NCBI GenBank assembly: GCA_015060765.1
Contig: SUXW01000010.1
Location: 1 to 64,000, forward strand
Direction of reading: 5' to 3'
Length of the DNA: 64,000 nt
Origin: Bacteroides sp.
GTDB taxonomy: Bacteria > Bacteroidota > Bacteroidia > Bacteroidales > Bacteroidaceae
Positions 1 through 64,000 of the stretch are shown piece after piece. A program made the position numbers and the translations under genes. Every line of letters starts with the position of its first letter. Position 1 is the first letter of the stretch. Under the pieces are notes generated by a model. The model was not told the origin of the DNA, made no database searches, and worked only from the letters and a program-made list of their open reading frames with translations.

Positions 1-33
1 GTTTGACGGAGTAAAGTAAGCACTTTTATCCCA

Positions 34-76
34 TTCAGTAGAGCAAGGGAGGGAATTTTCCTCTCTGCTTACTGAA
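34..76 (-). repeat. Imperfect inverted repeat after the LysM gene
   Basis: TTCAGTA (34-40) pairs with TACTGAA (70-76), and the bases between them (AGAGCAAGGGAGG against CCTCTCTGCTT) pair in part. It lies 33 nt beyond the LysM stop codon on the minus strand, so it is probably a transcript-end hairpin. There is no long T tract, so rho-independent termination is uncertain. Confidence 0.45.
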
Positions 77-108
77 ATTATCTCAAACCGATAATTCCGT
101 TGCATTTA

Positions 109-285
109 TTAGTTGAATTTGCACATTTGTTCCGTCACACCATATTGTTTGGCAATACCAGCGAGTGTTTCACCTCTCTGAACTTCATGCTTAGCTTGGT
201 AATCTTGTGCCAAAGCTGCATTGACAAACATAAGCATTAACACACCCATCAAAATGGGTCTTAAATAAACATTCATTGTTTTCAT
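109..285 (-). CDS. Short secreted LysM-type peptide, possibly truncated
   Basis: A 58-residue protein too short for most gene callers. It has a signal sequence (hydrophobic residues about 8-27, ending VNAALAQ) and then the first part of a LysM module (HEVQRGETLAGIAKQYGVT). LysM modules bind GlcNAc polymers such as peptidoglycan. The frame ends in two consecutive TAA codons directly after KQYGVTEQMCKFN, earlier than a LysM fold usually ends, so the last part of the domain is missing. It may be a natural mini-protein or may have lost its tail to a frameshift. It starts 20 nt downstream of the lipoprotein gene that ends at 306, so the two are probably co-transcribed. Confidence 0.6.
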   Translation of the reverse strand: MKTMNVYLRPILMGVLMLMFVNAALAQDYQAKHEVQRGETLAGIAKQYGVTEQMCKFN

Positions 286-305
286 AATATGTATTGATTT
301 AAAAG

Positions 306-1160
306 TTAGTACGTCTGAATTATTAAATAATTAGAAACATTCCAAAATGCCGTAGGGTCTTGAATACGTAATACAACTCCATTCATTGTTTTTTCTATTA
401 CGTATGAGGAAGATGGTGGTTCTGGAGTCATTATCTTAATCTTTTTCGCAGGAATTGGAAGTTCTTTGAAATTACGGATATCCACTTTCATAAACAATTC
501 TTTATTCAAATTAGAGTTGTTTACTTTCTTTTTAGAAAAAAGTCCTTTGCTTATTAATAATCCCGAATTTCGAAGTTCCTGTTTTGTTCCAACCTTTACA
601 TAACACTCGTTCAGCATATCCGATTGTACTTCCAAAGCCTGCTTATGCATCTTTTCCTTTTCCTGCAAATCTGATACGTTTTTCTCCAATTCCGATTGAC
701 GCGCATGCAATTCTGTGATATTCCTCTTATGTGAAGCTATCTCCGCCTGCAGATTTTGAATAATCAAATTCTTATCTGCTAATTCTTTATTCAAGAATCC
801 AATGATTTTAAAATATCGAGAAGTCGTATCCTTACGATTATACAATGAATCTTGCAATACGGCTATTTGATTCCGTTGACGATTTAATAATTCTTCAAAA
901 GCGCGAAGATTTTCCAATACAGCTCTACGGGGTAGTTTTATACCTTCTTCGGACACATAAAGGAAGCGTTCTTTTTCAGCAATACTATCCAAGCAATTAG
1001 CCACTTCATCCATCAAAGAATTCACTTCGTTCAATTCCCTTTTCTGACGTTCATTTACATCTATTATAGAATCACGTTCAGCCAAGAATTTAGACGCATC
1101 CATTCCTCCTCCACAAGAAACGAGAAAGAATGTAAAAACAACAAGATAGACTATCTTCAT
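306..1160 (-). CDS. Coiled-coil lipoprotein of unknown function
   Basis: A 284-residue lipoprotein. The start at 1160 (MKIVYLVVFTFFLVSCGGG) gives a clean signal peptide with lipobox LVSC; an in-frame ATG lies 60 nt further upstream, but its extra residues do not look like part of a signal peptide. Residues about 25-185 are heptad-rich and charged (ELNEV, DLQEKEKMHKQALEVQ), which predicts a long coiled coil. A small C-terminal beta-rich part follows (FMKVDIRNFKELPIPAKKIK to the end). It probably sits in the outer membrane or periplasm next to the LysM peptide encoded downstream. No enzymatic motif is visible and I cannot name the family. Confidence 0.7.
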   Translation of the reverse strand: MKIVYLVVFTFFLVSCGGGMDASKFLAERDSIIDVNERQKRELNEVNSLMDEVANCLDSIAEKERFLYVSEEGIKLPRRAVLENLRAFEELLNRQRNQIAVLQDSLYNRKDTTSRYFKIIGFLNKELADKNLIIQNLQAEIASHKRNITELHARQSELEKNVSDLQEKEKMHKQALEVQSDMLNECYVKVGTKQELRNSGLLISKGLFSKKKVNNSNLNKELFMKVDIRNFKELPIPAKKIKIMTPEPPSSSYVIEKTMNGVVLRIQDPTAFWNVSNYLIIQTY

Positions 1161-1847
1161 ACAATTCATTATAAAAACCGATAGCCTCCCCCGATTCGGC
1201 AATACATAATAAAAAGGCATGGGAGTCTGTACTTTCGCCTATCCCGAACATCAGGCCTTCGCATTGCCTTTCTACAAGGATAGACAACGCAGCCAGCCCA
1301 CGCCGAGAGGAATATACAGAACACATGCACAAAAGCAAATGTTTGAATAAACACCTCACATGGACGTTTCCGTTGCCGTATCTTCTTGTAGAACCAAAGT
1401 TGCGAAGTTTGATGTTCAGAAGATAACGTTTTGGTAAACGCCTTTCATTCATAAATACCCTACCGCCCCTCCGGGCTGGCTAGGTAACACAAAGTAATAT
1501 ATTATTTTCAAGAAATACAAATATTATTTTCTGATTTTATCATATTCATCAAAATGATGCTCAAAAACATACGTATCTTTTTTATAAATCATTAGGAACG
1601 TTTTTTGACCCTAAATCGTTTTTGCTCCGAAACTTCTTTCTATCAGGAAAAACGGGATATTTCTTGCAACCTTGCAACGGCCACCTAACATACTGATAAT
1701 TACCCAAGTTACTGTGGCAAGAGGCTTACAACTTCTTGCCACTCTTGCCACACGAAAATGTGGCAAGGGTTGCAAGAGATTTATAGCTTTTGCAACCGTA
1801 TTTCCAGTGAGTATCAACTGATTAAAGCACCGTTGCAAGAGTGGCAT
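1161..1847. other. Gene-poor region with octamer repeats
   Basis: I see no convincing gene here. Short reading frames exist on both strands but lack ribosome sites and recognisable domains. The part at 1663-1845 holds repeated short words: CTTGCAAC twice in tandem (about 1663-1678), TGTGGCAAGAGG, CTTGCCACTCTTGCCACA (about 1735-1752), then the inverted forms GTGGCAAGGGTTGCAAGAG and GTTGCAAGAGTGGCA. The array therefore carries two related words (TTGCAAC and TTGCCAC) in both orientations and could fold or bind a protein. Confidence 0.5.
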
Positions 1848-1897
1848 GAGAAAAAAGAATCCCCTGAAGAACTTCAAAATTAAGTCTACAGGGGATT
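1848..1897 (-). terminator. Terminator of the alpha/beta hydrolase gene
   Basis: AATCCCCTG (1858-1866 area) pairs with CAGGGGATT (ending about 1897). On the minus strand the stem is followed by TCTTTTTTCTC. It begins 6 nt after the hydrolase stop codon. Confidence 0.7.
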
Positions 1898-1902
1898 AAC
1901 GC

Positions 1903-2715
1903 TTACTTCAAAAAACTCTTTATCTGTTCCATGGATTCTGCAAATTCTTCGGGCTTGAAACCATGCCCTGCCCCCTTTATCACATGGAGACGAGCATCTT
2001 TGTAAAGATCTATAGCCCGACGGGAATCCTCCATTGAAACTATCGGGTCCTTATCGCCCTGCACAATCAATACAGGTTTCTTGAACTTCTTCATTTTCTT
2101 GAATGGGTCAAGGTTGCGTATTTCGAGAAAGAAACGTCGTCCCATCTTCACATCCCATAACGTAGTAACTTCCGGTATATCGCTTACTTCAGGATAATGT
2201 TTGTTCCAATTATCCGGAATACAGAGAGCCGGAAATATCAATATCAATTCACTTATATTCTTCGGCATAGCAGATGCTACCAAAGAAGCGACAAGTCCGC
2301 CTTGGCTTTCGCCTATCAATACAATACGCGACGCATCCACATCCGGATGCTTTTTGAAATACTTCACAATAGCACTCAAGTCTCTTTGTTCATCGAGAAT
2401 GGACATCTCCATCGTATTGTTGTCACTACGGTTATTCACCGACCCACAAGGAAAATCAAATGTATAGCACTGGAATCCCAACTCACCGAAAGTCTTGAAA
2501 TAGTTCCTTCCATGATGATGACTTCCATTGAAACCATGTGCAATGATGGCTACCGGCATTTTACCTTCTCCATTTTGAGGACGATAAAATTCACCATAAA
2601 TACGGCGACCGCCATTCTCTATCCACATTTCCTTCACTTCTTTACTCGGTTGCGCAAATACTTCCAAAACAGAAAGCATAAACATCGCTAAAAAACATAC
2701 ATTCTTGATTCCCAT
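1903..2715 (-). CDS. Secreted alpha/beta hydrolase (esterase-like)
   Basis: A 270-residue serine hydrolase with a signal peptide (residues 1-21, cut after VFA). The alpha/beta-hydrolase fold is shown by oxyanion motif AHGFNG (59-64), nucleophile elbow GESQGG with Ser137, Asp223 in QGDKDPIV, and His251 in GAGHGF. Family members are carboxyl esterases, acyl-peptidases or feruloyl-esterase-like enzymes acting in the periplasm. It sits on the same strand as the polysaccharide utilization operon, but behind that operon's terminator, so it is probably a separate unit. A role in removing acyl groups from imported glycans is inference from location only. Confidence 0.85.
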   Translation of the reverse strand: MGIKNVCFLAMFMLSVLEVFAQPSKEVKEMWIENGGRRIYGEFYRPQNGEGKMPVAIIAHGFNGSHHHGRNYFKTFGELGFQCYTFDFPCGSVNNRSDNNTMEMSILDEQRDLSAIVKYFKKHPDVDASRIVLIGESQGGLVASLVASAMPKNISELILIFPALCIPDNWNKHYPEVSDIPEVTTLWDVKMGRRFFLEIRNLDPFKKMKKFKKPVLIVQGDKDPIVSMEDSRRAIDLYKDARLHVIKGAGHGFKPEEFAESMEQIKSFLK

Positions 2716-2843
2716 TTTTCATTATATTTAATATGAGTACAAAGATAATAAAGATACGCTATAATGAGGTATTCTCTTCGAAATAAATACAACTATAGAA
2801 AAAAGAGAAGAAGGAAAACCGTGTATAACGAATGACAGAAATT

Positions 2844-2883
2844 AAAAAAGAGTGCAGCTCTTTATGAGCTACACTCTCTTTTA
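2844..2883 (-). terminator. Terminator of the polysaccharide utilization operon
   Basis: AGAGTG and AGCTC (2849-2860) pair with GAGCT and CACTCT (2866-2876 area) around a TTTAT loop. On the minus strand a T run follows (AAAAAAG complement at 2844-2850). It lies 20-55 nt after the glycan-binding protein's stop. Confidence 0.85.
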
Positions 2884-2901
2884 ATAGAATATTCTGATTA
2901 T

Positions 2902-4689
2902 TTAGAAAATCGTTATCTTCTTCAAAATACAACCTTGTCCTTGAACAATTAAACAATATCCCCAATCGATATACTCAACCAGATTGGCTGCCAATGCATC
3001 ATCAATAGGAACAGTAACGACACCGTCTTCAGGAATCAATTCAACATCACCAAACAAACGTTCCCAGTGACCATTGAACAACTGAATCTTTGCTCCTTCT
3101 TCATAAGCATCTACATAAATACTCATGCTCATACCCGATTTAACACCGGCATCCACAAATGCTGTATTAGGTTTCACTTCGTAATTCAGCGACCATGAAC
3201 CTAAATCCGCTTCACCTTCCCAAATGACGGTTTCAGAAGCTCCACCGCCAGCAGTTTCATAAGTAACACTAACCTTAGTCAAGATTACTGACTGCCCTTG
3301 GATTACCATACCAGCATCTACTCCAAACACTTCACCATGTTTAGCATGGATTTGATCAAGGATTTCCTTAGTCAATACCAATGGAGTACTACGGCTTGAG
3401 AATTCCCATCCATACAAATCTGTAGGAGTCAACTGACCCTGTCCACCCAATTCAGCAAATGGAATTTGTGTCCATGAAGCGTCATTCAATTGCAAGCAAC
3501 CCCAAGTCTGGTCAATCTGATTGTATTCAATGTTCAAGACAGCACCTACTGGTACATTTTCGAAGATTGAATAAGGTACAGGAATCTTACCAGCATCATC
3601 GCTCCAAGATACTTCTTGTTCACCTTCCCAACCAACTAAAGTAGTAGGACCACCGCCTTCACCTTCGATAAAGACTTCTTTCGTGTAACTAATCTTTGTG
3701 AACTTGACACCTTCACCATTGATAATGATAGCATCACCATTACCCCAGCTATCGCCAGTAGTAAACCAAGGATTCATCAAATCTTCAGTCAATACGAATG
3801 ACAATGATGTTGCACCTGCAAGAAGGTCACCGGTTGTAACCGTTTGATTGCCCCATTCAGGAATAGTGATAGCACCCCATTCACCTGTATTAGTCTTGAA
3901 TTGGGCCCATTCATTATACACTTCGAAATGGAATGTTATTTCTGTACCCACTTCAACACCGGCAAACCAAGCAGCCTTTACAGACCAATTGTTAGACCAT
4001 GTGCCCAAGTCTTCTTCACCTTCCCAAAGAATGATTTCTTGAGTTTCCCAGTAACCTGGAACTGTTGCGCTCAATTCAATTTCAGGAAGAGTATATTGTT
4101 TGCCATCACAAGTTTCCAAACGGATAGCAGCCATACCTTCAGCAATACCACGAGGTACACTCAAACGCAATTGACTAGTCGATTTACGATTGAAGTCAAT
4201 GGCATTGACTACCACATCTTCACCTTCTTCACCTGGGAAATAGGCTTTAGTAAAGAATTCCATATCAGTACCGGTAATGGTAATTTCATCCCCCACATTA
4301 GCCTTGTCGGTCGGATTCATAATACCAATATTAGGATTACCTACGGTCATCGGTACACGAGCAGTTGCAGTTTCTGTTTCTGTATTCACCACCAACTCTC
4401 CACCGTTTGTATCAATACCGGCAGGTGTTACCACCTTTATCATACCTGCATTGATTACTTCGATATCCGATGAAGTAACCTCACCCGGGAAAACAACCGA
4501 GGTTGCGAAGTCCAAGCCCGTTCCGGAGATAACAACCTCCTGTCCGGGAATAACCTTCGTAGGACTATATACTTTGATAGAAAGTCCTTCGTTAGCACCT
4601 AATTCATCCTCTTCGCTACATGCAACCATTGAAAGTCCCAATGCAAAGATGCAGAACAATGTGCTCAGATAGAAATATAATCTTTTCAT
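2902..4689 (-). CDS. Surface glycan-binding lipoprotein with IPT/TIG domains
   Basis: The last gene of the polysaccharide utilization operon, 595 residues. ATG 4689 gives a signal peptide ending in lipobox MVAC, followed by acidic residues SEEDE that favour surface export in Bacteroidetes. Two IPT/TIG immunoglobulin-like domains follow (about residues 35-115 and 118-200; motifs VIPGQEVVISGTGLDF and NVGDEITITGTDMEF). Then come three related beta-rich modules of about 125 residues, each opening with a variant of WEGE..LGSWS (about 205, 345 and 480). This layout matches surface glycan-binding proteins encoded after SusD, where IPT domains act as spacers and the distal modules bind glycan. The specific ligand is not readable. 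Confidence 0.88.
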   Translation of the reverse strand: MKRLYFYLSTLFCIFALGLSMVACSEEDELGANEGLSIKVYSPTKVIPGQEVVISGTGLDFATSVVFPGEVTSSDIEVINAGMIKVVTPAGIDTNGGELVVNTETETATARVPMTVGNPNIGIMNPTDKANVGDEITITGTDMEFFTKAYFPGEEGEDVVVNAIDFNRKSTSQLRLSVPRGIAEGMAAIRLETCDGKQYTLPEIELSATVPGYWETQEIILWEGEEDLGTWSNNWSVKAAWFAGVEVGTEITFHFEVYNEWAQFKTNTGEWGAITIPEWGNQTVTTGDLLAGATSLSFVLTEDLMNPWFTTGDSWGNGDAIIINGEGVKFTKISYTKEVFIEGEGGGPTTLVGWEGEQEVSWSDDAGKIPVPYSIFENVPVGAVLNIEYNQIDQTWGCLQLNDASWTQIPFAELGGQGQLTPTDLYGWEFSSRSTPLVLTKEILDQIHAKHGEVFGVDAGMVIQGQSVILTKVSVTYETAGGGASETVIWEGEADLGSWSLNYEVKPNTAFVDAGVKSGMSMSIYVDAYEEGAKIQLFNGHWERLFGDVELIPEDGVVTVPIDDALAANLVEYIDWGYCLIVQGQGCILKKITIF

Positions 4690-4717
4690 AATCTTTTCTG
4701 CTTTTAAATTAAACCAT

Positions 4718-6406
4718 TTACCAACCTTCATTTTGAGTCAAGTTGGGGTTCTTTAGAATCTCTGATTGCGGAATCGGATAGAGATTATATTTCTCATTCC
4801 AAGTACGCGATTTGGTTTCACGATTCAAGATAACTTCACCGTTTACCAACTTCAAATCAGCAACTGTTATGTTACCAAAGAATTGGCTTCCTTTCTTCCA
4901 ACGGCGTACATCCCAGAAACGGTGATCTTCAAAAGCTAATTCTACGGCACGTTCACGCATGTAACGTTCTTCCCAACCATCATTGCCCTTGAACTCAGGC
5001 ATCATGATGTCTGCACGGTTACGCAACACGTTGATGGCTTCGTTGGCCGACATTCCGAAATCACCCTTTTCATCTGCATTGCCATAATAGTAATACATCG
5101 CTTCGGCATAATTCAAATATACTTCAGCCAAACGATAGATAATCCATGTATGACGACGAGAAGTAGCATTGTTGTAAGTAGTTACACAGTTACCGTCTAC
5201 ATACTTCTTCAAGTAATAACCGGTAGTGGTTGCACCATACTTGGGAGCACCGTTGAAACCACCTTCGTAACATTCGATAATCTTCTTCTGCGCACTGTTG
5301 CTTGGCCATTCATCACCGTTCTTCACAACAGTCAAAGCGAAACGTGGGTCAAGACCTTCATAAGGATTTTCAAGAGTTACATTGATTTGTCCCGGATGAG
5401 TTTCACCAAAAGTCTTGCCTGTAGCTTGATATTCATACATATCTACCAACGACTGTGTAGGACAGTTACCTGAGCTACCGTTTTCCACACCTACAGGGTA
5501 GTTGGCCATTTCAAAGTCGTTTGATTCACCACGACCCACACCCATAATCAACTCTGAGTTAAAGAATGCATCGTGTCCCCACAACTTACCGTATTCGCTC
5601 AACTTAATACCCCAACCTGGAGCACGGTCAATCAAATCCTTGGCTGCCTTTGCAGCTTCATAATAAAGTTGCTTGTTACCATCCTTGTTGAACAACGGTG
5701 AAGCAGCATACAACAAGGTACGTGCCTTCAATGCCAATACAGCAGCACGGGTTGCTCTACCGATTTCAGAGTAAGGTTCGTTGCTGTATGTGAATGGAAG
5801 ATATTCAGCAATGGCATCACATTCATCAACAATGAACTTGAACACTTCATTGGCTGGAGTACGTTTTACGCTATTGGCTTCCGCATTGTTTAATGCTGTA
5901 GTCACCAAAGGAACATCGCCATAAGTCTTGACCAATTCAAAATAGTAATATGCGCGAAGGAAACGAAGTTCGTATGGGAACAATTCGTATTGCAGCAGCA
6001 TATTGGCATAGTTACTGTCGTACTTATATTCATCCAAATCCACTTGCTCAATCTTTTCCAGATAGGTATGGATTTCGGCCAAAGCACGATAGGCCACACG
6101 CCAAGTTTCGGGGAACGGATTGGCAGGATTCCAACCACCGTTATAATACTTATGGATATCCGACAGTGAGGTAGCAAAATCGGCCTCATCTGTTGTAGAA
6201 GCCTTGATAGCTCCACTATAGTTCGTTTCAAATTCATTGAACATCTGTGCATATACGTCAAATACCATGTATTTAACACCTTCGTTAGGATTGCTATATA
6301 CCCAATCCTCATCGCGCACAGTCACTTCATTGTAGCTGAGGTCTACACAACTGGTCAGACCGAAGCCGAGCAATGCAGCAGATAATATATATTTCTTTAT
6401 ATTCAT
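4718..6406 (-). CDS. SusD-like outer-membrane glycan-binding lipoprotein (second pair)
   Basis: A 562-residue RagB/SusD protein with signal peptide and lipobox LTSC (Cys20). It shows the N-terminal SusD-like region, the TPR-rich core (RFLRAYYYFELVKTYGDVPL, ALKARTLLYAASPLFN), and the C-terminal hallmark region (RHTWIIYRLAEVYLNYAEA, RERAVELAFEDHRFWDVRRW, LYPIPQSEILKNPNLTQNEGW). SusD proteins form the lid of the SusC transporter and capture glycan fragments. It lies 20 nt after the SusC-like gene ending at 6427, its expected partner. Confidence 0.96.
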   Translation of the reverse strand: MNIKKYILSAALLGFGLTSCVDLSYNEVTVRDEDWVYSNPNEGVKYMVFDVYAQMFNEFETNYSGAIKASTTDEADFATSLSDIHKYYNGGWNPANPFPETWRVAYRALAEIHTYLEKIEQVDLDEYKYDSNYANMLLQYELFPYELRFLRAYYYFELVKTYGDVPLVTTALNNAEANSVKRTPANEVFKFIVDECDAIAEYLPFTYSNEPYSEIGRATRAAVLALKARTLLYAASPLFNKDGNKQLYYEAAKAAKDLIDRAPGWGIKLSEYGKLWGHDAFFNSELIMGVGRGESNDFEMANYPVGVENGSSGNCPTQSLVDMYEYQATGKTFGETHPGQINVTLENPYEGLDPRFALTVVKNGDEWPSNSAQKKIIECYEGGFNGAPKYGATTTGYYLKKYVDGNCVTTYNNATSRRHTWIIYRLAEVYLNYAEAMYYYYGNADEKGDFGMSANEAINVLRNRADIMMPEFKGNDGWEERYMRERAVELAFEDHRFWDVRRWKKGSQFFGNITVADLKLVNGEVILNRETKSRTWNEKYNLYPIPQSEILKNPNLTQNEGW

Positions 6407-6426
6407 AATTTCTCAGTTTTCAGGGT

Positions 6427-9225
6427 TTAGAATACAAATGACAAACCTACGTTAACCGACTTCAACATTGGATAAGCTGTAGAAAGTACTTCAGCATCCA
6501 TTGCATCTACGTTGTCGAATGACAGCAAGTTCTGACCTTGAACAAAAATCTTGGCATCACTCATACCGGCTTTCATAACGAGAGACTTCGGCAATTTGTA
6601 ATACAGCTCACAATTACGCAACTTCAAGAAGTTTACATTCTTCCACCAAATATCACTATCCTGTTCGTTGTTGGATACTTGTGAAGAAGTCAGACGTGGA
6701 TAAAGAGCATTGTCGCCTGCGACATCCCAACAATTGTCCAAATAATGCTGAGAGATATTGCGGTTATTGGAAATAACGCCATATACACCATCTACCCAAC
6801 GAAGATTCTTCATATAGTTACCTGCACCTTGGAAGGTAGCATTGAATCCGAAACCTTTGTATTCCAAACCTAAACCGAATGCATAGTTCAATTCTGGAAC
6901 TTCTGTACCATAGCCCAAAGCAATACGGTCATTCTGGTTGATTACACCGTCACCATTCTGATCTTTATACTTAACATCACCTGGTTGTACTTGAGAGAAT
7001 TCTTGCAACGGGCTGTTGTCAATATCAGCCTGATCCTTGAAGAAACCGATAGCTTCCAAGCCCCATGCTTCGTTCACACGGTTACCCTTTTGAGTCAAGT
7101 TGGCAAAAGCAGGTGTTTCAATGCAATATTCAATTTCATTCTTGTTCCAAGTCAACATAGCTGATGCATTAACGAAAAGGTCCTTACCTATTTTCTTGGC
7201 ATAACGGGCACCCAATTCAAGACCGTAGCTGTTCACTTCACCTACATCATCGTAAGCCGACTGAATACCAACTACCCATGAATTAAGTTCGCCTGCACTC
7301 AACAAAATATTGGTACGACGTTGATAGTAAGCATCGGCTGTAATGTCGAGAGCGTTCCACAAACGGAAATCAACACCCAAGTTGGCCTTATAAGCAGTTT
7401 CTTGTGCAAAATCGGTTGACGGGAAAGCTGTAATGAAAGAGCCCCAAGAGTTACCGAATCCTTGTCCATAGAAGAACTGACCGTTCGAATTGTTCCATGC
7501 AGACAACCAGATACCACCTGTCGGACTGTAATCGAAATGTTGTATACCACCCGAAGCACGAACCTTACCGTAAGTCAAAACTGCATCTTCCTTGTCTGCA
7601 TTGTTGGCAAAGATGTAAGCCAATGACAAAGTTGGAGAGAATGACCATTTAGCCGGATAGCTTCGGTTAGAACCATTGGCAGCCAATACCAAATCGGCTA
7701 CATACTTGTTCTTAAGATCGTAATGGAAACTTCCCATCCAGTTTGCACGATAGAATGTGTTGCTTTGTCCGTCACGTACTTCACCTTTCGAATTATAAAT
7801 GACAGAAGCAGCGAAATTGTCATCATCCATGAATGAAGTCTTGTAATGAAGACCAATAGCCGACTGAGCAATGCGCCATTGTTTGTCTACCCAATGGTTG
7901 AATTCCAAATTTTCTTCCTTGTTACCAAAGATAGCCGATCCGATTTCACTGTTACCAATGGCACCAGTATAGTATTCATAACCATATTGATGACCTTTGA
8001 AACGTTGTTCGTGAGTAATGGATGCATTATCATAACCGGCTTCCATAGAGAAACTCAAACCAGGAAGCAAGAATCCCAAATCCTGAGTCAACTTGGCATT
8101 GGCCCACAATTGGCGTTGGTGTGTCTTGCGGAAACCTGAATCTTGTATCTTTGCAATCAAGTTACCATCACCATAAGCTTCGTTACCACCCCAAATACCA
8201 GTAGAAGTCTTCAACGGGAAAGCACTGGCAGGAGTTTTGTAAATATACCAGGTAGCACCATCGGCATCTACATCGTTCGGACGACTGGTTTCAATAAATA
8301 CGCCCAATACATTAACCGAAACCTTCGTAGTAGAAGAAAGAGCAAAATCTACATTCGCACGAATGTTTGCCTTCGAATATTTCAACTGCGAATTGTAACC
8401 ATTTTGTTCAGTTCCATCGAACAAACCACGGCTATCTGTATAATCCAACATGGTGTAATACTGCATTCTTTCATTACCACCATATACCGAAAGGTTGGCA
8501 CGATCTTCAGAGCCCATATTCTTGAAGGCCAAAGATTTCCAATCTACATTCGGATATATGAACGGATCGGTACCGCTCTTCAACAAATCCAATTCCTGAG
8601 AAGTATAAGCAGGAGTCAAACCATCGTTTACACGAGCCTGGTTCAATGCATTGGCATAATCATATCCACTTACCATATCGGCAAATTCCGGATCGAACGT
8701 AAACTTGTGTTCATAGCTTACCTTAATATTGGTTTTGCCTACATGACCACGTTTAGTCTTGACCAAGATAGCACCATTCACAGCTTCATGACCATACAAA
8801 GCCACAGCTGCTGCATCTTTCAATACGGTTACACTTTCCACTTCTTCTACTGTAAGACGATCGAGTGGACGTTCGTATCCATCTACAAGGATCAGAATAC
8901 CTTTTTCAGAGAAAGATTGATAACCACGAACGTTCAGCGAAGCGGCTTTGTCTTCATCGCCGACAAAACCTCCATTACTCAAGGCTGTAAGACCTAACAG
9001 TTTGCCATAAAGCGCATCTGCCAAGCTGATAGCAGATGTCTGTTGCAACTCTTCTGCTGTGATGGTTGTAGCGGCAGCCGTTGAAAGGAGTTCGGACTGC
9101 TCTACACCAAATCCCAAATCTACCTTTTGGGCCGACTTGTCTTGCAACTGAACCTGTGCCGTGGCCGGCATAGCTACAGTAAGAAGAGCACCTAAGCTAT
9201 ATTTTAATATGTTATTAATATTCAT
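6427..9225 (-). CDS. SusC-like TonB-dependent transporter (second pair), short N-terminus
   Basis: A 932-residue TonB-linked outer-membrane receptor. After the signal peptide (ending ATAQ) the protein enters the plug domain almost at once (LADALYGKLLGLTAL, LVDGYERPLDRLTVEEVESVTVLKDAAAVALYG). It lacks the N-terminal carboxypeptidase-regulatory-like domain that its upstream paralogue has. The rest is the 22-strand barrel, ending in a typical aromatic C-terminus (VGLSFVF). ATG 9225 is preferred; an in-frame ATG at 9234 adds three residues. Predicted role is import of oligosaccharide with the SusD encoded just downstream. Confidence 0.95.
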   Translation of the reverse strand: MNINNILKYSLGALLTVAMPATAQVQLQDKSAQKVDLGFGVEQSELLSTAAATTITAEELQQTSAISLADALYGKLLGLTALSNGGFVGDEDKAASLNVRGYQSFSEKGILILVDGYERPLDRLTVEEVESVTVLKDAAAVALYGHEAVNGAILVKTKRGHVGKTNIKVSYEHKFTFDPEFADMVSGYDYANALNQARVNDGLTPAYTSQELDLLKSGTDPFIYPNVDWKSLAFKNMGSEDRANLSVYGGNERMQYYTMLDYTDSRGLFDGTEQNGYNSQLKYSKANIRANVDFALSSTTKVSVNVLGVFIETSRPNDVDADGATWYIYKTPASAFPLKTSTGIWGGNEAYGDGNLIAKIQDSGFRKTHQRQLWANAKLTQDLGFLLPGLSFSMEAGYDNASITHEQRFKGHQYGYEYYTGAIGNSEIGSAIFGNKEENLEFNHWVDKQWRIAQSAIGLHYKTSFMDDDNFAASVIYNSKGEVRDGQSNTFYRANWMGSFHYDLKNKYVADLVLAANGSNRSYPAKWSFSPTLSLAYIFANNADKEDAVLTYGKVRASGGIQHFDYSPTGGIWLSAWNNSNGQFFYGQGFGNSWGSFITAFPSTDFAQETAYKANLGVDFRLWNALDITADAYYQRRTNILLSAGELNSWVVGIQSAYDDVGEVNSYGLELGARYAKKIGKDLFVNASAMLTWNKNEIEYCIETPAFANLTQKGNRVNEAWGLEAIGFFKDQADIDNSPLQEFSQVQPGDVKYKDQNGDGVINQNDRIALGYGTEVPELNYAFGLGLEYKGFGFNATFQGAGNYMKNLRWVDGVYGVISNNRNISQHYLDNCWDVAGDNALYPRLTSSQVSNNEQDSDIWWKNVNFLKLRNCELYYKLPKSLVMKAGMSDAKIFVQGQNLLSFDNVDAMDAEVLSTAYPMLKSVNVGLSFVF

Positions 9226-9257
9226 ATCGATCATTTTTTAGATTCTAAATTCAAAGA

Positions 9258-11204
9258 TTACCAACCGGGGTTCTGAGTCAAACCATAGCCCTTGTTTATT
9301 TCATCTCGTGGCAATGGAGAGAGAAAATACTTGTTTGTCCAGAAAGTAGGTTTTCCATTGGCATCTTGTTCCCACCAACGACGAGCACCATTCGTAATGG
9401 TCACCTTTTCGTAAATGAAATCGGGCCATGCTTCACCTTCGGCCAATTGCGTATCAGTACCTTCCATCTTCTTTCCATCAGCACCCTTACGCCAAGTAAC
9501 CAATTCGTGCAACGGACTTGTAAACTTATCTACACACTTGCGACGGATGATATCGTAAAGACGGCTGTCTTCCAGACCTAATTCACAAGCGCGTTCGCGA
9601 AGAATTTCATTAATCAAGTTTGCCTTATTGCTGGTCAGATTCAATTCCGGATTCATCTTTTCGATAGCACCCAAGCCTACGCGTGCGCGAACCTTATTAA
9701 TTTCTTCACATGCCTTTGTCAAGTTACCGGTTTCTGCCAAGGCTTCTGCATAAATCAAATGCATTTCTGCCATACGGATGTATGAATAAGAAACGGGATC
9801 GTTCTGAATTTTCCAATAGTCACGAATCCATTTGAAAAGAGCCATACCGGTTGAGAAACGGATGGTCCAACCATTCAAATTCGAGTTATTTTCATGAACG
9901 CCACCCTTCCAAAGTTGGAAGTTCATCAAACCCATGTAGTCTTCACGCAATTTTTCACGGCAAACCACCATGGTTTCGTAAAGACGTGGGTCACGGTTTT
10001 CCATGATGTCAATATTATCAGGATTATCAGTTCCATAAATATTTTTATATGGATAATTCTTACCATCTGCCATCGGGAACATTTCCATGTATTCCAATGT
10101 AGGGTTGGTATGTCCTTGGTGACTCTGGTTACCGATAGAAAGTTGCTGATCCCATTCGGCATTCTTATACAAGGAGTGTACCTCAATAATCTTTTCAGAA
10201 TTACCACGGAACCAGTATGCTTCGCGGAAAGCCTGACAATATCCAGCTTCGTCTTGTGAAGCGGGTTGTATCAAAGCATAATGGTTACCATTGGCTGTAT
10301 TTTCGCGGAAGAATGCTTCACAAGCTTTCAAACATTCCTGCCAATATTCCTGCTTATAACCACCATGCCATACATGTTCGATGTTCTGGAATTCTTGTTC
10401 ACCAGTATATTGCATATACGGTTCACTGTCGTTGAACAATGGAGAAGCGGCATAGAGATACAATTTGGCACGAAGCGCCATGGCACCACCCTTAGTCATA
10501 CGACCTGCCCAGTTTTCCGGATCTTCAACCCGCCAAGGCAAACCGGGTTCGTTGATGGCACAAGTAATCAAACTGTCAATGAATTCTACAGTTTGTACTG
10601 TTGTAGCACGTCCACGAGTATAAGCTTCGCCTGCACTATAAACATGGTCGATCAAAGGCAGACCACCGTAATTCTTGAATGCATCCAAATAACGGGTAGC
10701 CATGATTACATAGGTTTCACCTTTCAATTGGCTCTTTTCCGTTTCACTCAAATCGGGTACACGTTCCATGTTCTCAATCAGAATCCATCCCTTACGGATT
10801 GCATCCCAAATACCTGTACGATGACCGGTTGCAAACGCAAACTTGTCCTGACAATAATTAGTACCGGCATGTCCCTCACTCATCAAACCAGGATACCACA
10901 CTTCATTACCCCAAGACCAGGAGCAATGTGAATGAAGAATATCCGAAAGTACTTCTGTTGGAGAAGAGTTCAACTGATTGTTATCGTAAAACGGATGATT
11001 GACGTGATTGTACAAACTCCATAAGAAGTATTTGGTGTATTCGCCTTTGGAGAAAATGGTGTCCTGATTCACATCCACACCCGGTTGTTTTTCCAGGAAG
11101 GCATCCCCTACATTGATTTCATCCACGCAGGAGAAAAGCGTACTGACTCCCATAAAACCGCCCAGGAGCCATAAAGCTATGTTATTATAGAATTTTTTCA
11201 TCAT
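9258..11204 (-). CDS. SusD-like outer-membrane glycan-binding lipoprotein (first pair)
   Basis: A 648-residue RagB/SusD protein with signal peptide and lipobox LFSC. It has the SusD helical core (MALRAKLYLYAASPLFND, YSYIRMAEMHLIYAEALAE, RERACELGLEDSRLYDIIRR) and the C-terminal signature (LSPLPRDEINKGYGLTQNPGW). It is about 85 residues longer than the second SusD, mostly from loops in the middle. It starts 10 nt after the first SusC stop, as expected for a partner pair. A second ATG at 11201 is equally possible. Confidence 0.96.
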   Translation of the reverse strand: MMKKFYNNIALWLLGGFMGVSTLFSCVDEINVGDAFLEKQPGVDVNQDTIFSKGEYTKYFLWSLYNHVNHPFYDNNQLNSSPTEVLSDILHSHCSWSWGNEVWYPGLMSEGHAGTNYCQDKFAFATGHRTGIWDAIRKGWILIENMERVPDLSETEKSQLKGETYVIMATRYLDAFKNYGGLPLIDHVYSAGEAYTRGRATTVQTVEFIDSLITCAINEPGLPWRVEDPENWAGRMTKGGAMALRAKLYLYAASPLFNDSEPYMQYTGEQEFQNIEHVWHGGYKQEYWQECLKACEAFFRENTANGNHYALIQPASQDEAGYCQAFREAYWFRGNSEKIIEVHSLYKNAEWDQQLSIGNQSHQGHTNPTLEYMEMFPMADGKNYPYKNIYGTDNPDNIDIMENRDPRLYETMVVCREKLREDYMGLMNFQLWKGGVHENNSNLNGWTIRFSTGMALFKWIRDYWKIQNDPVSYSYIRMAEMHLIYAEALAETGNLTKACEEINKVRARVGLGAIEKMNPELNLTSNKANLINEILRERACELGLEDSRLYDIIRRKCVDKFTSPLHELVTWRKGADGKKMEGTDTQLAEGEAWPDFIYEKVTITNGARRWWEQDANGKPTFWTNKYFLSPLPRDEINKGYGLTQNPGW

Positions 11205-11213
11205 TCCAAGTTT

Positions 11214-14200
11214 TTAGAAGTTAACTTTGATACCAAAATTATAAACTCGAGTCATCGGATATTTCATGAAGGTACCATAGGCTGCACCGGAAGCTTCAGG
11301 GTCATTAGCCTTAAAGTCGGTGAATGTCAACAAGTTGTAACCTGTAGCATACAAACGTACGCTACCCACTTGTGGCAACCAAGGAATTTTCTTGAATGTA
11401 TATCCAATTTCCGCATTCTTCAAACGAATGTAAGAAGCGTCAATCAACCAAACACTTGAATTATAAGTATTGTGAGCTTGATTAGCAAATGTCAGACGAG
11501 GTAATGTAGCACCTTCTACATGATCGGGACGCCAACTGTTGTCATATACCCATTGAAGCAAAGCACCAGTATTGTTTGAACCGAACTGTGGACGATAATA
11601 AGTATCGAGCTGACGATTTACATTAGAAGCACCAATCCACAACATAGAAATATCGAATCCCTTCCAACTGAGGCTCATATTCAATGAAGCATTGTATTCA
11701 GGAATATCTGTAAATCCAATAGCATGTTGGTCATTAGAGTCAATAGCACCATCACCTGTCAAGTCTACATAGATACAGTCACCTGCCTTCACATCAGCAT
11801 TCTGATTTGGCATTGCTGCGCCATAAGCTGCCTGATAGCGTTTTTCTGTTTCTCCCGGTTCGTAGAATTCAAAGAATTCGTAACCGAAAGGCTGTCCTAC
11901 CGGATGACCTGTACGATAAAGATGGTCATAAATTTGAGGAACTTCGGCTTGTTCGATGATCTTATTACGTGCATAAGTCAACGATGGTGCAATAGAATAA
12001 TGTACTTCACCAATGCGATCATCCCATCTCAAGGTGAGTTCATAACCATGATTCTTTACACGTCCGAAGTTGATGGAAGTAGCCTGCTGACCAGTAATAG
12101 CCGGCAAAGAAGAAGCATTAGAAACGAGGATGTTCTTACGGTCTTCAAAGAAGAAGTCAGCACTCAAGCTCAAGCGGTCGTTGAAGAATTTCATGTCAAC
12201 ACCATAGTTCTGCTTGGTAGCAACTTCCCAAGTTACATCAGGGTTACCCGCTGTAGCTTCGGCAGCACCTGGCAACCAGTTACCATTATTAGTACCAAAG
12301 TTAGCAGTTCCGTTACCGTTATGTCCGGAAGAACCATTGATAAATGTATATGCACCCGGCAAATAGAGGAAACGGGCACCACCCATATTGTCATTACCTA
12401 CCTGACCGATAGAAGCACGGATCTTCATGTAAGAAACGACCTTCTTGATAGGTTCCCAGAACTTTTCTTCAGAAGGTGTCCAACCGATAGATGCTGATGG
12501 GAAGAAACCATAGCGCTTACCCGGAGCAAAGTTTTCAGAACCGTTATAACCCATATTGAAGTCGGCCATATACTTGGATTTGTAGTCGTAAGTTACACGA
12601 CCTACCAAACCTACATAACCCGACGGGATGGAAGTATAAAGTCCTTCGCGATCCCAAGGATAATAAGTCTTGGACTGGTTGTAAAGAAGCAAAGCACCCA
12701 CATTATGTTCACCGAAACGACGTGCATAGTTCAAGCTGGCTTCTGCATACCAGTTACGATCACCCCAACGACTTTCACCATAAGGCAAAGGCCATGTAGT
12801 ACCTTGCTTACGCAATACCTGTTGCATTACACCGTTTTCATCGGGAACCAATGTAGCAACATACTTGGTTCCTGAACCATAACCGTTCTTACGATTCTTT
12901 TGGTGTGTATAGTTAGAGTTATAAGAACCCTTAATCTTGAAATCCAATCCTGGAGTAATGAAATCAAGTTTCAATTTATATTGCAAGTCGAGATTCAAGG
13001 CATTTCTACTTTCCTTAACATAACCCAAGCGATAGAAATAATCCAGACCATTGATACCATATTCTCCTACCAACGCAGGGTCGGCAATAATCTGACGGCC
13101 TTCATCATCGATACCATATCCAGCCATCGGGAGTGCACTCTGCAAGTAACGGAACAATTCCTGTTCGCCACCACCGATAATGTTTCTGTTTTCCAGACGT
13201 CCACCGATATTAACAGAAATAGAGCTCAATTTAGTAAGGTCTATATCCAAGTTGGCACGATAGTTATAACGTTTGTACTTAAAATTGGATTCAGGATCGG
13301 TATTGAATGTTTCAAACAAACCATCCTGATCGAGCATTCCCAACGAAATGAAGTAGCGTGCTTTTTCACTACCACCCGAAACGCTCATGTTATATTGTTG
13401 CTGCCATGCAGCATCTTTCATGATATAATCCATCCAGTTGGTATCAGGATAAACCATCAACATATCACGGTCCTTAAAATGTTGGATAGCTTCCGGACTA
13501 TACTTCAAATTGGCTTCTGCTACTCCATCACCCAATTGGGCATTGTTGTATGCTGTAGCATATGTATACGAATTGGTAGTCTCAATAAATCTGGTAATGG
13601 TTTGCAAACCGGCAGATGCACTGAATGATACACTGGGCTTACCCATTTCACCACGCTTGGTAGTTACAAGGATAACACCGTTGGCACCACGTACACCGAA
13701 TACCGCTGTTGCAGAAGCATCTTTCAAGATGGAGATGTCAGCCACTTCATTCGGGTCCAACTGACTAAATGAACGTTCTACACCGTCTACCAAAACCAAC
13801 GGTTCAGCACCATTCAAAGAGCCGATACCACGGACTCTAATCACCGGATCGTCAGCACCTGGCATACCAGAATATTGAACCGACTGTACACCCGGCAATT
13901 TACCTGCCAAAGCATTACCCAACGAAGCAGAAGGTGACTTCATCAATTCTTTTGAATTAACGTTGGATACCGCACCTGTAACGGTCACTTTTTTCTGTGC
14001 ACCATAAGCTACGACCACAACTTCATCCAAAGTTTGATTGTCCGGAGCCATCGTAACATTCAGCACTTGCTTTGTTACTTTTACATCCTGCTTTTTGTAA
14101 CCTACATAGGAGAATTCCAATGTACTGTTTTGAGGTACGGATTCCAACACGTATTTACCGTCATAATCAGTAACGGTTCCTCGAGTTGTTCCTTTTACCA

Positions 14201-14342
14201 CAACAGATACACCAATCAGTGTTTCTCCAAATTCATCAGTCACAGTACCCTGCACCGTCATACTCTGTGCAAGGATTAATTGGGGTATGAGGGTCATTAA
14301 TAGCCCTATACACCAAACACTAAATCTGTGTGTCTTTTTCAT
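11214..14342 (-). CDS. SusC-like TonB-dependent transporter (first pair)
   Basis: A 1042-residue SusC/RagA family receptor. Signal peptide (ending ILAQ), carboxypeptidase-D-regulatory-like domain at about 28-105 (TVQGTVTDEFGETLIGVSVV, ending EFSYVGYKKQDVKV), TonB-box-like DEVVVVAYG (about 116-124), plug with the SusC signature (VRGIGSLNGAEPLVLVDGVE), then the large barrel ending VYNFGIKVNF. It imports glycan fragments in a TonB-dependent way with the SusD encoded 10 nt downstream. It follows the GH5 gene with a 45-nt gap. Confidence 0.97.
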   Translation of the reverse strand: MKKTHRFSVWCIGLLMTLIPQLILAQSMTVQGTVTDEFGETLIGVSVVVKGTTRGTVTDYDGKYVLESVPQNSTLEFSYVGYKKQDVKVTKQVLNVTMAPDNQTLDEVVVVAYGAQKKVTVTGAVSNVNSKELMKSPSASLGNALAGKLPGVQSVQYSGMPGADDPVIRVRGIGSLNGAEPLVLVDGVERSFSQLDPNEVADISILKDASATAVFGVRGANGVILVTTKRGEMGKPSVSFSASAGLQTITRFIETTNSYTYATAYNNAQLGDGVAEANLKYSPEAIQHFKDRDMLMVYPDTNWMDYIMKDAAWQQQYNMSVSGGSEKARYFISLGMLDQDGLFETFNTDPESNFKYKRYNYRANLDIDLTKLSSISVNIGGRLENRNIIGGGEQELFRYLQSALPMAGYGIDDEGRQIIADPALVGEYGINGLDYFYRLGYVKESRNALNLDLQYKLKLDFITPGLDFKIKGSYNSNYTHQKNRKNGYGSGTKYVATLVPDENGVMQQVLRKQGTTWPLPYGESRWGDRNWYAEASLNYARRFGEHNVGALLLYNQSKTYYPWDREGLYTSIPSGYVGLVGRVTYDYKSKYMADFNMGYNGSENFAPGKRYGFFPSASIGWTPSEEKFWEPIKKVVSYMKIRASIGQVGNDNMGGARFLYLPGAYTFINGSSGHNGNGTANFGTNNGNWLPGAAEATAGNPDVTWEVATKQNYGVDMKFFNDRLSLSADFFFEDRKNILVSNASSLPAITGQQATSINFGRVKNHGYELTLRWDDRIGEVHYSIAPSLTYARNKIIEQAEVPQIYDHLYRTGHPVGQPFGYEFFEFYEPGETEKRYQAAYGAAMPNQNADVKAGDCIYVDLTGDGAIDSNDQHAIGFTDIPEYNASLNMSLSWKGFDISMLWIGASNVNRQLDTYYRPQFGSNNTGALLQWVYDNSWRPDHVEGATLPRLTFANQAHNTYNSSVWLIDASYIRLKNAEIGYTFKKIPWLPQVGSVRLYATGYNLLTFTDFKANDPEASGAAYGTFMKYPMTRVYNFGIKVNF

Positions 14343-14387
14343 CTGAAATAAAATGAGAGTTGTTAATATTAGGATTAATTAATAGGT

Positions 14388-15368
14388 TCATTTTTTCAAT
14401 TCTTCAAATACGATCTTTCCCCATTCCTTAAGATCCGACTCTATCCATGCCCCTTCGGAAGAAGCTTGAGGATAAAGCATTGAACAAGATTCATCCTTAT
14501 CGGAAACGGACCATGCGACCCAGGATATAGAATTACGTTCCATCCACTCAAGCCATTTCTGCCATTCATCCATATTAATGAGACCATCTCCTGAAGCTTC
14601 CATACCGGCACACTCCGTAATAAATAAAGGAAGCCCCTTACTCAAAGCATAATCCGCACGTTTACGCAATTCATCTTTATGCGTATTCGCATAGAAATGC
14701 AATGTGTACATTATATTATCATACCCTGTAATAGGAGAATCTGCTGCAAGATGAATGTCTTGGTCCCAATGCGGAGTGCCCACCAAAATCAAATTATCAG
14801 GATCGATGGCACGAATCGTTTTAATCAGTTCTTCAGAATAAGCTTTTACTTCATCCCAAGAATCGTACACCGGTTCGTTAAATATTTCATATATGACATA
14901 AGGAGAATCTTTATAACGAGTAGCCATCTGTTTAAAGAATTCTTTCGCTTTTGCTGTTTGTATGCCATGACTGTGCCAATCTATTATCACATACATTTCA
15001 TTTTTAATGGCAGCATCTACAACGGCAGTAACACAAGAAAGGGCCGTTTCAGGATCGCTCAAATATGCACCTTCGGGCTCCACTCCCATTGCCGCACGTA
15101 CCAAATTACACCCCCACTCTTCTTTCAGGGTTTTAACGGTAGATGCATTATAGAATCTAGGCCACCAGTTGTGCCATCCATAACTTACTCCGCGAAGAAC
15201 AACGAGATCACCATCTCCATTGTACAAATGAGTGTCCTTCACAATCAAGGCCCTACCATCACATGCTTTTTTCGCACATGAGACCAAAAAGCTTGATATC
15301 ATAAAGACAGTGCAAACGTATATAAGTTTGCATACTAAATTAGCGTTTTTTTTAGGTACATTTTTCAC
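14388..15368 (-). CDS. GH5 endoglucanase lipoprotein
   Basis: A 326-residue glycoside hydrolase family 5 enzyme, most like the endo-beta-1,4-glucanase (cellulase) branch GH5_2. Lipobox FLVSC puts lipidation at Cys31. The TIM barrel shows LRGVSYGWHNWW (58-69), RAAMGVEPEG (91-100), IIDWHSH (128-134), the acid/base Glu165 in YEIFNEP, HFYA (224-227), the nucleophile Glu252 in FITECAG, and WVAWSVSDK (283-291). GH5_2 enzymes often have TEYG at the nucleophile; here it is TECA. As a surface lipoprotein at the head of the operon it would make the first cuts in a beta-glucan that the two SusC/D systems then import. Exact substrate is inference. Confidence 0.92.
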   Translation of the reverse strand: MKNVPKKNANLVCKLIYVCTVFMISSFLVSCAKKACDGRALIVKDTHLYNGDGDLVVLRGVSYGWHNWWPRFYNASTVKTLKEEWGCNLVRAAMGVEPEGAYLSDPETALSCVTAVVDAAIKNEMYVIIDWHSHGIQTAKAKEFFKQMATRYKDSPYVIYEIFNEPVYDSWDEVKAYSEELIKTIRAIDPDNLILVGTPHWDQDIHLAADSPITGYDNIMYTLHFYANTHKDELRKRADYALSKGLPLFITECAGMEASGDGLINMDEWQKWLEWMERNSISWVAWSVSDKDESCSMLYPQASSEGAWIESDLKEWGKIVFEELKK

Positions 15369-15480
15369 AATATATAATTATTATAGGTTTATTATATTCC
15401 TCAAAAGGCCGTGTCATTAACTTACATTATGCAAACATATATAAAAAAACATTCCAAAGCAATAATAAAAGTAAAAAAAA

Positions 15481-15488
15481 CAAAGATA
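15481..15488 (-). promoter_or_regulatory. Promoter -7 element of the polysaccharide utilization operon
   Basis: On the minus strand this reads TATCTTTG, the Bacteroides -7 motif. It would start transcription near 15474 and give a leader of about 105 nt before the GH5 ATG. The -33 element is weak (a T-rich stretch). Confidence 0.55.
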
Positions 15489-15613
15489 GTTGGTGCATGT
15501 ATGTTTAAAAAGAAGGATTCATTTGTTTCCCCAAAGAACATCTTCAAAAAACATTACCCTTCCAATAACATTCCACCCCCTACTGTTTGAGGAAAGGAAT
15601 ATATTACAAACAA

Positions 15614-15640
15614 AAAAGGAACGAATTTCTTCGTTCCTTT
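15614..15640 (-). terminator. Terminator after SRP RNA/tRNA-Thr
   Basis: AAAGGAACGAA and TTCGTTCCTTT (about 15616-15640) form a nearly perfect stem with a tiny loop. On the minus strand TTTTTTGTTTG follows. It lies directly after tRNA-Thr. Confidence 0.85.
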
Positions 15641-15642
15641 TG

Positions 15643-15716
15643 AGCCTCTTGTCGGATTCGAACCAACGACCCCGAGATTACAAATCACGTGCTCTGGCCA
15701 ACTGAGCTAAAGAGGC
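15643..15716 (-). tRNA. tRNA-Thr (anticodon TGT)
   Basis: Read on the minus strand the acceptor GCCTCTT pairs with AAGAGGC, the D stem GCTC pairs with GAGC, and the anticodon loop is TTTGTAA (anticodon TGT). The T arm is GTTGG, TTCGAAT, CCGAC. The anticodon stem has one internal T-T opposition. The CCA end is not encoded. It lies 4 nt after the SRP RNA and appears to share its promoter. Confidence 0.96.
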
Positions 15717-15720
15717 GGGT

Positions 15721-15816
15721 GGGTAAGCTGACTATATCGCGCCGCTACAACCTGCTACCTTTGCTGCGATCAAGCCCTGGAGGATTCACAGGGAGCTGGC
15801 CGTATAGGACTTACCC
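15721..15816 (-). ncRNA. ffs: Small SRP RNA (4.5S RNA type)
   Basis: A 96-nt RNA whose ends pair: GGGTAAG at the 5' end (15816) with CTTACCC at the 3' end. The apical part carries the conserved domain IV bulge sequence, seen as GCAAAGGTAGCAGG on the minus strand, which corresponds to the GGAAGGNAGCAG core of bacterial SRP RNA. It would bind Ffh for co-translational targeting. Identification rests on this motif, the terminal helix and the strong promoter at 15830-15859. A covariance search would settle it. Confidence 0.78.
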
Positions 15817-15829
15817 GTTTTTGCGAGTG

Positions 15830-15859
15830 CAAAGGTAGACATTCTTTTGGAATTGACAA
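15830..15859 (-). promoter_or_regulatory. Promoter of SRP RNA and tRNA-Thr
   Basis: Minus strand: TTG (15857-15859), 19 nt, then TACCTTTG (15830-15837). This is an ideal Bacteroides -33/-7 pair. The RNA 5' end at about 15816 is 14 nt beyond the -7 box. Confidence 0.8.
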
Positions 15860-15943
15860 TACCCCATCGGATATTTTTTCCTTTTTAGATAGAAAAACAC
15901 ATTTTTTCACTCATAATTATAGGAGCTATTGCCATAAAAACCG

Positions 15944-15951
15944 TACCTTTG
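15944..15951 (+). promoter_or_regulatory. Promoter -7 element for the DUF4199-mntP-apbE gene group
   Basis: TACCTTTG, 25 nt upstream of the DUF4199 ATG. No good -33 element is visible at standard spacing. Confidence 0.55.
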
Positions 15952-15975
15952 CCACTCATTATACATATATTATAT

Positions 15976-16509
15976 ATGAAAGAAAAAAAATCAACGCTAC
16001 AGGAAGGTGCCATGCGATATGGCACAGCCATGGGAATATTTTGGAGCATCAAATTCATTCTCTTCCCGTTAGGCATGAAAATGCCCCTTCTTCTTATGTT
16101 GTTCTTTTTTCTGACTATAGCCGTTCCTATAGTGGGTTATTATTTCGTCAAACGATACCGCAACGATGAATGTGAAGGATACATCAGTTTTTCACGAGCT
16201 TTCATGTTTACATCATTCATGTATTTATTCGCAGCTTTGTTTGTGACAATCGTCCATTATATTTATTTCCAATATTTTGACAACGGGCTTATCATCAACA
16301 CATACAATGAAATGCTAAATCAGTTGACCATTACCGCTAATGGTGAATTAGAATCATCCATCCAAGAATTTCAGACAGCACTCGATATGATTGCCCAACT
16401 CACCCCCATAGAAATTTCATTGCAACTTATATCACAAAACATTTTTTATTGTATCATTATAGCCATTCCAACTGCCATGTTGGTAATGCGCAACAAGAAA
16501 GGAATTTGA
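15976..16509 (+). CDS. DUF4199 inner-membrane protein
   Basis: A 177-residue membrane protein with four hydrophobic segments (about 18-34, 38-56, 75-98 and 150-168). It resembles the DUF4199 family of Bacteroidetes, whose function is unknown. ATG 15976 (MKEKKSTLQ) is preferred over an upstream alternative start that would fall at the promoter. It is followed after 3 nt by a GT2 gene; this DUF4199-GT2 pairing suggests a shared membrane role, but that is inference. Confidence 0.82.
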   Translation: MKEKKSTLQEGAMRYGTAMGIFWSIKFILFPLGMKMPLLLMLFFFLTIAVPIVGYYFVKRYRNDECEGYISFSRAFMFTSFMYLFAALFVTIVHYIYFQYFDNGLIINTYNEMLNQLTITANGELESSIQEFQTALDMIAQLTPIEISLQLISQNIFYCIIIAIPTAMLVMRNKKGI

Positions 16510-16512
16510 ATT

Positions 16513-17463
16513 ATGGATATATCAGTAGTCGTACCTTTATACAACGAAGAAGAGTCTTTACCCGAATTGTTTTCATGGATTCAACGGGTTATGGAAACCA
16601 ATCATTTTTCCTATGAAGTTATTTTCGTCAACGATGGAAGTACCGACCGCTCTTGGAATGTGATTGAAGAATTGGCCAGCAAACATCAGGAAGCCAAAGG
16701 CATCAAATTCCGTAGAAATTACGGCAAATCCCCAGCTTTGTATTGTGGTTTCGAGAAAGCCCAAGGTAATGTTGTCATTACTATGGATGCCGATCTTCAA
16801 GACAGTCCCGATGAAATACCTGAATTATACCGCATGATTACAGAAGATGGCTACGACTTGGTATCAGGTTACAAACAGAAACGTTACGATCCTTTATCCA
16901 AGACCATTCCAACCAAATTGTTTAACGCCACAGCACGCGCGGTTTCGGGAATCAAGAATCTGCATGACTTCAATTGTGGTTTAAAAGCCTATCGCAAAGA
17001 AGTGGTAAAAAACATTGAAGTGTATGGAGAAATGCATCGCTACATCCCCTACTTGGCCAAAAATGCCGGTTTCAACAAAATAGGCGAAAAAGTTGTACAG
17101 CATCAAGCCCGTAAATACGGAACCACCAAATTTGGATTAAACCGCTTTGTCAATGGATATCTTGATTTAATATCTTTATGGTTCTTGTCCAAATTCGGCA
17201 TCAAACCCATGCACATTTTTGGTTTCTTAGGATCAATCATGTTCATATTCGGTTTTATTGCAACCATCATCATTGGCATCAGTAAATTATATGCCATGTC
17301 GCATGGATTACCTTATATCCTAATAACAGATTCACCTTATTTCTATTTGGCTCTGACTACCATGATATTAGGTACCCAACTGTTTCTCGCAGGCTTTTTA
17401 GGCGAAATGATAGCCCGGAATGCCCCCGAGCGCAACAATTATAAAATAGAAAAGGAACTGTAA
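16513..17463 (+). CDS. Family 2 glycosyltransferase, polyprenyl-phosphate type
   Basis: 316 residues. The GT-A domain (1-225) has VVPLYNEEESL, FVNDGSTDRSW and DADLQDSP (DXD-like), the pattern of dolichol-phosphate-mannose synthase/GtrB-like enzymes. Two C-terminal membrane segments (about 235-257 and 270-300) anchor it. Such enzymes move a sugar from a nucleotide donor to undecaprenyl phosphate on the cytoplasmic face. The donor sugar cannot be read. It sits between DUF4199 and DUF6452 genes with 3-nt gaps. Confidence 0.9.
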   Translation: MDISVVVPLYNEEESLPELFSWIQRVMETNHFSYEVIFVNDGSTDRSWNVIEELASKHQEAKGIKFRRNYGKSPALYCGFEKAQGNVVITMDADLQDSPDEIPELYRMITEDGYDLVSGYKQKRYDPLSKTIPTKLFNATARAVSGIKNLHDFNCGLKAYRKEVVKNIEVYGEMHRYIPYLAKNAGFNKIGEKVVQHQARKYGTTKFGLNRFVNGYLDLISLWFLSKFGIKPMHIFGFLGSIMFIFGFIATIIIGISKLYAMSHGLPYILITDSPYFYLALTTMILGTQLFLAGFLGEMIARNAPERNNYKIEKEL

Positions 17464-17466
17464 TAT

Positions 17467-17961
17467 ATGAGAAGAATTCCATTCATTCTTTTAATGCTGA
17501 CATGCACATGTGCATTCTCCTTACAAGGTTGCGGAGAGAGCGACTGCTCGTTAACTACCATTTCGTATGCGCATTTCGATTTTTTAGACAGCAAGACTTA
17601 TAATCCCGTTGGTTTTACCCAAGGAGTGACCGTTACAGGAACAGCTCAATATGAAGATTCAACAATGACAGATACTTTATTCAATTTGGCAGAATCCAGT
17701 ATGAGTCTTCCATTAAGTTTTACCAATCAGACGACCTATGTCATGCACTACTCCGAAACGATGAGAGATACGATTGAAATAACTCATAAGAACATTCCTT
17801 TCGTCAGCGACATCGAATGCGGGACCATGATGCATTATTTCGTAGAAAGCTATAGATACACCACCAATGCGCTGGATTCTGTTGTATTGATTAACCCGGA
17901 AATCACCAATGAAGAAAGAAAGAATTTTAACATCTATTATAGGGCTTCTGATTCTGAATAG
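17467..17961 (+). CDS. DUF6452-like lipoprotein
   Basis: 164 residues with signal peptide and lipobox SLQGC (Cys22). The remainder is beta-rich with no catalytic motif, resembling the family annotated DUF6452 in Bacteroidetes. Its last 53 bases overlap the next gene in a different frame, a sign of translational coupling. Probably acts with the DUF6048 protein at the outer membrane. Confidence 0.78.
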   Translation: MRRIPFILLMLTCTCAFSLQGCGESDCSLTTISYAHFDFLDSKTYNPVGFTQGVTVTGTAQYEDSTMTDTLFNLAESSMSLPLSFTNQTTYVMHYSETMRDTIEITHKNIPFVSDIECGTMMHYFVESYRYTTNALDSVVLINPEITNEERKNFNIYYRASDSE

Positions 17962-18619
17962 TTTTTGGAGCATCTCCAACCTTTGCGCGCAAGAAACCAT
18001 AAACAAGCCATTAACCAAAGAGGAATGGCAAGCCACTCCATTCTATCAAGGCTCGTTTGTCGGTTTGGATATTTTTGGTTTAGGAAGCAAAGTCTTCGGT
18101 GGAGATTATACCAGTACTGAAATCAATGCTGAAGTCAATTTAAAGAACCGTTATTTTCCCGTCATAGAAATAGGATACGGAACCATCGATACTACGAACG
18201 ATGAAACAGATATCCATTTCAAGACATCTGCCCCCTACTTTCGGATTGGAGCGAATTACAATGTATTCTACAAAAAGCCTTATCTTCCAGGACATTTTTT
18301 AGTCGGTCTACGATATGGATTCAGTAATTTTTCCTACGATGTATCAGCGCCTCCGCTAACCGATCCTATATGGGGAAAACCATCCATACCATTTTCTTAT
18401 CAAGGCGTCAAAAGCAATGCCAGTTGGTTGGAATTAGCTATTGGATTGAGAGCAAACATATACAAAAGCCTATACATGGGACTATCTCTACGGTACCGTT
18501 CTAAAATTAGCATCAAAAAGAATGAAAATTCGGATCCGTATTACATCCCAGGTTACGGCAAGAATAAAGGAAGCAACATTGGAATCCTTTACAACATCAC
18601 CTATCAGCTGCCCTTTTAA
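17909..18619 (+). CDS. DUF6048-like outer-membrane protein
   Basis: 236 residues with a signal peptide (cleaved after LCAQ). The mature part has alternating hydrophobic strands with aromatic girdles (HFLVGLRYGFSNFSY, LYMGLSLRYRSKI, GILYNITYQLPF), a small beta-barrel pattern ending in an aromatic C-terminus. It resembles DUF6048. It overlaps the preceding lipoprotein gene by 53 nt, so the two are probably coupled. Function unknown. Confidence 0.78.
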   Translation: MKKERILTSIIGLLILNSFWSISNLCAQETINKPLTKEEWQATPFYQGSFVGLDIFGLGSKVFGGDYTSTEINAEVNLKNRYFPVIEIGYGTIDTTNDETDIHFKTSAPYFRIGANYNVFYKKPYLPGHFLVGLRYGFSNFSYDVSAPPLTDPIWGKPSIPFSYQGVKSNASWLELAIGLRANIYKSLYMGLSLRYRSKISIKKNENSDPYYIPGYGKNKGSNIGILYNITYQLPF

Positions 18620-18621
18620 AT

Positions 18622-19194
18622 ATGACTGACCTCAGTATTTGGTTATTGGCTGTCAGTTTGGCCATGGATTGTTTTACCGTATCCATGACAAGTGGAATGA
18701 TTCTACGCAAAGTATATTGGCGTACATGGATTCTCATGTCCTTCTTCTTTGGCCTATTTCAAGCCATCATGCCACTTATCGGATGGATTTTCACAAGTCG
18801 GTTCAGTCATTTGATAGAATCCATCGACCATTGGATTGCTTTTGGATTATTATCTATTTTAGGTTTACGGATGATCAAGGAAGGGTTCAACGACAAGGAC
18901 CAACATGGTTTCGACCCCAACAGTTTGAAAGTTATCATCACTTTAGCCATAGCAACAAGCATCGATGCTTTGGCTGTAGGCATTTCATTTGCCTTCATAG
19001 GAATGGACACCTTTTCTTCCATCCTTTATCCTATATTCATCATTGGAGTAGTTTCATTGGTATTCTCCATGATCGGACAATTTTTAGGCATATACTTTGG
19101 CAAAAGATTCCATATACGGACAGAAATCATTGGAGGAATTATCCTCATAGGAATCGGAGTAAAAATTTTAGCAGACCATTTACACCTATTATAA
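18622..19194 (+). CDS. mntP: Manganese efflux pump MntP
   Basis: 190 residues, six membrane segments in two homologous halves. Key acidic residues sit in LAMDCFTVS (first helix) and ATSIDALAVG (fourth helix), the MntP/YebN signature. It exports Mn2+ across the inner membrane. I see no yybP-ykoY-like riboswitch upstream; the gene begins 2 nt after DUF6048 and probably depends on the shared transcript. Confidence 0.94.
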   Translation: MTDLSIWLLAVSLAMDCFTVSMTSGMILRKVYWRTWILMSFFFGLFQAIMPLIGWIFTSRFSHLIESIDHWIAFGLLSILGLRMIKEGFNDKDQHGFDPNSLKVIITLAIATSIDALAVGISFAFIGMDTFSSILYPIFIIGVVSLVFSMIGQFLGIYFGKRFHIRTEIIGGIILIGIGVKILADHLHLL

Positions 19195-19201
19195 TATAAT
19201 C

Positions 19202-20215
19202 ATGAATAAAAAGAAGCTAACGTGGCAATTGCCCTTCCTTATTTTATTAATCATCGGTACTATCATCATCCTTAAGAAACAACCGCCTTTTCGCACCAAT
19301 GAAGGTTTGGTTTTTGGCACAGTCTACAAAATCACCTATCAATCCGATAAAGACCTGCATCAAGAGATTAAGGAAGCGTTAAAAGAAGTGGACAACTCCC
19401 TATCTCCCTATAATCCCAATTCCATCATCACTCGCATCAACCACAACGAAGATACCATACTCAATACACATTTTATTGATGTATTCACCCTATCCCAAAA
19501 AATATCAGTAGAAACAGAAGGAGCCTTCGACATAACAGTCGCTCCATTGGTCAATGCTTGGGGATTCGGATTCAAACACGCCATCAACATGAATGAATCC
19601 AAAATAGACAGTCTCAAACAGTTCATCGGCTATACAAAAATAAAGATGGAAGGAAACAAGATTCTAAAGGATGACGAACGTATCATGTTGGATTGCAGTT
19701 CTATAGCCAAAGGATACGGAGTGGATGTCGTTGGAAAATTATTGAAGAGCAAAGGCATAAAAAACTACATGGTCGACATAGGTGGAGAGGTTGTTTTAAG
19801 CGGGAAAAACTCCAAAATGAAAAAATGGCGTATTGGAATCAATAAGCCGGTAGACGATTCACTTTCCACCAACCAAGAATTACAAACCATCCTTGAAACA
19901 AGCGATGTAGGTATGGCCACTTCCGGAAATTATCGCAAATTCTACTACAAAGACGGAAAGAAATATGCTCATACCATTGATCCGAGATTAGGTTATCCTA
20001 TCCAGCACAACATCCTTTCAGCAACAGTAATAGCCAAAGATTGTACAACGGCCGATGCCTATGCCACTGCCTTCATGGTAATGGGATTGGATAAGGCCAT
20101 GGCTTTTTGCGAAACACATCCCGATTTAAATGCATATTTCATTTGCAACGGAGAAGGAGAAGAATATGCAATCCATTATACACCAGGCATGAAACGGTTT
20201 ATCGTGAAAAAATAA
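19202..20215 (+). CDS. apbE: FAD:protein FMN transferase (ApbE)
   Basis: 337 residues. One N-terminal membrane anchor (about 9-25), then the ApbE domain: SPYNPNSIITRIN, GAFDITVAPLVNAWGFG, LDCSSIAKGYGVD, NYMVDIGGEVVLSG, MATSGNYRKFY, and TADAYATAFMVMG. ApbE uses FAD to attach FMN to Thr of flavoproteins such as Na+-NQR and RNF subunits on the outer face of the inner membrane. Lies 8 nt after mntP. Confidence 0.95.
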   Translation: MNKKKLTWQLPFLILLIIGTIIILKKQPPFRTNEGLVFGTVYKITYQSDKDLHQEIKEALKEVDNSLSPYNPNSIITRINHNEDTILNTHFIDVFTLSQKISVETEGAFDITVAPLVNAWGFGFKHAINMNESKIDSLKQFIGYTKIKMEGNKILKDDERIMLDCSSIAKGYGVDVVGKLLKSKGIKNYMVDIGGEVVLSGKNSKMKKWRIGINKPVDDSLSTNQELQTILETSDVGMATSGNYRKFYYKDGKKYAHTIDPRLGYPIQHNILSATVIAKDCTTADAYATAFMVMGLDKAMAFCETHPDLNAYFICNGEGEEYAIHYTPGMKRFIVKK

Positions 20216-20235
20216 GCAAAAAAGTTTCGAAATCA

Positions 20236-20266
20236 TTTGCAGATTTAAAAAAAGTCCGTATCTTTG
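20236..20266 (+). promoter_or_regulatory. Promoter of tRNA-Arg
   Basis: TTTG (20236-20239), 19 nt, TATCTTTG (20259-20266), 22 nt before the tRNA. A canonical Bacteroides pair. Confidence 0.8.
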
Positions 20267-20288
20267 CACCCGTCAAACAAAAAGACAT

Positions 20289-20362
20289 GGCTCCGTAGCT
20301 CAACTGAATAGAGCATCTGACTACGGATCAGAAGGTTACAGGTTTGAATCCTGTCGGAGTCA
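20289..20362 (+). tRNA. tRNA-Arg (anticodon ACG)
   Basis: Acceptor GGCTCCG pairs with CGGAGTC (one G-T), D stem GCTC/GAGC, anticodon stem TCTGA/TCAGA with loop CTACGGA (anticodon ACG), T arm ACAGG TTTGAAT CCTGT. The CCA end is not encoded. Confidence 0.97.
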
Positions 20363-20365
20363 CTT

Positions 20366-20399
20366 AAAAAGGTTCATCAAAAAGATGAACCTTTTTTAT
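20366..20399. terminator. Bidirectional terminator between tRNA-Arg and marC-type gene
   Basis: AAAAAGGTTCATC and GATGAACCTTTTTT form a 13-bp stem with an AAAAA loop, 3 nt after the tRNA and 7 nt from the stop of the converging membrane-protein gene. T runs are present on both strands. Confidence 0.9.
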
Positions 20400-20405
20400 T
20401 TGTCA

Positions 20406-21005
20406 TTAGGAAAACTGATTCAACAATTGAGTAATATTGGCAGTAAAAAGACGAGCCGCAATAGCCAATAAAATAATACCAAAGAATTTGCGAATCAAAT
20501 AGATTCCCCCTTTACCTAAAATATGCTCAACTTTCCCCGTCAATTTCAATACCACATACACCCATATCATATTTAATATCAAAGCAATAACAATATTAAA
20601 AGGAGCATATTCTGCACGGAGGGACAACAACGTTGTAAAAGAACCGGCACCCGCTAACAATGGGAACACCAACGGAACCAATGTAGCCTCTTTGATAGGG
20701 CCCTGATTCTTGAAAATTTCAACATCCAGAATCATTTCGAGTGCCAACAAGAAAAGTACGATAGAACCGGCAACCGCAAAAGAGGCGATATCTACCTGAA
20801 ACAATTTCAAGACCATATCACCGGCATAGAAAAAGCCTATCAGCAATGCAAAAGAAATCAAAGTCGCTTTAATAGCATTGACCTTCCTACCCTTCTGTTT
20901 CAAGTCCAATATAATAGGAATGGAACCTATGATATCGATAACAGCAAACAAAACGATAAAAGCACTTGCCAATTCCTGCACATTGAATGTTGAAATAATA
21001 TCCAT
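20406..21005 (-). CDS. MarC family inner-membrane protein
   Basis: 199 residues, six membrane segments, with the MarC/UPF0056 patterns (FIVLFAVIDIIGSIPIIL, VAGSIVLFLLALEMIL, PLVFPLLAGAGSFTTLLSL). ATG 21005 (MDIISTFNVQEL) is chosen because residues upstream in the same frame are not conserved in kind and the family begins here. Function of MarC proteins is not settled; the old multiple-antibiotic-resistance link was withdrawn for E. coli. Confidence 0.92.
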   Translation of the reverse strand: MDIISTFNVQELASAFIVLFAVIDIIGSIPIILDLKQKGRKVNAIKATLISFALLIGFFYAGDMVLKLFQVDIASFAVAGSIVLFLLALEMILDVEIFKNQGPIKEATLVPLVFPLLAGAGSFTTLLSLRAEYAPFNIVIALILNMIWVYVVLKLTGKVEHILGKGGIYLIRKFFGIILLAIAARLFTANITQLLNQFS

Positions 21006-21097
21006 ATTTACATCGTTTATAGTTAGTTCGATTGCAAAGATATAATAAAAAACAATAAATACCCTATCGTACTCCACTTGTTTTCAGTGTTTTTGTT

Positions 21098-21105
21098 TAC
21101 ATTTG
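21098..21105 (+). promoter_or_regulatory. Promoter -7 element of the Crp/Fnr gene
   Basis: TACATTTG. It places the transcript start near 21112, which rules out the first possible ATG at 21107 of the downstream gene. Confidence 0.55.
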
Positions 21106-21148
21106 CTTGTTAAATTATAACTTAATAAATGCTAAAGCTTTCATTAGA

Positions 21149-21823
21149 ATGACCATGTACGATACCCTCCTCCAACTGCCCCTATTCCAAGGATTATGTA
21201 AAGACGATTTTACTTCAATCATAGAGAAAGTCAAATTCCATTTCCACAACATAAAAGCGGGCAAGGAGTTTCTCAAGCAAGGAGAAACCAACAACAAACT
21301 CGTTTTCCTATTGGATGGAGAAATAGGTTCCCAACTTCATCATTCCAATAACAACTATACACTTTCAGAAGTTCATTGCGCTCCATTTGTCATTGAACCA
21401 TATTCTGTATTTGGTATGCAAACTCAATATACGGCAACATACAAGGCGGTTACAGACATCAAACTGCTTACCATCGACAAGGAATACATTCTATCCGAAT
21501 TAAACAATTACGAAATATTCCGCATCAATTATCTGAATATATTAAGCAACCGATGCCAAGTCTTATCACGTAAGCTATACGATAACCAAATAGGGACACT
21601 GAAAGAAAAATTTGCTGATTTTTTCCTTTTGCGATGCACCCGATCGGAAGGAGAAAAAAAGTTACTGATCACCATGGAAGATTTGGCAAAACAAATTAAC
21701 GAAACTCGAATCAATGTATCCAAATTATTGAATGAGTTGCAAAACAAACAACTGATAGAGTTGAAACGGAAAGAAATATACATTCCTGCATTCGAGAAGT
21801 TACTTGAAGAACTGAGTTTATAA
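21149..21823 (+). CDS. Crp/Fnr family transcriptional regulator
   Basis: About 224 residues. N-terminal cyclic-nucleotide-binding-like beta roll (LPLFQGLCKDDFTSIIEKVK, GKEFLKQGETNNKLVFLLDG) and C-terminal winged helix (KKLLITMEDLAKQINETRIN, VSKLLNELQNKQLIELKRKE). No cluster of cysteines for an Fe-S centre is present, so it is not a classic FNR oxygen sensor. Start 21149 (or 21155) is preferred because the upstream ATG lies at the transcription start. It is followed by dcp, which has its own promoter. Confidence 0.88.
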   Translation: MTMYDTLLQLPLFQGLCKDDFTSIIEKVKFHFHNIKAGKEFLKQGETNNKLVFLLDGEIGSQLHHSNNNYTLSEVHCAPFVIEPYSVFGMQTQYTATYKAVTDIKLLTIDKEYILSELNNYEIFRINYLNILSNRCQVLSRKLYDNQIGTLKEKFADFFLLRCTRSEGEKKLLITMEDLAKQINETRINVSKLLNELQNKQLIELKRKEIYIPAFEKLLEELSL

Positions 21824-21834
21824 AGTATTTTTCG

Positions 21835-21842
21835 TATTTTTG
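21835..21842 (+). promoter_or_regulatory. Promoter -7 element of dcp
   Basis: TATTTTTG, 20 nt before the ATG at 21862. Confidence 0.5.
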
Positions 21843-21861
21843 CAACTTAAAAGAAAGAAAA

Positions 21862-23904
21862 ATGATAAATGAAAAGAATCCGTTTCTAACGGAATACCCT
21901 ACTCCACATCATACTACACCTTTCCATCTTATTGAGCCGGAGCATTATGAGCCCGCCATAATGGAGGGGATGGCTGAACAGAACAAAGAAATTGAAGCCA
22001 TAACCAACAACCCCGAAACGCCAAATTTTGAAAATACAATTGTAGCGTTGGAAAAATCTGGTGCATCATTAAATAGGGTTACTACCGTATTAGGGAATCA
22101 GTTAAGCGCTCATACCAGCGACGAGCTACAAACCATCGCCGAAAAAATGATGCCGCTGCTTACAGAACATAGCAACAACATCACCCTGAACGAAGCATTG
22201 TTCACCCGTATCAAAAGCATATACAACAGTCCGCAAAAAACGGTACTTTCTTCCGAAGAGAACATGCTTTTAGAACAAACATATCGTAGTTTTATCAGAA
22301 GCGGTGCCAATCTTCCCGAAGAAGACAAAGAAGAATTCAGAAAAACGGCTACAGAATTAAGTTTGAATTCGCTTAAATTCTCACAAAACTTATTGAAAGA
22401 GACCAATGCCTACGAATTTCATTTGGAAGAAAAGCAATTGGAAGGTCTTCCTGAAAGCATAAAGACGTCGTATGCTCAAACGGCCAAGGAAAAAGGAAAG
22501 GAAGGATTCATTGTCACCTTGCAAGCTCCCAGCTATGTTCCTTTCATGAAGTATTGCAAAGACCGATCGCTCCGCAAAGAACTATATATGGCCTACAATA
22601 CCCAATGCACACACGACAATGAATACAACAACATGGAGATTGTCAGAACCTTGATCAATTTACGTTTAAAGCGTGCCCAATTGTTAGGTTTCTCCACCGC
22701 TGCCGAATATACATTAAAGGAAAGAATGGCAGAAAACAGCGATAACGTGTACCGCCTAATAAACCAACTATTGGAAGCCTATTCGCCTACCGCCCATAAA
22801 GAACGGGCCGAAGTCCAAGAATTTGCCAAAGAAATAGAAGGAAAAGATTTTGAGATTATGCCGTGGGATTGGGCCTACTATTCCGAAAAGTTGAAGGAAA
22901 AGAAATTCAGTTTCAACGAAGAAGAGCTACGTCCCTATTTCGAACTGAGCCAGGTAACAGAAGGTGTATTTGGTTTGGCTACACGATTATACGGGATTAC
23001 CTTTCAAGAAAATCCCCATATACCTGTATATCACCCGGATGTAAAAGCCTACGAAGTTTTCGATTCTGATGGAAGCTTTCTGGCTATCCTATACACCGAT
23101 TTTTATCCTCGCGAAAGCAAACGTTCGGGTGCATGGATGACCTCATACAAAGAACAATGGATAGATGAAAAGGGAAACAGCCGTCCACATGTATCGGTAA
23201 CTATGAATTTTACCAAGCCAACCGATAACAAACCGGCCCTTCTCACCTTTTCAGAAGTAAATACATTCCTACACGAATTCGGCCATGCACTTCATGGAAT
23301 GTTCGCCAACACCACCTACCAAAGTTTGAGCGGCACGAATGTTTATTGGGATTTCGTCGAACTCCCCTCACAGATCATGGAGAACTTTGCAACGGAAAAA
23401 GAATTTCTCCATACGTTTGCCAAGCATTACCAGACAGGTGAGCCCCTTCCCGATACATTCATCCAACGCATTGTGGAAGCATCCCATTTCAATGTAGCTT
23501 ATGCTTGTCTCCGCCAATTGAGTTTTGGTTTGCTCGACATGGCTTGGTATACTCGCACCGAACCCTTTGAAGGCGACATACGCACCTTCGAAAAAGAAGC
23601 CTGGCGACCGGCCCAACTACTTCCCGATATTCAAGAGACATGTATGAGTGTGCAATTTTCACACATCATGGCTGGCGGATATTCTTCTGGATATTACAGC
23701 TATAAGTGGGCCGAAGTACTCGATGCCGACGCCTTTTCCCTATTCAAGGAAAAAGGAATCTTTAATAAAGAAACTGCAAACTCTTTCCGAGAAAATGTGT
23801 TATCCAAAGGAGGCACCGAACACCCCATGGTACTATATAAGCGCTTCCGTGGGAAAGAACCAAGTGTCCACGCATTGCTTAAAAGAAATGGTATCACCAA
23901 TTAA
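21862..23904 (+). CDS. dcp: Peptidyl-dipeptidase Dcp (M3 metalloprotease)
   Basis: 680 residues, full family length. Zinc motif HEFGHALHG near residue 471, with the downstream glutamate region (NVYWDFVELPSQIMENF) and the C-terminal Tyr/His-rich segment (SHIMAGGYSSGYYSYKWAEV). M3 dipeptidases remove C-terminal dipeptides from short peptides. No signal peptide is visible, so it is probably cytoplasmic, unlike several periplasmic paralogues in this group. Confidence 0.96.
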   Translation: MINEKNPFLTEYPTPHHTTPFHLIEPEHYEPAIMEGMAEQNKEIEAITNNPETPNFENTIVALEKSGASLNRVTTVLGNQLSAHTSDELQTIAEKMMPLLTEHSNNITLNEALFTRIKSIYNSPQKTVLSSEENMLLEQTYRSFIRSGANLPEEDKEEFRKTATELSLNSLKFSQNLLKETNAYEFHLEEKQLEGLPESIKTSYAQTAKEKGKEGFIVTLQAPSYVPFMKYCKDRSLRKELYMAYNTQCTHDNEYNNMEIVRTLINLRLKRAQLLGFSTAAEYTLKERMAENSDNVYRLINQLLEAYSPTAHKERAEVQEFAKEIEGKDFEIMPWDWAYYSEKLKEKKFSFNEEELRPYFELSQVTEGVFGLATRLYGITFQENPHIPVYHPDVKAYEVFDSDGSFLAILYTDFYPRESKRSGAWMTSYKEQWIDEKGNSRPHVSVTMNFTKPTDNKPALLTFSEVNTFLHEFGHALHGMFANTTYQSLSGTNVYWDFVELPSQIMENFATEKEFLHTFAKHYQTGEPLPDTFIQRIVEASHFNVAYACLRQLSFGLLDMAWYTRTEPFEGDIRTFEKEAWRPAQLLPDIQETCMSVQFSHIMAGGYSSGYYSYKWAEVLDADAFSLFKEKGIFNKETANSFRENVLSKGGTEHPMVLYKRFRGKEPSVHALLKRNGITN

Positions 23905-23916
23905 ACAATTTGAATT

Positions 23917-24381
23917 ATGAATTTTAAAAACATACTTTGCCTATTGTTCACCCTCCCCCTCTTTTGGGGATGTACCGAAGACGATATTGATGAAATATTC
24001 ATCAGCGGTACATGGAATGTTGTCAACTACTTCACCAAGGCCGATTGGGACAAACGAAATGGAGAACCGGTTTACAAGCAAGACAACAAAGACGATGTAG
24101 AATCCTTAAAAGTAATTTCCACTTTCACATTGATATTCCATGAAAATGGAACACTTGAAGGAACCATGCAAAATGCAAGGTTCGATGGTACTTGGGATGC
24201 CAACGGTAAAGAAAGAACCGTTCATATGTCCATACAAGGAAATCCCGACACTGCTTCCAGATTCAACAAGCAATTCATCGATGCCTTAAAAGAAGCAACT
24301 TACTATCAAGGAGATAGCAACGTTCTTATGTTGGGTCCATCCGACAAGAGAAGCTACATCCAATTCAGACATAATAAATAA
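23917..24381 (+). CDS. Small lipoprotein, lipocalin-like
   Basis: 154 residues with signal peptide and lipobox FWGC (Cys19). The mature part reads as a small beta-barrel of the lipocalin-like type (ISGTWNVVNYFTKADW, FTLIFHENGTLEGTMQ, FDGTWDANGKERTVHM). It may belong to the family listed as DUF4847, but I am not certain. Lies 12 nt after dcp and 8 nt before the dCMP deaminase gene; no link to either function is evident. Confidence 0.72.
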   Translation: MNFKNILCLLFTLPLFWGCTEDDIDEIFISGTWNVVNYFTKADWDKRNGEPVYKQDNKDDVESLKVISTFTLIFHENGTLEGTMQNARFDGTWDANGKERTVHMSIQGNPDTASRFNKQFIDALKEATYYQGDSNVLMLGPSDKRSYIQFRHNK

Positions 24382-24389
24382 CTGCATAT

Positions 24390-24824
24390 ATGAACACACC
24401 CGAAGAAAAGCAATTCAAACTTGACAAGCGCTATATCCGTATGGCCAGTGTATGGGCTGAAAATTCCTATTGCACCCGCCGACAAGTAGGTGCTTTGATT
24501 GTCAAGGATAAAATGATCATTTCAGATGGCTACAACGGTACTCCGTCCGGATTCGAGAACATATGCGAAGACAACAATGGAGTAACCAAACCATACGTAC
24601 TTCATGCAGAGGCCAATGCCATCACCAAAATAGCACGTTCCAGCAACAGCAGCAACGGAGCAACCATGTATGTTACCGCCTCCCCATGCATCGAATGTGC
24701 CAAACTTATCATACAAGCAGGTATCAAACGAGTAGTCTATTCCGAAAAATACCGATTGGAAGATGGGTTGGAACTGCTTAAAAGAGCCAATATCGAAGTA
24801 GTATACATTAATCCTAATGAATAA
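24390..24824 (+). CDS. Deoxycytidylate (dCMP) deaminase family enzyme
   Basis: 144 residues. Zinc-binding cytidine-deaminase motifs HAE (His72, Glu74) and PCIEC (Cys100, Cys103), and the dCMP-deaminase-type insertion GYNGTPSGFENICED. It converts dCMP to dUMP for thymidylate synthesis. The reading frame overlaps the start of the next gene by 8 nt. Confidence 0.94.
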   Translation: MNTPEEKQFKLDKRYIRMASVWAENSYCTRRQVGALIVKDKMIISDGYNGTPSGFENICEDNNGVTKPYVLHAEANAITKIARSSNSSNGATMYVTASPCIECAKLIIQAGIKRVVYSEKYRLEDGLELLKRANIEVVYINPNE

Positions 24825-26559
24825 GAACAAAGACATGAGCAACAACCAAAAATCCCGTTTCTTGCCTTTCATCATAGCAGCAAGCATTGTTATTGGTATA
24901 TTAATCGGTAGTTTTTACACCAACCGGTTCTCCAACAACAAATTAGGTATTGTCAACACATCGTCCAACAAACTGAATGCCTTGTTGCGCATCGTCAACG
25001 ACCAATATGTAGATACCGTAAACATGGAAGCATTGGTCGAAGAAGCCATGCCCCAGATTCTGGGAGAATTGGACCCCCACTCATCCTATATTCCAGCCAA
25101 AGACTTGGAAGCGGTCAATGCTGACCTAAGAGGAAGTTTTAGTGGCATAGGTATCCAATTCACCATTCAAGAAGACACCATCCATATCAACAGTGTCATA
25201 CCTGGAGGACCTTCCGAAAAAGTCGGTCTGATGGCTGGCGACCGAATTATCGAAGTAGACGATTCCGCTTTCGTTGGAAAGATAGTCACCAACGACGAAG
25301 CCATGAAACGTCTAAAGGGCCCCAAAGGAAGCGAAGTGAAGATAGGTATCTACCGTCCCGGTGAAAAAGAGACCTTATACTTCACCATCATCCGAGGAGA
25401 CATCCCCGTAAAGAGCATTGATGCCGCCTACATGATAAACGACCAATTCGGATACATTCAAATCAATAAATTTGGAGAAACCACCTATCCGGAAATGTTG
25501 ATTGCATTAGCCAAGCTCCATCAGGAACAATGCCAGGGAGTCATCATCGACTTGCGCGGCAACACCGGAGGATATATGGGAGCTGCCATTCAGATGGTCA
25601 ATGAATTCTTACCGAAAGGTAAACTCATCGTATATACCGAAGGTCGCAACGCGCCACGCGAAAATTACGCATCCAACGGCACAGGAAGCAGTCAGGAATT
25701 GCCCATCATCGTGCTGATGGACGAAGGATCTGCTTCTGCCAGTGAGATTTTCGCCGGAGCGATACAAGATAACGACCGCGGACTGATTGTAGGCCGCCGT
25801 TCATTTGGTAAAGGATTGGTTCAACAACCCATTGAGTTCAGCGACGGTTCAGCCATCCGACTGACCATTGCACGCTACTACACTCCATCGGGCAGATGCA
25901 TACAGAAACCATACAACAAAGGCAATGACAGCAATTACGAAATGGATATCATTACCCGATACGAGCATGGTGAATTCTTCTCACAAGACAGCATCAAGCA
26001 AGACGAAAGCCACATCTATTACACCTCTATCGGACGTCCCGTCTATGGCGGCGGTGGCATCATGCCAGACATCTTCGTTCCACAAGATACCACCGGTGTT
26101 ACCTCCTACTTCACCATGGCAGTCAACCGTGGACTAACCCGTCAGTTCTGTTTCCAATACACAGACCGGAATCGTCAGAAACTTCAAAAATTCGACAATT
26201 CCGAAACGCTGTTGCAATACCTTAAACGACAGAATATTCTGGAACAATTCGCCCGTTTTGCCGAAAGCAAAGGATTAAAACGTCGCAATATCCTGATGTA
26301 TAAATCCAAAGACCTTTTTGAAAAGAACTTGTACGGCAACATCATTTACAACATGCTCGATATGGAAAACTATCTGATGTATCTGAACCAATCAGACCCT
26401 ACCGTATTGAAAGCTATTGAAATAATGGAAAACGGCAAAACCTTTCCCGAAGCCCCGGCATTAACCAACGAAGACAATTATGAAAGAGCAGAAAAAGCTG
26501 TTGCGAAAGCAAATCAGAGCAGCCAAAACGATACAAGAGCCACACACACTAACGGCTAA
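24817..26559 (+). CDS. S41 family C-terminal processing peptidase
   Basis: 580 residues. N-terminal membrane anchor (about 18-36), PDZ domain (VIPGGPSEKVGLMAGDRIIEV), catalytic region with Ser in DEGSASASEIFAGAIQDNDR and Lys in GRRSFGKGLVQ. It cleaves periplasmic proteins from the C-terminus. A long C-terminal extension after residue 400 is typical of Bacteroidetes CtpA-type proteins. Start could also be Met7 (MSNNQK). Its 3' end overlaps the next gene by 80 nt. Confidence 0.94.
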   Translation: MNKNKDMSNNQKSRFLPFIIAASIVIGILIGSFYTNRFSNNKLGIVNTSSNKLNALLRIVNDQYVDTVNMEALVEEAMPQILGELDPHSSYIPAKDLEAVNADLRGSFSGIGIQFTIQEDTIHINSVIPGGPSEKVGLMAGDRIIEVDDSAFVGKIVTNDEAMKRLKGPKGSEVKIGIYRPGEKETLYFTIIRGDIPVKSIDAAYMINDQFGYIQINKFGETTYPEMLIALAKLHQEQCQGVIIDLRGNTGGYMGAAIQMVNEFLPKGKLIVYTEGRNAPRENYASNGTGSSQELPIIVLMDEGSASASEIFAGAIQDNDRGLIVGRRSFGKGLVQQPIEFSDGSAIRLTIARYYTPSGRCIQKPYNKGNDSNYEMDIITRYEHGEFFSQDSIKQDESHIYYTSIGRPVYGGGGIMPDIFVPQDTTGVTSYFTMAVNRGLTRQFCFQYTDRNRQKLQKFDNSETLLQYLKRQNILEQFARFAESKGLKRRNILMYKSKDLFEKNLYGNIIYNMLDMENYLMYLNQSDPTVLKAIEIMENGKTFPEAPALTNEDNYERAEKAVAKANQSSQNDTRATHTNG

Positions 26560-27028
26560 TTCCCGTATCCTGCTCAATCAGATAGAACAACATCCACACT
26601 TCATCGCTGCCAGAACGATTCTTCTGTATCATTCTTTAAGCGATGAAGTGCAGACACACGACTTCATAGAAAAATGGTACACACAAAAAAAAATCTTGTT
26701 GCCGGTTGTCCAAGGCGATGAACTGGAACTCCGGCATTATACCGGAAAAGAATGCCTTTCTGCCGGATCCTTTCAAATAGAAGAACCTCAAGGAGAACCT
26801 TACACCGATTTTCTGGAGATAGAACTATCGATTATTCCAGGCATGTCGTTCGACAAGCAAGGTAACCGTTTGGGAAGAGGTAAAGGCTATTACGACAAAC
26901 TGCTCCCCAAACTCACCTCTTATAATATAGGAATATGCTTTGACTTTCAGGCCCGAGAAAATATCCCGACCGAACCGTTCGACCGTCGGATGGATGAAGT
27001 ATGGACGGAAAAAGGAAGATACCACTAA
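26480..27028 (+). CDS. 5-formyltetrahydrofolate cyclo-ligase
   Basis: 182 residues. N-terminal basic nucleotide-binding part (KKLLRKQIRAAK) and the C-terminal signature GMSFDKQGNRLGRGKGYYDK. It converts 5-formyl-THF to 5,10-methenyl-THF with ATP. The start codon lies 80 nt inside the end of the S41 protease gene, which suggests translational coupling. It converges with the DUF721 gene, overlapping by 4 nt at the stop codons. Confidence 0.94.
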   Translation: MKEQKKLLRKQIRAAKTIQEPHTLTANSRILLNQIEQHPHFIAARTILLYHSLSDEVQTHDFIEKWYTQKKILLPVVQGDELELRHYTGKECLSAGSFQIEEPQGEPYTDFLEIELSIIPGMSFDKQGNRLGRGKGYYDKLLPKLTSYNIGICFDFQARENIPTEPFDRRMDEVWTEKGRYH

Positions 27029-27315
27029 CGAAAAACGATGTTCACAATCACCTGCGCACCAACCTGCTGGTTCAAGTTCTTGACCAGCAAGTCGCGTCCC
27101 ATCATCAATTCCTGACGCAAGACCGAAGAAGTGAGATGCACATATAAAATTTGGTTCTTGATATACAGATTGCTTGTATACCGAGCGATAACCGGCCCCA
27201 CAACATCCTTCCAAGCATCCACCAATCGATATTCATTCAATGGAGACTCCAGCCCGTTCTGTCGAAGGAACTTACGGATTATATCACCTATCTGTTCTGC
27301 ATGATTCTTTCTCAT
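27025..27315 (-). CDS. DUF721 (DciA-like) protein
   Basis: 96 residues from ATG 27315 (MRKNHAEQIGDIIRKFL). It shows the DUF721 pattern VDAWKDVVGPVIARYTSNLYIKN and LYVHLTSSVLRQELMM. DUF721 proteins include DciA, a loader of the replicative helicase; this one is the short form. It overlaps the end of recF by 4 nt, the usual replication/repair pairing. Confidence 0.9.
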   Translation of the reverse strand: MRKNHAEQIGDIIRKFLRQNGLESPLNEYRLVDAWKDVVGPVIARYTSNLYIKNQILYVHLTSSVLRQELMMGRDLLVKNLNQQVGAQVIVNIVFR

Positions 27316-28427
27316 TCCCAACCGTCCCTTCTTTCCTCAATGGCCCCACCCTCCACGGCAAACACCTTGTTTTCGCCTTCAATTTTTTTCAGGATTTTAT
27401 CCAGATGATCCCTGTTGGTATCCGTAATAAATATCTGTCCAAACCGATCGCCAGATACCAATTTAACAATCTGCTCCACCCTCGATGCATCAAGCTTGTC
27501 GAATATATCATCAAGCAGAAGCAAGGGAGTAGTATTGCTACCCGTTCTGCGCAAGAAATCAAACTGCGCCAATTTCAATGCAATCAGATACGTCTTGTTC
27601 TGCCCTTGCGACCCCTCCTTTTTGATGGGGTAATTACCCAACAACATAGACAGATCGTCCTTGTGAACTCCTTTCAAAGAATACCCCATGATACGGTCGC
27701 GCTGACGGCTTTCCCTCAGTTGATTCAATAAATTACCCTGCATGGCATGCGATTCGTATGACAAATCCACCAGCTCCTTGTCTTGCGAGATATACGAATA
27801 GAACGACTGGAAAATAGGAATAAACTCATCAATGAAAGCACTTCTCTTTTTATAAACTACCTCACCGGCTGCTGCCATCATTTCTTCCCATACCTCCATC
27901 AATTCCTCATCCGGTTCCTGTTCCCCTTTGAGCAGCATATTTCGTTGGTTCATCGCTTTGTTATAGCGGATTAGAGCATCTAGATACTCCTTGTCGTATT
28001 GCGAAATGACCACATCCACAAAACGGCGTCTACCTTCACTTCCTCCCGAAATCAAGTCGGAATCAGCTGGAGAGACCATCACCAAAGGAATCAGCCCAAT
28101 ATGATCGGACAAACGGACATACTCCTTCTTATTGCGTTTAAACTGCTTTTTTTGTTTGCGTTTCATCCCGCAATAAACTTCTTCGGGCTCGCCCTCATCC
28201 GTGGCATACAAACCCTGAACCATAAAGAAATCTTGTCCATGCATCATGTTTTGGGAATCGATGGGATTGGTGGCACTCTTGCAGAACGAAAGATAATAGA
28301 CAGCATCCAGCAAATTGGTCTTCCCCATCCCATTCTGTCCGATGAAACAATTCACCTTGTCCGAAAAGTCAAGTTCCACCTGTTCCAGATTCTTATAGTT
28401 CAATATGGTAATATGCTTCAATATCAT
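27312..28427 (-). CDS. recF: DNA replication and repair protein RecF
   Basis: 371 residues from ATG 28427 (MILKHITILNYKNLEQVELD). Walker A is FIGQNGMGKTNLLDA, the ABC signature region is KEGSQGQNKTYLIALKLAQF and Walker B is LLLLDDIFDKLDASR. RecF binds ssDNA-dsDNA junctions and helps RecA load at gaps. The next gene, DUF721, is coupled by a 4-nt overlap. Confidence 0.96.
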   Translation of the reverse strand: MILKHITILNYKNLEQVELDFSDKVNCFIGQNGMGKTNLLDAVYYLSFCKSATNPIDSQNMMHGQDFFMVQGLYATDEGEPEEVYCGMKRKQKKQFKRNKKEYVRLSDHIGLIPLVMVSPADSDLISGGSEGRRRFVDVVISQYDKEYLDALIRYNKAMNQRNMLLKGEQEPDEELMEVWEEMMAAAGEVVYKKRSAFIDEFIPIFQSFYSYISQDKELVDLSYESHAMQGNLLNQLRESRQRDRIMGYSLKGVHKDDLSMLLGNYPIKKEGSQGQNKTYLIALKLAQFDFLRRTGSNTTPLLLLDDIFDKLDASRVEQIVKLVSGDRFGQIFITDTNRDHLDKILKKIEGENKVFAVEGGAIEERRDGWE

Positions 28428-28523
28428 GGTCCGATTATTTTTTTCAGGACACAAAAATAACCATAAAAAAGAGAATATATAAAAAAATATGCTTGTAAAT
28501 TTCCTAAATACATAGAAATAAAC

Positions 28524-28531
28524 TACTTTTG
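28524..28531 (+). promoter_or_regulatory. Promoter -7 element of the TPR gene
   Basis: TACTTTTG. It lies at the first residues of an upstream in-frame start, so translation must begin further down, at 28580. Confidence 0.55.
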
Positions 28532-28579
28532 CTGACCGAAAACTGTTTTGATAAAATAATAAAAAAAATAAATATAAAA

Positions 28580-29257
28580 ATGGCTAATCAAAAACAAACT
28601 CAAGATCCTTTGAATCTGGACGAAGCAATGAGTACTTCAGAAGCGTTTATCATTAAGTACAAGAACAAGTTCCTGATTGGAATTGCAGCAATTGTAATCA
28701 TTGTGGGCGGTTTCATAGGTTACAAGAATTTCATTTCAGAACCTAACGAAATCAAAGCAGCCGAAACTTTGTTCAAGGCCGAACAATATTTTGGTGCAGG
28801 CAATTACGAAGCTGCATTGAATGGTGACAGCTTGGGCACAACCGGTTTTTTGACTGTTGCTCAAAAGTTCAGCGGTACCGATGCCGGTGAATTGGCTAAC
28901 GCCTATGCAGGTATCTGCTACGCACAATTGGGTCAATACGAAAACGCCATCCTGTATCTGGATAAATTCAGCGCAGACGACCAATTGATCAGCCCGGCTA
29001 TTTTGGGTACAATGGGTAACTGCTATGCACAATTAGGTCAGTTGGATAAAGCAGCTGCTACATTGGTTAAAGCAGCTAGCAAGGCAAACAGCCATGCTTT
29101 GAGTCCTATCTATCTGGTACAAGCTGGACAGATTTATGAAAAGTTGGGTAAGAACAGCGAAGCCGTTAAAGCTTATCAAACTATCAAGGACAAGTATTTC
29201 AACTCTTATCAAGCATTGGATATCGACAAGTATATCGAACGTGCTTCCATTAAGTAA
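28580..29257 (+). CDS. Membrane-anchored tetratricopeptide-repeat protein (YfgM-like)
   Basis: 225 residues. A short cytoplasmic start (MANQKQTQDPLNLDEAMSTS), one membrane segment (about 35-53, FLIGIAAIVIIVGGFIGY), then TPR-like helices in the periplasm (ANAYAGICYAQLGQYENAIL, GTMGNCYAQLGQLDKAAATL, AGQIYEKLGKNSEAVKAYQT). The layout matches YfgM-type proteins linked to the Sec translocon and outer-membrane protein folding. Codon use looks highly optimised. It is followed by a hairpin and ribH. Confidence 0.86.
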   Translation: MANQKQTQDPLNLDEAMSTSEAFIIKYKNKFLIGIAAIVIIVGGFIGYKNFISEPNEIKAAETLFKAEQYFGAGNYEAALNGDSLGTTGFLTVAQKFSGTDAGELANAYAGICYAQLGQYENAILYLDKFSADDQLISPAILGTMGNCYAQLGQLDKAAATLVKAASKANSHALSPIYLVQAGQIYEKLGKNSEAVKAYQTIKDKYFNSYQALDIDKYIERASIK

Positions 29258-29277
29258 ATTCATTTAATCAATACATT

Positions 29278-29320
29278 AAAGTGTCATTCTGAACGGAAGG
29301 AAGAATGGCACTTTCATTTT
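29278..29320 (+). terminator. Terminator between the TPR gene and ribH
   Basis: AAAGTGTCATTCT (29278-29290) pairs with AGAATGGCACTTT (29302-29314) with one G-T pair, then CATTTTAT. It lies 21 nt after the TPR stop and 18 nt before the ribH ATG, so it could also attenuate read-through into ribH. Confidence 0.75.
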
Positions 29321-29337
29321 ATAATACCTATAGCATT

Positions 29338-29832
29338 ATGGCAACAGCATTCCATAACTTATCCGATTACGATTTCAACTCCGTACCCGATGCCAGCGAC
29401 ATGCGTTTTGGCATTGTAGTATCCGAGTGGAACAGCAATATCACCGGTGCATTGCTCGAAGGAGCAGTAACCACTTTGAAGAAGCACGGTGTAAAAGATG
29501 AAAACCTGTTGGTACAAACTGTTCCCGGCAGCTTCGAACTTACATTCGGTTCGGCACAAATGATCAAGAGCGGCAAGGTAGACGCCGTTATAGCCATCGG
29601 TTGCGTAGTGCGCGGAGACACTCCCCACTTCGACTATGTATGTGCCGGCACCACTCAAGGCATCGCCCACCTCAATGCCACATGCGATGTACCGGTTATC
29701 TACGGCCTTATTACCACCAACACCATGGAACAAGCCGAAGACCGTGCGGGAGGTAAATTGGGTAACAAAGGCGATGAAGGCGCCATTACCGCCATCAAGA
29801 TGGTCGATTTCAAGCGCCAATTAAAACAATAA
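29338..29832 (+). CDS. ribH: 6,7-dimethyl-8-ribityllumazine synthase
   Basis: 164 residues from ATG 29338 ([14 protein letters not shown]). Lumazine-synthase motifs: [53 protein letters not shown] (catalytic His region), and FGLI-like [18 protein letters not shown]. It condenses 5-amino-6-ribitylaminouracil with dihydroxybutanone phosphate, the penultimate step of riboflavin synthesis. No other rib genes are adjacent. Confidence 0.96.
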
Positions 29833-29865
29833 AAGGATTTTTTTCAAAAAAAAGTAGTCCTGCGC

Positions 29866-29895
29866 TTGCAGGTTCAAAAATAATCACTACCTTTG
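29866..29895 (+). promoter_or_regulatory. Promoter of tRNA-Tyr/tRNA-Gly
   Basis: TTG (29866-29868), 19 nt, TACCTTTG (29888-29895). Canonical Bacteroides promoter 60 nt before tRNA-Tyr. Confidence 0.8.
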
Positions 29896-29954
29896 CATCG
29901 CAATTGAGAAACAAACCTACTCAAAGTAATTTGAAAGAGTTCTCGAAAGCGAAT

Positions 29955-30037
29955 GGGCAAATACCAGAGTGGCCAAATGGGGCAGACTGTAAATCTGCTG
30001 GCTTACGCCTTCGGTGGTTCGAATCCATCTTTGCCCA
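29955..30037 (+). tRNA. tRNA-Tyr (anticodon GTA)
   Basis: Acceptor GGGCAAA pairs with TTTGCCC. Anticodon stem CAGA/TCTG with loop CTGTAAA (anticodon GTA), a long variable arm typical of class II tRNA (GGCTTACGCC), and T arm GGTGG TTCGAAT CCATC. 83 nt with discriminator A. Confidence 0.97.
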
Positions 30038-30045
30038 CTAAATTT

Positions 30046-30118
30046 GCGGAAGTAGCTCAGTTGATAGAGCATTAGCCTTCCAAGCTGAGGGTCGCGGGTT
30101 TGAGCCCCGTCTTCCGCT
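30046..30118 (+). tRNA. tRNA-Gly (anticodon TCC)
   Basis: Acceptor GCGGAAG/CTTCCGC, D stem GCTC/GAGC, anticodon stem TTAGC/GCTGA with loop CTTCCAA (anticodon TCC), T arm CGGG TTTGAGC CCCG. It is 8 nt after tRNA-Tyr. An integrase relic lies 130 nt downstream, so this tRNA was probably an integration site. Confidence 0.97.
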
Positions 30119-30121
30119 CTT

Positions 30122-30172
30122 AAAGAAGACCTTGATAGTCAAGCAATTAACTATCGAGGTTTCTTCTTTTAT
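30122..30172 (+). terminator. Terminator after tRNA-Tyr/tRNA-Gly
   Basis: AAGAAGACCTTGATAGT pairs with ACTATCGAGGTTTCTTC around a CAAGCAATTA loop, followed by TTTTATAT. Confidence 0.85.
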
Positions 30173-30248
30173 ATATACCAAGAAACTTCTATTTTAGGCT
30201 GATTTCATGGGTTACATGTAAACCGAGATGTAAACCAGAAATTTACTT

Positions 30249-30413
30249 ATGAGTACCTCATTTTCAGTAGTTTGCTACAAGTCTAAGACCTTAAAAAATG
30301 GCGAAAATCCGCTAATGTTGCAAGTTTCCAAGAATGGAAAGCGACAATATAAGAGTTTAGGAGTTTCTATTCACCCTAAATTCTGTGAGATTTTGAGCGA
30401 ACGCAGTTACTAA
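30249..30413 (+). pseudogene. Tyrosine-recombinase (integrase) N-terminal remnant
   Basis: A 54-codon frame matching the start of Bacteroides phage-type integrases: MSTSFSVVCYKSKTL, NGENPLMLQVSKNGKRQYKS, LGVSIHPKF, the arm-type DNA-binding beta sheet. After HPKF the sequence diverges to CEILSERSY and stops, so the SAM-like core and the catalytic domain (R-H-R-Y) are absent. It sits 130 nt after tRNA-Gly in the same direction, the usual place for an integrase of a tRNA-targeting element. Probably a scar left by imprecise loss of an integrated element. Confidence 0.75.
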
Positions 30414-30418
30414 CTAAT

Positions 30419-30447
30419 TGAGGACATCATTCTTTTGGTGTCCTCTC
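30419..30447 (+). terminator. Hairpin terminator after the integrase remnant
   Basis: GAGGACATCA pairs with GGTGTCCTC around TTCTTTT. It is followed by CATTAAATTC, so the T tract is weak. Confidence 0.55.
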
Positions 30448-30492
30448 ATTAAATTCATTACTAAATTTTACTTATAAGTGAAATATTATATT

Positions 30493-30500
30493 TATCTTTG
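30493..30500 (+). promoter_or_regulatory. Promoter -7 element of the toxin-antitoxin relic
   Basis: TATCTTTG, 24 nt before the ATG at 30524. Confidence 0.6.
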
Positions 30501-30523
30501 TAACATCTTAAATAAGAACATAT

Positions 30524-30977
30524 ATGAGTGAAGCAGAATTATTACTTGTGAATAACGCAGATGGTTGCACCATTTATACTATACAATTCCTATCAGAAAG
30601 CGATAGTGAGTTTGAACGTTTCTATGCCAGATTCAAGGACGATGCAGAATACAATCCCGATTTGATGAGAATCGTTGCATTATATGGGAGCATTGGAACG
30701 TTACTTTCGCCCAGAGGGTAAGTTAAAAGATGGTGTGTGTGCTTTACCTGTCTTGCAATCGAAGTTGCGTCTTTATTGCTTGCGATTGTCTGACAAGATT
30801 TTGGTGCTTGGCAATGGAGGTGTAAAGAAAACAAGAACATATAACGAAGATGATACGTTAAAGGGATATGTGCTTACTTTACAGAACTTTGAAAAACTGA
30901 TAAGAGAGGGAGAAAAGGATGGCACAATTTCAATAACAGCCAATACTATTGAAACTGATAAAACCTTTGATATATGA
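30524..30977 (+). pseudogene. Frameshifted HigB/RelE-like toxin gene
   Basis: Two overlapping frames together give one Gp49/HigB-like toxin. The first (30524-30721) encodes MSEAELLLVNNADGCTIYTI through DDAEYNPDLMRIVAL and then runs into a stop; the second (open from 30675) continues with MGALERYFRPEGKLKDGVCA, VLQSKLRLYCLRLSDKILVL and GNGGVKKTRTY to a natural end. The join lies near 30670-30690 and needs a shift of one or two bases, possibly with a short deletion. The intact downstream antitoxin overlaps the end by 4 nt. The toxin is probably inactive unless the shift is programmed or a sequencing error. Confidence 0.75.
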
Positions 30978-31240
30978 AAACGATAAACAGTACATTAAAA
31001 AAGATGGTAGCGGAAGTTCCTGCTGACGTTAAAATTGAAGTGGACTTGTCGTTTGCCATCGCAGACCGAATTGATGCACTTATCAAGAAAAAAGGTCTGA
31101 CCAAAAAGGAGTTTGCAGATTCTATCGGTAAACGACCAAGCGAAGTAACCAAATGGTTGAGCGGACAGCATAATTTTACTATCCGCACATTAGCTATGCT
31201 TTCAGCTTACTTTGATGAAGCATTGATTGTACCCGCTTAA
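30974..31240 (+). CDS. XRE-family antitoxin (HigA-like)
   Basis: 88 residues. Helix-turn-helix of the Cro/CI type (GLTKKEFADSIGKRPSEVTK, WLSGQHNFTIRTLAMLSAYF). In intact pairs it would neutralise the toxin and repress the operon. Here it is an antitoxin next to a frameshifted toxin, overlapping it by 4 nt. Confidence 0.85.
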   Translation: MKTINSTLKKMVAEVPADVKIEVDLSFAIADRIDALIKKKGLTKKEFADSIGKRPSEVTKWLSGQHNFTIRTLAMLSAYFDEALIVPA

Positions 31241-31295
31241 AAACAGAATTATTTAGGGAACTATATACTTGTTAACACAAGATAATTTTTAGATG

Positions 31296-31331
31296 AAAAT
31301 CGCATTTCTTAGTCAAGTGCGATTTTTTTTA
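31296..31331 (+). terminator. Terminator of the antitoxin gene
   Basis: AAAATCGCA (31296-31304) pairs with TGCGATTTT (31318-31326), followed by TTTT. Confidence 0.85.
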
Positions 31332-31337
31332 CATTCA

Positions 31338-31373
31338 TAAAAAAAAGGAGAACAATTCCAAAGAATCTTCTCC
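31338..31373 (-). terminator. Terminator-like hairpin on the minus strand
   Basis: GGAGAA and ATTC (31347-31358) pair with GAAT and TTCTCC (31363-31373), and the minus strand continues with a run of eight T. The upstream partner transcript is unclear, because exonuclease III already has a terminator at 31497-31538. Confidence 0.6.
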
Positions 31374-31496
31374 AAGTCCGTTTGTAAGGTTAATTACCAA
31401 CAAGTGGTAGATATGATTGATTAACCATTAATAACGGGAATCAATGTTGCAGCCAATACGGTTATCAACGTAAAGTAAATAATTAACAACAATAAA

Positions 31497-31538
31497 AAAA
31501 CGCCAACCTACCCATCAAGGATAAGTTGGCGTTTTCTT
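31497..31538 (-). terminator. Terminator of exonuclease III gene
   Basis: AACGCCAAC pairs with GTTGGCGTT with a 16-nt loop; on the minus strand TTTTTTTATTG follows. It lies about 80 nt after the xth stop. Confidence 0.8.
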
Positions 31539-31614
31539 TCTATACTACCTCAGCCTCAAATATTCATTGGAAGATAAAGCGACCTTAATAGTAGTTTAGA
31601 GAACTATTATTAAA

Positions 31615-32373
31615 CTACAAATCCATCGTCAACTCCACCGGACAATGATCGGATCCATAGACATCCGTATGGATTTTGGCATCGACCAGTTTATCGTTCA
31701 GCGAAGCAGATGTAACGAAGTAGTCGATACGCCAGCCGGCATTCTTTTCCCTCGCCTTGAAGCGATACGACCACCAGGAATAGATTTCTTTCTGGTCGGG
31801 GTAGAAATAGCGGAATGTATCCGTAAAGCCCGTAGAGAGCAAATGAGTGAACTTGGCACGCTCCTCATCGGTGAAGCCCGCATTGCGGCGATTGGTCTTT
31901 GGATTCTTCAAGTCGATTTCCTGATGCGCCACATTCAAGTCGCCACAGAAAACGACCGGCTTCTTCGCCTCCAACTGCTTGATATAAGTCAGAAAAGCAT
32001 CCTCCCACGTCATGCGATAATCCAATCGGCGGAGTTCGTCCTGCGAATTGGGCACATAGACGGTTACCAGGTAGAACTTCTCCATTTCGAGAGTCACCAC
32101 CCGCCCTTCGTGATCGTGCTCATCCACTCCTATCCCGTAGCTTACCGACAAAGGCTGATGGCGGGTAAAGATTGCCGTACCCGAATACCCCTTCTTTTCG
32201 GCATAGTTCCAATACGACTGATAGCCATCAAACTGAAGGTCGAGCTGCCCTTCCTGCATCTTGGTCTCCTGCAAGCAGAAGAAATCGGCATCCAACCGGT
32301 TGAACACTTCTCTAAATCCCTTGTCGCAACAAGCACGAATGCCGTTGACATTCCACGATATGAATTTCAGCAT
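31615..32373 (-). CDS. xth: Exodeoxyribonuclease III
   Basis: 252 residues of the exonuclease-endonuclease-phosphatase fold. Motifs: ISWNVNGIRA, FFCLQETKMQ (metal Glu), VVFCGDLNVAHQEIDL, WWSYRFKAREKNAGWRIDYF, and the C-terminal GSDHCPVELTM. AP endonuclease and 3'-exonuclease in base excision repair. It stands as a single gene between two terminators. Confidence 0.96.
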   Translation of the reverse strand: MLKFISWNVNGIRACCDKGFREVFNRLDADFFCLQETKMQEGQLDLQFDGYQSYWNYAEKKGYSGTAIFTRHQPLSVSYGIGVDEHDHEGRVVTLEMEKFYLVTVYVPNSQDELRRLDYRMTWEDAFLTYIKQLEAKKPVVFCGDLNVAHQEIDLKNPKTNRRNAGFTDEERAKFTHLLSTGFTDTFRYFYPDQKEIYSWWSYRFKAREKNAGWRIDYFVTSASLNDKLVDAKIHTDVYGSDHCPVELTMDL

Positions 32374-32435
32374 AAGTCATTTAATTGATTGATGCGAATA
32401 TACACATAAAAGCAAACATCGCCAAGCGTATGCAC

Positions 32436-32474
32436 ATAAAAGTGGCCCGTTTCCATGAAACGAGCCACTTTTAT
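32436..32474 (-). terminator. Terminator of the secG operon
   Basis: TAAAAGTGG and CCCGTTTC pair with GAAACG and AGCCACTTTTA around CAT, 28 nt after the secG stop. T runs on both strands. Confidence 0.88.
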
Positions 32475-32502
32475 ACTTTACTAAAAAATGTGAGAATGCT
32501 AA

Positions 32503-32853
32503 TTAGTTTGCACTGGAATCAGCAGGAGCTTCTGTAGAAATAGGAGCTTCAAAACCAACCGGTGCATTGAGCGGGTTAGTAGCGCTTTCCTTTACAGCTT
32601 GTTCCATGATTACCGACTGGCTTTCAGAAGCAGTAGGAAGTACATAAGCACAAGCAATGCTGATAACTACCATGAATGCAGCCAAGCCCCATGTCAACTT
32701 TTCGATAAAGTCTGTTGTCTTGCGAACACCCATAATCTGATTAGAAGAAGCGAAGCTGGAAGCCAAGCCACCACCTTTTGAGTTCTGAATCAAAACTACA
32801 AAGCACATCAAGAGTGCTGCAACAACGATCAATCCAATGAGTAATAAATACAT
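32503..32853 (-). CDS. secG: Preprotein translocase subunit SecG
   Basis: 116 residues. Two membrane helices (about 1-20 and 52-70) separated by the SecG loop VVLIQNSKGGGLASSFASSN. The C-terminal 45 residues are a low-complexity acidic/proline tail (EAPISTEAPADSSAN) common in Bacteroidetes. Partner of SecY and SecE. It ends the sigma-54 activator-lptE-TPR operon, 5 nt after the TPR gene. Confidence 0.94.
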   Translation of the reverse strand: MYLLLIGLIVVAALLMCFVVLIQNSKGGGLASSFASSNQIMGVRKTTDFIEKLTWGLAAFMVVISIACAYVLPTASESQSVIMEQAVKESATNPLNAPVGFEAPISTEAPADSSAN

Positions 32854-32858
32854 TTTCG

Positions 32859-33626
32859 TTATTCTGATTTAGCGTTAATAATCAATTTTTCCAAAAATCT
32901 TATTTGGTCTGCAAAGTAAGCGTTTTTTTTTGGATATTTCAAATTTAATTTTCTAATAATTTCAAGAGCCTTCGAATATCTTTGCTGTTTGACGTAAATT
33001 TTGGCCAAAGTTTCGGTCAAATAGCTTTCATCATCCAAAATTTCGTCCGTTTCTTCCTTTTGCTGTTCCGTTTGTTTAACAAAGACATCCGCCTTTTTCT
33101 CTTCCTTCTCCTGAGGAAGTATCGGTTCTTCGGCCGATTTTTCCAGGAAGTCGTCAATCCATTCTTGTCCCTGCAATTTGGGCACCTCACCTTGCGATGT
33201 TTCCAGCGCATCAGGCTCCTGCATCAGATAAGCCGTATAGTCGGTCGAGACATCCATCGGGATATCCTTTCCATACACCGGTCCCTCTTCTTCGGGCAAG
33301 GTGGACAGGAATGCGTCTATCAAGGACATCGTACGGTCCAGTCCCATATCCATTTCCAGTGCCTTATGCACTTCCAGTGCCTTCTTGCTGAAGCGTTCCC
33401 CTTCCACCAGTTGGAATAGGATCCTCCGGTCGCTCACATATAGGGCAGCCTTGCGCAGTTCCTCACCGAACGAAAAATCGTGCAACAAGAAGAGATTCTT
33501 GAGATATAGCAACCGTGCCGTCTGAAAATACGGATAGCGTGCAAGCAGCGTGCGCAGCTCGTACAGCGTATCCCGATTCAGCATTTCGGGATGTTTTATC
33601 CATTCATACAGACGTTGTTGTATCAT
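32859..33626 (-). CDS. Tetratricopeptide-repeat protein, cytoplasmic
   Basis: 255 residues, no signal peptide. An N-terminal helical part (RDTLYELRTLLARYPYFQTA, RLLYLKNLFLLHDFSFGEEL), a low-complexity acidic middle (about 170-205), and a C-terminal TPR pair (LTETLAKIYVKQQRYSKALE, IIRKLNLKYPKKNAYFADQI). Its place between lptE and secG suggests a role with envelope biogenesis, but no direct function is visible. Confidence 0.8.
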   Translation of the reverse strand: MIQQRLYEWIKHPEMLNRDTLYELRTLLARYPYFQTARLLYLKNLFLLHDFSFGEELRKAALYVSDRRILFQLVEGERFSKKALEVHKALEMDMGLDRTMSLIDAFLSTLPEEEGPVYGKDIPMDVSTDYTAYLMQEPDALETSQGEVPKLQGQEWIDDFLEKSAEEPILPQEKEEKKADVFVKQTEQQKEETDEILDDESYLTETLAKIYVKQQRYSKALEIIRKLNLKYPKKNAYFADQIRFLEKLIINAKSE

Positions 33627-33630
33627 ATCC

Positions 33631-34161
33631 TTACCAATTGGCTACTGTTGCATTGAATATCTGGTCCACAATATCCTTTATCATCTGATTCACCAGCTCG
33701 TCCTGCACCGCCGACAACTGCTGACTGGCATCATATTCCCGACTGGCCGAGAACTGCTGTGCCTCGAAGTTTTCCTGGGGATTCGACTTGTTGGTGAAAG
33801 TAACCCGCACCGTCATGCGCAGTTCGGCCATGGTAGAATACCCGTCGGCCCCTACCCCTTTGTTGTAGGCATCGTAATTAGTTATTTCGCCAGACAGTTG
33901 CAAGTCACCATCCCGCTTCGTCTGCTGCAAACGGGTCTGCTGCATGTAGATATCCTGCAGGGCTGTATTGAACATACTTTCCATCGGGCCCCATACAAAC
34001 CCTACCGAACGGTTCGGGAATGTTTCGAACGAGATGGTCTTCACCTTGGTATAGTCGATGGATGAGCCGTTGAACTTATAAGAGATGGAGCATGCCGATA
34101 CCAGCACCGCCATCACCATCCAGACACATCCCCATTTCAATCCTTTCTTAATCCAATCCAT
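33631..34161 (-). CDS. lptE: LptE family lipopolysaccharide-assembly lipoprotein
   Basis: 176 residues with signal peptide and lipobox VSAC (Cys24), then CSISYKFNGSSIDYTKVKTI, FPNRSVGFVWGPMESMFNTA and LQDIYMQQTRLQQTKRDGDL, a LptE/LptF-like alpha-beta fold. LptE plugs the LptD barrel in LPS export to the outer leaflet. The start overlaps the end of the sigma-54 activator gene by 14 nt. Confidence 0.85.
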   Translation of the reverse strand: MDWIKKGLKWGCVWMVMAVLVSACSISYKFNGSSIDYTKVKTISFETFPNRSVGFVWGPMESMFNTALQDIYMQQTRLQQTKRDGDLQLSGEITNYDAYNKGVGADGYSTMAELRMTVRVTFTNKSNPQENFEAQQFSASREYDASQQLSAVQDELVNQMIKDIVDQIFNATVANW

Positions 34162-35374
34162 ATTCCTTTATCTTTCTATAAAGTGTACGTTCCGATATCT
34201 TCAGATCCTGTGCGGCATTCTTCCGTCTTCCGTGATGCCTTTCCAGTGCTTTCCTGATCATTTCCTTCTCCACCTCATCCAGCGACATCGTCTCTTCCAG
34301 CACTTCCGTATCCTGTATATCCTCGTCGTCCACTTTGGTTACGGGCACCACTGCCGGATGCGTAATGGGCGAGATATTGATGGCAGGCGAAGCAGGCACA
34401 TTGTTCACCGTATACACCGGTTCCGCTCCCCTTTCCTCCATCAGTGTGTTGACCAATTTCTTCAGTTCCGTCATATCCCTCCGCATATCGAAGAGCACCT
34501 GATACAAGATTTCCCGTTCGCTTTCAAATGTCTTTCCACCGCTTCCCTTGCTTCCCGCCAACATAGGCAGGCGTGTATCCATCGGTTGGGCAGGAAGATA
34601 ATTCTGAAGGATGTCCGAACCGATTTCCCGATGTGTCTCGATGATCGAGATCTGTTCGGTGATGTTCTTCAACTGTCGCACATTCCCTGGCCAAGGATAA
34701 TTCAGCAACATTGCCTTGGCATCTTCGGTCAGCTGTACGGCCGGCATTCTATACTTCTCAGCAAAGTCGGAAGCGAATTTCCGGAAAAGCAAGGTTATAT
34801 CATTGCCTCTTTCCCTCAGGGCAGGCACCTGTATGGGCACCGTGTTCAGTCGGTAGAACAAGTCCTCGCGGAACCTTCCTTCCGAGATGGCCCTGACCAA
34901 GTTCACGTTGGTAGCCGCCACGATGCGCACATCCGTCTTCTGCACTTTCGACGAGCCCACCTTGATAAATTCCCCACTCTCCAGCACACGCAGAAGGCGG
35001 GCTTGTGTAGCCAGCGGCAGTTCACCCACTTCGTCCAGAAAGATAGTTCCTCCGTTGGCTTCGGCAAAGTATCCGTTACGGTCGCCTATAGCCCCGGTAA
35101 ACGCTCCCTTTTCGTGTCCGAACAGTTCCGAGTCGATGGTTCCTTCGGGTATGGCCCCACAGTTCACGGCAATGTACTGTCCGTGCTTCCTCCTACTGAA
35201 CTGATGGATGATTTGCGGGAAAGTTTCCTTACCCACCCCACTTTCACCTGTAATCAGCACAGACAAGTCGGTAGGTGCCACTTGCATGGCAATGTCGATG
35301 GCTCTGTTCAGTCCTTCCGCATTGCCTATGATATTAAAGCGCAGTTTGATCTGTTGTATATCCGGTCTTACCAT
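34148..35374 (-). CDS. Sigma-54-dependent transcriptional activator without a receiver domain
   Basis: 408 residues. AAA+ domain from residue 15: Walker A GESGVGKE (43-50), sigma-54 contact loop GAFTGA (90-95), Walker B GGTIFLDEVGELPL, arginine finger region (GRFREDLFYRLNTVPIQVPA). The C-terminus is a Fis-type helix-turn-helix (ALERHHGRRKNAAQDLKISE, RTLYRKIKEYGLD). There is no N-terminal receiver or GAF domain, so control must come from a partner, the linker (about 250-350), or expression level. First gene of the operon with lptE, TPR and secG. Confidence 0.93.
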   Translation of the reverse strand: MVRPDIQQIKLRFNIIGNAEGLNRAIDIAMQVAPTDLSVLITGESGVGKETFPQIIHQFSRRKHGQYIAVNCGAIPEGTIDSELFGHEKGAFTGAIGDRNGYFAEANGGTIFLDEVGELPLATQARLLRVLESGEFIKVGSSKVQKTDVRIVAATNVNLVRAISEGRFREDLFYRLNTVPIQVPALRERGNDITLLFRKFASDFAEKYRMPAVQLTEDAKAMLLNYPWPGNVRQLKNITEQISIIETHREIGSDILQNYLPAQPMDTRLPMLAGSKGSGGKTFESEREILYQVLFDMRRDMTELKKLVNTLMEERGAEPVYTVNNVPASPAINISPITHPAVVPVTKVDDEDIQDTEVLEETMSLDEVEKEMIRKALERHHGRRKNAAQDLKISERTLYRKIKEYGLD

Positions 35375-35394
35375 AACATCTTGATAAACTATGA

Positions 35395-35424
35395 CAAAAT
35401 TACAAATAAGTTAGCACACGGCAA
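35395..35424 (-). promoter_or_regulatory. Promoter of the sigma-54 activator-lptE-secG operon
   Basis: Minus strand: TTG (35422-35424), 19 nt, TAATTTTG (35395-35402), 21 nt before the ATG. Confidence 0.65.
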
Positions 35425-35454
35425 GCAATTTTGGCAGATTTATAGTACATTAAC

Positions 35455-35497
35455 AAGAAAAGGGCTGCTCTTTTCGGAGCAACCCTTTTCTTCTTTT
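35455..35497 (-). terminator. Terminator of ino1
   Basis: GAAAAGGG and TGCTC pair with GAGCA and CCCTTTTC around TTTTCG, 12 nt after the ino1 stop; T-rich on the minus strand. Confidence 0.85.
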
Positions 35498-35508
35498 ATT
35501 CATATTTA

Positions 35509-36816
35509 TCAATCAATTTCCTGATCGGGTTCGTATCCACCCATTTCGCGAATAGCGTTCTTCAAGATAGCATATTGCTGGAACAAGTGGTTTACAGGCA
35601 CTTCACCTTGTTGGTAATCATGCATCGGGCTCTTCAGGAAGAAGCTCAAGAAGCGTTGGATACCATAGCGTCCTGCACGGGCAGCCAAGTCGCTCAACAA
35701 TACCAAGTCGAGGCACAAAGGAGCAGCCAGGATAGAGTCGCGGCAGAGGAAGTCAATCTTGATCTGCATCGGGTATCCCATCCATCCGAAGATATCGATG
35801 TTGTCCCATCCTTCCTTATCGTCATTGCGAGGAGGATAGTAGTTGATGCGTACCTTGTGATAGTAGTCAGTGTACAAGTCGGGTTGTTCTTCGGCCACGA
35901 GGATAGATTCCAGTGTAGACAACTTGCTCACTTCCTTGGTACGGAAGTTAGCCGGTTCGTCCAATACCAGACCGTCGCGGTTACCCAAGATATTGGTAGA
36001 GAACCATCCGTTCAATCCCAGACAACGAGTACCGATGATTGGAGCGAAGCCCGACTTCACCAATGTTTGTCCAGTCTTGAAGTCCTTACCTGCGATAGGC
36101 AACTTGGTCTTTTCAGCCAGTTCCCACATAGCAGGGATATCTACGGTTGTATTCGGAGCACCCATGATGAATGGAGCGCCTTCCAACAAAGCAGCCATTG
36201 CATAACACATAGAAGGAGCGATGTGTTCCTTGTCATCGGCCTTCATGGCAGCTTGCATAGCTTCCAATGTACCATGAATCTGTTCGTCAACCGGCACATA
36301 CACTTCTGTAGAAGCGGCCCAAAGCACCACTACGCGTGCACAGTTATGAGCAGCCTTGAAGTTACGGATATCTTCGCGAACCTGTTCCATCATGTCCCAA
36401 CGGTCCTTGCAATCCTTCACGTTGTCACCGTCCAGACGGCTTGCATAGTTCTTGTCGAACGCAGCCTTCATCGGAACAATTTTTTCCAATTCTTCTTTCA
36501 CAGGAAGGATGTCCTTAGCCTTCAACACTTCAGCATTCACAGCCGATTCGAAAGCGTTAGCCGGATATACATCCCATGCACCGAATTCGATATCGTTCAA
36601 GTCAGCCAACGGAACGATTTCTCCATAATGCAGATACTTCTTGTTTTCACCACGGCCCACACGCATCTTATCGTATTGAGTCATTGAACCTACAGGCTTT
36701 GCCAAGCCCTTGCGAGCCATCAGCACACCTGTCATAAAAGTAGAAGTCACGGCGCCTAAACCTACGCACAAAACTCCCAATTTACCTTCAGCGGGTTTTA
36801 CATTCATATTTCCCAT
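35509..36816 (-). CDS. ino1: Inositol-3-phosphate synthase
   Basis: 435 residues. NAD-binding Rossmann start VLCVGLGAVTSTFMTGVLM, then ARVVVLWAASTEVYVPVDEQ, GAPNTTVDIPAMWELAEKTK, AGKDFKTGQTLVKSGFAP, and the C-terminal LSFFLKSPMHDYQQGEVP. It isomerises glucose-6-phosphate to inositol-1L-3-phosphate, the entry to inositol lipids. ATG 36816 is supported by AAAGGA five bases upstream; a second ATG lies at 36807. A separate promoter (36867-36874) and a 175-nt gap after uxuA let it be expressed apart from the upstream operon. Confidence 0.95.
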   Translation of the reverse strand: MGNMNVKPAEGKLGVLCVGLGAVTSTFMTGVLMARKGLAKPVGSMTQYDKMRVGRGENKKYLHYGEIVPLADLNDIEFGAWDVYPANAFESAVNAEVLKAKDILPVKEELEKIVPMKAAFDKNYASRLDGDNVKDCKDRWDMMEQVREDIRNFKAAHNCARVVVLWAASTEVYVPVDEQIHGTLEAMQAAMKADDKEHIAPSMCYAMAALLEGAPFIMGAPNTTVDIPAMWELAEKTKLPIAGKDFKTGQTLVKSGFAPIIGTRCLGLNGWFSTNILGNRDGLVLDEPANFRTKEVSKLSTLESILVAEEQPDLYTDYYHKVRINYYPPRNDDKEGWDNIDIFGWMGYPMQIKIDFLCRDSILAAPLCLDLVLLSDLAARAGRYGIQRFLSFFLKSPMHDYQQGEVPVNHLFQQYAILKNAIREMGGYEPDQEID

Positions 36817-36866
36817 TTTATTCCTTTATTTATTCTCTATCAAGAGACTAATTTATTATTTTTTGC

Positions 36867-36874
36867 CAAAGTTA
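36867..36874 (-). promoter_or_regulatory. Promoter -7 element of ino1
   Basis: Minus strand TAACTTTG, 50 nt before the ino1 ATG, with TTTA about 21 nt further upstream. Confidence 0.55.
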
Positions 36875-36990
36875 CATCTTCTTTTGAAAACTCGTAAACT
36901 TTTTACAGTTTTTTTCACTATCTCTTAACAAGAATAGCGTTCCAAATATCCCATAAGATGGTGAAAATGTCCTTTTTCTCTTTCATTTAG

Positions 36991-38172
36991 TTAGAAACCT
37001 TGTTCTATTTCATCATCCACCACGGCCATCATTCCTTCCACTTGGGCCAGTGCCAGCATCCGTCCGTGGAACGAATATCCGGCGTTGTATCCCTTGTCTT
37101 CGTCTCCCAGCATCATCCGTCCGTGGTCCACACGCATGGGCAGTCCCGGATTTTCCTTTTCGAAGATGCGGATTAAGTCGATCAGATGTCCCCGTCCCGA
37201 GAGGTGCGGACTTTCGATGAAGTTGCCTCCCGGCATGGCGGCAGTACTGCGCAGATGCACGAAGTGTGTACGTTTGGCAAACTTCTTGGCCAGCACGCGT
37301 GTATCGTTGTGTTCGCCTGCACTGAGCGATCCTGCACAGAAAGTCAGTCCGTTATGCGGGTTATCCACTGCATTCAGGAACCAGGCGATATCTTCCTCGT
37401 TGGTCACGATGCGCGGCAATCCCAGGATTTGGAAAGGCGGGTCATCGGGATGCACGCACATGTTCACCCCATACTCTTCGCACACCGGCATGATGGCAGC
37501 CAGGAAGTAGCGCATATTCTCTCTCAATGCCTGGCGGTCGATGCCCTTATACAGTGCCAACAGATCCCTGAAGATAGCCACCGGATTAAGGTCGCCCTCC
37601 TTGATGTTTCCGTTCACGAATCCTTGCGTCTTCACGATGATGGTATCCACCAGTTCGTCCTTTTCCGCTTGGGTAATTACCTTGTCCAGTTCGTCCACCT
37701 TCTGCATCTCCTCGGCCGTATAGTCACTTTCCGCTCCTTCGCGTTGCAGAATCTTGGTATCAAAATACGCAAAGCGGATGCGGTCGTAGTACAACGAGCT
37801 GGTACCGTCGGGCCACGGATGCTGCAAGTCGGTCCGCACCCAGTCAATCACCGGCATGAAGTTATAGCACACTGTCTTCACACCGCATTTGCCCAAGTTG
37901 GCCAGACTCACCTTGTAATTCTCTATCAGCCGTTCGCGGTCGGCCCCACCGTATTTGATTGCTTCGCACACCGGCAGACTTTCTACAACCGACCACCGCA
38001 TGCCATACGATTCGATGTACGCTTTCAGGTCCTCGATAGCCTCTACCGTCCATATTTCTCCATTGGGCACATCGTGCAGGGCCGTTACAATGCCCTCCAC
38101 ACCTATCTGTCTCAGCATGGAAAGTGTTATCTTGTCCTTCTTTCCAAACCAGCGCCAAGTCTTTTCCATCAT
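36991..38172 (-). CDS. uxuA: Mannonate dehydratase
   Basis: 393 residues. Family motifs TWRWFGKKDKITLSMLRQIG, GVEGIVTALHDVPNGEIWTV, NMCVHPDDPPFQILGLPRIV, CAGSLSAGEHNDT, HFVHLRSTA and MRVDHGRMML. It dehydrates D-mannonate to 2-keto-3-deoxygluconate in glucuronate catabolism. Its neighbours are a HAD phosphatase and inositol-lipid genes rather than other uronate genes, so it may be a late arrival in the operon or serve a different polyol acid. Start 38172 or 38169. Confidence 0.93.
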   Translation of the reverse strand: MMEKTWRWFGKKDKITLSMLRQIGVEGIVTALHDVPNGEIWTVEAIEDLKAYIESYGMRWSVVESLPVCEAIKYGGADRERLIENYKVSLANLGKCGVKTVCYNFMPVIDWVRTDLQHPWPDGTSSLYYDRIRFAYFDTKILQREGAESDYTAEEMQKVDELDKVITQAEKDELVDTIIVKTQGFVNGNIKEGDLNPVAIFRDLLALYKGIDRQALRENMRYFLAAIMPVCEEYGVNMCVHPDDPPFQILGLPRIVTNEEDIAWFLNAVDNPHNGLTFCAGSLSAGEHNDTRVLAKKFAKRTHFVHLRSTAAMPGGNFIESPHLSGRGHLIDLIRIFEKENPGLPMRVDHGRMMLGDEDKGYNAGYSFHGRMLALAQVEGMMAVVDDEIEQGF

Positions 38173-38185
38173 AAGCTATTTCGTT

Positions 38186-38902
38186 TTAAAGTATATCCAA
38201 CAATTGGGCCACGTCCGTCAGGATCACATCGGGCAGTGATTCGTCTATCACTTCACCTCCCCAACCTTCACCTTGCAGCCAGGCCACCTTGCATCCCACT
38301 TTCTTGGCGGGCACCACATCCTTCGAGAACGAATCGCCCACCACCAATATGTGGCCGGCTTCGTATCCCATGCGGTCCACGCCCAACTGGTATATGGCCG
38401 GATCGGGCTTTCTCACGCCTACCACCGACGATTCCACCACCTCTTCAAAGAATCCGTCCAGTCCGAAATCCTCCAGAATAGTCTGAATGTTGCCATAGAA
38501 GTTGGATACCAGTACCAACCTATACTTCTTCGAAAGCGCCTCTACCACCGGACGAGTCCTCTCCAGCACCCCAAGCACGTAGTTGTAGCAAGCATCGGCC
38601 ACCTGAGTGGCATACCGCAGCAAATCCGCTTCCACCATAGGCAGAAAGCGTTTCTCTGCCAAGTACTCCATCTGCAACTTGCACTTGATGCGAAGCACCT
38701 CGTGGAAATCGTGGTCGGTCCGCACAAACGGATACTTCGCCAGCGAGCGTTCACCAAACACGTACGCCTCCCTGAACTCCTCCTTACTCACCGGCACTTC
38801 CACTTCCCGATACTTTTCCCAAAGCACTTCCGCCCAATGACGGCTGTTGGTATCTATCGTACCGCCATAATCGAATATGATTCCTTTTATATCCTTTTTC
38901 AT
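38186..38902 (-). CDS. HAD-superfamily hydrolase
   Basis: 238 residues. Motif I IIFDYGGTIDTN with nucleophile Asp11, motif II LVLVSNFYGN, motif III Lys in GVRKPDPAIYQLG, motif IV HILVVGDSFSKDVVPAKKVG. The residue two after the nucleophile is Gly rather than the usual Asp acid/base, as in some YihX-type enzymes. In this operon a phosphatase could act on inositol phosphate or phosphatidylinositol phosphate; that is inference. It overlaps the flippase gene by 4 nt. Confidence 0.88.
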   Translation of the reverse strand: MKKDIKGIIFDYGGTIDTNSRHWAEVLWEKYREVEVPVSKEEFREAYVFGERSLAKYPFVRTDHDFHEVLRIKCKLQMEYLAEKRFLPMVEADLLRYATQVADACYNYVLGVLERTRPVVEALSKKYRLVLVSNFYGNIQTILEDFGLDGFFEEVVESSVVGVRKPDPAIYQLGVDRMGYEAGHILVVGDSFSKDVVPAKKVGCKVAWLQGEGWGGEVIDESLPDVILTDVAQLLDIL

Positions 38903-39909
38903 ATCTCCTTTTTCTTTTCATTCGATCCATTACCTACCTTCATCAGCATCACTCCAATCACAATCCACACCAGTTCGCGCACCCGCGTAATCAAACCGGT
39001 ATACACCCCGAAGGCACTGGGTATGGACAATCCACTGGCCGACAAGGCAAAACCTCCTTCACGGGCACCCAACTGCATGGGCGAGAAGAAGAAGATGTTG
39101 GCAAACAGCGAAGTGAACGCCATGATCAATATACATGCCAGGAAACTCACGTCGGTAGTGAGCACGTTCAAGATGAAATACACCTCCAGGCAACCCACAA
39201 TGCGGGCCATGAACTCCAGTCCCAACGACGCATAGAACGTCACCTTGCGCTGCTTGTGCAGTTCGGCTATCTGTGCATCCACCCGTTGCAGCACCTCCCG
39301 TTTCTCTTCGGCAAAGCGTCGGGCCCATTTCTTGATAAACGGTACATGTCCCAACAGACGCAGGGTACGCACCGCCATTCCGTTCTTATACCCTTTCATA
39401 AAGAAGTAAATGGCCAGCGAGCAGAAGAAGCCCACCAGGGCAAAGACAATAGCCAAAAAGGTATCTATCGGATAAAAGGCCAGATACAGCAAGATAGAGA
39501 ACAGCCAGAAGCAGAAATGCGAGAAGATGTGCATCATGACATACAGAATGACCGACGAGGTAGCCTTGCTTGCCCCCACGTAGGGAGTCAGTTCCATGAT
39601 GCGGTAAGGTTCCCCACCCATCAGTCCCACCGGTGTGGCATAGTTCAACGCAAAGCCTGTAATGGTCAGTTTGTATACCCGCCAGAACGATACGGGACAA
39701 TCCTTCCGTCCGTCGCGGATTATGATGTACCACGACCATGCATTCATCAGGTAGATGAACACCCACAATCCGATTACTGCGGGTAACCATCCTCCGGCCC
39801 TTTTCAAGTTGGTCCACAACTCATCGTACTCCATGTCGAACGTACAGAGCATGATGATAATGGCCACAATACCAAATATCAGAAAGATGTTTCTATACTT
39901 ATTCTTCAC
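38899..39909 (-). CDS. Flippase-like membrane protein (UPF0104/LPLAT-TM family)
   Basis: 336 residues, about eight membrane helices. Family motifs: NAWSWYIIIRDG, LTITGFALNYATPVGLMGGE, PYRIMELTPYVGASKATSSV and FFFSPMQLGAREGGFALSAS. It belongs to the lysylphosphatidylglycerol-synthase transmembrane/AglD-type family, members of which move lipids or lipid-linked molecules. Overlaps the CDP-alcohol phosphotransferase by 11 nt, which fits a role in moving its lipid product across the membrane. Confidence 0.86.
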   Translation of the reverse strand: MKNKYRNIFLIFGIVAIIIMLCTFDMEYDELWTNLKRAGGWLPAVIGLWVFIYLMNAWSWYIIIRDGRKDCPVSFWRVYKLTITGFALNYATPVGLMGGEPYRIMELTPYVGASKATSSVILYVMMHIFSHFCFWLFSILLYLAFYPIDTFLAIVFALVGFFCSLAIYFFMKGYKNGMAVRTLRLLGHVPFIKKWARRFAEEKREVLQRVDAQIAELHKQRKVTFYASLGLEFMARIVGCLEVYFILNVLTTDVSFLACILIMAFTSLFANIFFFSPMQLGAREGGFALSASGLSIPSAFGVYTGLITRVRELVWIVIGVMLMKVGNGSNEKKKEI

Positions 39910-40852
39910 GACTGTTCAATTGATGATAAAAACGGGCGCACATCGCTTCGTGCCGATGGCGCATATACACAAACAGGGCAGTCATCACCACCACTTCGAA
40001 CACGAAGTACAACCACGGTTCGCCTATCAGCATGCTCACATACAGGGCGATGGCACGGGTATTGAAGGTCAGGATGTTGGTGTACTTCATCAGCGGACGG
40101 CTCGCCGCACGGAACTCATCGCGCAAAGTCTGTGGAATCTCGTCGCCGTACTTCTGTCGCACCAGTGCATAGAACCGTTGGAAGTTGGGTGTCATCCCCT
40201 CCTGCTGGCGCGTATAGTTGCCATACGAATACAGGAAAATTTTCCAGAAGAAGTTCCCCTTCCACGGCAAGCTATGGAACAGTTCCCGTTGCTGCTTGAA
40301 GTTATCCAGTTCGCTTCCCGCCTTCCCCTTCAGGAAGTACAGGTGAATGTTGCGGTAGTAGTCGGCCAATGTACACTGCTTGCTATGGCATATAATACCC
40401 GCCAGTGCAGCCAGCAACCAGATGTAAATGCCCCAGTGAACCTCAGGATAGAACGGCATGGGCTGGTCCATCAGTCGCAGGCAGATGGCGGCATAGATGG
40501 TAACAAACCACACATCACCCGCAAACCCGTCCAGTATGCGTCCCCATTTTGTTTTCTGTCCCGTGATTCGGGCCAGCTGACCGTCGGCACTGTCATAGTG
40601 GTTGGCCCACATCAGCAGAAAGATACCGCACAATGTATGTTTCCAGTCGGGATAATAGAACATGATGCCCGCTCCTATCCCCAAAAAGATGGAGAAGATG
40701 GTCACTACGTTGGGGTGTACCCCCAATTTCTTGAAGAACATCGCCCACATATACCCTATCGGGCGATTAAAATAAATGTCCAGGAACTCCTCTGTGTCCA
40801 TGGATTTATACGAAGCCTCTATGCCTTTTTTTTCTTCACTCATATCATTCAT
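39899..40852 (-). CDS. CDP-alcohol phosphatidyltransferase
   Basis: 317 residues, six membrane helices. The family motif runs from Asp87: D87-SA-D90-G-QL-A94-R95, eight residues, Gly104, RIL, Asp108. The usual last Asp (position 112) is Gly, and the next residue, Asp113, is acidic, so the spacing is one longer than D-x3-D. In this operon, with ino1 and a nucleotidyltransferase, the likely reaction is transfer of inositol phosphate to CDP-diacylglycerol (or of phosphatidyl from an activated alcohol). It overlaps the ATP-grasp gene by 8 nt. Confidence 0.9.
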   Translation of the reverse strand: MNDMSEEKKGIEASYKSMDTEEFLDIYFNRPIGYMWAMFFKKLGVHPNVVTIFSIFLGIGAGIMFYYPDWKHTLCGIFLLMWANHYDSADGQLARITGQKTKWGRILDGFAGDVWFVTIYAAICLRLMDQPMPFYPEVHWGIYIWLLAALAGIICHSKQCTLADYYRNIHLYFLKGKAGSELDNFKQQRELFHSLPWKGNFFWKIFLYSYGNYTRQQEGMTPNFQRFYALVRQKYGDEIPQTLRDEFRAASRPLMKYTNILTFNTRAIALYVSMLIGEPWLYFVFEVVVMTALFVYMRHRHEAMCARFYHQLNSREE

Positions 40853-41702
40853 TTCTTTCGGCCCTTTTCAAGATACATTCGGCAATCTTGCTTCCCGCCT
40901 CCTGTCGGCAACGGGCAAAGCTGGGCCAGTCGTTAAAGTCAATTATCTTCATGCTTCCGTCGGCCATCACCACGCAGTCGCCGCCATACACCGGCACCCC
41001 CAGCACTTCGGCTGCCCGGTCGCTATACTTTTTCAGTTCGTCCACTTGGAAAGGAATTCCTTGGGCCTCCCCGTTGATGGCTTCCAGTCCGAATTTGCTG
41101 TGCGATACAGAATCGGGATAAAACCAATAGAAGAAATCCGTACCCTGCACGCCGTAGAATTTCACCAGGTCGCCTGCCAGATGTTTGTTCACCACCGCCT
41201 GGGCTATCCCCCTTTGTCTGAAGTCGGCCAGTATGGCATCGGCCTCCTCTTTACAAGTAGCATACGCCACATCCTGCTTCACCATGGCATGCGAATCCGC
41301 CCGTTTCAGCCAGCACGGATAGAATGCGCCCGTATATTCCCCGTCGGTCGGTACAATCACGCTTTCAGGATGCGGAATGCCGTGTTCCAGCAGCAGTTCC
41401 GTCATGGGTAGGCGCACACAGTTGTCTATGCCGTATGCCGAGTTCACCACCATCGCCCCTTTGTCCTCCAGTTCCTTCAGTCGGGCAATGGTGGCCCTGT
41501 CTCTCGCCATGTCGAAGATAATATCCCCTTCCACCTGCTGTTCCACGAATTCCTTCTCCGTGTAGGTCAGCACCCGGCACCCTTCGTTCCGCAGCACCTC
41601 CGCCACCCGTTGGAATATGGCCGCATCGTTGTCCACATGGTTGGGCGAGAATTCACTACCCCGGCTTACGCCTATGATGGTCATCTCCTTCCTCTTCGTC
41701 AT
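40845..41702 (-). CDS. ATP-grasp family protein in the inositol-lipid operon
   Basis: 285 residues from ATG 41702 (MTKRKEMTIIGVSRGSEFSP); the longer frame reaching 42026 is out-of-frame sequence of the next gene upstream. ATP-grasp features: YPCWLKRADSHAMVKQD, AQAVVNKHLAGDLVKFYG, and the metal-binding KIIDFNDWPSFA. Such enzymes use ATP to join an acid to an amine, thiol or hydroxyl. The start is 2 nt after the nucleotidyltransferase stop. Its substrate is unknown; it could add an amino acid to a lipid head group. Confidence 0.84.
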   Translation of the reverse strand: MTKRKEMTIIGVSRGSEFSPNHVDNDAAIFQRVAEVLRNEGCRVLTYTEKEFVEQQVEGDIIFDMARDRATIARLKELEDKGAMVVNSAYGIDNCVRLPMTELLLEHGIPHPESVIVPTDGEYTGAFYPCWLKRADSHAMVKQDVAYATCKEEADAILADFRQRGIAQAVVNKHLAGDLVKFYGVQGTDFFYWFYPDSVSHSKFGLEAINGEAQGIPFQVDELKKYSDRAAEVLGVPVYGGDCVVMADGSMKIIDFNDWPSFARCRQEAGSKIAECILKRAERNE

Positions 41703-41704
41703 GC

Positions 41705-42412
41705 TCAGTCCTCCCCGTTCAGGAAGGCTTCCGCCTTCACGATGTCTTCGGCGTGGTCCACATCCACAATCTTCTTGAACGGATACGCCTTCAGCTTCAG
41801 TCCGTCGGCCACCAGCTGGCGTTGGAAGTTCCTCATGCGTGCCATCCCCTTGTCCATGCACCCTTGCAAGGTACGCAGGGCAGGCGGCGTCAGGCAATAG
41901 ATGCCTCCCGAGATGTATTGGCATCCTTCCACCCGTTCGTCGTGGAATCCGGTGATGTCCAGTTCCTCGTCGGTCGATATGTAGAGCGGTTTCTCGTCGT
42001 CTATATAGTCGGTCACCGCCATGCATCCGTCGGCATCCGATTGTTTGAAGTATTCAATGAACCGTGCAAATTCCTCTTCGCGGAAGATGGTGTCGACCGT
42101 GGTGAGGCAGAACTTGTCGTCCTTCAGGTAAGGGCTCAGGGCGTGGAAGCTGTGCATGGAGCTGGGTGTAGTCTGTATCACCAGTTCCAGGGGCACTTCC
42201 AGTTTCTGTTGCAGTTCCTTGAGATGTTTCTTGGTAAGGGGCGACTCGTTGTTGATGATTACCACCACCCCGTCGGCCCCGTTCTGTACGAAGATCCGTA
42301 TCAGTCGGTCTATCATGGCCGTACCGTTGAGTTCCACCAGCGGTTTGGGCAGCGCCACTCCCTCTTGCGATAACCGGGATCCTTCCCCGGCCGATATGAT
42401 TGCAAACTTCAT
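41705..42412 (-). CDS. Sugar/inositol-phosphate nucleotidyltransferase
   Basis: 235 residues, GT-A-like nucleotidyltransferase fold. Signature MKFAIISAGEGSRLSQEG and LPKPLVELNGTAMIDRLIRI, catalytic region CLTTVDTIF, and VDVDHAEDIVKAEAF at the end. It most likely makes a CDP- or other NDP-activated alcohol or sugar phosphate. Placed between pdxA and ATP-grasp with very short gaps, it could activate inositol phosphate, as in the archaeal and Thermotoga inositol-phosphate cytidylyltransferase, or supply a head-group sugar. Confidence 0.88.
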   Translation of the reverse strand: MKFAIISAGEGSRLSQEGVALPKPLVELNGTAMIDRLIRIFVQNGADGVVVIINNESPLTKKHLKELQQKLEVPLELVIQTTPSSMHSFHALSPYLKDDKFCLTTVDTIFREEEFARFIEYFKQSDADGCMAVTDYIDDEKPLYISTDEELDITGFHDERVEGCQYISGGIYCLTPPALRTLQGCMDKGMARMRNFQRQLVADGLKLKAYPFKKIVDVDHAEDIVKAEAFLNGED

Positions 42413-42418
42413 GTCTCG

Positions 42419-43513
42419 TTATTCGTCAATGGTGTCCAACTTCAACTTGTCACTGTCGTCCCGCTTTTCATAGTACTGCTTGCGTAGCGGACGGGCATGA
42501 ATTTCCATGTCCACCACCCGGTTGCGATACACATCAAGAGCCGTATAGATAGCCTGTCGGAACGAATCTTCCAGCGCCACACCCTGTCCGGCTATGTCGT
42601 AAGCCGTACCGTGTGCAGGCGATGTACGTACAATGGGCAGTCCTGCGGTGTAGTTCACCCCTTCGTCCATGGCCAGAGCCTTGAACGGAGCCAGTCCCTG
42701 GTCGTGATACATGGCCAGTATGCCGTCGAAGTGTACAAACTGGCGCGACCCCATGAATCCGTCGGCCGGATAAGGTCCGAAGCACAGCACTCCCTTTTCC
42801 TGCATTTCCTTCATGGCCGGCACTATCACTTCCGTTTCTTCGGTGCCCAGCAGACCGTTGTCGCCTGCATGCGGGTTCAGTGCGAAGACCGCGATGCGCG
42901 GACTGTCTATGTTGAAATCGCGTTTCAGCGACTGGTGGAAGATACCCAGTTTCTCCATCACCCGTTCCTTGGTGATGGCCGGAGCAATATCCTTTACAGG
43001 CAAGTGTCCGGTAACCAGCGCCACTCTGAAATCATCCTTCAGCAGAATCATGAGCGACTTGTTGCCATCGCCCACCCGTTCTTCGATGTATTCGGTGTGT
43101 CCCGGGAAGTGGAATCCTTCCGACTGGATGGTATGCTTGTTGATGGGAGCCGTCACCAGTACATCGATCTGTCCATGTGCATAATCGGCCAATGCCCTTT
43201 CCAGCGCATCAAGAGCTGCTTTTCCGGCTTCCTGCGACGGTCTTCCCAGTTCCACTTTCAGTTCATCGTCCGTACAGGTCAGCACATTCAGTCGTCCGTC
43301 TTGCGCCTCTTCCGCCTGATTGATGATGCTGAAGTTGGTCGGTATATCCATGGCTTTGCGGTGATAGGCCGCCACCTTGGGCGAACCGTACACAATGGGT
43401 GTACAAAGTTCGAACATGGTAGGTACGGAAAATGCTTTCAGAATCACTTCGTATCCCACACCGTTGATGTCTCCGTGGGTGATTCCCACTCTTATCTTTC
43501 TGTTATTTTCCAT
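42419..43513 (-). CDS. pdxA: 4-hydroxythreonine-4-phosphate dehydrogenase
   Basis: 364 residues from ATG 43513 (MENNRKIRVGITHGDINGVG). Motifs VTAPINKHTIQSEGFHFPGH, TEYIEERVGDG, VTGHLPVKDIAP, ALNPHAGDNGLLGTEE, ILAMYHDQGLAPFKALA and RTSPAHGTAYDIAG. NAD-dependent step of vitamin B6 synthesis. It opens the minus-strand operon; the nucleotidyltransferase gene starts 6 nt after its stop. Confidence 0.96.
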   Translation of the reverse strand: MENNRKIRVGITHGDINGVGYEVILKAFSVPTMFELCTPIVYGSPKVAAYHRKAMDIPTNFSIINQAEEAQDGRLNVLTCTDDELKVELGRPSQEAGKAALDALERALADYAHGQIDVLVTAPINKHTIQSEGFHFPGHTEYIEERVGDGNKSLMILLKDDFRVALVTGHLPVKDIAPAITKERVMEKLGIFHQSLKRDFNIDSPRIAVFALNPHAGDNGLLGTEETEVIVPAMKEMQEKGVLCFGPYPADGFMGSRQFVHFDGILAMYHDQGLAPFKALAMDEGVNYTAGLPIVRTSPAHGTAYDIAGQGVALEDSFRQAIYTALDVYRNRVVDMEIHARPLRKQYYEKRDDSDKLKLDTIDE

Positions 43514-43539
43514 TTTTTCGACATTTACAATACAGTCCA

Positions 43540-43547
43540 CAAAAATA
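43540..43547 (-). promoter_or_regulatory. Promoter -7 element of the pdxA operon
   Basis: Minus strand TATTTTTG, 27 nt before the pdxA ATG. Confidence 0.55.
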
Positions 43548-43583
43548 AGGAGATTATTCGGAATATCCTACTTATTCGGGCAT

Positions 43584-43632
43584 TAAAAAATGCCGTGCCA
43601 TCCCGAAGTCCATGTTCGGAACAGCACGGCTG
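43584..43632 (-). terminator. Terminator of the smalltalk gene
   Basis: GCCGTGC (43592-43598) and CCGAA pair with TTCGG and GCACGGC (43624-43630); TTTTTTAATG follows on the minus strand. It isolates the HU-smalltalk unit from pdxA. Confidence 0.8.
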
Positions 43633-43636
43633 TCTG

Positions 43637-43747
43637 TTATACCCCTATGCAACTCGAAAGACCGAAGGTGGTTGCTATGGCGGTGAGGACGGTAATTACC
43701 ACGTGGAGCAGCTTGCTCCAAATCTGTTTGTTGTTTTCTTTACTCAT
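43637..43747 (-). CDS. Smalltalk-type small membrane protein
   Basis: 36 residues: MSKENNKQIWSKLLHVVITV followed by LTAIATTFGLSSCIGV. It has a basic start, one hydrophobic helix and a Cys near the end, the pattern of the Bacteroidetes smalltalk family (names for these tiny proteins vary). Function unknown. Members are commonly encoded beside HU-HIG and DUF4248/VirE genes, as here. The gene is too short for standard ORF cut-offs. Confidence 0.8.
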   Translation of the reverse strand: MSKENNKQIWSKLLHVVITVLTAIATTFGLSSCIGV

Positions 43748-43779
43748 AAATTGGATGGTTTTAAGGAGTTAATGATTTC

Positions 43780-43836
43780 AGGAAAAGACCGGCTACCGTT
43801 CCGTAATCCCTGTGATGGATAGCAGGCAGCCGGTTT
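43780..43836 (-). repeat. Imperfect inverted repeat between HU-HIG and smalltalk genes
   Basis: ACCGGCTACC near 43785 and GGCAGCCGGT near 43833 can pair. It may be an mRNA processing or partial terminator hairpin between the two genes. Confidence 0.4.
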
Positions 43837-43859
43837 ATGTCACTTTGTCTGTTCAGGGA

Positions 43860-44324
43860 TTACGCCGCTGCATCATCGGCTTCCCCCTCCTCGGCGGGAG
43901 TTTCCTCACCGCCCGAGTATTTGGAGAGTTCCTGCAAGGTGCAGCTGTTGCGCAGTTCCGTGTTGCTCCACATCTTGGTGTTTCGCACGTTCAGTCGCAC
44001 GCCCTTCAGGTGCGATGCCACCTTCCAGTCTTCGGCAGCGACGGCTCCCTTCGTCTTCAGGTTGATCGAGAAGAGTCCCAGATCACCCAGACGCACGTTC
44101 TTGCCGTCCAGCACCAGTTCCTTCACGCAATCCAGCATATCGGTGAGCACTCCGTGAATCACCCCTCGCGAGTAGGGCGAGTTGTGCTCACTCATGTGAG
44201 TCACCAGTCCGTCGAAGTCCACCGTGCGGTCCTGCACGGCTCTTGCATACCACAAGGGTTCGCTGTTGGGGTTGTTGTTGTCTTTCTTCTGATACTTCTT
44301 GTACTTCAAAATTCCATTTGCCAT
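43860..44324 (-). CDS. HU-HIG family DNA-binding protein
   Basis: 154 residues. N-terminal KYKKYQKKDNNNPNSEPLWY, the HU-like core (THMSEHNSPYSRGVIHGVLT, DMLDCVKELVLDGKNVRLGD, LGLFSINLKTKGA) and an acidic tail (EETPAEEGEADDAAA). HU-HIG proteins bend or coat DNA and are abundant in Bacteroidetes, usually beside DUF4248, VirE primase-like and smalltalk genes. Here the VirE-like partner is missing. The promoter region is shared with the divergent DUF4248 gene. Confidence 0.92.
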   Translation of the reverse strand: MANGILKYKKYQKKDNNNPNSEPLWYARAVQDRTVDFDGLVTHMSEHNSPYSRGVIHGVLTDMLDCVKELVLDGKNVRLGDLGLFSINLKTKGAVAAEDWKVASHLKGVRLNVRNTKMWSNTELRNSCTLQELSKYSGGEETPAEEGEADDAAA

Positions 44325-44374
44325 AATCTTTGGTTTTTAAGGGTGAATAATTAACATGCCGTTTTCCGCTTCGT

Positions 44375-44409
44375 AAAGTGCCACTTTCCGGCCGCTAAAG
44401 TGGCACTTT
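44375..44409. repeat. Paired 13-bp palindromes in the HU-HIG leader
   Basis: AAAGTGCCACTTT (44375-44387) and AAAGTGGCACTTT (44397-44409), 9 bases apart. Each is itself a palindrome around its central base, and the two are exact inverted repeats of each other. They lie after the predicted HU-HIG start site, so they could be a repressor operator or a strong mRNA hairpin. Confidence 0.85.
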
Positions 44410-44427
44410 GTCCGCCGGAACACAATA

Positions 44428-44435
44428 CAAAGATA
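44428..44435 (-). promoter_or_regulatory. Promoter -7 element of HU-HIG gene
   Basis: Minus strand TATCTTTG. Transcription would start near 44421, giving a leader of about 97 nt that contains the paired palindromes. Confidence 0.65.
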
Positions 44436-44450
44436 CACCCTCCCCACCGC

Positions 44451-44510
44451 GTTATGTCCGTATTTGTCCGTATATGTCCGCATTTGTCTGTATTTGTCCG
44501 TATTTGTCCG
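44451..44510. repeat. Six 10-bp tandem units between divergent promoters
   Basis: Six units in perfect 10-bp register: GTTATGTCCG, TATTTGTCCG, TATATGTCCG, CATTTGTCTG, TATTTGTCCG, TATTTGTCCG, then TATTTCA. The 10-bp period puts every copy on the same helix face. The array lies between the HU-HIG -7 box and the -33 box of the DUF4248 gene. Confidence 0.9.
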
Positions 44511-44517
44511 TATTTCA

Positions 44518-44549
44518 TTTGTTTTCGCGGTAAAATATGCTTATATTTG
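44518..44549 (+). promoter_or_regulatory. Promoter of the DUF4248 gene
   Basis: TTTG (44518-44521), 20 nt, TATATTTG (44542-44549). The -33 box abuts the 10-bp repeat array. Confidence 0.7.
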
Positions 44550-44569
44550 TATATCAAAAAACTTTCAAC

Positions 44570-44794
44570 ATGGAGAACGTATTATTTTTTATCAAGACGT
44601 ATTTGAAACGTGATTTAGCACTGCTCTATTTCCCGGGCAGCACCCCGGAGACTGCCACAAAGAATCTCAACAGATGGATACAGAAGTGCGCCCCACTCCG
44701 GAACGAGTTGGAACAACTGAATTACAGTCCGCGCCGCCATTCGCTACTGAAGCACGAGGTAGCTGCCATCGTGAAACATTTGGGGGAGCCTTGA
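44570..44794 (+). CDS. DUF4248 small protein
   Basis: 74 residues: MENVLFFIKTYLKRDLALLY, FPGSTPETATKNLNRWIQKC, then APLRNELEQLNYSPRRHSLL. A short basic alpha-helical protein of the DUF4248 type, possibly DNA binding. ATG 44570 is used; the frame is open upstream but that part overlaps the promoter. Divergent from HU-HIG; the VirE-like gene that often follows it is absent. Confidence 0.82.
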   Translation: MENVLFFIKTYLKRDLALLYFPGSTPETATKNLNRWIQKCAPLRNELEQLNYSPRRHSLLKHEVAAIVKHLGEP

Positions 44795-45079
44795 GCTCCT
44801 CTTTTCGCTGCGCCCGCCGTCTTACAATCTTACAATCTTACAATTACAATTAGTCGAAAGAGGCTGCAAAAAACACTTACAGAAAATTTATATATTATTA
44901 TATATATATATAATAATATATAGAAATATCTTTACAAATTTCTGTATTCCCAAGTAAAAAACGACTTTACCCTTTTGTAATTGTAAGATTGTAAGAATCG
45001 TAAGAACTTGTCCCTTCCTATCGATGTTTACCTGTTTATCCGATTATTGTTAACAAACAATAAACCTCTCGATTAATTT
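44795..45079. other. AT-rich non-coding region with inverted octamers
   Basis: No gene. CTTACAAT occurs three times in tandem (44821-44844) followed by TACAATT; the inverted form appears at 44975-45004 (TTGTAATTGTAAG, ATTGTAAGAATCGTAAG). Between them lies a perfect 34-bp A/T palindrome, 44889-44922, built from TATATATTATTA and its complement around a TA-repeat centre. Confidence 0.85.
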
Positions 45080-45110
45080 TGGGAGGCAGCTTTTTTTATG
45101 CCAAGCTTTT
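45080..45110 (+). repeat. Dispersed hairpin element, half copy 1
   Basis: GGGAGGCAGCTTTTTTTATG CCAAGCTTTT. It matches the right arm and T tract of the five other copies but lacks the AGCTGCTTCC left arm, so it would not terminate well. It directly precedes the promoter-leader of peptide A. Confidence 0.8.
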
Positions 45111-45154
45111 AGTTAAAGTTTGTAATCTGTTCCCAAAAAATAATGGCAAAACAA

Positions 45155-45184
45155 TTGGTTTTACACGATTTTAGTTTATTTTTG
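45155..45184 (+). promoter_or_regulatory. Promoter of peptide A and the frameshifted lipoprotein
   Basis: TTG (45155-45157), 19 nt, TATTTTTG (45177-45184). The same promoter with the same spacing occurs before peptide B. Confidence 0.75.
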
Positions 45185-45215
45185 TTGCCGTAAGTAATGA
45201 ATAAATAAAATCTAT

Positions 45216-45353
45216 ATGAAAACCAACGAAAAGTACGGAGCTTACGAAGCCCCGAAAGTAGAAGTGATTGAAGTGGAAGTGGAACGCGGATTCCAAGTGA
45301 GTGGTGGCGAGCCCCAAAGTTATGGCTACGGAGGTAGTCTGACCGGTAATTAA
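45216..45353 (+). CDS. Small acidic peptide A
   Basis: 45 residues: MKTNEKYGAYEAPKVEVIEV, EVERGFQVSG, GEPQSYGYGGSLTGN. The first 29 residues differ from peptide B (50924) at one position only (R for K), while the C-terminal parts differ fully and are rich in Gly, Tyr, Ser and Pro. There is no signal peptide. It lies 17 nt before the lipoprotein start. The conserved-leader/variable-tail layout resembles RiPP precursors, or it could be a regulatory leader peptide for the surface protein. Function unknown. Confidence 0.72.
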   Translation: MKTNEKYGAYEAPKVEVIEVEVERGFQVSGGEPQSYGYGGSLTGN

Positions 45354-45370
45354 TGATAGGAGGGACGACG

Positions 45371-47169
45371 ATGAAGAAACTATTAGTCACAACATGGATG
45401 GCGGCACTGACAGCACTTGTCGGTTGCCAGCAGAACGACGAGCTCCTTACCAACCCCGAAGCCCCACCACCGGAGGCAAGCAGATTACCGTATCTGCCCA
45501 CATTCAAAACGGTGGAGGCTCGCGTGTGGCGCTGACCGAAACCCAGGACGTGAACCAAAACCCAACCGTCAAGGTGGAATGGCGGAAGGATGCCAACAAC
45601 CCCGAAACATTCACCCTTTACCAAATGGATGTGCCGGCAACAGCTTCGGACGAGACTTCGAACGACGGCGGTGCTGCGGGCGGTGATGCCGGTTCGGGAG
45701 ACGGAGGCGCCTCGGTAGCAGTCCCCATCACCTTCACCCAAGTGAACGGCACCAATCAGTTTACGGGCGAGGTGGACGAGAACTACAACGGCACTTACGA
45801 AGCCGTATATGGCGAAGGCAATCTCGCCTTGCAAAACGGTACGCTGAACCAGGAAGATTGTGTATATATGGTGGCCGAGAATATCACCGACCTTACCCAA
45901 CCCATTACGTTTGAACACCAAACAGCTATCCTGAAGGTTGCTTTCAAGGTGGGTAATGCAGCACTCAAAATCAGCGACATCTCTGACGTTGTGATGCGAA
46001 ATGTCACCCCATTCCTTGGTGAGAGATCTTCAACCATCACCATTATACCTGCTGCACAAGCCTCGGGCAATGATGTTTACATCTTCCTGCCGGCAAGTAG
46101 TGGCTATTCGGCCGGACATTCCTTTACCTTTGGAGTGACTACAACCGATAATAACTATTACGAGGCTACACTCACCATCCCTGCCGAAATGAGTGTTGTG
46201 AAAGGCAAACTCTACACGGCCGACATGGCATTGACAACAGCCATTCCTTACGTTACGTTCAGTGCATTGGAAGAGCAGACAATGCTGATTCATAAACCGG
46301 AATCATTATCGGTAGAAATTTTTTGTTCCGTCAATGGAGGTGCTTGGGAGGATGTTTGGGTAAAGGATTACTCCATCACTTTTGGCGGTGCACATGGCGA
46401 CTTACGCTTGCGTGCAACGAGTGAAGATAAAGTAGGTACATCTGGTGGATTTGATCAAAATTCTTGTCGCATTTTGTTTACTGAGCCCAATGTACCTGTT
46501 GCTTGTTCGGGCGATATCCGTACCTTGGTGGATTCGGTGAACTACGCTACAGTAAATACTGAAAAGGCAAGGTTCTGTTATTTGTTCAATGGTTGTACCC
46601 AATTGACCTCGGCTCCTAAACTACCTGCTATTAACTTGGCATGGAATTGCTATAAAAGTATGTTCAGTGGTTGTTCTTCACTGACCACAGCCCCCGTACT
46701 CCCTGCCACTACCTTAGCGCAGGGTTGCTATAATGGAATGTTTAATCATTGCATATCATTAGAGACTGCCCCTGAACTCCCTGCCACTATCTTGAAGCAG
46801 AGTTGTTATCAGCAGATGTTTTATGGTTGTACCCAATTAACCACAGCCCCCGTACTCCCTGCCACTACCTTGGTAGATTATTGCTATATAAATATGTTTA
46901 ATGGGTGTACCAAACTGAACAACATCACCATGCTGGCAACCAATATCAGTGCATATGAATGCTTGGATAATTGGGTAGAAGGTGTAGCCGAAGAAGGTAC
47001 TTTTACCAAAGCCGCATCAATGGATATAAAAGAAGATGATTCAGAAGATGATTCAGGAGATGATTATATGCCCGTCTTTCTTTCAAGCCGTTCGGGTAAT
47101 CCAAGTATTCCTTGGGGTGCAAGCGGCATCCCCACAGGATGGACAGTACAAAATTACATCGCCCCATAA
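45371..47169 (+). pseudogene. Frameshifted fimbrillin/BspA-like surface lipoprotein
   Basis: Translation from 45371 gives a signal peptide with lipobox ALVGC and then NDELLTNPEAP, but stops at 45535. The rest is open in another frame from about 45463 to 47169 (TTGGKQITVSAHIQNGGGSR). One base appears to be missing in GCCCC at 45461-45465. The repaired protein would have a fimbrillin/Mfa-like N-terminal half (about residues 30-290, with FTGEVDENYNGTYEAVYGEG and TFEHQTAILKVAFKV) and a C-terminal BspA-type leucine-rich part with four to five 26-residue units (LPATTLAQGCYNGMF). It would be a surface adhesin-like protein. Confidence 0.8.
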
Positions 47170-47196
47170 CCCTAAAGAATCATACAAATCCCTAAA

Positions 47197-47226
47197 AGCT
47201 GCTTCCCCACGGAGGCAGCTTTTTTA
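47197..47226 (+). terminator. Dispersed hairpin element, full copy 2
   Basis: AAGCTGCTTCC, loop CCAC, GGAGGCAGCTT, then TTTTATGCC. It terminates the frameshifted lipoprotein gene. It is followed by CCTCGTGAT and a CTTCGCTCAGGATGAC segment, which resembles a repeat seen in many Bacteroidetes genomes. Confidence 0.85.
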
Positions 47227-47320
47227 TGCCCGCCCTCGTGATCCTTCCCTACGCTTCGCTCAGGATGACAAAAGGAAGAATAGACAATACAGGGGAAGGA
47301 TGGCTGTTTAAATTCAGAAT

Positions 47321-48742
47321 TTAGAATAATGCATCCATATCTATTTGGGCGATGATTTGGTCGCTATACATACCATTCCTCATACCGAAAGTGGTAATCA
47401 TTGTAGGAATAATGCTGCTTCGCGTTCCGGTGACTTCCTTAAATGCTCTGATACGATTTTGTATTTTGAGAAACTCCTCTTTATCAAGGCTATATAAGTC
47501 CTCGCTATACTTAACCTCACAAAGGTTTATTGTATTATCGGCACGGTCTATGACAATATCGATTTGAGCTCCATTCTCAACCTGATTAGTCTTCCAAGTA
47601 TAGAACTCGGTAGATACGCTTGAAATACCCAATGCTGATTTAATTTGCGGCATATGAGCCTTGCAGATACGTTCGAAAGCCAAGCCATACCATGCGGTAA
47701 TTTCCGGGGTATTTACATTGCGAGTCCAGAAATGCTCCTCTACGATATTCTTGGCGGCAAAAGTATTATAGAAAATAGTATAGAAATCCACCAGCTGATA
47801 GATAGCCGAGTTTGTCTTTATCCTTTTCTCGCAAACATTATACTTGCGCAAGAAGTCACAATACACAAGGTCGGTAAGCATATCGCCCAGCCTACCATTG
47901 TTTGATGTATCCAACTTGTCGCTCATCTCCTCTCGCGTAAGTCCCTTAGGATGTTTGGCAAGCAGTGAGATAATTTCAAGGTAAGGCTGTGGATTCTTGA
48001 AAAGCGACGAGAACAATCTGCGATACTCCTTTTTCAATTCCGCATTTCCACTGAAAAAGAGTCTGTCCAATCCCGTAGCAGGACTATCGGTTTTCTCAAA
48101 TAGGCTCATATAGTACGGAACACCACCAATCGCCATATATGCTTGTACCACACTCAGGCGATTCCAAACAAATCCATTGTTGGCAAAAAACTCCTCCGCC
48201 TCGCCCAAAGTAAACGGATGGAGATGCATTTCGTGAGTAATACGGTCGTGCAGACCTCCATGATTGTCAATGACATTACGCACCATCCACGAGGTAGCCG
48301 AACCGCAGACAATCAACATCATCTCCGACTGCCAATTTGCCCAGTTGTTCCAAAAGTGTCCGAGAGCATTGACAAATCCCGCTTTGGGTGTATCAAGACA
48401 AGGTAACTCATCAATGAAGATTATACATCGTTTTCCTTTCTCTATTTTCGACTCCAGCAACTGCCGAAGCGCAAAGAATGCATCAATCCAATTCTGATTC
48501 TTCTTACCCTTATAGCCATAGGTCTTTAAGGCTGCATGAAAGGCTGTCATCTGTTCGGATTTGCTACCCTCCATTACACCCGTCATATCGAAAGCAAACT
48601 GATTCTTGAAGTGCTGACGAATAAGGTAGGTTTTGCCTACTCGTCTTCTTCCATAAACTGCAATAAATTCAGCCTTACCAGAATGGTAATATTGGTCAAT
48701 CTGCGCCAACTCCTTTTTTCTGCCTACAATAATCTGTCCCAT
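47321..48742 (-). CDS. AAA ATPase with DUF234-type C-terminus
   Basis: 473 residues. Walker A YGRRRVGKTYLI (about 30-41), Walker B CIIFIDELPCL, sensor region MLIVCGSATSWM. The C-terminal part holds a winged-helix region (RLGDMLTDLVYCDFLRKY) and a DUF234/PDDEXK-like end (VENGAQIDIVIDRADNTINL, CEVKYS). These ATPases are common in Bacteroidetes accessory regions; their biological role is unclear. It faces the lipoprotein gene and lies between two copies of the hairpin element. Confidence 0.9.
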   Translation of the reverse strand: MGQIIVGRKKELAQIDQYYHSGKAEFIAVYGRRRVGKTYLIRQHFKNQFAFDMTGVMEGSKSEQMTAFHAALKTYGYKGKKNQNWIDAFFALRQLLESKIEKGKRCIIFIDELPCLDTPKAGFVNALGHFWNNWANWQSEMMLIVCGSATSWMVRNVIDNHGGLHDRITHEMHLHPFTLGEAEEFFANNGFVWNRLSVVQAYMAIGGVPYYMSLFEKTDSPATGLDRLFFSGNAELKKEYRRLFSSLFKNPQPYLEIISLLAKHPKGLTREEMSDKLDTSNNGRLGDMLTDLVYCDFLRKYNVCEKRIKTNSAIYQLVDFYTIFYNTFAAKNIVEEHFWTRNVNTPEITAWYGLAFERICKAHMPQIKSALGISSVSTEFYTWKTNQVENGAQIDIVIDRADNTINLCEVKYSEDLYSLDKEEFLKIQNRIRAFKEVTGTRSSIIPTMITTFGMRNGMYSDQIIAQIDMDALF

Positions 48743-49052
48743 ACTATATGTGTATTTCTTCCAATCGCAAATTTAGGGATATTTCCTCAAAAAAAGTGCA
48801 GATAATGTGCGAAAGTTTGAAAAATAGTGCAACTTTCGCACATTATCAGCCGCTTTTTAGGTTTCAAGGCCCCAATTCTTACCTGTATTTTGCAATGGCA
48901 ACGTTATATCACATCAAACTGCTTCCCACGGAGGCAGCTTTTTTTATGCCAAGCTACGATATACAGCTGTCATTATTCGTTTCACATACACCAACAATAG
49001 TGAAAGTTGTAGAAAATATTATCAAATATGCGAATTATTCAAATTATTATCT
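48743..49052. other. Intergenic region before HigBA
   Basis: No gene is supported. It includes TGCGAAAGTTTG and its near-inverted form CAACTTTCGCACATTATC (48807-48846) around AAAAATAG, possibly an operator for the ATPase gene, and hairpin element copy 3. Confidence 0.5.
48917..48947 (+). repeat. Dispersed hairpin element, copy 3
   Basis: AAACTGCTTCC, CAC, GGAGGCAGCTT, TTTTTATGCCAAGCT. The bases after the T run (ATGCCAAGCT) match half copy 1 exactly. No plus-strand gene precedes it, which suggests the copy was left behind by rearrangement. Confidence 0.85.
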
Positions 49053-49060
49053 TACTTTTG
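49053..49060 (+). promoter_or_regulatory. Promoter -7 element of the HigBA pair
   Basis: TACTTTTG, 21 nt before the toxin ATG. Confidence 0.6.
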
Positions 49061-49081
49061 TGGTGTTAATTGTGTTTTACA

Positions 49082-49399
49082 ATGAAAATCGAATTTGAAG
49101 ACATCGCTTTAGAGGAACTCTATACAAATGGAGCAACGACCGACGGAAAATATCGTAAATTACCGAAAGATATAATCAGACAATACGTCAAAGTTGTCAA
49201 TTATATCAAGGCTGTTCGCCGTTTGGAAGATCTCTTTTATATCAAATCACTTCATTATGAAAAAAAGAAAGGCGATTTGAAAGGTGTAGATGCTGTATGG
49301 ATAAACAAACAATACCGTTTGTTTTTTTACAGCTCTCCAAACGAAGAAGGTATTGTAGTAAACGCATTATTATTTGAAATATCCAAGCATTATGAATAA
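49082..49399 (+). CDS. RelE/HigB-type toxin
   Basis: 105 residues. RelE-fold features: VVNYIKAVRRLEDLFYIKSL, HYEKKKGDLKGVDAVWINKQ, YRLFFY. Such toxins are ribosome-dependent mRNA nucleases. Toxin-first order with an 8-nt overlap into the HTH antitoxin fits the HigBA type. Both genes look intact. Confidence 0.87.
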   Translation: MKIEFEDIALEELYTNGATTDGKYRKLPKDIIRQYVKVVNYIKAVRRLEDLFYIKSLHYEKKKGDLKGVDAVWINKQYRLFFYSSPNEEGIVVNALLFEISKHYE

Positions 49400-49757
49400 A
49401 GACAACATCACTCCGTTTGTAGCAACTCATCCCGGTGAGATGATAAAAGATGAATTGCGTGAAAGAAAACTTACCCAAAAACAATTGGCTCTTGCAACAG
49501 GAATCAAACCTTCCGTGTTGAGTGAAACAATCAATGGTAAACGCCCTCTGTCTAAAAGTGTGGCACTGGCATTAGAGCAAGCGTTGGGTATACCCGCTGA
49601 CATTTGGCTGAATATGCAAGTCCAATACGATTTGGATACAGTCCGTTTGTCCGAAGGAGACAATCAGCATGAAACCATATCTGTCACCATTCCAGTTCAT
49701 GACCGTAATTTACTGAAAGAGATTGCCCGTAAATTTGGATGGGCGTGCATGTTATAA
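49392..49757 (+). CDS. HigA-type antitoxin
   Basis: 121 residues. HigA N-terminal motif FVATHPGEMIKDELRERKLT, helix-turn-helix (QKQLALATGIKPSVLSETIN, GKRPLSKSVALALEQALGI) and NMQVQYDLDTVR. It should neutralise the toxin and repress the pair. An extra C-terminal segment (ISVTIPVHDRNLLKEIARKF) follows the core domain. Confidence 0.9.
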   Translation: MNKDNITPFVATHPGEMIKDELRERKLTQKQLALATGIKPSVLSETINGKRPLSKSVALALEQALGIPADIWLNMQVQYDLDTVRLSEGDNQHETISVTIPVHDRNLLKEIARKFGWACML

Positions 49758-49788
49758 GAACTATACAGAAGATAGGAATACCCCCCAT

Positions 49789-49819
49789 AGCTGCTTCCCC
49801 ACGGAGGCAGCTTTTTTTA
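49789..49819 (+). terminator. Dispersed hairpin element, full copy 4
   Basis: AGCTGCTTCC, CCAC, GGAGGCAGCT, TTTTTTTATGCC. It terminates HigBA. The sequence after it (CCCTCGTGATAACC and CTTCCCTACG) partly matches the flank of copy 2. Confidence 0.85.
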
Positions 49820-49923
49820 TGCCCCCTCGTGATAACCTTGTGGATGCACACGGTTCCTTCCCTACGTTACACTCCGTTCAGAAGGACAGGAACGGAGGGA
49901 AGACTAAGAACGGTGCCTATAGA

Positions 49924-50691
49924 TTAGAAATGCAGATGCTTGTAATTGATGAGTTCGATGTCGCCAACATTGTTCTCAAAATCACCGGAATATACCACGG
50001 CCTTTCTGCTGACGGGCGTCTTGATCCATCCCGGAAGCTTCTTTAGCACGGCTTCGAACTCCTTGTTGTATGTCATGGACGATTTCACTTCGATGGCCGT
50101 GATTTTGCCCTCCTCCTTGACGAGGATATCCACTTCGTTCCCGTTGGAGTCGCGGTAAAAGAATACTCCACCTTCCTTTCCGTTGTTCATCCGGTGCTTT
50201 ACGGCCTCCATCACCACGAAATTCTCGAAGATGTTTCCCCTCATCTTGTCCCTGGCCAATTGGCGGGGGCTCTCGATGTCAAGCAGATAGCAGGCGAGAC
50301 CCGGGTCGCAGAAGTAAAGCTTCGGACTTTTTACCAGTCGCTTGGAGATGTTCTCGTAATAGGGCGGAAGAAGATACACCACATAGGAGGCTGTCAGCAC
50401 AGAGAGCCACGACGTGATGGTCTTGCTGTCCACGCCCACTTCGTTGGCCAGTTCCGATGCATTGAATACGGAGCCTACCCTGGTGGCACAGAGTTTCATG
50501 AATTTCAGGAAGAGCATGATATCCTTTATCTTGAGCAAGTCTCTGACGTCCTTTTCCAGATACGTCTTTACATACGACGGGTAGAACAGTCTGGCCATAT
50601 TTTTCTTGGCACAGATGGCGGGAAACAGCCCTTCGTAAAGGAAATTGTCAAGCGTTTTGGCCGATGATTTTTCGCGTGATGTAATTCTTGC
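49924..50691 (-). pseudogene. C-terminal part of an AAA_14/DUF4143 ATPase
   Basis: The open frame starts at a stop at 50692-50694 and reads AKTLDNFLYEGLFPAICAKK, MARLFYPSYVKTYLEKDVRD and on through the DUF4143 domain (GNIFENFVVMEAVKH, DSNGNEVDILVKEEGKITAI, EVKSS). The N-terminal AAA domain with Walker motifs, about 170 residues, is absent. Between the break and the next leader lies only AT-rich DNA and half copy 5 of the hairpin element. A short protein from ATG 50598 is possible but would lack ATPase function. Confidence 0.82.
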
Positions 50692-50775
50692 TCATATTTT
50701 ATGTAATTTCGGAATTGCACTCCAAAAATACATAATATTTTTATTCCGACAAAGTATTGCGCATCGTTTTTTTAA

Positions 50776-50802
50776 TTTCCTCCCGGAGGCAGCTTTTTTT
50801 AT
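50776..50802 (+). repeat. Dispersed hairpin element, half copy 5
   Basis: TTTCCTCCC then GGAGGCAGCTTTTTTTATGC C. The left arm is degenerate. Like half copy 1 it stands directly before a peptide promoter-leader. Confidence 0.8.
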
Positions 50803-50862
50803 GCCCCGTTTTTAGTTAAAGTTTATAATCTGTCCCTCCAAAAAAAATAAATGGCAGAACGA

Positions 50863-50892
50863 TTGGTTTTTCACGATTTTAGTTTATTTTTG
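50863..50892 (+). promoter_or_regulatory. Promoter of peptide B and the BspA-like lipoprotein
   Basis: TTG (50863-50865), 19 nt, TATTTTTG (50885-50892). The surrounding region of about 140 bp is roughly 85-90% identical, by eye, to that at 45080-45215. Confidence 0.75.
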
Positions 50893-50923
50893 TTGTCCGT
50901 AAGCAATGATAAATAGAACCTAT

Positions 50924-51049
50924 ATGAAAACCAACGAAAAGTACGGAGCCTACGAAGCCCCGAAAGTAGAAGTGATAGAAGTGGAAGTGGAGAAGGGTTT
51001 CCAAGTGAGTCCTTATGATATGCCCTATGGCGGCAATCCATTACAATAA
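50924..51049 (+). CDS. Small acidic peptide B
   Basis: 41 residues: MKTNEKYGAYEAPKVEVIEV, EVEKGFQVSP, YDMPYGGNPLQ. A paralogue of peptide A with the same first 29 residues except K for R, then a different short tail. No signal peptide. Followed by CAGGAGGAAA, a strong ribosome site, and the lipoprotein ATG 15 nt later. Same hypotheses as for peptide A: RiPP-like precursor, secreted subunit or leader peptide. Confidence 0.75.
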   Translation: MKTNEKYGAYEAPKVEVIEVEVEKGFQVSPYDMPYGGNPLQ

Positions 51050-51064
51050 TCAGGAGGAAACACT

Positions 51065-52963
51065 ATGAAGACGATATTCCGATTGCTGTGTGGATGGATG
51101 GCGATAGCCCTCACCACAGCCTGTTCCCACGAAGAACTGTTGCAGACAGAACCGGTGCAAAAGCCAGTAGCACAGAAAACAATTAGCGTAAAGGCCTATA
51201 CCCCCAGCGAGCAGGCTGCTACACGCCTTGCTTTCGAGGATAAAGGCGAGGATGGTTTGAAGCTCTCTTGGACGGCCGGTGATATCTTTACGGCGGTTAT
51301 AGGCGGAGAGAAAGTGATGTTTGCATACAATGAAAGTAGCAAGGAATTTACCGCTATTGTAAACGAAAGTGTAACCTTGACCGATGGCCTCAAAGCCTAC
51401 TATCCTGCCTACGATGGCGAAAGTTTCGAGATGGATTTATCCCAACAAACCGGTGCGCTGAATAGTGCCACCACCTATATGGAAGGTGCATACGATGCCA
51501 CCGCCCAAGCATTCAGGTTCACTCACTCCACCGCCATACTGAAGGTTGCGTTCAGCGGTTTGCCCCAAAATGCTGTGATTTCGTCCATCGCCGTTAGTGG
51601 GGGTGTTAATGTCACAATCTCCAATCCCAATGCAACAATAAGCAAGGATTCCATTTACATCAACTTACCCGCTATTCCGAAAGATGGCCAGCTGAAGTTT
51701 ATGGTAGAAACAGCTACTAGAGATGTTTATACCGCCACCAAGACGGTAACGGCCGAGGAGGGCATCCAGACAGGTGTTTACTATAACACTACTGTTGAGT
51801 TGCAAGAGGCTTGTTTGTTGCCTACGGGTGGTGCATTTTATGATGCTATTAGAGCAGTCGACGGATATAAAAATGCCACTTCCATTGTTTTCGAAGCAAA
51901 TGTTGCTGATGAAGCTCCTGCTACACGAAGCGATTCCAATTATACTATAGCTCTCGCCGGCAATGTGCTGACTATTTCCACCCCATTGTCCGAGTTTGTT
52001 TTCAATAAGGATTGTAATCTGATGTTTTCTTATTTGACTAATATCCAAAGCATAGACTTCGGTAATTGTGTTAATACGGCGAATGTAATCGATATGGGTA
52101 ATATGTTCAATACTTGCTCTGCTCTTACCTCGCTCGATTTGAGCAGCTTCAATACGGAGAGGGTAATAAATATGTCTTATATGTTTCAAGATTGCTCTTC
52201 GCTTACCTCGCTCAATGTAAGTAGCTTCAACACGTCGAATGTGATGTTTATGCATTATATGTTCAATAATTGCTCTTCGCTTACCTCGCTCGATTTGAGT
52301 AGCTTCGATACGGCGAATGTAACGGATATGTACAATATGTTCGATGGTTGCACAAAACTTACCTCGCTCAATTTGAGTAGCTTCAATACGGCGAAGGTAA
52401 CGAGTATGGGTTCTATGTTTAGTGGTTGCTCTGCTCTTACTTCACTCGATTTGAGTAACTTCAATACGGAGAAGGTAACGAATATGGGTTTTATGTTTTA
52501 TAAATGTTCTTCGCTTAAATCACTCAATTTGAGCAGCTTCAATACGTCGAATGTAGAGATTATGATTTCTATGTTTTATAATTGTTCTTCGCTTGAATCG
52601 CTCGATTTGAGTCGCTTCAATACGGCGAAAGTAGAGGCTATGAGCCATATGTTCGATAGTTGCTCTGCGCTTGAATCGCTCGATTTGAGCAGCTTCAATA
52701 CGGAGAAAGTAACGAGTATGTCTAATTTGTTTTCTGATTGCTATTCACTTACCTCGCTCGATTTAAGTAGCTTCGATTTTAGTCTGGTTACTGATTTTGA
52801 ATATATGTTTGATTATTTAGGTTCATCTGCCACCAATAAGCCGATACCGATATATGTTACCCAAGCGGGCTATGATATTCTAAAGAATAAAAAGACATAC
52901 CATACGTATTGTAATTTCCAATATGTGGATAAAGATGGTAATCCCTACTCTAATTTAAGATGA
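51065..52963 (+). CDS. BspA-like leucine-rich-repeat surface lipoprotein
   Basis: 632 residues. Signal peptide with lipobox TTAC (Cys20). Residues about 35-270 form a fimbrillin/Mfa-like beta domain (FEDKGEDGLKLSWTAGDIFT, FRFTHSTAILKVAFSGLP). A short region at 255-315 follows, then ten 26-residue BspA/DUF285 repeats (consensus SSLTSLDLSSFNTEKVTNM, Y-MF--C) from about 327 to 590. BspA-type proteins bind host or bacterial surfaces. It is the intact counterpart of the frameshifted gene at 45371 but carries a different repeat type. Confidence 0.9.
   Translation: MKTIFRLLCGWMAIALTTACSHEELLQTEPVQKPVAQKTISVKAYTPSEQAATRLAFEDKGEDGLKLSWTAGDIFTAVIGGEKVMFAYNESSKEFTAIVNESVTLTDGLKAYYPAYDGESFEMDLSQQTGALNSATTYMEGAYDATAQAFRFTHSTAILKVAFSGLPQNAVISSIAVSGGVNVTISNPNATISKDSIYINLPAIPKDGQLKFMVETATRDVYTATKTVTAEEGIQTGVYYNTTVELQEACLLPTGGAFYDAIRAVDGYKNATSIVFEANVADEAPATRSDSNYTIALAGNVLTISTPLSEFVFNKDCNLMFSYLTNIQSIDFGNCVNTANVIDMGNMFNTCSALTSLDLSSFNTERVINMSYMFQDCSSLTSLNVSSFNTSNVMFMHYMFNNCSSLTSLDLSSFDTANVTDMYNMFDGCTKLTSLNLSSFNTAKVTSMGSMFSGCSALTSLDLSNFNTEKVTNMGFMFYKCSSLKSLNLSSFNTSNVEIMISMFYNCSSLESLDLSRFNTAKVEAMSHMFDSCSALESLDLSSFNTEKVTSMSNLFSDCYSLTSLDLSSFDFSLVTDFEYMFDYLGSSATNKPIPIYVTQAGYDILKNKKTYHTYCNFQYVDKDGNPYSNLR
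52045..52830 (+). repeat. Ten tandem 78-bp repeats inside the BspA-like gene
   Basis: Each unit is 78 bp (26 residues), seen from the spacing of CGCTCGATTTGAG-like words at 52131, 52209 and 52287. DNA identity between neighbours is high, so the copy number could change by recombination. Confidence 0.85.
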
Positions 52964-52990
52964 TTTGCCCACCGATAATTAAATGTGTAT

Positions 52991-53022
52991 CAAGCTGCTT
53001 CCCCACGGAGGCAGCTTTTTTT
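52991..53022 (+). terminator. Dispersed hairpin element, full copy 6
   Basis: CAAGCTGCTTCC, CCAC, GGAGGCAGCTT, TTTTTTG. It terminates the BspA-like gene. Confidence 0.88.
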
Positions 53023-53297
53023 GATGTCATACCCTAGAATTTTACTATGAAAAGTTGAATTTTTACCCGATGTAGCAAAATCGAAAGAAAATGTAACGTA
53101 ATTGAAAAAAAACACGAGGTGTTACACCGTGTAACGCTTTTTTTATTGATATGACACACGAATCTGTAACGCTTTTTCTTATTATTATATCAATTTATAT
53201 ATTTAATTTTGCGGTGAGGTCGGGCTGTTGTGGCCGGACTACTATTATTAACTTGCGCCAAACCAAAATAGGATGACGCACAAAAAAAACATTAATT
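53023..53297. other. Intergenic region before the unknown gene pair
   Basis: No gene. It holds a dyad GTTACACCGTGTAAC (about 53114-53128) followed by GCTTTTTTT, terminator-like, with a second GTAACGCTTTTTCTT word at 53166. A leader hairpin GTCGGGC/GGCCGGAC (about 53220-53240) follows the promoter of the next gene. Confidence 0.6.
53204..53211 (+). promoter_or_regulatory. Promoter -7 element of the unknown pair
   Basis: TAATTTTG, about 87 nt before the ATG at 53298. Confidence 0.5.
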
Positions 53298-53573
53298 ATG
53301 TTCAACCTCTTAAAAAAACTTTTCAAAGTAAAAGAAAAGACAGTCAAAGTAAGCGACATCGTAGCTTACGCAAAACATCAACCCCTTTACAACAATGTGT
53401 TACTCATTTCTGCTCTACTGGACCGATTGGGCCATTCGGAAGCATCCTACGAAATAGAGGAGCATTTCAAGAACTACACCACTTTTATAGTGAAAAATTA
53501 TGGTACAATGATAGGTGAAGTCAATCTACCCGACAGTTCCCAATTAGATAAATCCGACAATCATGAAGATTAA
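53298..53573 (+). CDS. Unknown small protein, first of a pair
   Basis: 91 residues: MFNLLKKLFKVKEKTVKVSD, IVAYAKHQPLYNNVLLISAL, LDRLGHSEASYEIEEHFKNY. Mixed helical, soluble, no signal peptide or known motif. It overlaps the next gene by 11 nt, so the two probably work together. I do not recognise it. Confidence 0.65.
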   Translation: MFNLLKKLFKVKEKTVKVSDIVAYAKHQPLYNNVLLISALLDRLGHSEASYEIEEHFKNYTTFIVKNYGTMIGEVNLPDSSQLDKSDNHED

Positions 53574-53961
53574 ACAGTTTATCAACTACGGAACCATCAT
53601 TGATAAGATGGAGGGGACTATACACATAGGTCCGCAAGGCAGCAGAATACAAGCCATAGAACATACAGCGGTAAACCAGACAGCAAACGAAAAGACACAT
53701 TCATTCAGGAACATCGTGCAATATCCTGATGCCGATGAACTGATAGCACGTCTGCACCAACTGATTGACGGATCACAAGGAGCCGACGTGGGATGCGTAC
53801 TTCTTCATTGCAAACTGCATAATTACTTGAAACGAACACCTACCCTGCAGGAATTCCGCTCGGAGTTCCAACTGATGGGCACGTGGAAATCGATACAGAA
53901 ATACATGAACGAAAACAACCTGAATGCGTTGGGAAGAGCCAACAGTATAATTGTTTTCTGA
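53563..53961 (+). CDS. Unknown protein, second of a pair
   Basis: 132 residues: MKIKQFINYGTIIDKMEGTI, HIGPQGSRIQAIEHTAVNQT, then a helical C-terminal part (DADELIARLHQLIDGSQGAD, LHNYLKRTPTLQEFRSEFQL). The beginning resembles short N-terminal peptides of Bacteroides accessory proteins that start with an INNGTI-like segment. No function can be assigned. It ends with NNLNALGRANSIIVF and is followed by a strong hairpin. Confidence 0.65.
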   Translation: MKIKQFINYGTIIDKMEGTIHIGPQGSRIQAIEHTAVNQTANEKTHSFRNIVQYPDADELIARLHQLIDGSQGADVGCVLLHCKLHNYLKRTPTLQEFRSEFQLMGTWKSIQKYMNENNLNALGRANSIIVF

Positions 53962-53998
53962 AATAAAGGAAGGAATATGCCAACCTTCCGGTAGCTTT

Positions 53999-54034
53999 TG
54001 GTAGACAAAGGTAGACACCTACTTTTGTCTACCA
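53999..54034 (+). terminator. GGTAGACA hairpin after the unknown pair
   Basis: GGTAGACAAAGGTAG (53999 onward) pairs with CTACTTTTGTCTACC (ending 54034) with one mismatch; ATTATTTTTTGG follows. Each arm carries two GGTAG words, recalling the repeated-word arrays at 1663-1845 and 44821-45004. Confidence 0.75.
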
Positions 54035-54065
54035 TTATTTTTTGGAAAACGGCTCATTCACACCC

Positions 54066-54073
54066 TACTTTTG
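54066..54073 (+). promoter_or_regulatory. Orphan promoter-like -7 element
   Basis: TACTTTTG, in the right orientation for a plus transcript of about 100 nt ending at the 54142-54178 hairpin. No protein gene follows. It could drive a small RNA or be a relic. Confidence 0.35.
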
Positions 54074-54141
54074 CAACGACAACAAACTATATTTCTAACC
54101 GGGCAGATGGGACTGGTCGCCCGAAGCCTTTGGGGAATAGA

Positions 54142-54178
54142 CAAAAAAAGAAGTGCCTCATGTGTATGGGGCACTTCT
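54142..54178 (-). terminator. Terminator of the DUF4837 gene
   Basis: AGAAGTGCC (54149-54157) pairs with GGCACTTCT (54170-54178), and the minus strand continues with seven T. It lies 12 nt after the stop codon. Confidence 0.85.
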
Positions 54179-54189
54179 GCTATATCGCA

Positions 54190-55257
54190 TCAACGGGCGG
54201 TAGTGTCGGACTTTTCTTCCGTCATCCCCGCTCCTACTACAATCTCTTCTATCTGATGTTCCTGCGGCAAAGTCAAGGTGTAAAGGGCGGCTTCCAACTG
54301 ACGCATGAGGTTGCGCTTCATCTTTTCGGGGGCGTAGACAAAGCCTTCGACTACCACTACCCGACCATTGGGACGGTCTACACGGGCATGGGAGACAAAC
54401 GGGCCACCCATCATGTCGCCTTCCATTTCCCATAAGCCACGGGCTTCGAAGGCATATTCATTGCGCACGTTAATGTCGGCCACTTCTACAAAGGCAGAAT
54501 CGGCAGTGGTCATGTACATACCTTCCTGTGCACCGGGGATGTTGATCTTCATCACCGAGTCGCGCTTGTGGATGAAGTATTCTTTGGTGAAGGTGTCCTT
54601 GTCGGTGTAGGGATAGGAATATATCACGAAGTTGAGGTCGGCCGTAGCACGATTAGTAGATGCCCACAAGAAATCCTTGCCCACTTTGTAGTTCTGCAAA
54701 TCGGTAGGAATCCATACATCGCATCCAAAGAGGCTGCCCACCTTGGTAGAAATCAAATCGTTATGTTTCTTCTTCAGAGAGACTATCTGCCGATTCATTT
54801 CCGACTTGGTGAAGAAATCCAGAATCACTTGGCCGTTCTTTTCCACATATTCGGCAAACGAGGCCTCATCGGGTGCCTGGATGGTCATAATCATCTGCGG
54901 AGAAGCGTAGGCATCGCGGGTGTACTTCAACTTGGGCTGGGTATAGATGGGTTGGATATCGGCCACAATGATGTTGCGGAAGATGCGCATGGTACGGTCG
55001 AAATGGTTAGGCCCAATCTGCGAGATACGGAACGAGCGTTCGGGTTGCGGAAGTCCGGGTACATCGGTATCGAGTACACCAAAGAGGGCGCGTCCGGCCG
55101 GACGGTTCTCCCACATATCCTTATCCATCACCACCAACATTTCGTAAGGATTACCACTGGAAGTGGGGGTAAACAGGCTCTTGCCTCCTTTCTTGCACGA
55201 CGGCAATACCAACATGGCCATCAGCAACAGACTGAAATAAAATGCAATTCTTTTCAT
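54190..55257 (-). CDS. DUF4837 lipoprotein
   Basis: 355 residues with signal peptide and lipobox LPSC (Cys21). Conserved-looking stretches: GNPYEMLVVMDKDMWENRPA, GRALFGVLDTDVPGLPQPER, SFRISQIGPNHFDRTMRIFR, RGLWEMEGDMMGGPFVSHAR. It fits DUF4837, an uncharacterised Bacteroidetes family. It follows rlmN by 6 nt. Confidence 0.88.
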   Translation of the reverse strand: MKRIAFYFSLLLMAMLVLPSCKKGGKSLFTPTSSGNPYEMLVVMDKDMWENRPAGRALFGVLDTDVPGLPQPERSFRISQIGPNHFDRTMRIFRNIIVADIQPIYTQPKLKYTRDAYASPQMIMTIQAPDEASFAEYVEKNGQVILDFFTKSEMNRQIVSLKKKHNDLISTKVGSLFGCDVWIPTDLQNYKVGKDFLWASTNRATADLNFVIYSYPYTDKDTFTKEYFIHKRDSVMKINIPGAQEGMYMTTADSAFVEVADINVRNEYAFEARGLWEMEGDMMGGPFVSHARVDRPNGRVVVVEGFVYAPEKMKRNLMRQLEAALYTLTLPQEHQIEEIVVGAGMTEEKSDTTAR

Positions 55258-55263
55258 AATTCT

Positions 55264-56325
55264 CTATTTTTCTTGATCTTGTTTCTTGTTCTTCTCTTCC
55301 TGCTGCTTGGCGGTGGAAAGCATACCGCAAGCGGCAAAAATGTCCTCGCCACGCGAAGCACGGATGGTGGCAAACACACCGTGATGGGTGAGGTAATCGC
55401 GGAAAGCAACGATGTGCTCCATATCGGTTCCTTCGAGGTCTACACCGGGAATGGCATGAAAACGGATAAGGTTCATGCGACATTCGATTCCCCTGAGCAG
55501 ACGCACGATTTCCTTGGCATAGACTAACGAATCGTTCACTCCCTTGAACAGAATGTACTCGAACGAAAGGCGGCGCTGACCGGTAAAATCGTACCGGCTG
55601 AGCACTTCGACGATATCGGCTATCGAGAAGGCTTTCTCGGCAGGCATCAGTTCGCGACGCTGGGCGGGAACGGGACTATGCATGCTGATGGCCAGATGGC
55701 AGTCGCTCTCGTTGAGGAAGCGTTCCAACCCTTTCTTCAGACCGACCGACGACACGGTGATGCGCTTGGGACTCCAGCCGTATCCGTAATCGGAAGTGAG
55801 AATTTCGAGTACCTTCAACACTTCGTCGAGATTGTCGAACGGTTCACCCATACCCATAAACACCACATTGGTCAATGTGTTTCGCTCGGGAATGGAAAAA
55901 ATTTGGTTTAATATCTGATTGGCAGTCAGGTTGGCGGTGTAGCCTTGCTTGCCGGTCATACAAAACTTGCAGTTCATCTTGCAACCTACCTGCGAGGATA
56001 CACACAGGGTGGCGCGATCGGCATCGGGGATATAGACCGCCTCCACAAAATCGTGGGAAGGAGTCTGGAAAAGATACTTCACGGTGCCGTCGACCGAGCG
56101 CATGGCTTCTACAGGAGCCGACGCACCCACTTCGTAAGCAGCCCCCAAAGCTTCGCGATGCTTCAAGGAGAGATTGGTCATCTCGTCGATGGAGGAGACT
56201 TTCTTGTCGTACAACCAGGAAGCTATCTGTTTGGCGGCAAACTTCGGCATCCCCAAATTGGCGGTTATCTGCTGAAGTTCGTACAATGTCTTTCCCAATA
56301 AAGCGGTTTTGCTAATTATATTCAT
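55264..56325 (-). CDS. rlmN: 23S rRNA (adenine-2503-C2)-methyltransferase RlmN
   Basis: 353 residues, radical SAM. Fe-S cysteines Cys115, Cys119 and Cys122 in QVGCKMNCKFCMTGKQG; GMGEPFDN; a late Cys in IFAACGM (about 336) that forms the methylene adduct. It methylates A2503 of 23S rRNA and A37 of some tRNAs. It shares a divergent promoter region with the GT/DUF4922 gene. Confidence 0.96.
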   Translation of the reverse strand: MNIISKTALLGKTLYELQQITANLGMPKFAAKQIASWLYDKKVSSIDEMTNLSLKHREALGAAYEVGASAPVEAMRSVDGTVKYLFQTPSHDFVEAVYIPDADRATLCVSSQVGCKMNCKFCMTGKQGYTANLTANQILNQIFSIPERNTLTNVVFMGMGEPFDNLDEVLKVLEILTSDYGYGWSPKRITVSSVGLKKGLERFLNESDCHLAISMHSPVPAQRRELMPAEKAFSIADIVEVLSRYDFTGQRRLSFEYILFKGVNDSLVYAKEIVRLLRGIECRMNLIRFHAIPGVDLEGTDMEHIVAFRDYLTHHGVFATIRASRGEDIFAACGMLSTAKQQEEKNKKQDQEK

Positions 56326-56346
56326 TTTTCTCTATCATTAAACGTA

Positions 56347-56354
56347 CAAAGGTA
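56347..56354 (-). promoter_or_regulatory. Promoter -7 element of rlmN
   Basis: Minus strand TACCTTTG, 22 nt before the rlmN ATG. Confidence 0.65.
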
Positions 56355-56376
56355 TACAAAATTAAGATATAATACT

Positions 56377-56384
56377 TATATTTG
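56377..56384 (+). promoter_or_regulatory. Promoter -7 element of the GT/DUF4922 operon
   Basis: TATATTTG, 28 nt before ATG 56412. This makes a start at 56382 impossible. Confidence 0.65.
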
Positions 56385-56411
56385 CAATCATTATTATTAA
56401 TTTTTAGAACT

Positions 56412-58916
56412 ATGAATAAAACAATTACCTGCTTTGTGCCCTATGCAGACGAAGCATCTACAAGAAGAACACTTTCTGCTTTAAGACAAAGCTGCTCTGT
56501 AAAGGATATCTATCTGCTTTCAAACAATCCGGAAAGCAAACAATTGGATGGATACCCTATCCTGACCATCGATTCATTCAACAGTACGTATATGCTGGAA
56601 CAAATGGTGTTCCATACTGATACCGACCATGTATTGCTATATACACAGACTTCGCCATTGGAATTGGGATACAAGGCGCTGGAACGTATGTGTGCCCACT
56701 TGAGCGATTCGTGCGGACTGGTGTATGCCGACTATCAGGAATGGAAAGACGGAAAGTTGGAAAAGCATCCGGTCATCGACTACCAGCCGGGTAGCGTACG
56801 CGATGACTTCGACTTCGGTCCGCTGCTCCTGTTCCAAGCCAGATGGTTGAGAGCCGGACTGGCCGACATCAAGAAGGGAAAATACACCATGAATGCGGCC
56901 CTGTTTGACAGTCCCGATGCAGGCAACTACCAACATGCAGCCCTGTATGCCGTTCGCTTGTTCATATCAAGAAACGGAAACATACAGCACATCAAGGAGT
57001 ATCTGTATACTCAGGTGGAAGAAGACTTGCGACTGTCGGGCGAAAAGCAGTTCGACTATGTGAATCCACGCAACCGGGAAGTGCAGATAGAAATGGAAAA
57101 GGCCTTTACGCTGCATCTGAAGGACTTGAAAGCCGACATCATGCAGGGAAAGACAATTGCCGATTTCAAGGAGAGTGACTTTGCCATCGAAGCATCGGTC
57201 ATCATCCCTGTAAGGAACCGGGTGAGAACCATCAAGGATGCCATTGAATCGGTGTTACAACAAAAGACAAAGTTCCCATTCAACCTGATAGTGGTGGACA
57301 ACCATTCTACCGATGGTACCACGGAGGTCATTGCCGGTTATGGGGCGGATAAACGCGTGATACACATCCAGCCGGAACGGAATGATTTGGGCATCGGAGG
57401 ATGTTGGGACATGGCGGTGAACCACCCTGCCTGCGGACGATTTGCCGTGCAACTGGACAGCGACGACCTGTATAGCAGTGAACATACCCTGCAGAAGATA
57501 GTGGACGGATTCTACAAACAGAAATGTGCCATGCTGATAGGATCCTACCGCATTACCGACTTTGAACTGAACACACTTCCTCCGGGACTGATTGACCATC
57601 GCGAATGGACGGACACCAACGGACAGAACAATGCCTTGCGCATCAACGGGCTGGGAGCTCCACGAGCTTTCTATACTCCCATTCTACGCGAAACAGGGGT
57701 ACCCAACGTAAGCTACGGAGAAGATTATGCACTAGGACTGGCCATCTCGAGAAAGTACAAGATAGGACGTATCTACGAGGAACTGTATCTGTGCCGCCGA
57801 TGGGAAGGCAACTCGGATGCCGCACTCGACATAGAACGCATCAACCGGAACAATTGGTACAAGGACAGTCTGCGCACCAATGAACTGATACAGCGCATGG
57901 ACCAAAACAACCGATTGGGATGCAAGAACAACGGGGAAGAAGCGGAAGAATTCATCGAAAAGCAATTGAAGGAATGGGAAATGGCTGCCAAGAACCACCA
58001 GGAACTGGAAACGAAAGTCAAGGTACGCAAAGAACAGATCAAGGGATTTGAATTCAACGTGCAGTTCAACCCCAACCGCATAGCTTCGACCAATGCCAAG
58101 ACCGACAAAGAAAGCATTGACCGCCGTCCCTGCTTTCTGTGTGCAGAGAACCAACCGAAAGAACAGAAACGACTTGAAATCTATTACGATATAGACTTGT
58201 GCCTGAACCCCTATCCTATCTTACCCAAACATATCACCATTCCGTCTAAAGAACATACGAAACAGAACCTGAAGGACTGCATCGACAGGTATTGGGATGT
58301 GATAGGCAGAATACCCGACGGATTTGCCTTGTTCTACAACGGACCGTGTTGCGGCGCTTCGGCACCCGACCACTTCCATTTCCAGGGAGCGCGACAGAAG
58401 GACATTCCGCTGGTTGCAGCCTACGACCAACTGGAAAAGAAGAAACTGATGACAACGTTCGAAAACTACGGGGAAGAGGTGAAGAACATTTACACCACTT
58501 GCGAAAGTACGCTTTATTATATAGACAACTATGTATGCCCCTTGTTCGCCATCGAATCGAAAGGCGACAGAGTGGACGAAATGGCTGAAAAACTGTGCAA
58601 GTTCCTTCCGAAGAAGAAGGAAGAAAAGGAACCGATGGTCAACGTATTCATCTGGGAAAAGACAGACGATTCCACCACCTGCGCACTGGTGATTCCACGA
58701 AGCAAGCACCGTCCCGACTGCTACAGCGCGGAAGGAGAAGGAAAAATGCTTGTCAGCCCGGGAGCACTCGATATGGCAGGTATCCTTGTTACTCCACGTG
58801 AAGAGGACTTCCAGAAAATCAACGCGGCCAACATCGAAGGAATTATCCGGGAAGTGGGTATCCCGTTCGAGGAAGCCGAGGACATCGTAAAAAACATGCT
58901 AAAGCAAAAGAAATGA
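56412..58916 (+). CDS. Glycosyltransferase fused to a DUF4922 phosphorylase-like domain
   Basis: 834 residues. Domain 1 (1-250) resembles a degenerate GT-A fold ([34 protein letters not shown]). Domain 2 (about 260-490) is a GT2 enzyme: [46 protein letters not shown] (DXD-like), [20 protein letters not shown]. Domain 3 (about 550-834) is DUF4922, related to the HIT/GalT phosphorylase group: [16 protein letters not shown] near 569 and [13 protein letters not shown] near 653. So one chain may join sugar transfer with nucleotide-sugar breakdown. First gene of an operon with SpoIID-like and AmpG-like genes; overlaps the next by 4 nt. Confidence 0.87.
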
Positions 58917-60229
58917 AAGAACCTGAAATCAGTGTCGGTATTGTAAGCGCGCAAGAGTTACACTTCACGCTGAACGGATTCTTCTCCGCCAAAGGGAAAG
59001 ATGTGTGCGGCAAGCAGACGGTTTCCTTCGACGAAGGAGGTATCCGATGGGACGATATGCTATACAAAGAACTCACCTTTGTGCCCCTGAAGGAGAAGAA
59101 CAGTTTCTCCTTGCACGGGGTTACCATCGGCATCCATTTCCATTGGGAAAGACAAGAAACGCAATGCTTTACCGGAACGTTAAAACTGGTGGTGGACGAA
59201 GGGAAGATTACAGCAATCAATCTGTTGCCAGTGGAAGACTACCTGGTGAGTGTCATCTCATCGGAAATGAGTGCTACCTCCTCCCTCGAATTCTTGAAGG
59301 CGCACGCGGTTATCTCTCGAAGCTGGTTGTTTGCACAAATGGAGAAACGGAAGCATCTGGAAAACAAAGATACGGGATTCTTCTCCTTCATCAAGACCGA
59401 GAAGGAATACATCCGGTGGTACGACCGCGAAGACCATACCCTGTTTGATGTATGCGCCGACGACCATTGCCAACGGTACCAAGGAATCACCAAAGCATCG
59501 AGTCCTACCGTCAGAGAGGCAGTAAAGGCCACCCGGGGACAATTGCTGATGTACCAGGACAAAGTATGCGACGCACGTTTCTCGAAATGCTGCGGGGGAG
59601 TTACAGAAGAGTTTGGATGCTGTTGGGAAGACAAAGACTACCCGTACCTGAAAGCAGTACGCGATGCAGGCAAAGAAGAGGGAGCTCACCTACCCGATCT
59701 GACCCGCGAAGAGGAAGCCGAACAATGGATACGCCAGGAACCCGCTTCTTTCTGCAACACGGACAACCGGCAGGTGCTGTCGCAGATATTGAACCACTTC
59801 GATCAGGAGACCACCCAATTCTACCGTTGGAAAGTGCGATATACACAAGAAGAATTGAGCGAGCTGATCTGTAGGAAGACTTCGGACAACTACGGACAGA
59901 TCATCGACCTGATTCCCGTGGAAAGAGGAAAATCGGGACGTATCAGCAAACTGAAGATTGTGGGTAGCAAGAAGACACTCATCATCGGCAAAGAACTGGA
60001 AATAAGACGAATTTTATCCGAGACCCATTTGTTCAGTTCGGCTTTCATCGTAGACAAAGGAGAAACGAAGGAAGGCGTACCCCAATGGTTTGTCCTGACA
60101 GGAGCCGGATGGGGACATGGAGTGGGCCTCTGCCAGATTGGAGCTGCCGTTATGGGCAATAAGGGATATACCTACGACGAAATTTTAACTCACTATTACA
60201 GCAACGCGGAAATCCGCCAGCTTTATTGA
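58913..60229 (+). CDS. SpoIID/LytB domain protein
   Basis: 438 residues. SpoIID features: [64 protein letters not shown], and [19 protein letters not shown] near 396-414. SpoIID proteins are lytic transglycosylases or amidase enhancers acting on peptidoglycan. No signal peptide is visible at the start ([16 protein letters not shown]), so the export route is unclear. Sits between the DUF4922 fusion and an AmpG-like permease. Confidence 0.9.
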
Positions 60230-60234
60230 CCATT

Positions 60235-61482
60235 ATGAAAAAGATTTCACCATGGGCATGGGTGCCCACTTTATATTTTGCACAAGGACTGCCGTATGTA
60301 GCGGTAATGACCGTTTCGCTCATCATGTACAAACGAATGGGTATCAGCAACGCCGAAATAGCTTTTTATACCGGTTGGCTAAACCTGCCGTGGGTCATCA
60401 AACCGTTATGGAGTCCGTTCATCGACTTGTTGAAGACCAAACGGTGGTGGATTACCTCCATGCAATTGCTCATCGGAGCCGGACTGGCGGGTATCGCCTT
60501 TACCATCCCCACCTCGTATTTCTTTCAGCTGACTCTGGCATTTTTCTGGCTCATGGCCTTCAGTTCGGCCACCCACGACATTGCAGCCGACGGGTTCTAC
60601 ATGCTGGCACTCGACAAGCGACAACAGGCTTTGTTTGTCGGTATCCGAAGTACATTCTATCGCATCGCCACCATTGCCGGACAAGGGCTGCTCATCATGC
60701 TGGCGGGTTATCTGGAAAGTTCTACAGGCAACATTCCGTATGCATGGAGCATCACTTTCTTTGTTCTGGCAGGTCTGTTTATCGGTACCTGGTGCTATCA
60801 TAAATTCTTCCTGCCGCATCCCGATACGGATGCACCCTCAACACAAGTATCTGCCAGCAACCTATGGAATGAATTCTGGCAGACATTCGTCACCTTCTTC
60901 CAGAAAAAAGAGGCCAAAGTGGGTATTCTCTTCATGTTGCTCTACCGATTGCCCGAAGCGCAATTGGCGAAGATGTCCATCCCTTTCCTAATAGACCCCA
61001 TCAGTGAAGGAGGACTGGGACTGACTACTGAACAAATTGGATTTGTACAGGGTACAGTAGGCATCATCGGACTGACTTTGGGAGGAATTTTAGGAGGTAT
61101 TGCCGTATCGCGCCACGGTTTGAGACGATGGATATGGCCGATGGTGTGTGCCATCTCCATACCCGACTTGGTATACGTCTATCTGAGCTATGTACAACCC
61201 ACCTCACTCAGCCTCATCAATGTTTGTGCGTTCATCGAACAATTCGGATACGGATTTGGATTCACGGCTTATATGCTTTACCTCATTCAATTCGCTGATG
61301 GAGAACACAAGACCGCCCACTATGCTATCTGCACCGCCTTCATGGCATTGGGTATGATGATACCGGGCATGGCTGCCGGCTGGCTACAGGAAATGATGGG
61401 CTACCGGATATTCTTCATCTGGATTATGATGTGTACCCTCTCAACCTTTGGAGTGACTACCCTATTAAAACTGAAAGATTAA
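60235..61482 (+). CDS. AmpG-like MFS permease
   Basis: 415 residues with 12 membrane helices. AmpG-like motifs: WVPTLYFAQGLPYVAVMTVS, LPWVIKPLWSPFIDLLKTKR, SSATHDIAADGFYML and GYGFGFTAYMLYLIQFADGE. AmpG imports anhydro-muropeptides for wall recycling. ATG 60235 (MKKISPW) is preferred over a TTG at 60226 that overlaps the SpoIID stop. Next to a SpoIID protein, a peptidoglycan-recycling unit is likely. Confidence 0.9.
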   Translation: MKKISPWAWVPTLYFAQGLPYVAVMTVSLIMYKRMGISNAEIAFYTGWLNLPWVIKPLWSPFIDLLKTKRWWITSMQLLIGAGLAGIAFTIPTSYFFQLTLAFFWLMAFSSATHDIAADGFYMLALDKRQQALFVGIRSTFYRIATIAGQGLLIMLAGYLESSTGNIPYAWSITFFVLAGLFIGTWCYHKFFLPHPDTDAPSTQVSASNLWNEFWQTFVTFFQKKEAKVGILFMLLYRLPEAQLAKMSIPFLIDPISEGGLGLTTEQIGFVQGTVGIIGLTLGGILGGIAVSRHGLRRWIWPMVCAISIPDLVYVYLSYVQPTSLSLINVCAFIEQFGYGFGFTAYMLYLIQFADGEHKTAHYAICTAFMALGMMIPGMAAGWLQEMMGYRIFFIWIMMCTLSTFGVTTLLKLKD

Positions 61483-61630
61483 AAGATGGAATGTGTTGCG
61501 GGGGTATGCATCCAGACGAATCAGTATCCCATCGTCGGTTGTCGGCAAGCAGAAGCTAAAGATCTACTTCCTCGACCCGGGAATTGTTTTGCAGGAAATA
61601 GATATTCACTCAACCGTTCAAACCTATTAA
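61481..61630 (+). pseudogene. C-terminal remnant of a glycoside-hydrolase-like gene
   Basis: A frame different from the AmpG gene reads IKRWNVLRGYASRRISIPSS, VVGKQKLKIYFLDPGIVLQE, IDIHSTVQTY and stops at 61628-61630. LKIYFLDPGIVLQEI is typical of the end of GH115-like and related glycan-active proteins. Only about 50 codons remain, with no start and no upstream part, and the piece begins at the AmpG stop. I read it as a relic of a larger gene lost by deletion. Confidence 0.5.
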
Positions 61631-61640
61631 AAGTATCTAT

Positions 61641-62342
61641 ATGGCACATTGGAAAACAGAAGCAATTATCGTAGCCATTGGAATGGCTGTGCTTGGTGGA
61701 CAAATCAAGCAAGGAATCAACAAGTTCGTAGAAAAGGACCGGGTAGTAACCGTCAAGGGATTGGCAGAAATGGAAGTTCCTGCCGACAAGGTAACTTGGC
61801 CTTTGGTCTATAAGGAAGTGGGGAACGACCTGATAACACTCTACGACAAGATCAAGACTACCAATCAGACCATTGTCGACTTTCTGAAAGGAAAAGGTAT
61901 TGACGAAGACGAAATCAGCATCAATGCACCGGAAATCATCGATATGCAAGCCGAACGATACAACAGCAATCCGGTACCTTTCCGATACAATGTGACCACC
62001 GTTATCACCGTTACATCCAACAAAGTGGGACGAGTAAGGGAACTCATCAGCGAACAAGGTGAACTGCTGAAACAAGGGGTTGCCATTACCGGAGGAGACT
62101 ATCGGTATAACATTGAATACGACTTTACAGGATTGAACAAAATCAAGCCGCTCATGATTGAAGAGGCTACAAAGAATGCACGAGAATCTGCCATGAAATT
62201 TGCCAAGGACTCCGACAGCAAATTAGGAAAGATCAAACGAGCCAATCAAGGACAATTCACCATTGGCAATCGCGATGCCAACACTCCTTACATCAAGCAT
62301 GTACGAGTGGTGACAACCATTGATTATTCACTGAAAAATTGA
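61641..62342 (+). CDS. SIMPL (DUF541) domain protein
   Basis: 233 residues. One N-terminal hydrophobic segment (about 7-20, IIVAIGMAVLGGQI), then the SIMPL domain: RVVTVKGLAEMEVPADKVTW, LKGKGIDEDEISINAPEIID, YNVTTVITVTSNKVGRVREL, ATKNARESAMKFAKDSDSKL. Periplasmic SIMPL proteins are tied to stress tolerance, with unclear biochemistry. It starts 10 nt after the relic's stop. Confidence 0.9.
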   Translation: MAHWKTEAIIVAIGMAVLGGQIKQGINKFVEKDRVVTVKGLAEMEVPADKVTWPLVYKEVGNDLITLYDKIKTTNQTIVDFLKGKGIDEDEISINAPEIIDMQAERYNSNPVPFRYNVTTVITVTSNKVGRVRELISEQGELLKQGVAITGGDYRYNIEYDFTGLNKIKPLMIEEATKNARESAMKFAKDSDSKLGKIKRANQGQFTIGNRDANTPYIKHVRVVTTIDYSLKN

Positions 62343-62359
62343 TTAAAAGGAATTTCATA

Positions 62360-62394
62360 AGAAAGGGTGTGTCCATTGGCACACCCTTTCTATT
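62360..62394. terminator. Bidirectional terminator between SIMPL and the DUF6298-like gene
   Basis: AGAAAGGGTGTG pairs with CACACCCTTTCT around TCCATTGG, between two converging genes. Confidence 0.88.
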
Positions 62395-62407
62395 TGATGA
62401 TATTCTA

Positions 62408-64000
62408 TCAATACAACAAGCAGACCGCAAATTCTTCCGGAGCCTTCAGTTCACAACGGCTACCACCGGATACACGCTTAATCAAGCCTTTGGTCTGAAG
62501 TACCTCACCAGTTATCGGATGAATCCATGCCACCTTGTACTTGCGCCTGTCGGCCGTCAAGTCCAAATCTACGGAACCATTCATGCTACATACAATATAT
62601 CCTTTACCGAGAGCTCCCATCACCCATTGGCTATCGGCTACCGTCTGGTCTTCCATAGGAAGCATGAATGAAGCCAGTTCATAAAAAGGAACACCATCTA
62701 CAGGAGGTACTTTTGCAAAAGAACCACCCGCCATGAATACAGCCCAATGGGCCGCATTGTGAGGAGCACGAGGCATCAGACTGTTGTATACCACCGCTTT
62801 CTGCGGATAAGCACGGCGGTATTCGGAAACAGCCCGATATACACTGGCACAAGAGGCCTCACCCTTCGGTATCAAGCGGGCATGCTGACGGGGAGCCAAA
62901 CTGGCTCCTCCTTCCGGTTCGTAAGTAGAACCATCATCCCGATAATGCCACTGGCGGATATCAATGACATCGACCATCGGAGCATGGACTTCATCTTTTA
63001 ATACCGCATCTTGTACATCTTTGGTAGCCGATAATGCCACCAAATGATGATTGGAACATGCATTCACTTCTTCCAACCAGAAGTTCATGAAAAACAGAGG
63101 ACCTGTATATTCCAATCCGATGCTATGGACCACTCCATTATTACCGGCAAACGTATTCACACTGTGACGGATAAGCAGACTGTGGTAATGACGGATGACA
63201 TCCCGTGAGATATCATAGAACTGTTCGGCCATGTACACCCGCTTATCGCCTGCGAAACGAACCTTTTCGGGGAATCCTAAATCATTGATATTGTTAGCAG
63301 AGCGCCAAGGGTAATCGCACCAATGCGCCCCTTCTTCGATGATATTATGCTGGTTATAATGATCGTGAAGCAATACCAGTCCCTTTTGATCTGCCAAATC
63401 GACAAACTGCTTCAAACGGTTCCAATACCAAGGATTGAATTTGCTCAAATCATACTTACTCAAGCGATCTTGAGCTTCTCCTATTCCACTGCGACTATAA
63501 GGCATTTCGTTGAATGGAGCCCATACCTCCTCATCGGCTTGCATGTTGCGTTCATGATCGTAACGACGCACTTCATACCACAATCCGGTGCGGTGATGAA
63601 GCACCTTTCCACCCGATCTCAATAAACGGTCGGCTACACTATCGGGGTCTTCTGTATAACCCACACCCGTACGACCGGGAACAAATAAAGTCAGCGAACC
63701 TCCTCCTTGCCATCCGGTAGTACCCGGCACCCGCATACGAGGATATGTACCCGTTGTCATCACCCGATCGCCGCGTACAATCCATCCGTTCTTCACTTCC
63801 AAAGAAGCAGCCATTGAAGCCTGTTGAGATGTATTCTTCAGTTTGACATCTTCTACCATCCGTACCTTTTCCATAGTCAGATCCAACGGGTATCGGACCA
63901 TCATACTATCCACCCATGCATCCATTCTCATATCCGGCAACAACGACCATACCGACATTTTATGAGCATATTCTGCATCTACACGGGTAGATTCAAGTGT
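62408..64000 (-). CDS. Carbohydrate-active-enzyme-like protein (DUF6298-like), 5' end outside the window
   Basis: The frame is open to the window edge (TLESTRVDAEYAHK precedes the first visible Met), so at least 530 residues are seen and the start is missing. TIM-barrel-like segments: FNPWYWNRLKQFVDLADQKG, LVLLHDHYNQHNIIEEGAHW, IGLEYTGPLFFMNFWLEEVN (possible catalytic Glu), VIDIRQWHYRDDG. The C-terminal part is beta-rich (VAWIHPITGEVLQTKGLIKR). It resembles proteins annotated DUF6298, near the apiosidase/GH140-like group; exact family and activity are uncertain. Confidence 0.75.
   Translation of the reverse strand, partial: TLESTRVDAEYAHKMSVWSLLPDMRMDAWVDSMMVRYPLDLTMEKVRMVEDVKLKNTSQQASMAASLEVKNGWIVRGDRVMTTGTYPRMRVPGTTGWQGGGSLTLFVPGRTGVGYTEDPDSVADRLLRSGGKVLHHRTGLWYEVRRYDHERNMQADEEVWAPFNEMPYSRSGIGEAQDRLSKYDLSKFNPWYWNRLKQFVDLADQKGLVLLHDHYNQHNIIEEGAHWCDYPWRSANNINDLGFPEKVRFAGDKRVYMAEQFYDISRDVIRHYHSLLIRHSVNTFAGNNGVVHSIGLEYTGPLFFMNFWLEEVNACSNHHLVALSATKDVQDAVLKDEVHAPMVDVIDIRQWHYRDDGSTYEPEGGASLAPRQHARLIPKGEASCASVYRAVSEYRRAYPQKAVVYNSLMPRAPHNAAHWAVFMAGGSFAKVPPVDGVPFYELASFMLPMEDQTVADSQWVMGALGKGYIVCSMNGSVDLDLTADRRKYKVAWIHPITGEVLQTKGLIKRVSGGSRCELKAPEEFAVCLLY

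Follow-up and report, generated by a model that had tools for sequence, protein, structure and literature searches.

Candidate precursors resembling linear polyphosphorylated peptides are scattered ahead of lipoprotein genes in a Phocaeicola-like genome

Two short peptides encoded in the window, by which we mean the whole 64,000-nucleotide stretch of DNA analysed here, are probably RiPP precursors resembling the linear polyphosphorylated peptides (LPP); sequence comparison suggests that an RRE recognises them and that one machine, acting in trans, phosphorylates, cleaves and exports them. An earlier note on this DNA had read them as natural-product precursors, and this reading has gained partial support from genes for an RRE of the type known to bind YxxP leaders, for a kinase, for an exporter and for a signal-peptidase-like protease, which are found in the genome and, in relatives, beside the peptide.

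Two peptides with a common leader and unrelated tails

The two small ORFs described in the earlier note are present on the forward strand, as are all other window features with coordinates below, where ORF search and translation yield precursor peptide A with 45 residues (45216..45353) and precursor peptide B with 41 residues (50924..51049). The constant N-terminus is also borne out, with A and B agreeing at 28 of the 29 residues from 1 to 29, and the tails are unrelated. By alignment, the leader core of A extends from Tyr10 to Ser29 (YEAPKVEVIEVEVERGFQVS; 45243..45302) and is a putative RRE-binding and processing segment; the leader core of B (YEAPKVEVIEVEVEKGFQVS) lies at 50951..51010. The variable tails, GGEPQSYGYGGSLTGN in A (45303..45350) and PYDMPYGGNPLQ in B (51011..51046), are the putative products. 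Neither peptide has a match in Pfam or NCBIfam at E 1, and the peptide profile gives chance-level matches only against solved structures.

A and B also have upstream DNA in common. A block with 89.0% identity over 227 nt (E about 1e-78) begins in the end of the preceding terminator, spans the promoter, the ribosome site and the leader, and terminates at the Ser29 codon (45082..45302 for A and 50785..51010 for B); beyond it, no more nucleotide similarity between the two is found at E 1e-3 in stretches of about 2.2 kb. Upstream of peptide A, TATTTTTG (45177..45184) is a candidate -7 element, fitting the Bacteroides consensus TAnnTTTG. The claim that the peptides have the same promoter thus stands for A and B, given this block, and fails for the 13 other family copies, none of which has upstream DNA outside the coding region in common with A or B, so that the sharing is specific to the pair.

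A peptide family in the host genome

A protein search with peptide A found 15 scattered family members, including A and B, in the Phocaeicola-like host genome, which is a draft assembly with 84% completeness and 4.3% contamination. All 15 copies contain a 20-residue block with the consensus YxxPxVEVIEVEVEKGFAxS, in which Y, P, E, G and S never vary and the position two residues past Pro is always V, I or L; A and B carry Gln instead of Ala two residues before Ser. The earlier idea of a conserved leader holds for a smaller unit than proposed, since only Tyr10 to Ser29 is conserved and other copies have a variable N-terminal extension ahead of it. A lack of protein-level selection had been named beforehand as a possible refutation of the frames, whereas comparison of the 20 leader codons among the 15 copies gives a pN of 0.19 and a pS of 0.73, which, together with the number of genomic copies, argues that the ORFs are not due to chance. 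A wider set of 103 peptides was collected with patterns and profiles that demand parts of the motif, so conservation claims are limited to the 15 host copies; later profile matches to these 15, and the matches of one profile search to genome G025, are expected by construction.

Conservation falls after the Ser, which carries 4.3 bits of information, to at most 1.5 bits at each of the next four positions. The host tails are mutually unrelated, acidic and Gly-rich, and have no K or R among 195 residues. The final residue is aromatic in 27 of 101 distinct tails (10.5 in shuffles), and two of the 103 copies, both from other genomes, stop at the Ser with no tail at all. Ser is missing from 42 of 103 tails, leaving the invariant leader Ser as the sole candidate acceptor in those peptides. 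Selection on the tails differs among four near-orthologous pairs of equal length, with a conserved tail in L056/L161, identical tails in L133/L134, and tails that change faster than the leaders in L083/L087 and L135/L152.

Lipoprotein partners

Peptide B is followed after 15 nt by an intact 632-residue lipoprotein gene with a lipobox (51065..52963). Its N-terminal region is related to a fimbrillin-like (Mfa_like_1) paralogue, and its C-terminus is composed of DUF285/PARCEL leucine-rich repeats, the only part for which the structure prediction (mean pLDDT 57) is confident. Peptide A is followed after 17 nt by a lipobox ORF of 54 residues (...ALTALVGC; 45371..45535), and the lipoprotein body, with BspA-LRR and PARCEL matches under the curated cut-offs, lies in another frame (45394..47169). 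The gaps of 15 to 17 nt in the earlier note are therefore correct, and its fimbrillin/BspA lipoprotein is intact behind B but not behind A.

Lipoprotein genes come next after 14 of the 15 host copies and a signal-peptidase-like protease after the remaining one (L015), and 10 of 10 peptides in genome G174 are paired with a lipoprotein, compared with 22 of 105 ordinary next genes passing the lipobox rule, which is lenient (it accepts 48 of 216 control ORFs, and in relatives at least two of the positives, L089 and L093, look false). Whether the peptide always precedes a fimbrillin/BspA gene or a modifying enzyme had been raised earlier; a lipoprotein is the usual neighbour, and the others are PqqD (L099, L183) or a protease (L015).

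The gap to the next gene is short in 14 of the 15 host copies, mostly 2 to 45 nt, and peptide and lipoprotein are likely on the same transcript. Both observations would fit a translated leader that controls the downstream lipoprotein gene by translational coupling or nascent-chain arrest, with the conserved segment acting inside the ribosome and the tail serving as a spacer. We consider this improbable, and disfavour it as a sole role because some copies stand ahead of PqqD or a protease instead of a lipoprotein. The presence of the peptide moreover tracks an RRE subfamily (see below), the composition of the tails is far from that of a random spacer, and the leader has the YxxP motif of known RRE ligands.

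The covariation of tails and lipoproteins was compared for 71 of the 79 lipobox-positive cases among 104 peptide copies, with lipoproteins of at least 250 residues and duplicates removed. It is weak, with Mantel r falling from 0.29 to 0.16 and 0.13 as close pairs drop out (p 0.001 each), so we do not claim a dedicated pairing of tail and lipoprotein as shown. The Spearman correlation with lipoprotein similarity is 0.05 for the tail and somewhat better, 0.17, for the leader, a point in favour of translational control. The weak covariation of the tails speaks against a second alternative, in which the peptide is exported and cut, without modification, and acts as a structural partner or chaperone (tip or plug) of the fimbrillin-like lipoprotein, the conserved block being an export signal for PqqD and the ABC exporter. 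Near one-to-one pairing is in its favour, as is the conservation of both the tail and the lipoprotein start between L056 and L161, which belong to different genera, but the machine retains a kinase and, in most linked cassettes, an NTase, and we regard this explanation as rather unlikely.

The complete host lipoproteins have 295 to 1325 residues, and some have fimbrillin-like, BspA-LRR, GLUG or M64-peptidase-type domains. To our knowledge, immunity proteins of such size and domain content have not been described, which, along with short, acidic tails almost devoid of K and R, leaves little probability for an antibacterial role of the peptides in which the lipoprotein confers immunity or serves as receptor. 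The logic of precursor, exporter and protease and the many variants per genome, as conflict systems would predict, point towards such a role, which would be compatible with an LPP-like precursor too.

Candidate maturation machine of the host genome

The host genome has a single PqqD/RRE gene (G000:C17), which shares an operon with the genes of an exporter, of an HprK-like kinase and of a Ser-His-Asp protease. A single NTP_transf_5 gene (PF14907) is unlinked to this operon (G000:C1) and lies where an apparent polysaccharide locus ends. None of the 15 precursors adjoins the PqqD operon, and cluster-based RiPP mining would therefore tend to miss them.

The RRE has an Asp73-x3-Trp77-x3-Leu81 motif that is invariant in 5 of 5 sequences. 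The protease residues Ser36, His76 and Asp91 are invariant in 9 of 9, and the best structure matches are signal peptidase I and SEC11; the protease of the host operon was named by alignment, its own family matches being unconvincing. The exporter has 541 residues with ABC_membrane and ABC_tran domains and no C39 match in the Pfam scan. The assignment of the HprK-like kinase is weak and draws on the P-loop (GESGTGKST, invariant in 9 of 9), the position in the operon, and a TIGR04352 (HprK_rel_A) match far under its cut-off (E 1e-4), Pfam matches being sub-threshold as well. A search of the kinase profile against solved structures gave nothing relevant, only two ribosomal-protein chains, and the structure model (pLDDT 36) does not have a credible fold.

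Among solved structures, the lasso RRE TfuB1 comes closest to the profile of the RRE (6jx3, E 0.006), and the best NCBIfam match of the RRE is the lasso PqqD model, under its cut-off. Both matches, and the YxxPx[V/I] leader, would be expected of lasso peptide precursors. That identity is nevertheless very improbable, since the B2 protease (PF13471) is absent from the host genome and 17 congeners, in a search positive for 2 of 12 other-family genomes, and the tails, by eye, have no conserved Asp or Glu at ring position 7 to 9. A domain scan of the machine genes of L132 and L133 shows no macrolactam cyclase of the asparagine-synthetase type.

Linkage and co-occurrence in relatives

In relatives, the peptide is found beside the machine. 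The order peptide, lipoprotein, PqqD, NTase, ABC exporter, kinase, protease occurs in L133, L134, L135, L185 and L186, and in L136 with several lipoproteins; in L137 the kinase stands ahead of the NTase, and L187 has the peptide, lipoprotein, PqqD, kinase and protease without NTase and exporter. In L099 and L183 the peptide is immediately upstream of all five machine genes. Outside L132 and L133, machine genes were named by alignment and by eye, the NTases of four such genomes also by a PF14907 search.

In a set of 251 Bacteroidaceae genomes, 17 have the PqqD subfamily and 22 the peptide, and 16 have both (p about 2e-19, a statistic that ignores phylogeny and rests on a post hoc cut-off of 100 bits, chosen after seeing a gap between 101 and 89.8). 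Only this cut-off is informative, as PqqD relatives in the wide sense occur in 194 of the 251 genomes. In 10 of the 16 co-occurrence genomes, a peptide and PqqD are no more than 10 kb apart. In the exception among subfamily genomes, G164, the peptide search finds nothing at E 1e-6. Six of the 22 peptide genomes do not have the subfamily; of these, G261 has an 89.8-bit PqqD at 3.2 kb from the peptide, and G231 (72% complete) is outside the 194 wide-sense genomes. With looser profiles, 12 of 17 congeners have both peptide and PqqD, four have neither, and one (54% complete) has the peptide only.

Comparison with known systems

LPP were described in Bacillota (Popov et al. 2026, Nat Commun 17:6633, PMC13381572). 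Their core set includes a discrete RRE, an HprK-like kinase, an NTP transferase, an MsbA-like exporter and a signal-peptidase-like Ser-His-Asp protease, with one to three precursors per cluster (PMC13381572). The leader consensus is YxxPxVLxHQxIxFETxxS, Y-16 and P-13 being needed for RRE binding; Ser3 of the core is phosphorylated by the kinase, and the protease cuts before Ser3 (PMC13381572). The five core genes are likewise together in L133, L135, L099, L183 and others, not in L187, and the host genome has four in one operon and the NTase elsewhere. Both systems share a precursor with a YxxPxV leader, a conserved Ser next and a variable C-terminus, the catalytic Ser-His-Asp of the protease, and a link to polysaccharide loci. 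The spacing of the RRE motif equals that of D70/F74/M78 in LppB (PMC13381572). The Ser stands 19 residues after the Tyr, compared with 18 in LPP. The full consensus differs, HQ and FET being absent, and VEVIEVEVEKGFAxS stands where LPP have VLxHQxIxFETxxS. The discussion of the LPP paper restricts the family to Bacillota and describes the peptidase network as predominantly from Bacillota (PMC13381572), whereas here we find Bacteroidota with up to 15 scattered precursors, most of them with a lipoprotein gene behind.

Paeninodin-type phosphorylated lasso peptides share the leader motif, PqqD-type RRE, HprK-like kinase and NTP transferase (PMC13381572, PMC7533575), but here the B2 protease is not found and the protease is of the signal-peptidase type. 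DAG-RiPPs, which are RiPP-lipoprotein hybrids, also bring a RiPP and a lipoprotein together in Bacteroidota, although in their case the lipoprotein is the RiPP precursor (PMC12636315), whereas here two separate genes are involved. Bacteroidetocins and related RiPP clusters likewise have peptide precursors from Bacteroidales, with GG leaders and C39-peptidase exporters (PMC10352776); the main text of that article does not contain the terms lipoprotein, HPr, nucleotidyltransferase, S24 or S26. These GG-leader features are missing here, where the leader ends in GFxxS and the exporter has no C39 match. The scattered arrangement itself has a parallel. Prochlorosins have many scattered precursors with a constant leader and a hypervariable core, all processed in trans by a single set of maturation enzymes; they differ from the present family in the leader, in the enzyme class and in not being paired with lipoproteins.

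Proposed maturation and diversification

For an LPP-like precursor, the RRE would bind YxxPx[V/I] and pair with the beta-prone EVIEVEVE stretch, the kinase would phosphorylate the invariant Ser, and the protease would cleave at the GFAxS junction, either before A-x-S as in LPP or after the Ser. The acidic tail peptide may then be secreted through the exporter. If binding, phosphorylation, cleavage and export proceed in this way, a single machine would serve every scattered precursor in trans. Speculatively, the mature peptide could act at the cell surface with the lipoprotein from the same transcript.

The G174 island has units on both strands and an integrase-like ORF (L179:5754-7136). Its promoter types and tail-lipoprotein bodies are combined differently from unit to unit, on either side of a 50-nt gene start that is nearly identical. 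A site-specific shufflon was rejected, as this ORF matches arm-binding and SAM-like domains only, its catalytic domain being unmatched, and has no relative in the other loci compared. A homology break exactly at the Ser codon in this island was also discarded; it is partly an alignment effect, and identity drops about 30 nt earlier, inside the leader.

As a tentative and somewhat doubtful extension, each peptide-lipoprotein pair might be a two-part surface module, in which one central set of RRE, kinase, exporter and protease acts in trans and each phosphorylated tail binds or caps, as its own dedicated partner, the fimbrillin-like lipoprotein encoded behind it. New pairs might arise by recombination in the constant promoter-leader cassette, as the 227-nt block of A and B that stops at the Ser codon and the recombined units of the G174 island would suggest, giving combinatorial surface variation in gut Bacteroidota.

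Significance

No paper on LPP-like peptides in Bacteroidota was among the matches listed, and none combined PqqD and fimbrillin, in literature searches with preprints and subscription papers mostly outside their scope. The role of LPP was left open in the 2026 paper (PMC13381572). The present family would be the counterpart of LPP in gut Bacteroidota that are common; as many as fifteen precursors seem to depend in trans on one machine, and the lipoprotein neighbours hint at a surface role. If this is true, a testable function would be at hand for many small genes that precede fimbrillin-like lipoproteins and are annotated "hypothetical protein".

Peptide family and leader conservation

The window encodes two paralogous putative precursor peptides, A (45216-45353, 45 aa) and B (50924-51049, 41 aa), identical at 28 of their 29 N-terminal residues, with a lipobox ORF starting 17 nt after A and 15 nt after B, as the earlier note had described. 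Their shared promoter is also borne out, being located inside one 227-nt block of 89.0% identity, which covers the end of a terminator, the promoter, and the leader as far as the Ser29 codon. The lipoprotein gene behind B is intact. The one behind A (45371-47169) is broken across two frames, which may reflect sequencing error, decay, or phase variation.

A terminator-like element, GGAGGCAGC and then a T run, mostly GGAGGCAGCTTTTTTTATGCC, is found six times (45082, 47211, 48930, 49803, 50785, and 53007), upstream of A, in the intergenic spaces of the stretch from A to B, and behind lipoprotein B, with no further copy elsewhere in the window. A HigB-like/HigA-type toxin-antitoxin pair (49070-49757) is located between the two peptide genes, and the minus strand encodes an AAA ATPase with DUF234/DUF4143 similarity (47321-48742) and a DUF4143 stretch that looks like part of another ATPase of this type (49924-50598).

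Peptide A, used as the query against the own genome (a 2.89-Mb draft of 42 contigs, 84% complete), matched 15 places on ten contigs, each a short ORF that follows the pattern Y-x2-P-x-[VIL]-[EK]-x-[IVL]-[EV]-[VI]-x-[VL]-E-[KR]-G-[FY]-x-x-S. The five fixed residues (Y, P, E, G, and S) occur in all 15, and the information drops from 4.3 bits at Ser to 1.1 to 1.5 bits over the next four positions. The constant N-terminus proposed earlier thus needs to be redrawn: a conserved block exists, but it is the middle of the peptide and not the first 29 residues, because the extension N-terminal to Tyr also varies. A lack of protein-level selection had been named as evidence against the peptides; over 20 leader codons of the own copies, pN is 0.19 and pS 0.73, and the ratio of 0.26 therefore indicates that the leader is under selection at the protein level. 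In the wider set, part of the conservation follows from the patterns used to search for the copies.

Lys and Arg are absent from the 195 residues of the 15 own tails, which are 22.6% Gly and 22.5% Asp plus Glu; across the wider tail set, Lys (1.7%) and Arg (1.1%) are rare, yet present. Aromatic C termini are enriched, occurring in 27 of 101 distinct tails, relatives included, versus 10.5 in shuffles, and the tail is absent in 2 of 103 copies. Between two loci from different genera (L056 and L161), the tail differs at 2 of 45 nonsynonymous and 4 of 12 synonymous sites and looks to be under selection, since its sequence is almost unchanged across the two genera; the lipoprotein starts of these loci are also similar. 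Tails evolve faster than leaders in two other locus pairs. A DSDDSEFG-like tail motif recurs in peptides across genomes (L009, L091, L097, L164, L165, L175, and L177), and the L177 peptide is immediately followed by another, distinct YxxP-like peptide bearing the same motif.

Lipoprotein genes behind the peptides

That a lipoprotein is the next gene holds for 14 of the 15 own copies, usually after a gap of 2 to 45 nt, but not for the 15th (contig C7), which is followed by a signal-peptidase-like protease. The lipobox rule of the script passes 13, and A was counted by eye as the 14th, the rule picking the longer, frame-broken body; in another of the 14 (L004), the lipobox ORF ends at 51 aa near a contig end. 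Of 105 ordinary next genes taken from own-genome loci as a control, 22 are positive for the identical lipobox pattern; these loci are themselves rich in lipoproteins of this peptide family. Over the collected loci, 104 copies are followed by a lipobox ORF (79), another ORF (17, A included), or none (8, some being at a contig end).

The description of these proteins as fimbrillin or BspA lipoproteins fits some members, but the ten scanned are diverse: Mfa_like_1 (fimbrillin-like), BspA LRR, and M64 peptidase are each matched by two, with one of the Mfa_like_1 matches falling slightly short of the cut-off; one protein matches GLUG, one matches Lcl_C at a score under the cut-off, and five have no Pfam match at 0.01. 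BLAST at 1e-3 joins the lipoproteins into one network, chiefly via the N-terminal part, and lipoprotein B aligns with the better Mfa_like_1 member over 333 positions at 28%. For a peptide acting as partner or chaperone of the lipoprotein, the covariation of tail and lipoprotein is weak (Mantel r of 0.29, 0.16, and 0.13 upon removing close pairs), and Spearman coefficients against lipoprotein similarity are 0.05 for the tail and 0.17 for the leader.

All ten peptide copies of genome G174 precede lipobox ORFs. Nine of these pairs, together with processing genes, occupy both strands of a 51-kb island (L178-L181; G174:C1:1790000-1860000). The nine gene starts are near-identical over about 50 nt, with upstream and downstream parts differently combined, a mosaic best explained as a product of recombination. 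The island contains an integrase-like ORF without a catalytic-domain match and an IS66 transposase, and no working site-specific recombinase was found.

Candidate processing genes

The own genome has one PqqD (PF05402), whose operon (L132:8253-11446) also encodes an MsbA/PglK-like exporter, an HprK-like kinase, and an S24/S26 signal-peptidase-like protease. A single NTP transferase (PF14907) is found on a different contig, ending a gene run that reads as glycosyltransferases and sugar enzymes. In relatives, these genes are found side by side. In five such loci (L133, L134, L135, L185, and L186), the order is peptide, lipoprotein, PqqD, NTP transferase, exporter, kinase, and protease. L137 has the kinase ahead of the NTP transferase, in L187 neither NTP transferase nor exporter was seen, and in L099 and L183 the peptide is immediately 5' of PqqD with all five processing genes present. 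Several lipoproteins are interposed in L136, where five consecutive lipobox genes (288 to 1192 aa) lie between the peptide and the processing genes (2601-15051).

Among 251 Bacteroidaceae genomes, PqqD scores at least 100 bits against the cassette profile in 17, the peptide is found at E 1e-6 or better in 22, and both in 16, with a hypergeometric p-value of 1.7e-19 that is a guide only, because the 100-bit cut-off was fixed after seeing the scores and related genomes were treated as independent. PqqD in the wide sense is uninformative (194 of 251 genomes). By coordinates, the peptide is within 10 kb of PqqD in 10 of the 16 genomes with both, and no peptide lies within that distance in the remaining 6, the own genome among them. 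The peptides are rare in an order-wide sample (9 of 295 genomes at 1e-5), seven of the nine being outside Bacteroidaceae. A second branch (L138, L139, L140, and L141) has a related peptide type, YxxPxT...V.LExGFMxAS, ahead of fimbrillin-like lipoproteins and near PqqD matches; in L138-L140, NTP transferase- and HprK-like genes are within an apparent polysaccharide locus.

Relation to linear polyphosphorylated peptides

Several features recall the linear polyphosphorylated peptides (LPP) described in PMC13381572. Ser36, His76, and Asp91, present in 9 of 9 proteases, are the residue types of the LppS catalytic set (S29, H68, and D93). Asp73, Trp77, and Leu81, present in 5 of 5 PqqD-type RREs, have the spacing of D70, F74, and M78 of LppB, which contact the leader Tyr, Pro, and Val (PMC13381572). 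Among solved structures, the RRE profile comes closest to the lasso RRE TfuB1 (6jx3, E 0.006); lasso membership was rejected, as the B2 protease is absent from the own genome and 17 congeners. The kinase has an invariant P-loop, GESGTGKST, but its assignment to the HprK-like family is weak.

By analogy to LPP, we infer the whole mechanism. PqqD would bind YxxPx[V/I], with the EVIEVEVE stretch extending its sheet, and the kinase would phosphorylate the invariant Ser, the only candidate in 42 of 103 copies because their tails lack Ser. The protease would cut near GFxxS, either before A-x-S or after Ser, and the exporter would release the tail peptide. Of the 15 own copies, 12 have A-x-S at the junction, A and B have Q-V-S, and one has Y-V-S; the LPP core is described to begin with A-Q-S, with Ser3 phosphorylated (PMC13381572).

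In contrast to LPP, which the discussion of that paper restricts to Bacillota and whose clusters have one to three precursors each (PMC13381572), the peptides here belong to another phylum, with up to 15 putative precursors apart from the processing genes, a leader that differs in its second half, and a lipoprotein gene behind most precursors. Because the full LPP leader consensus was not found in these peptides, we do not file them as LPP. Readings as lipoprotein partner or antibacterial peptide can be compatible with an LPP-like function, and these readings are not exclusive. From the analogy, we infer that the peptide system would work like LPP.
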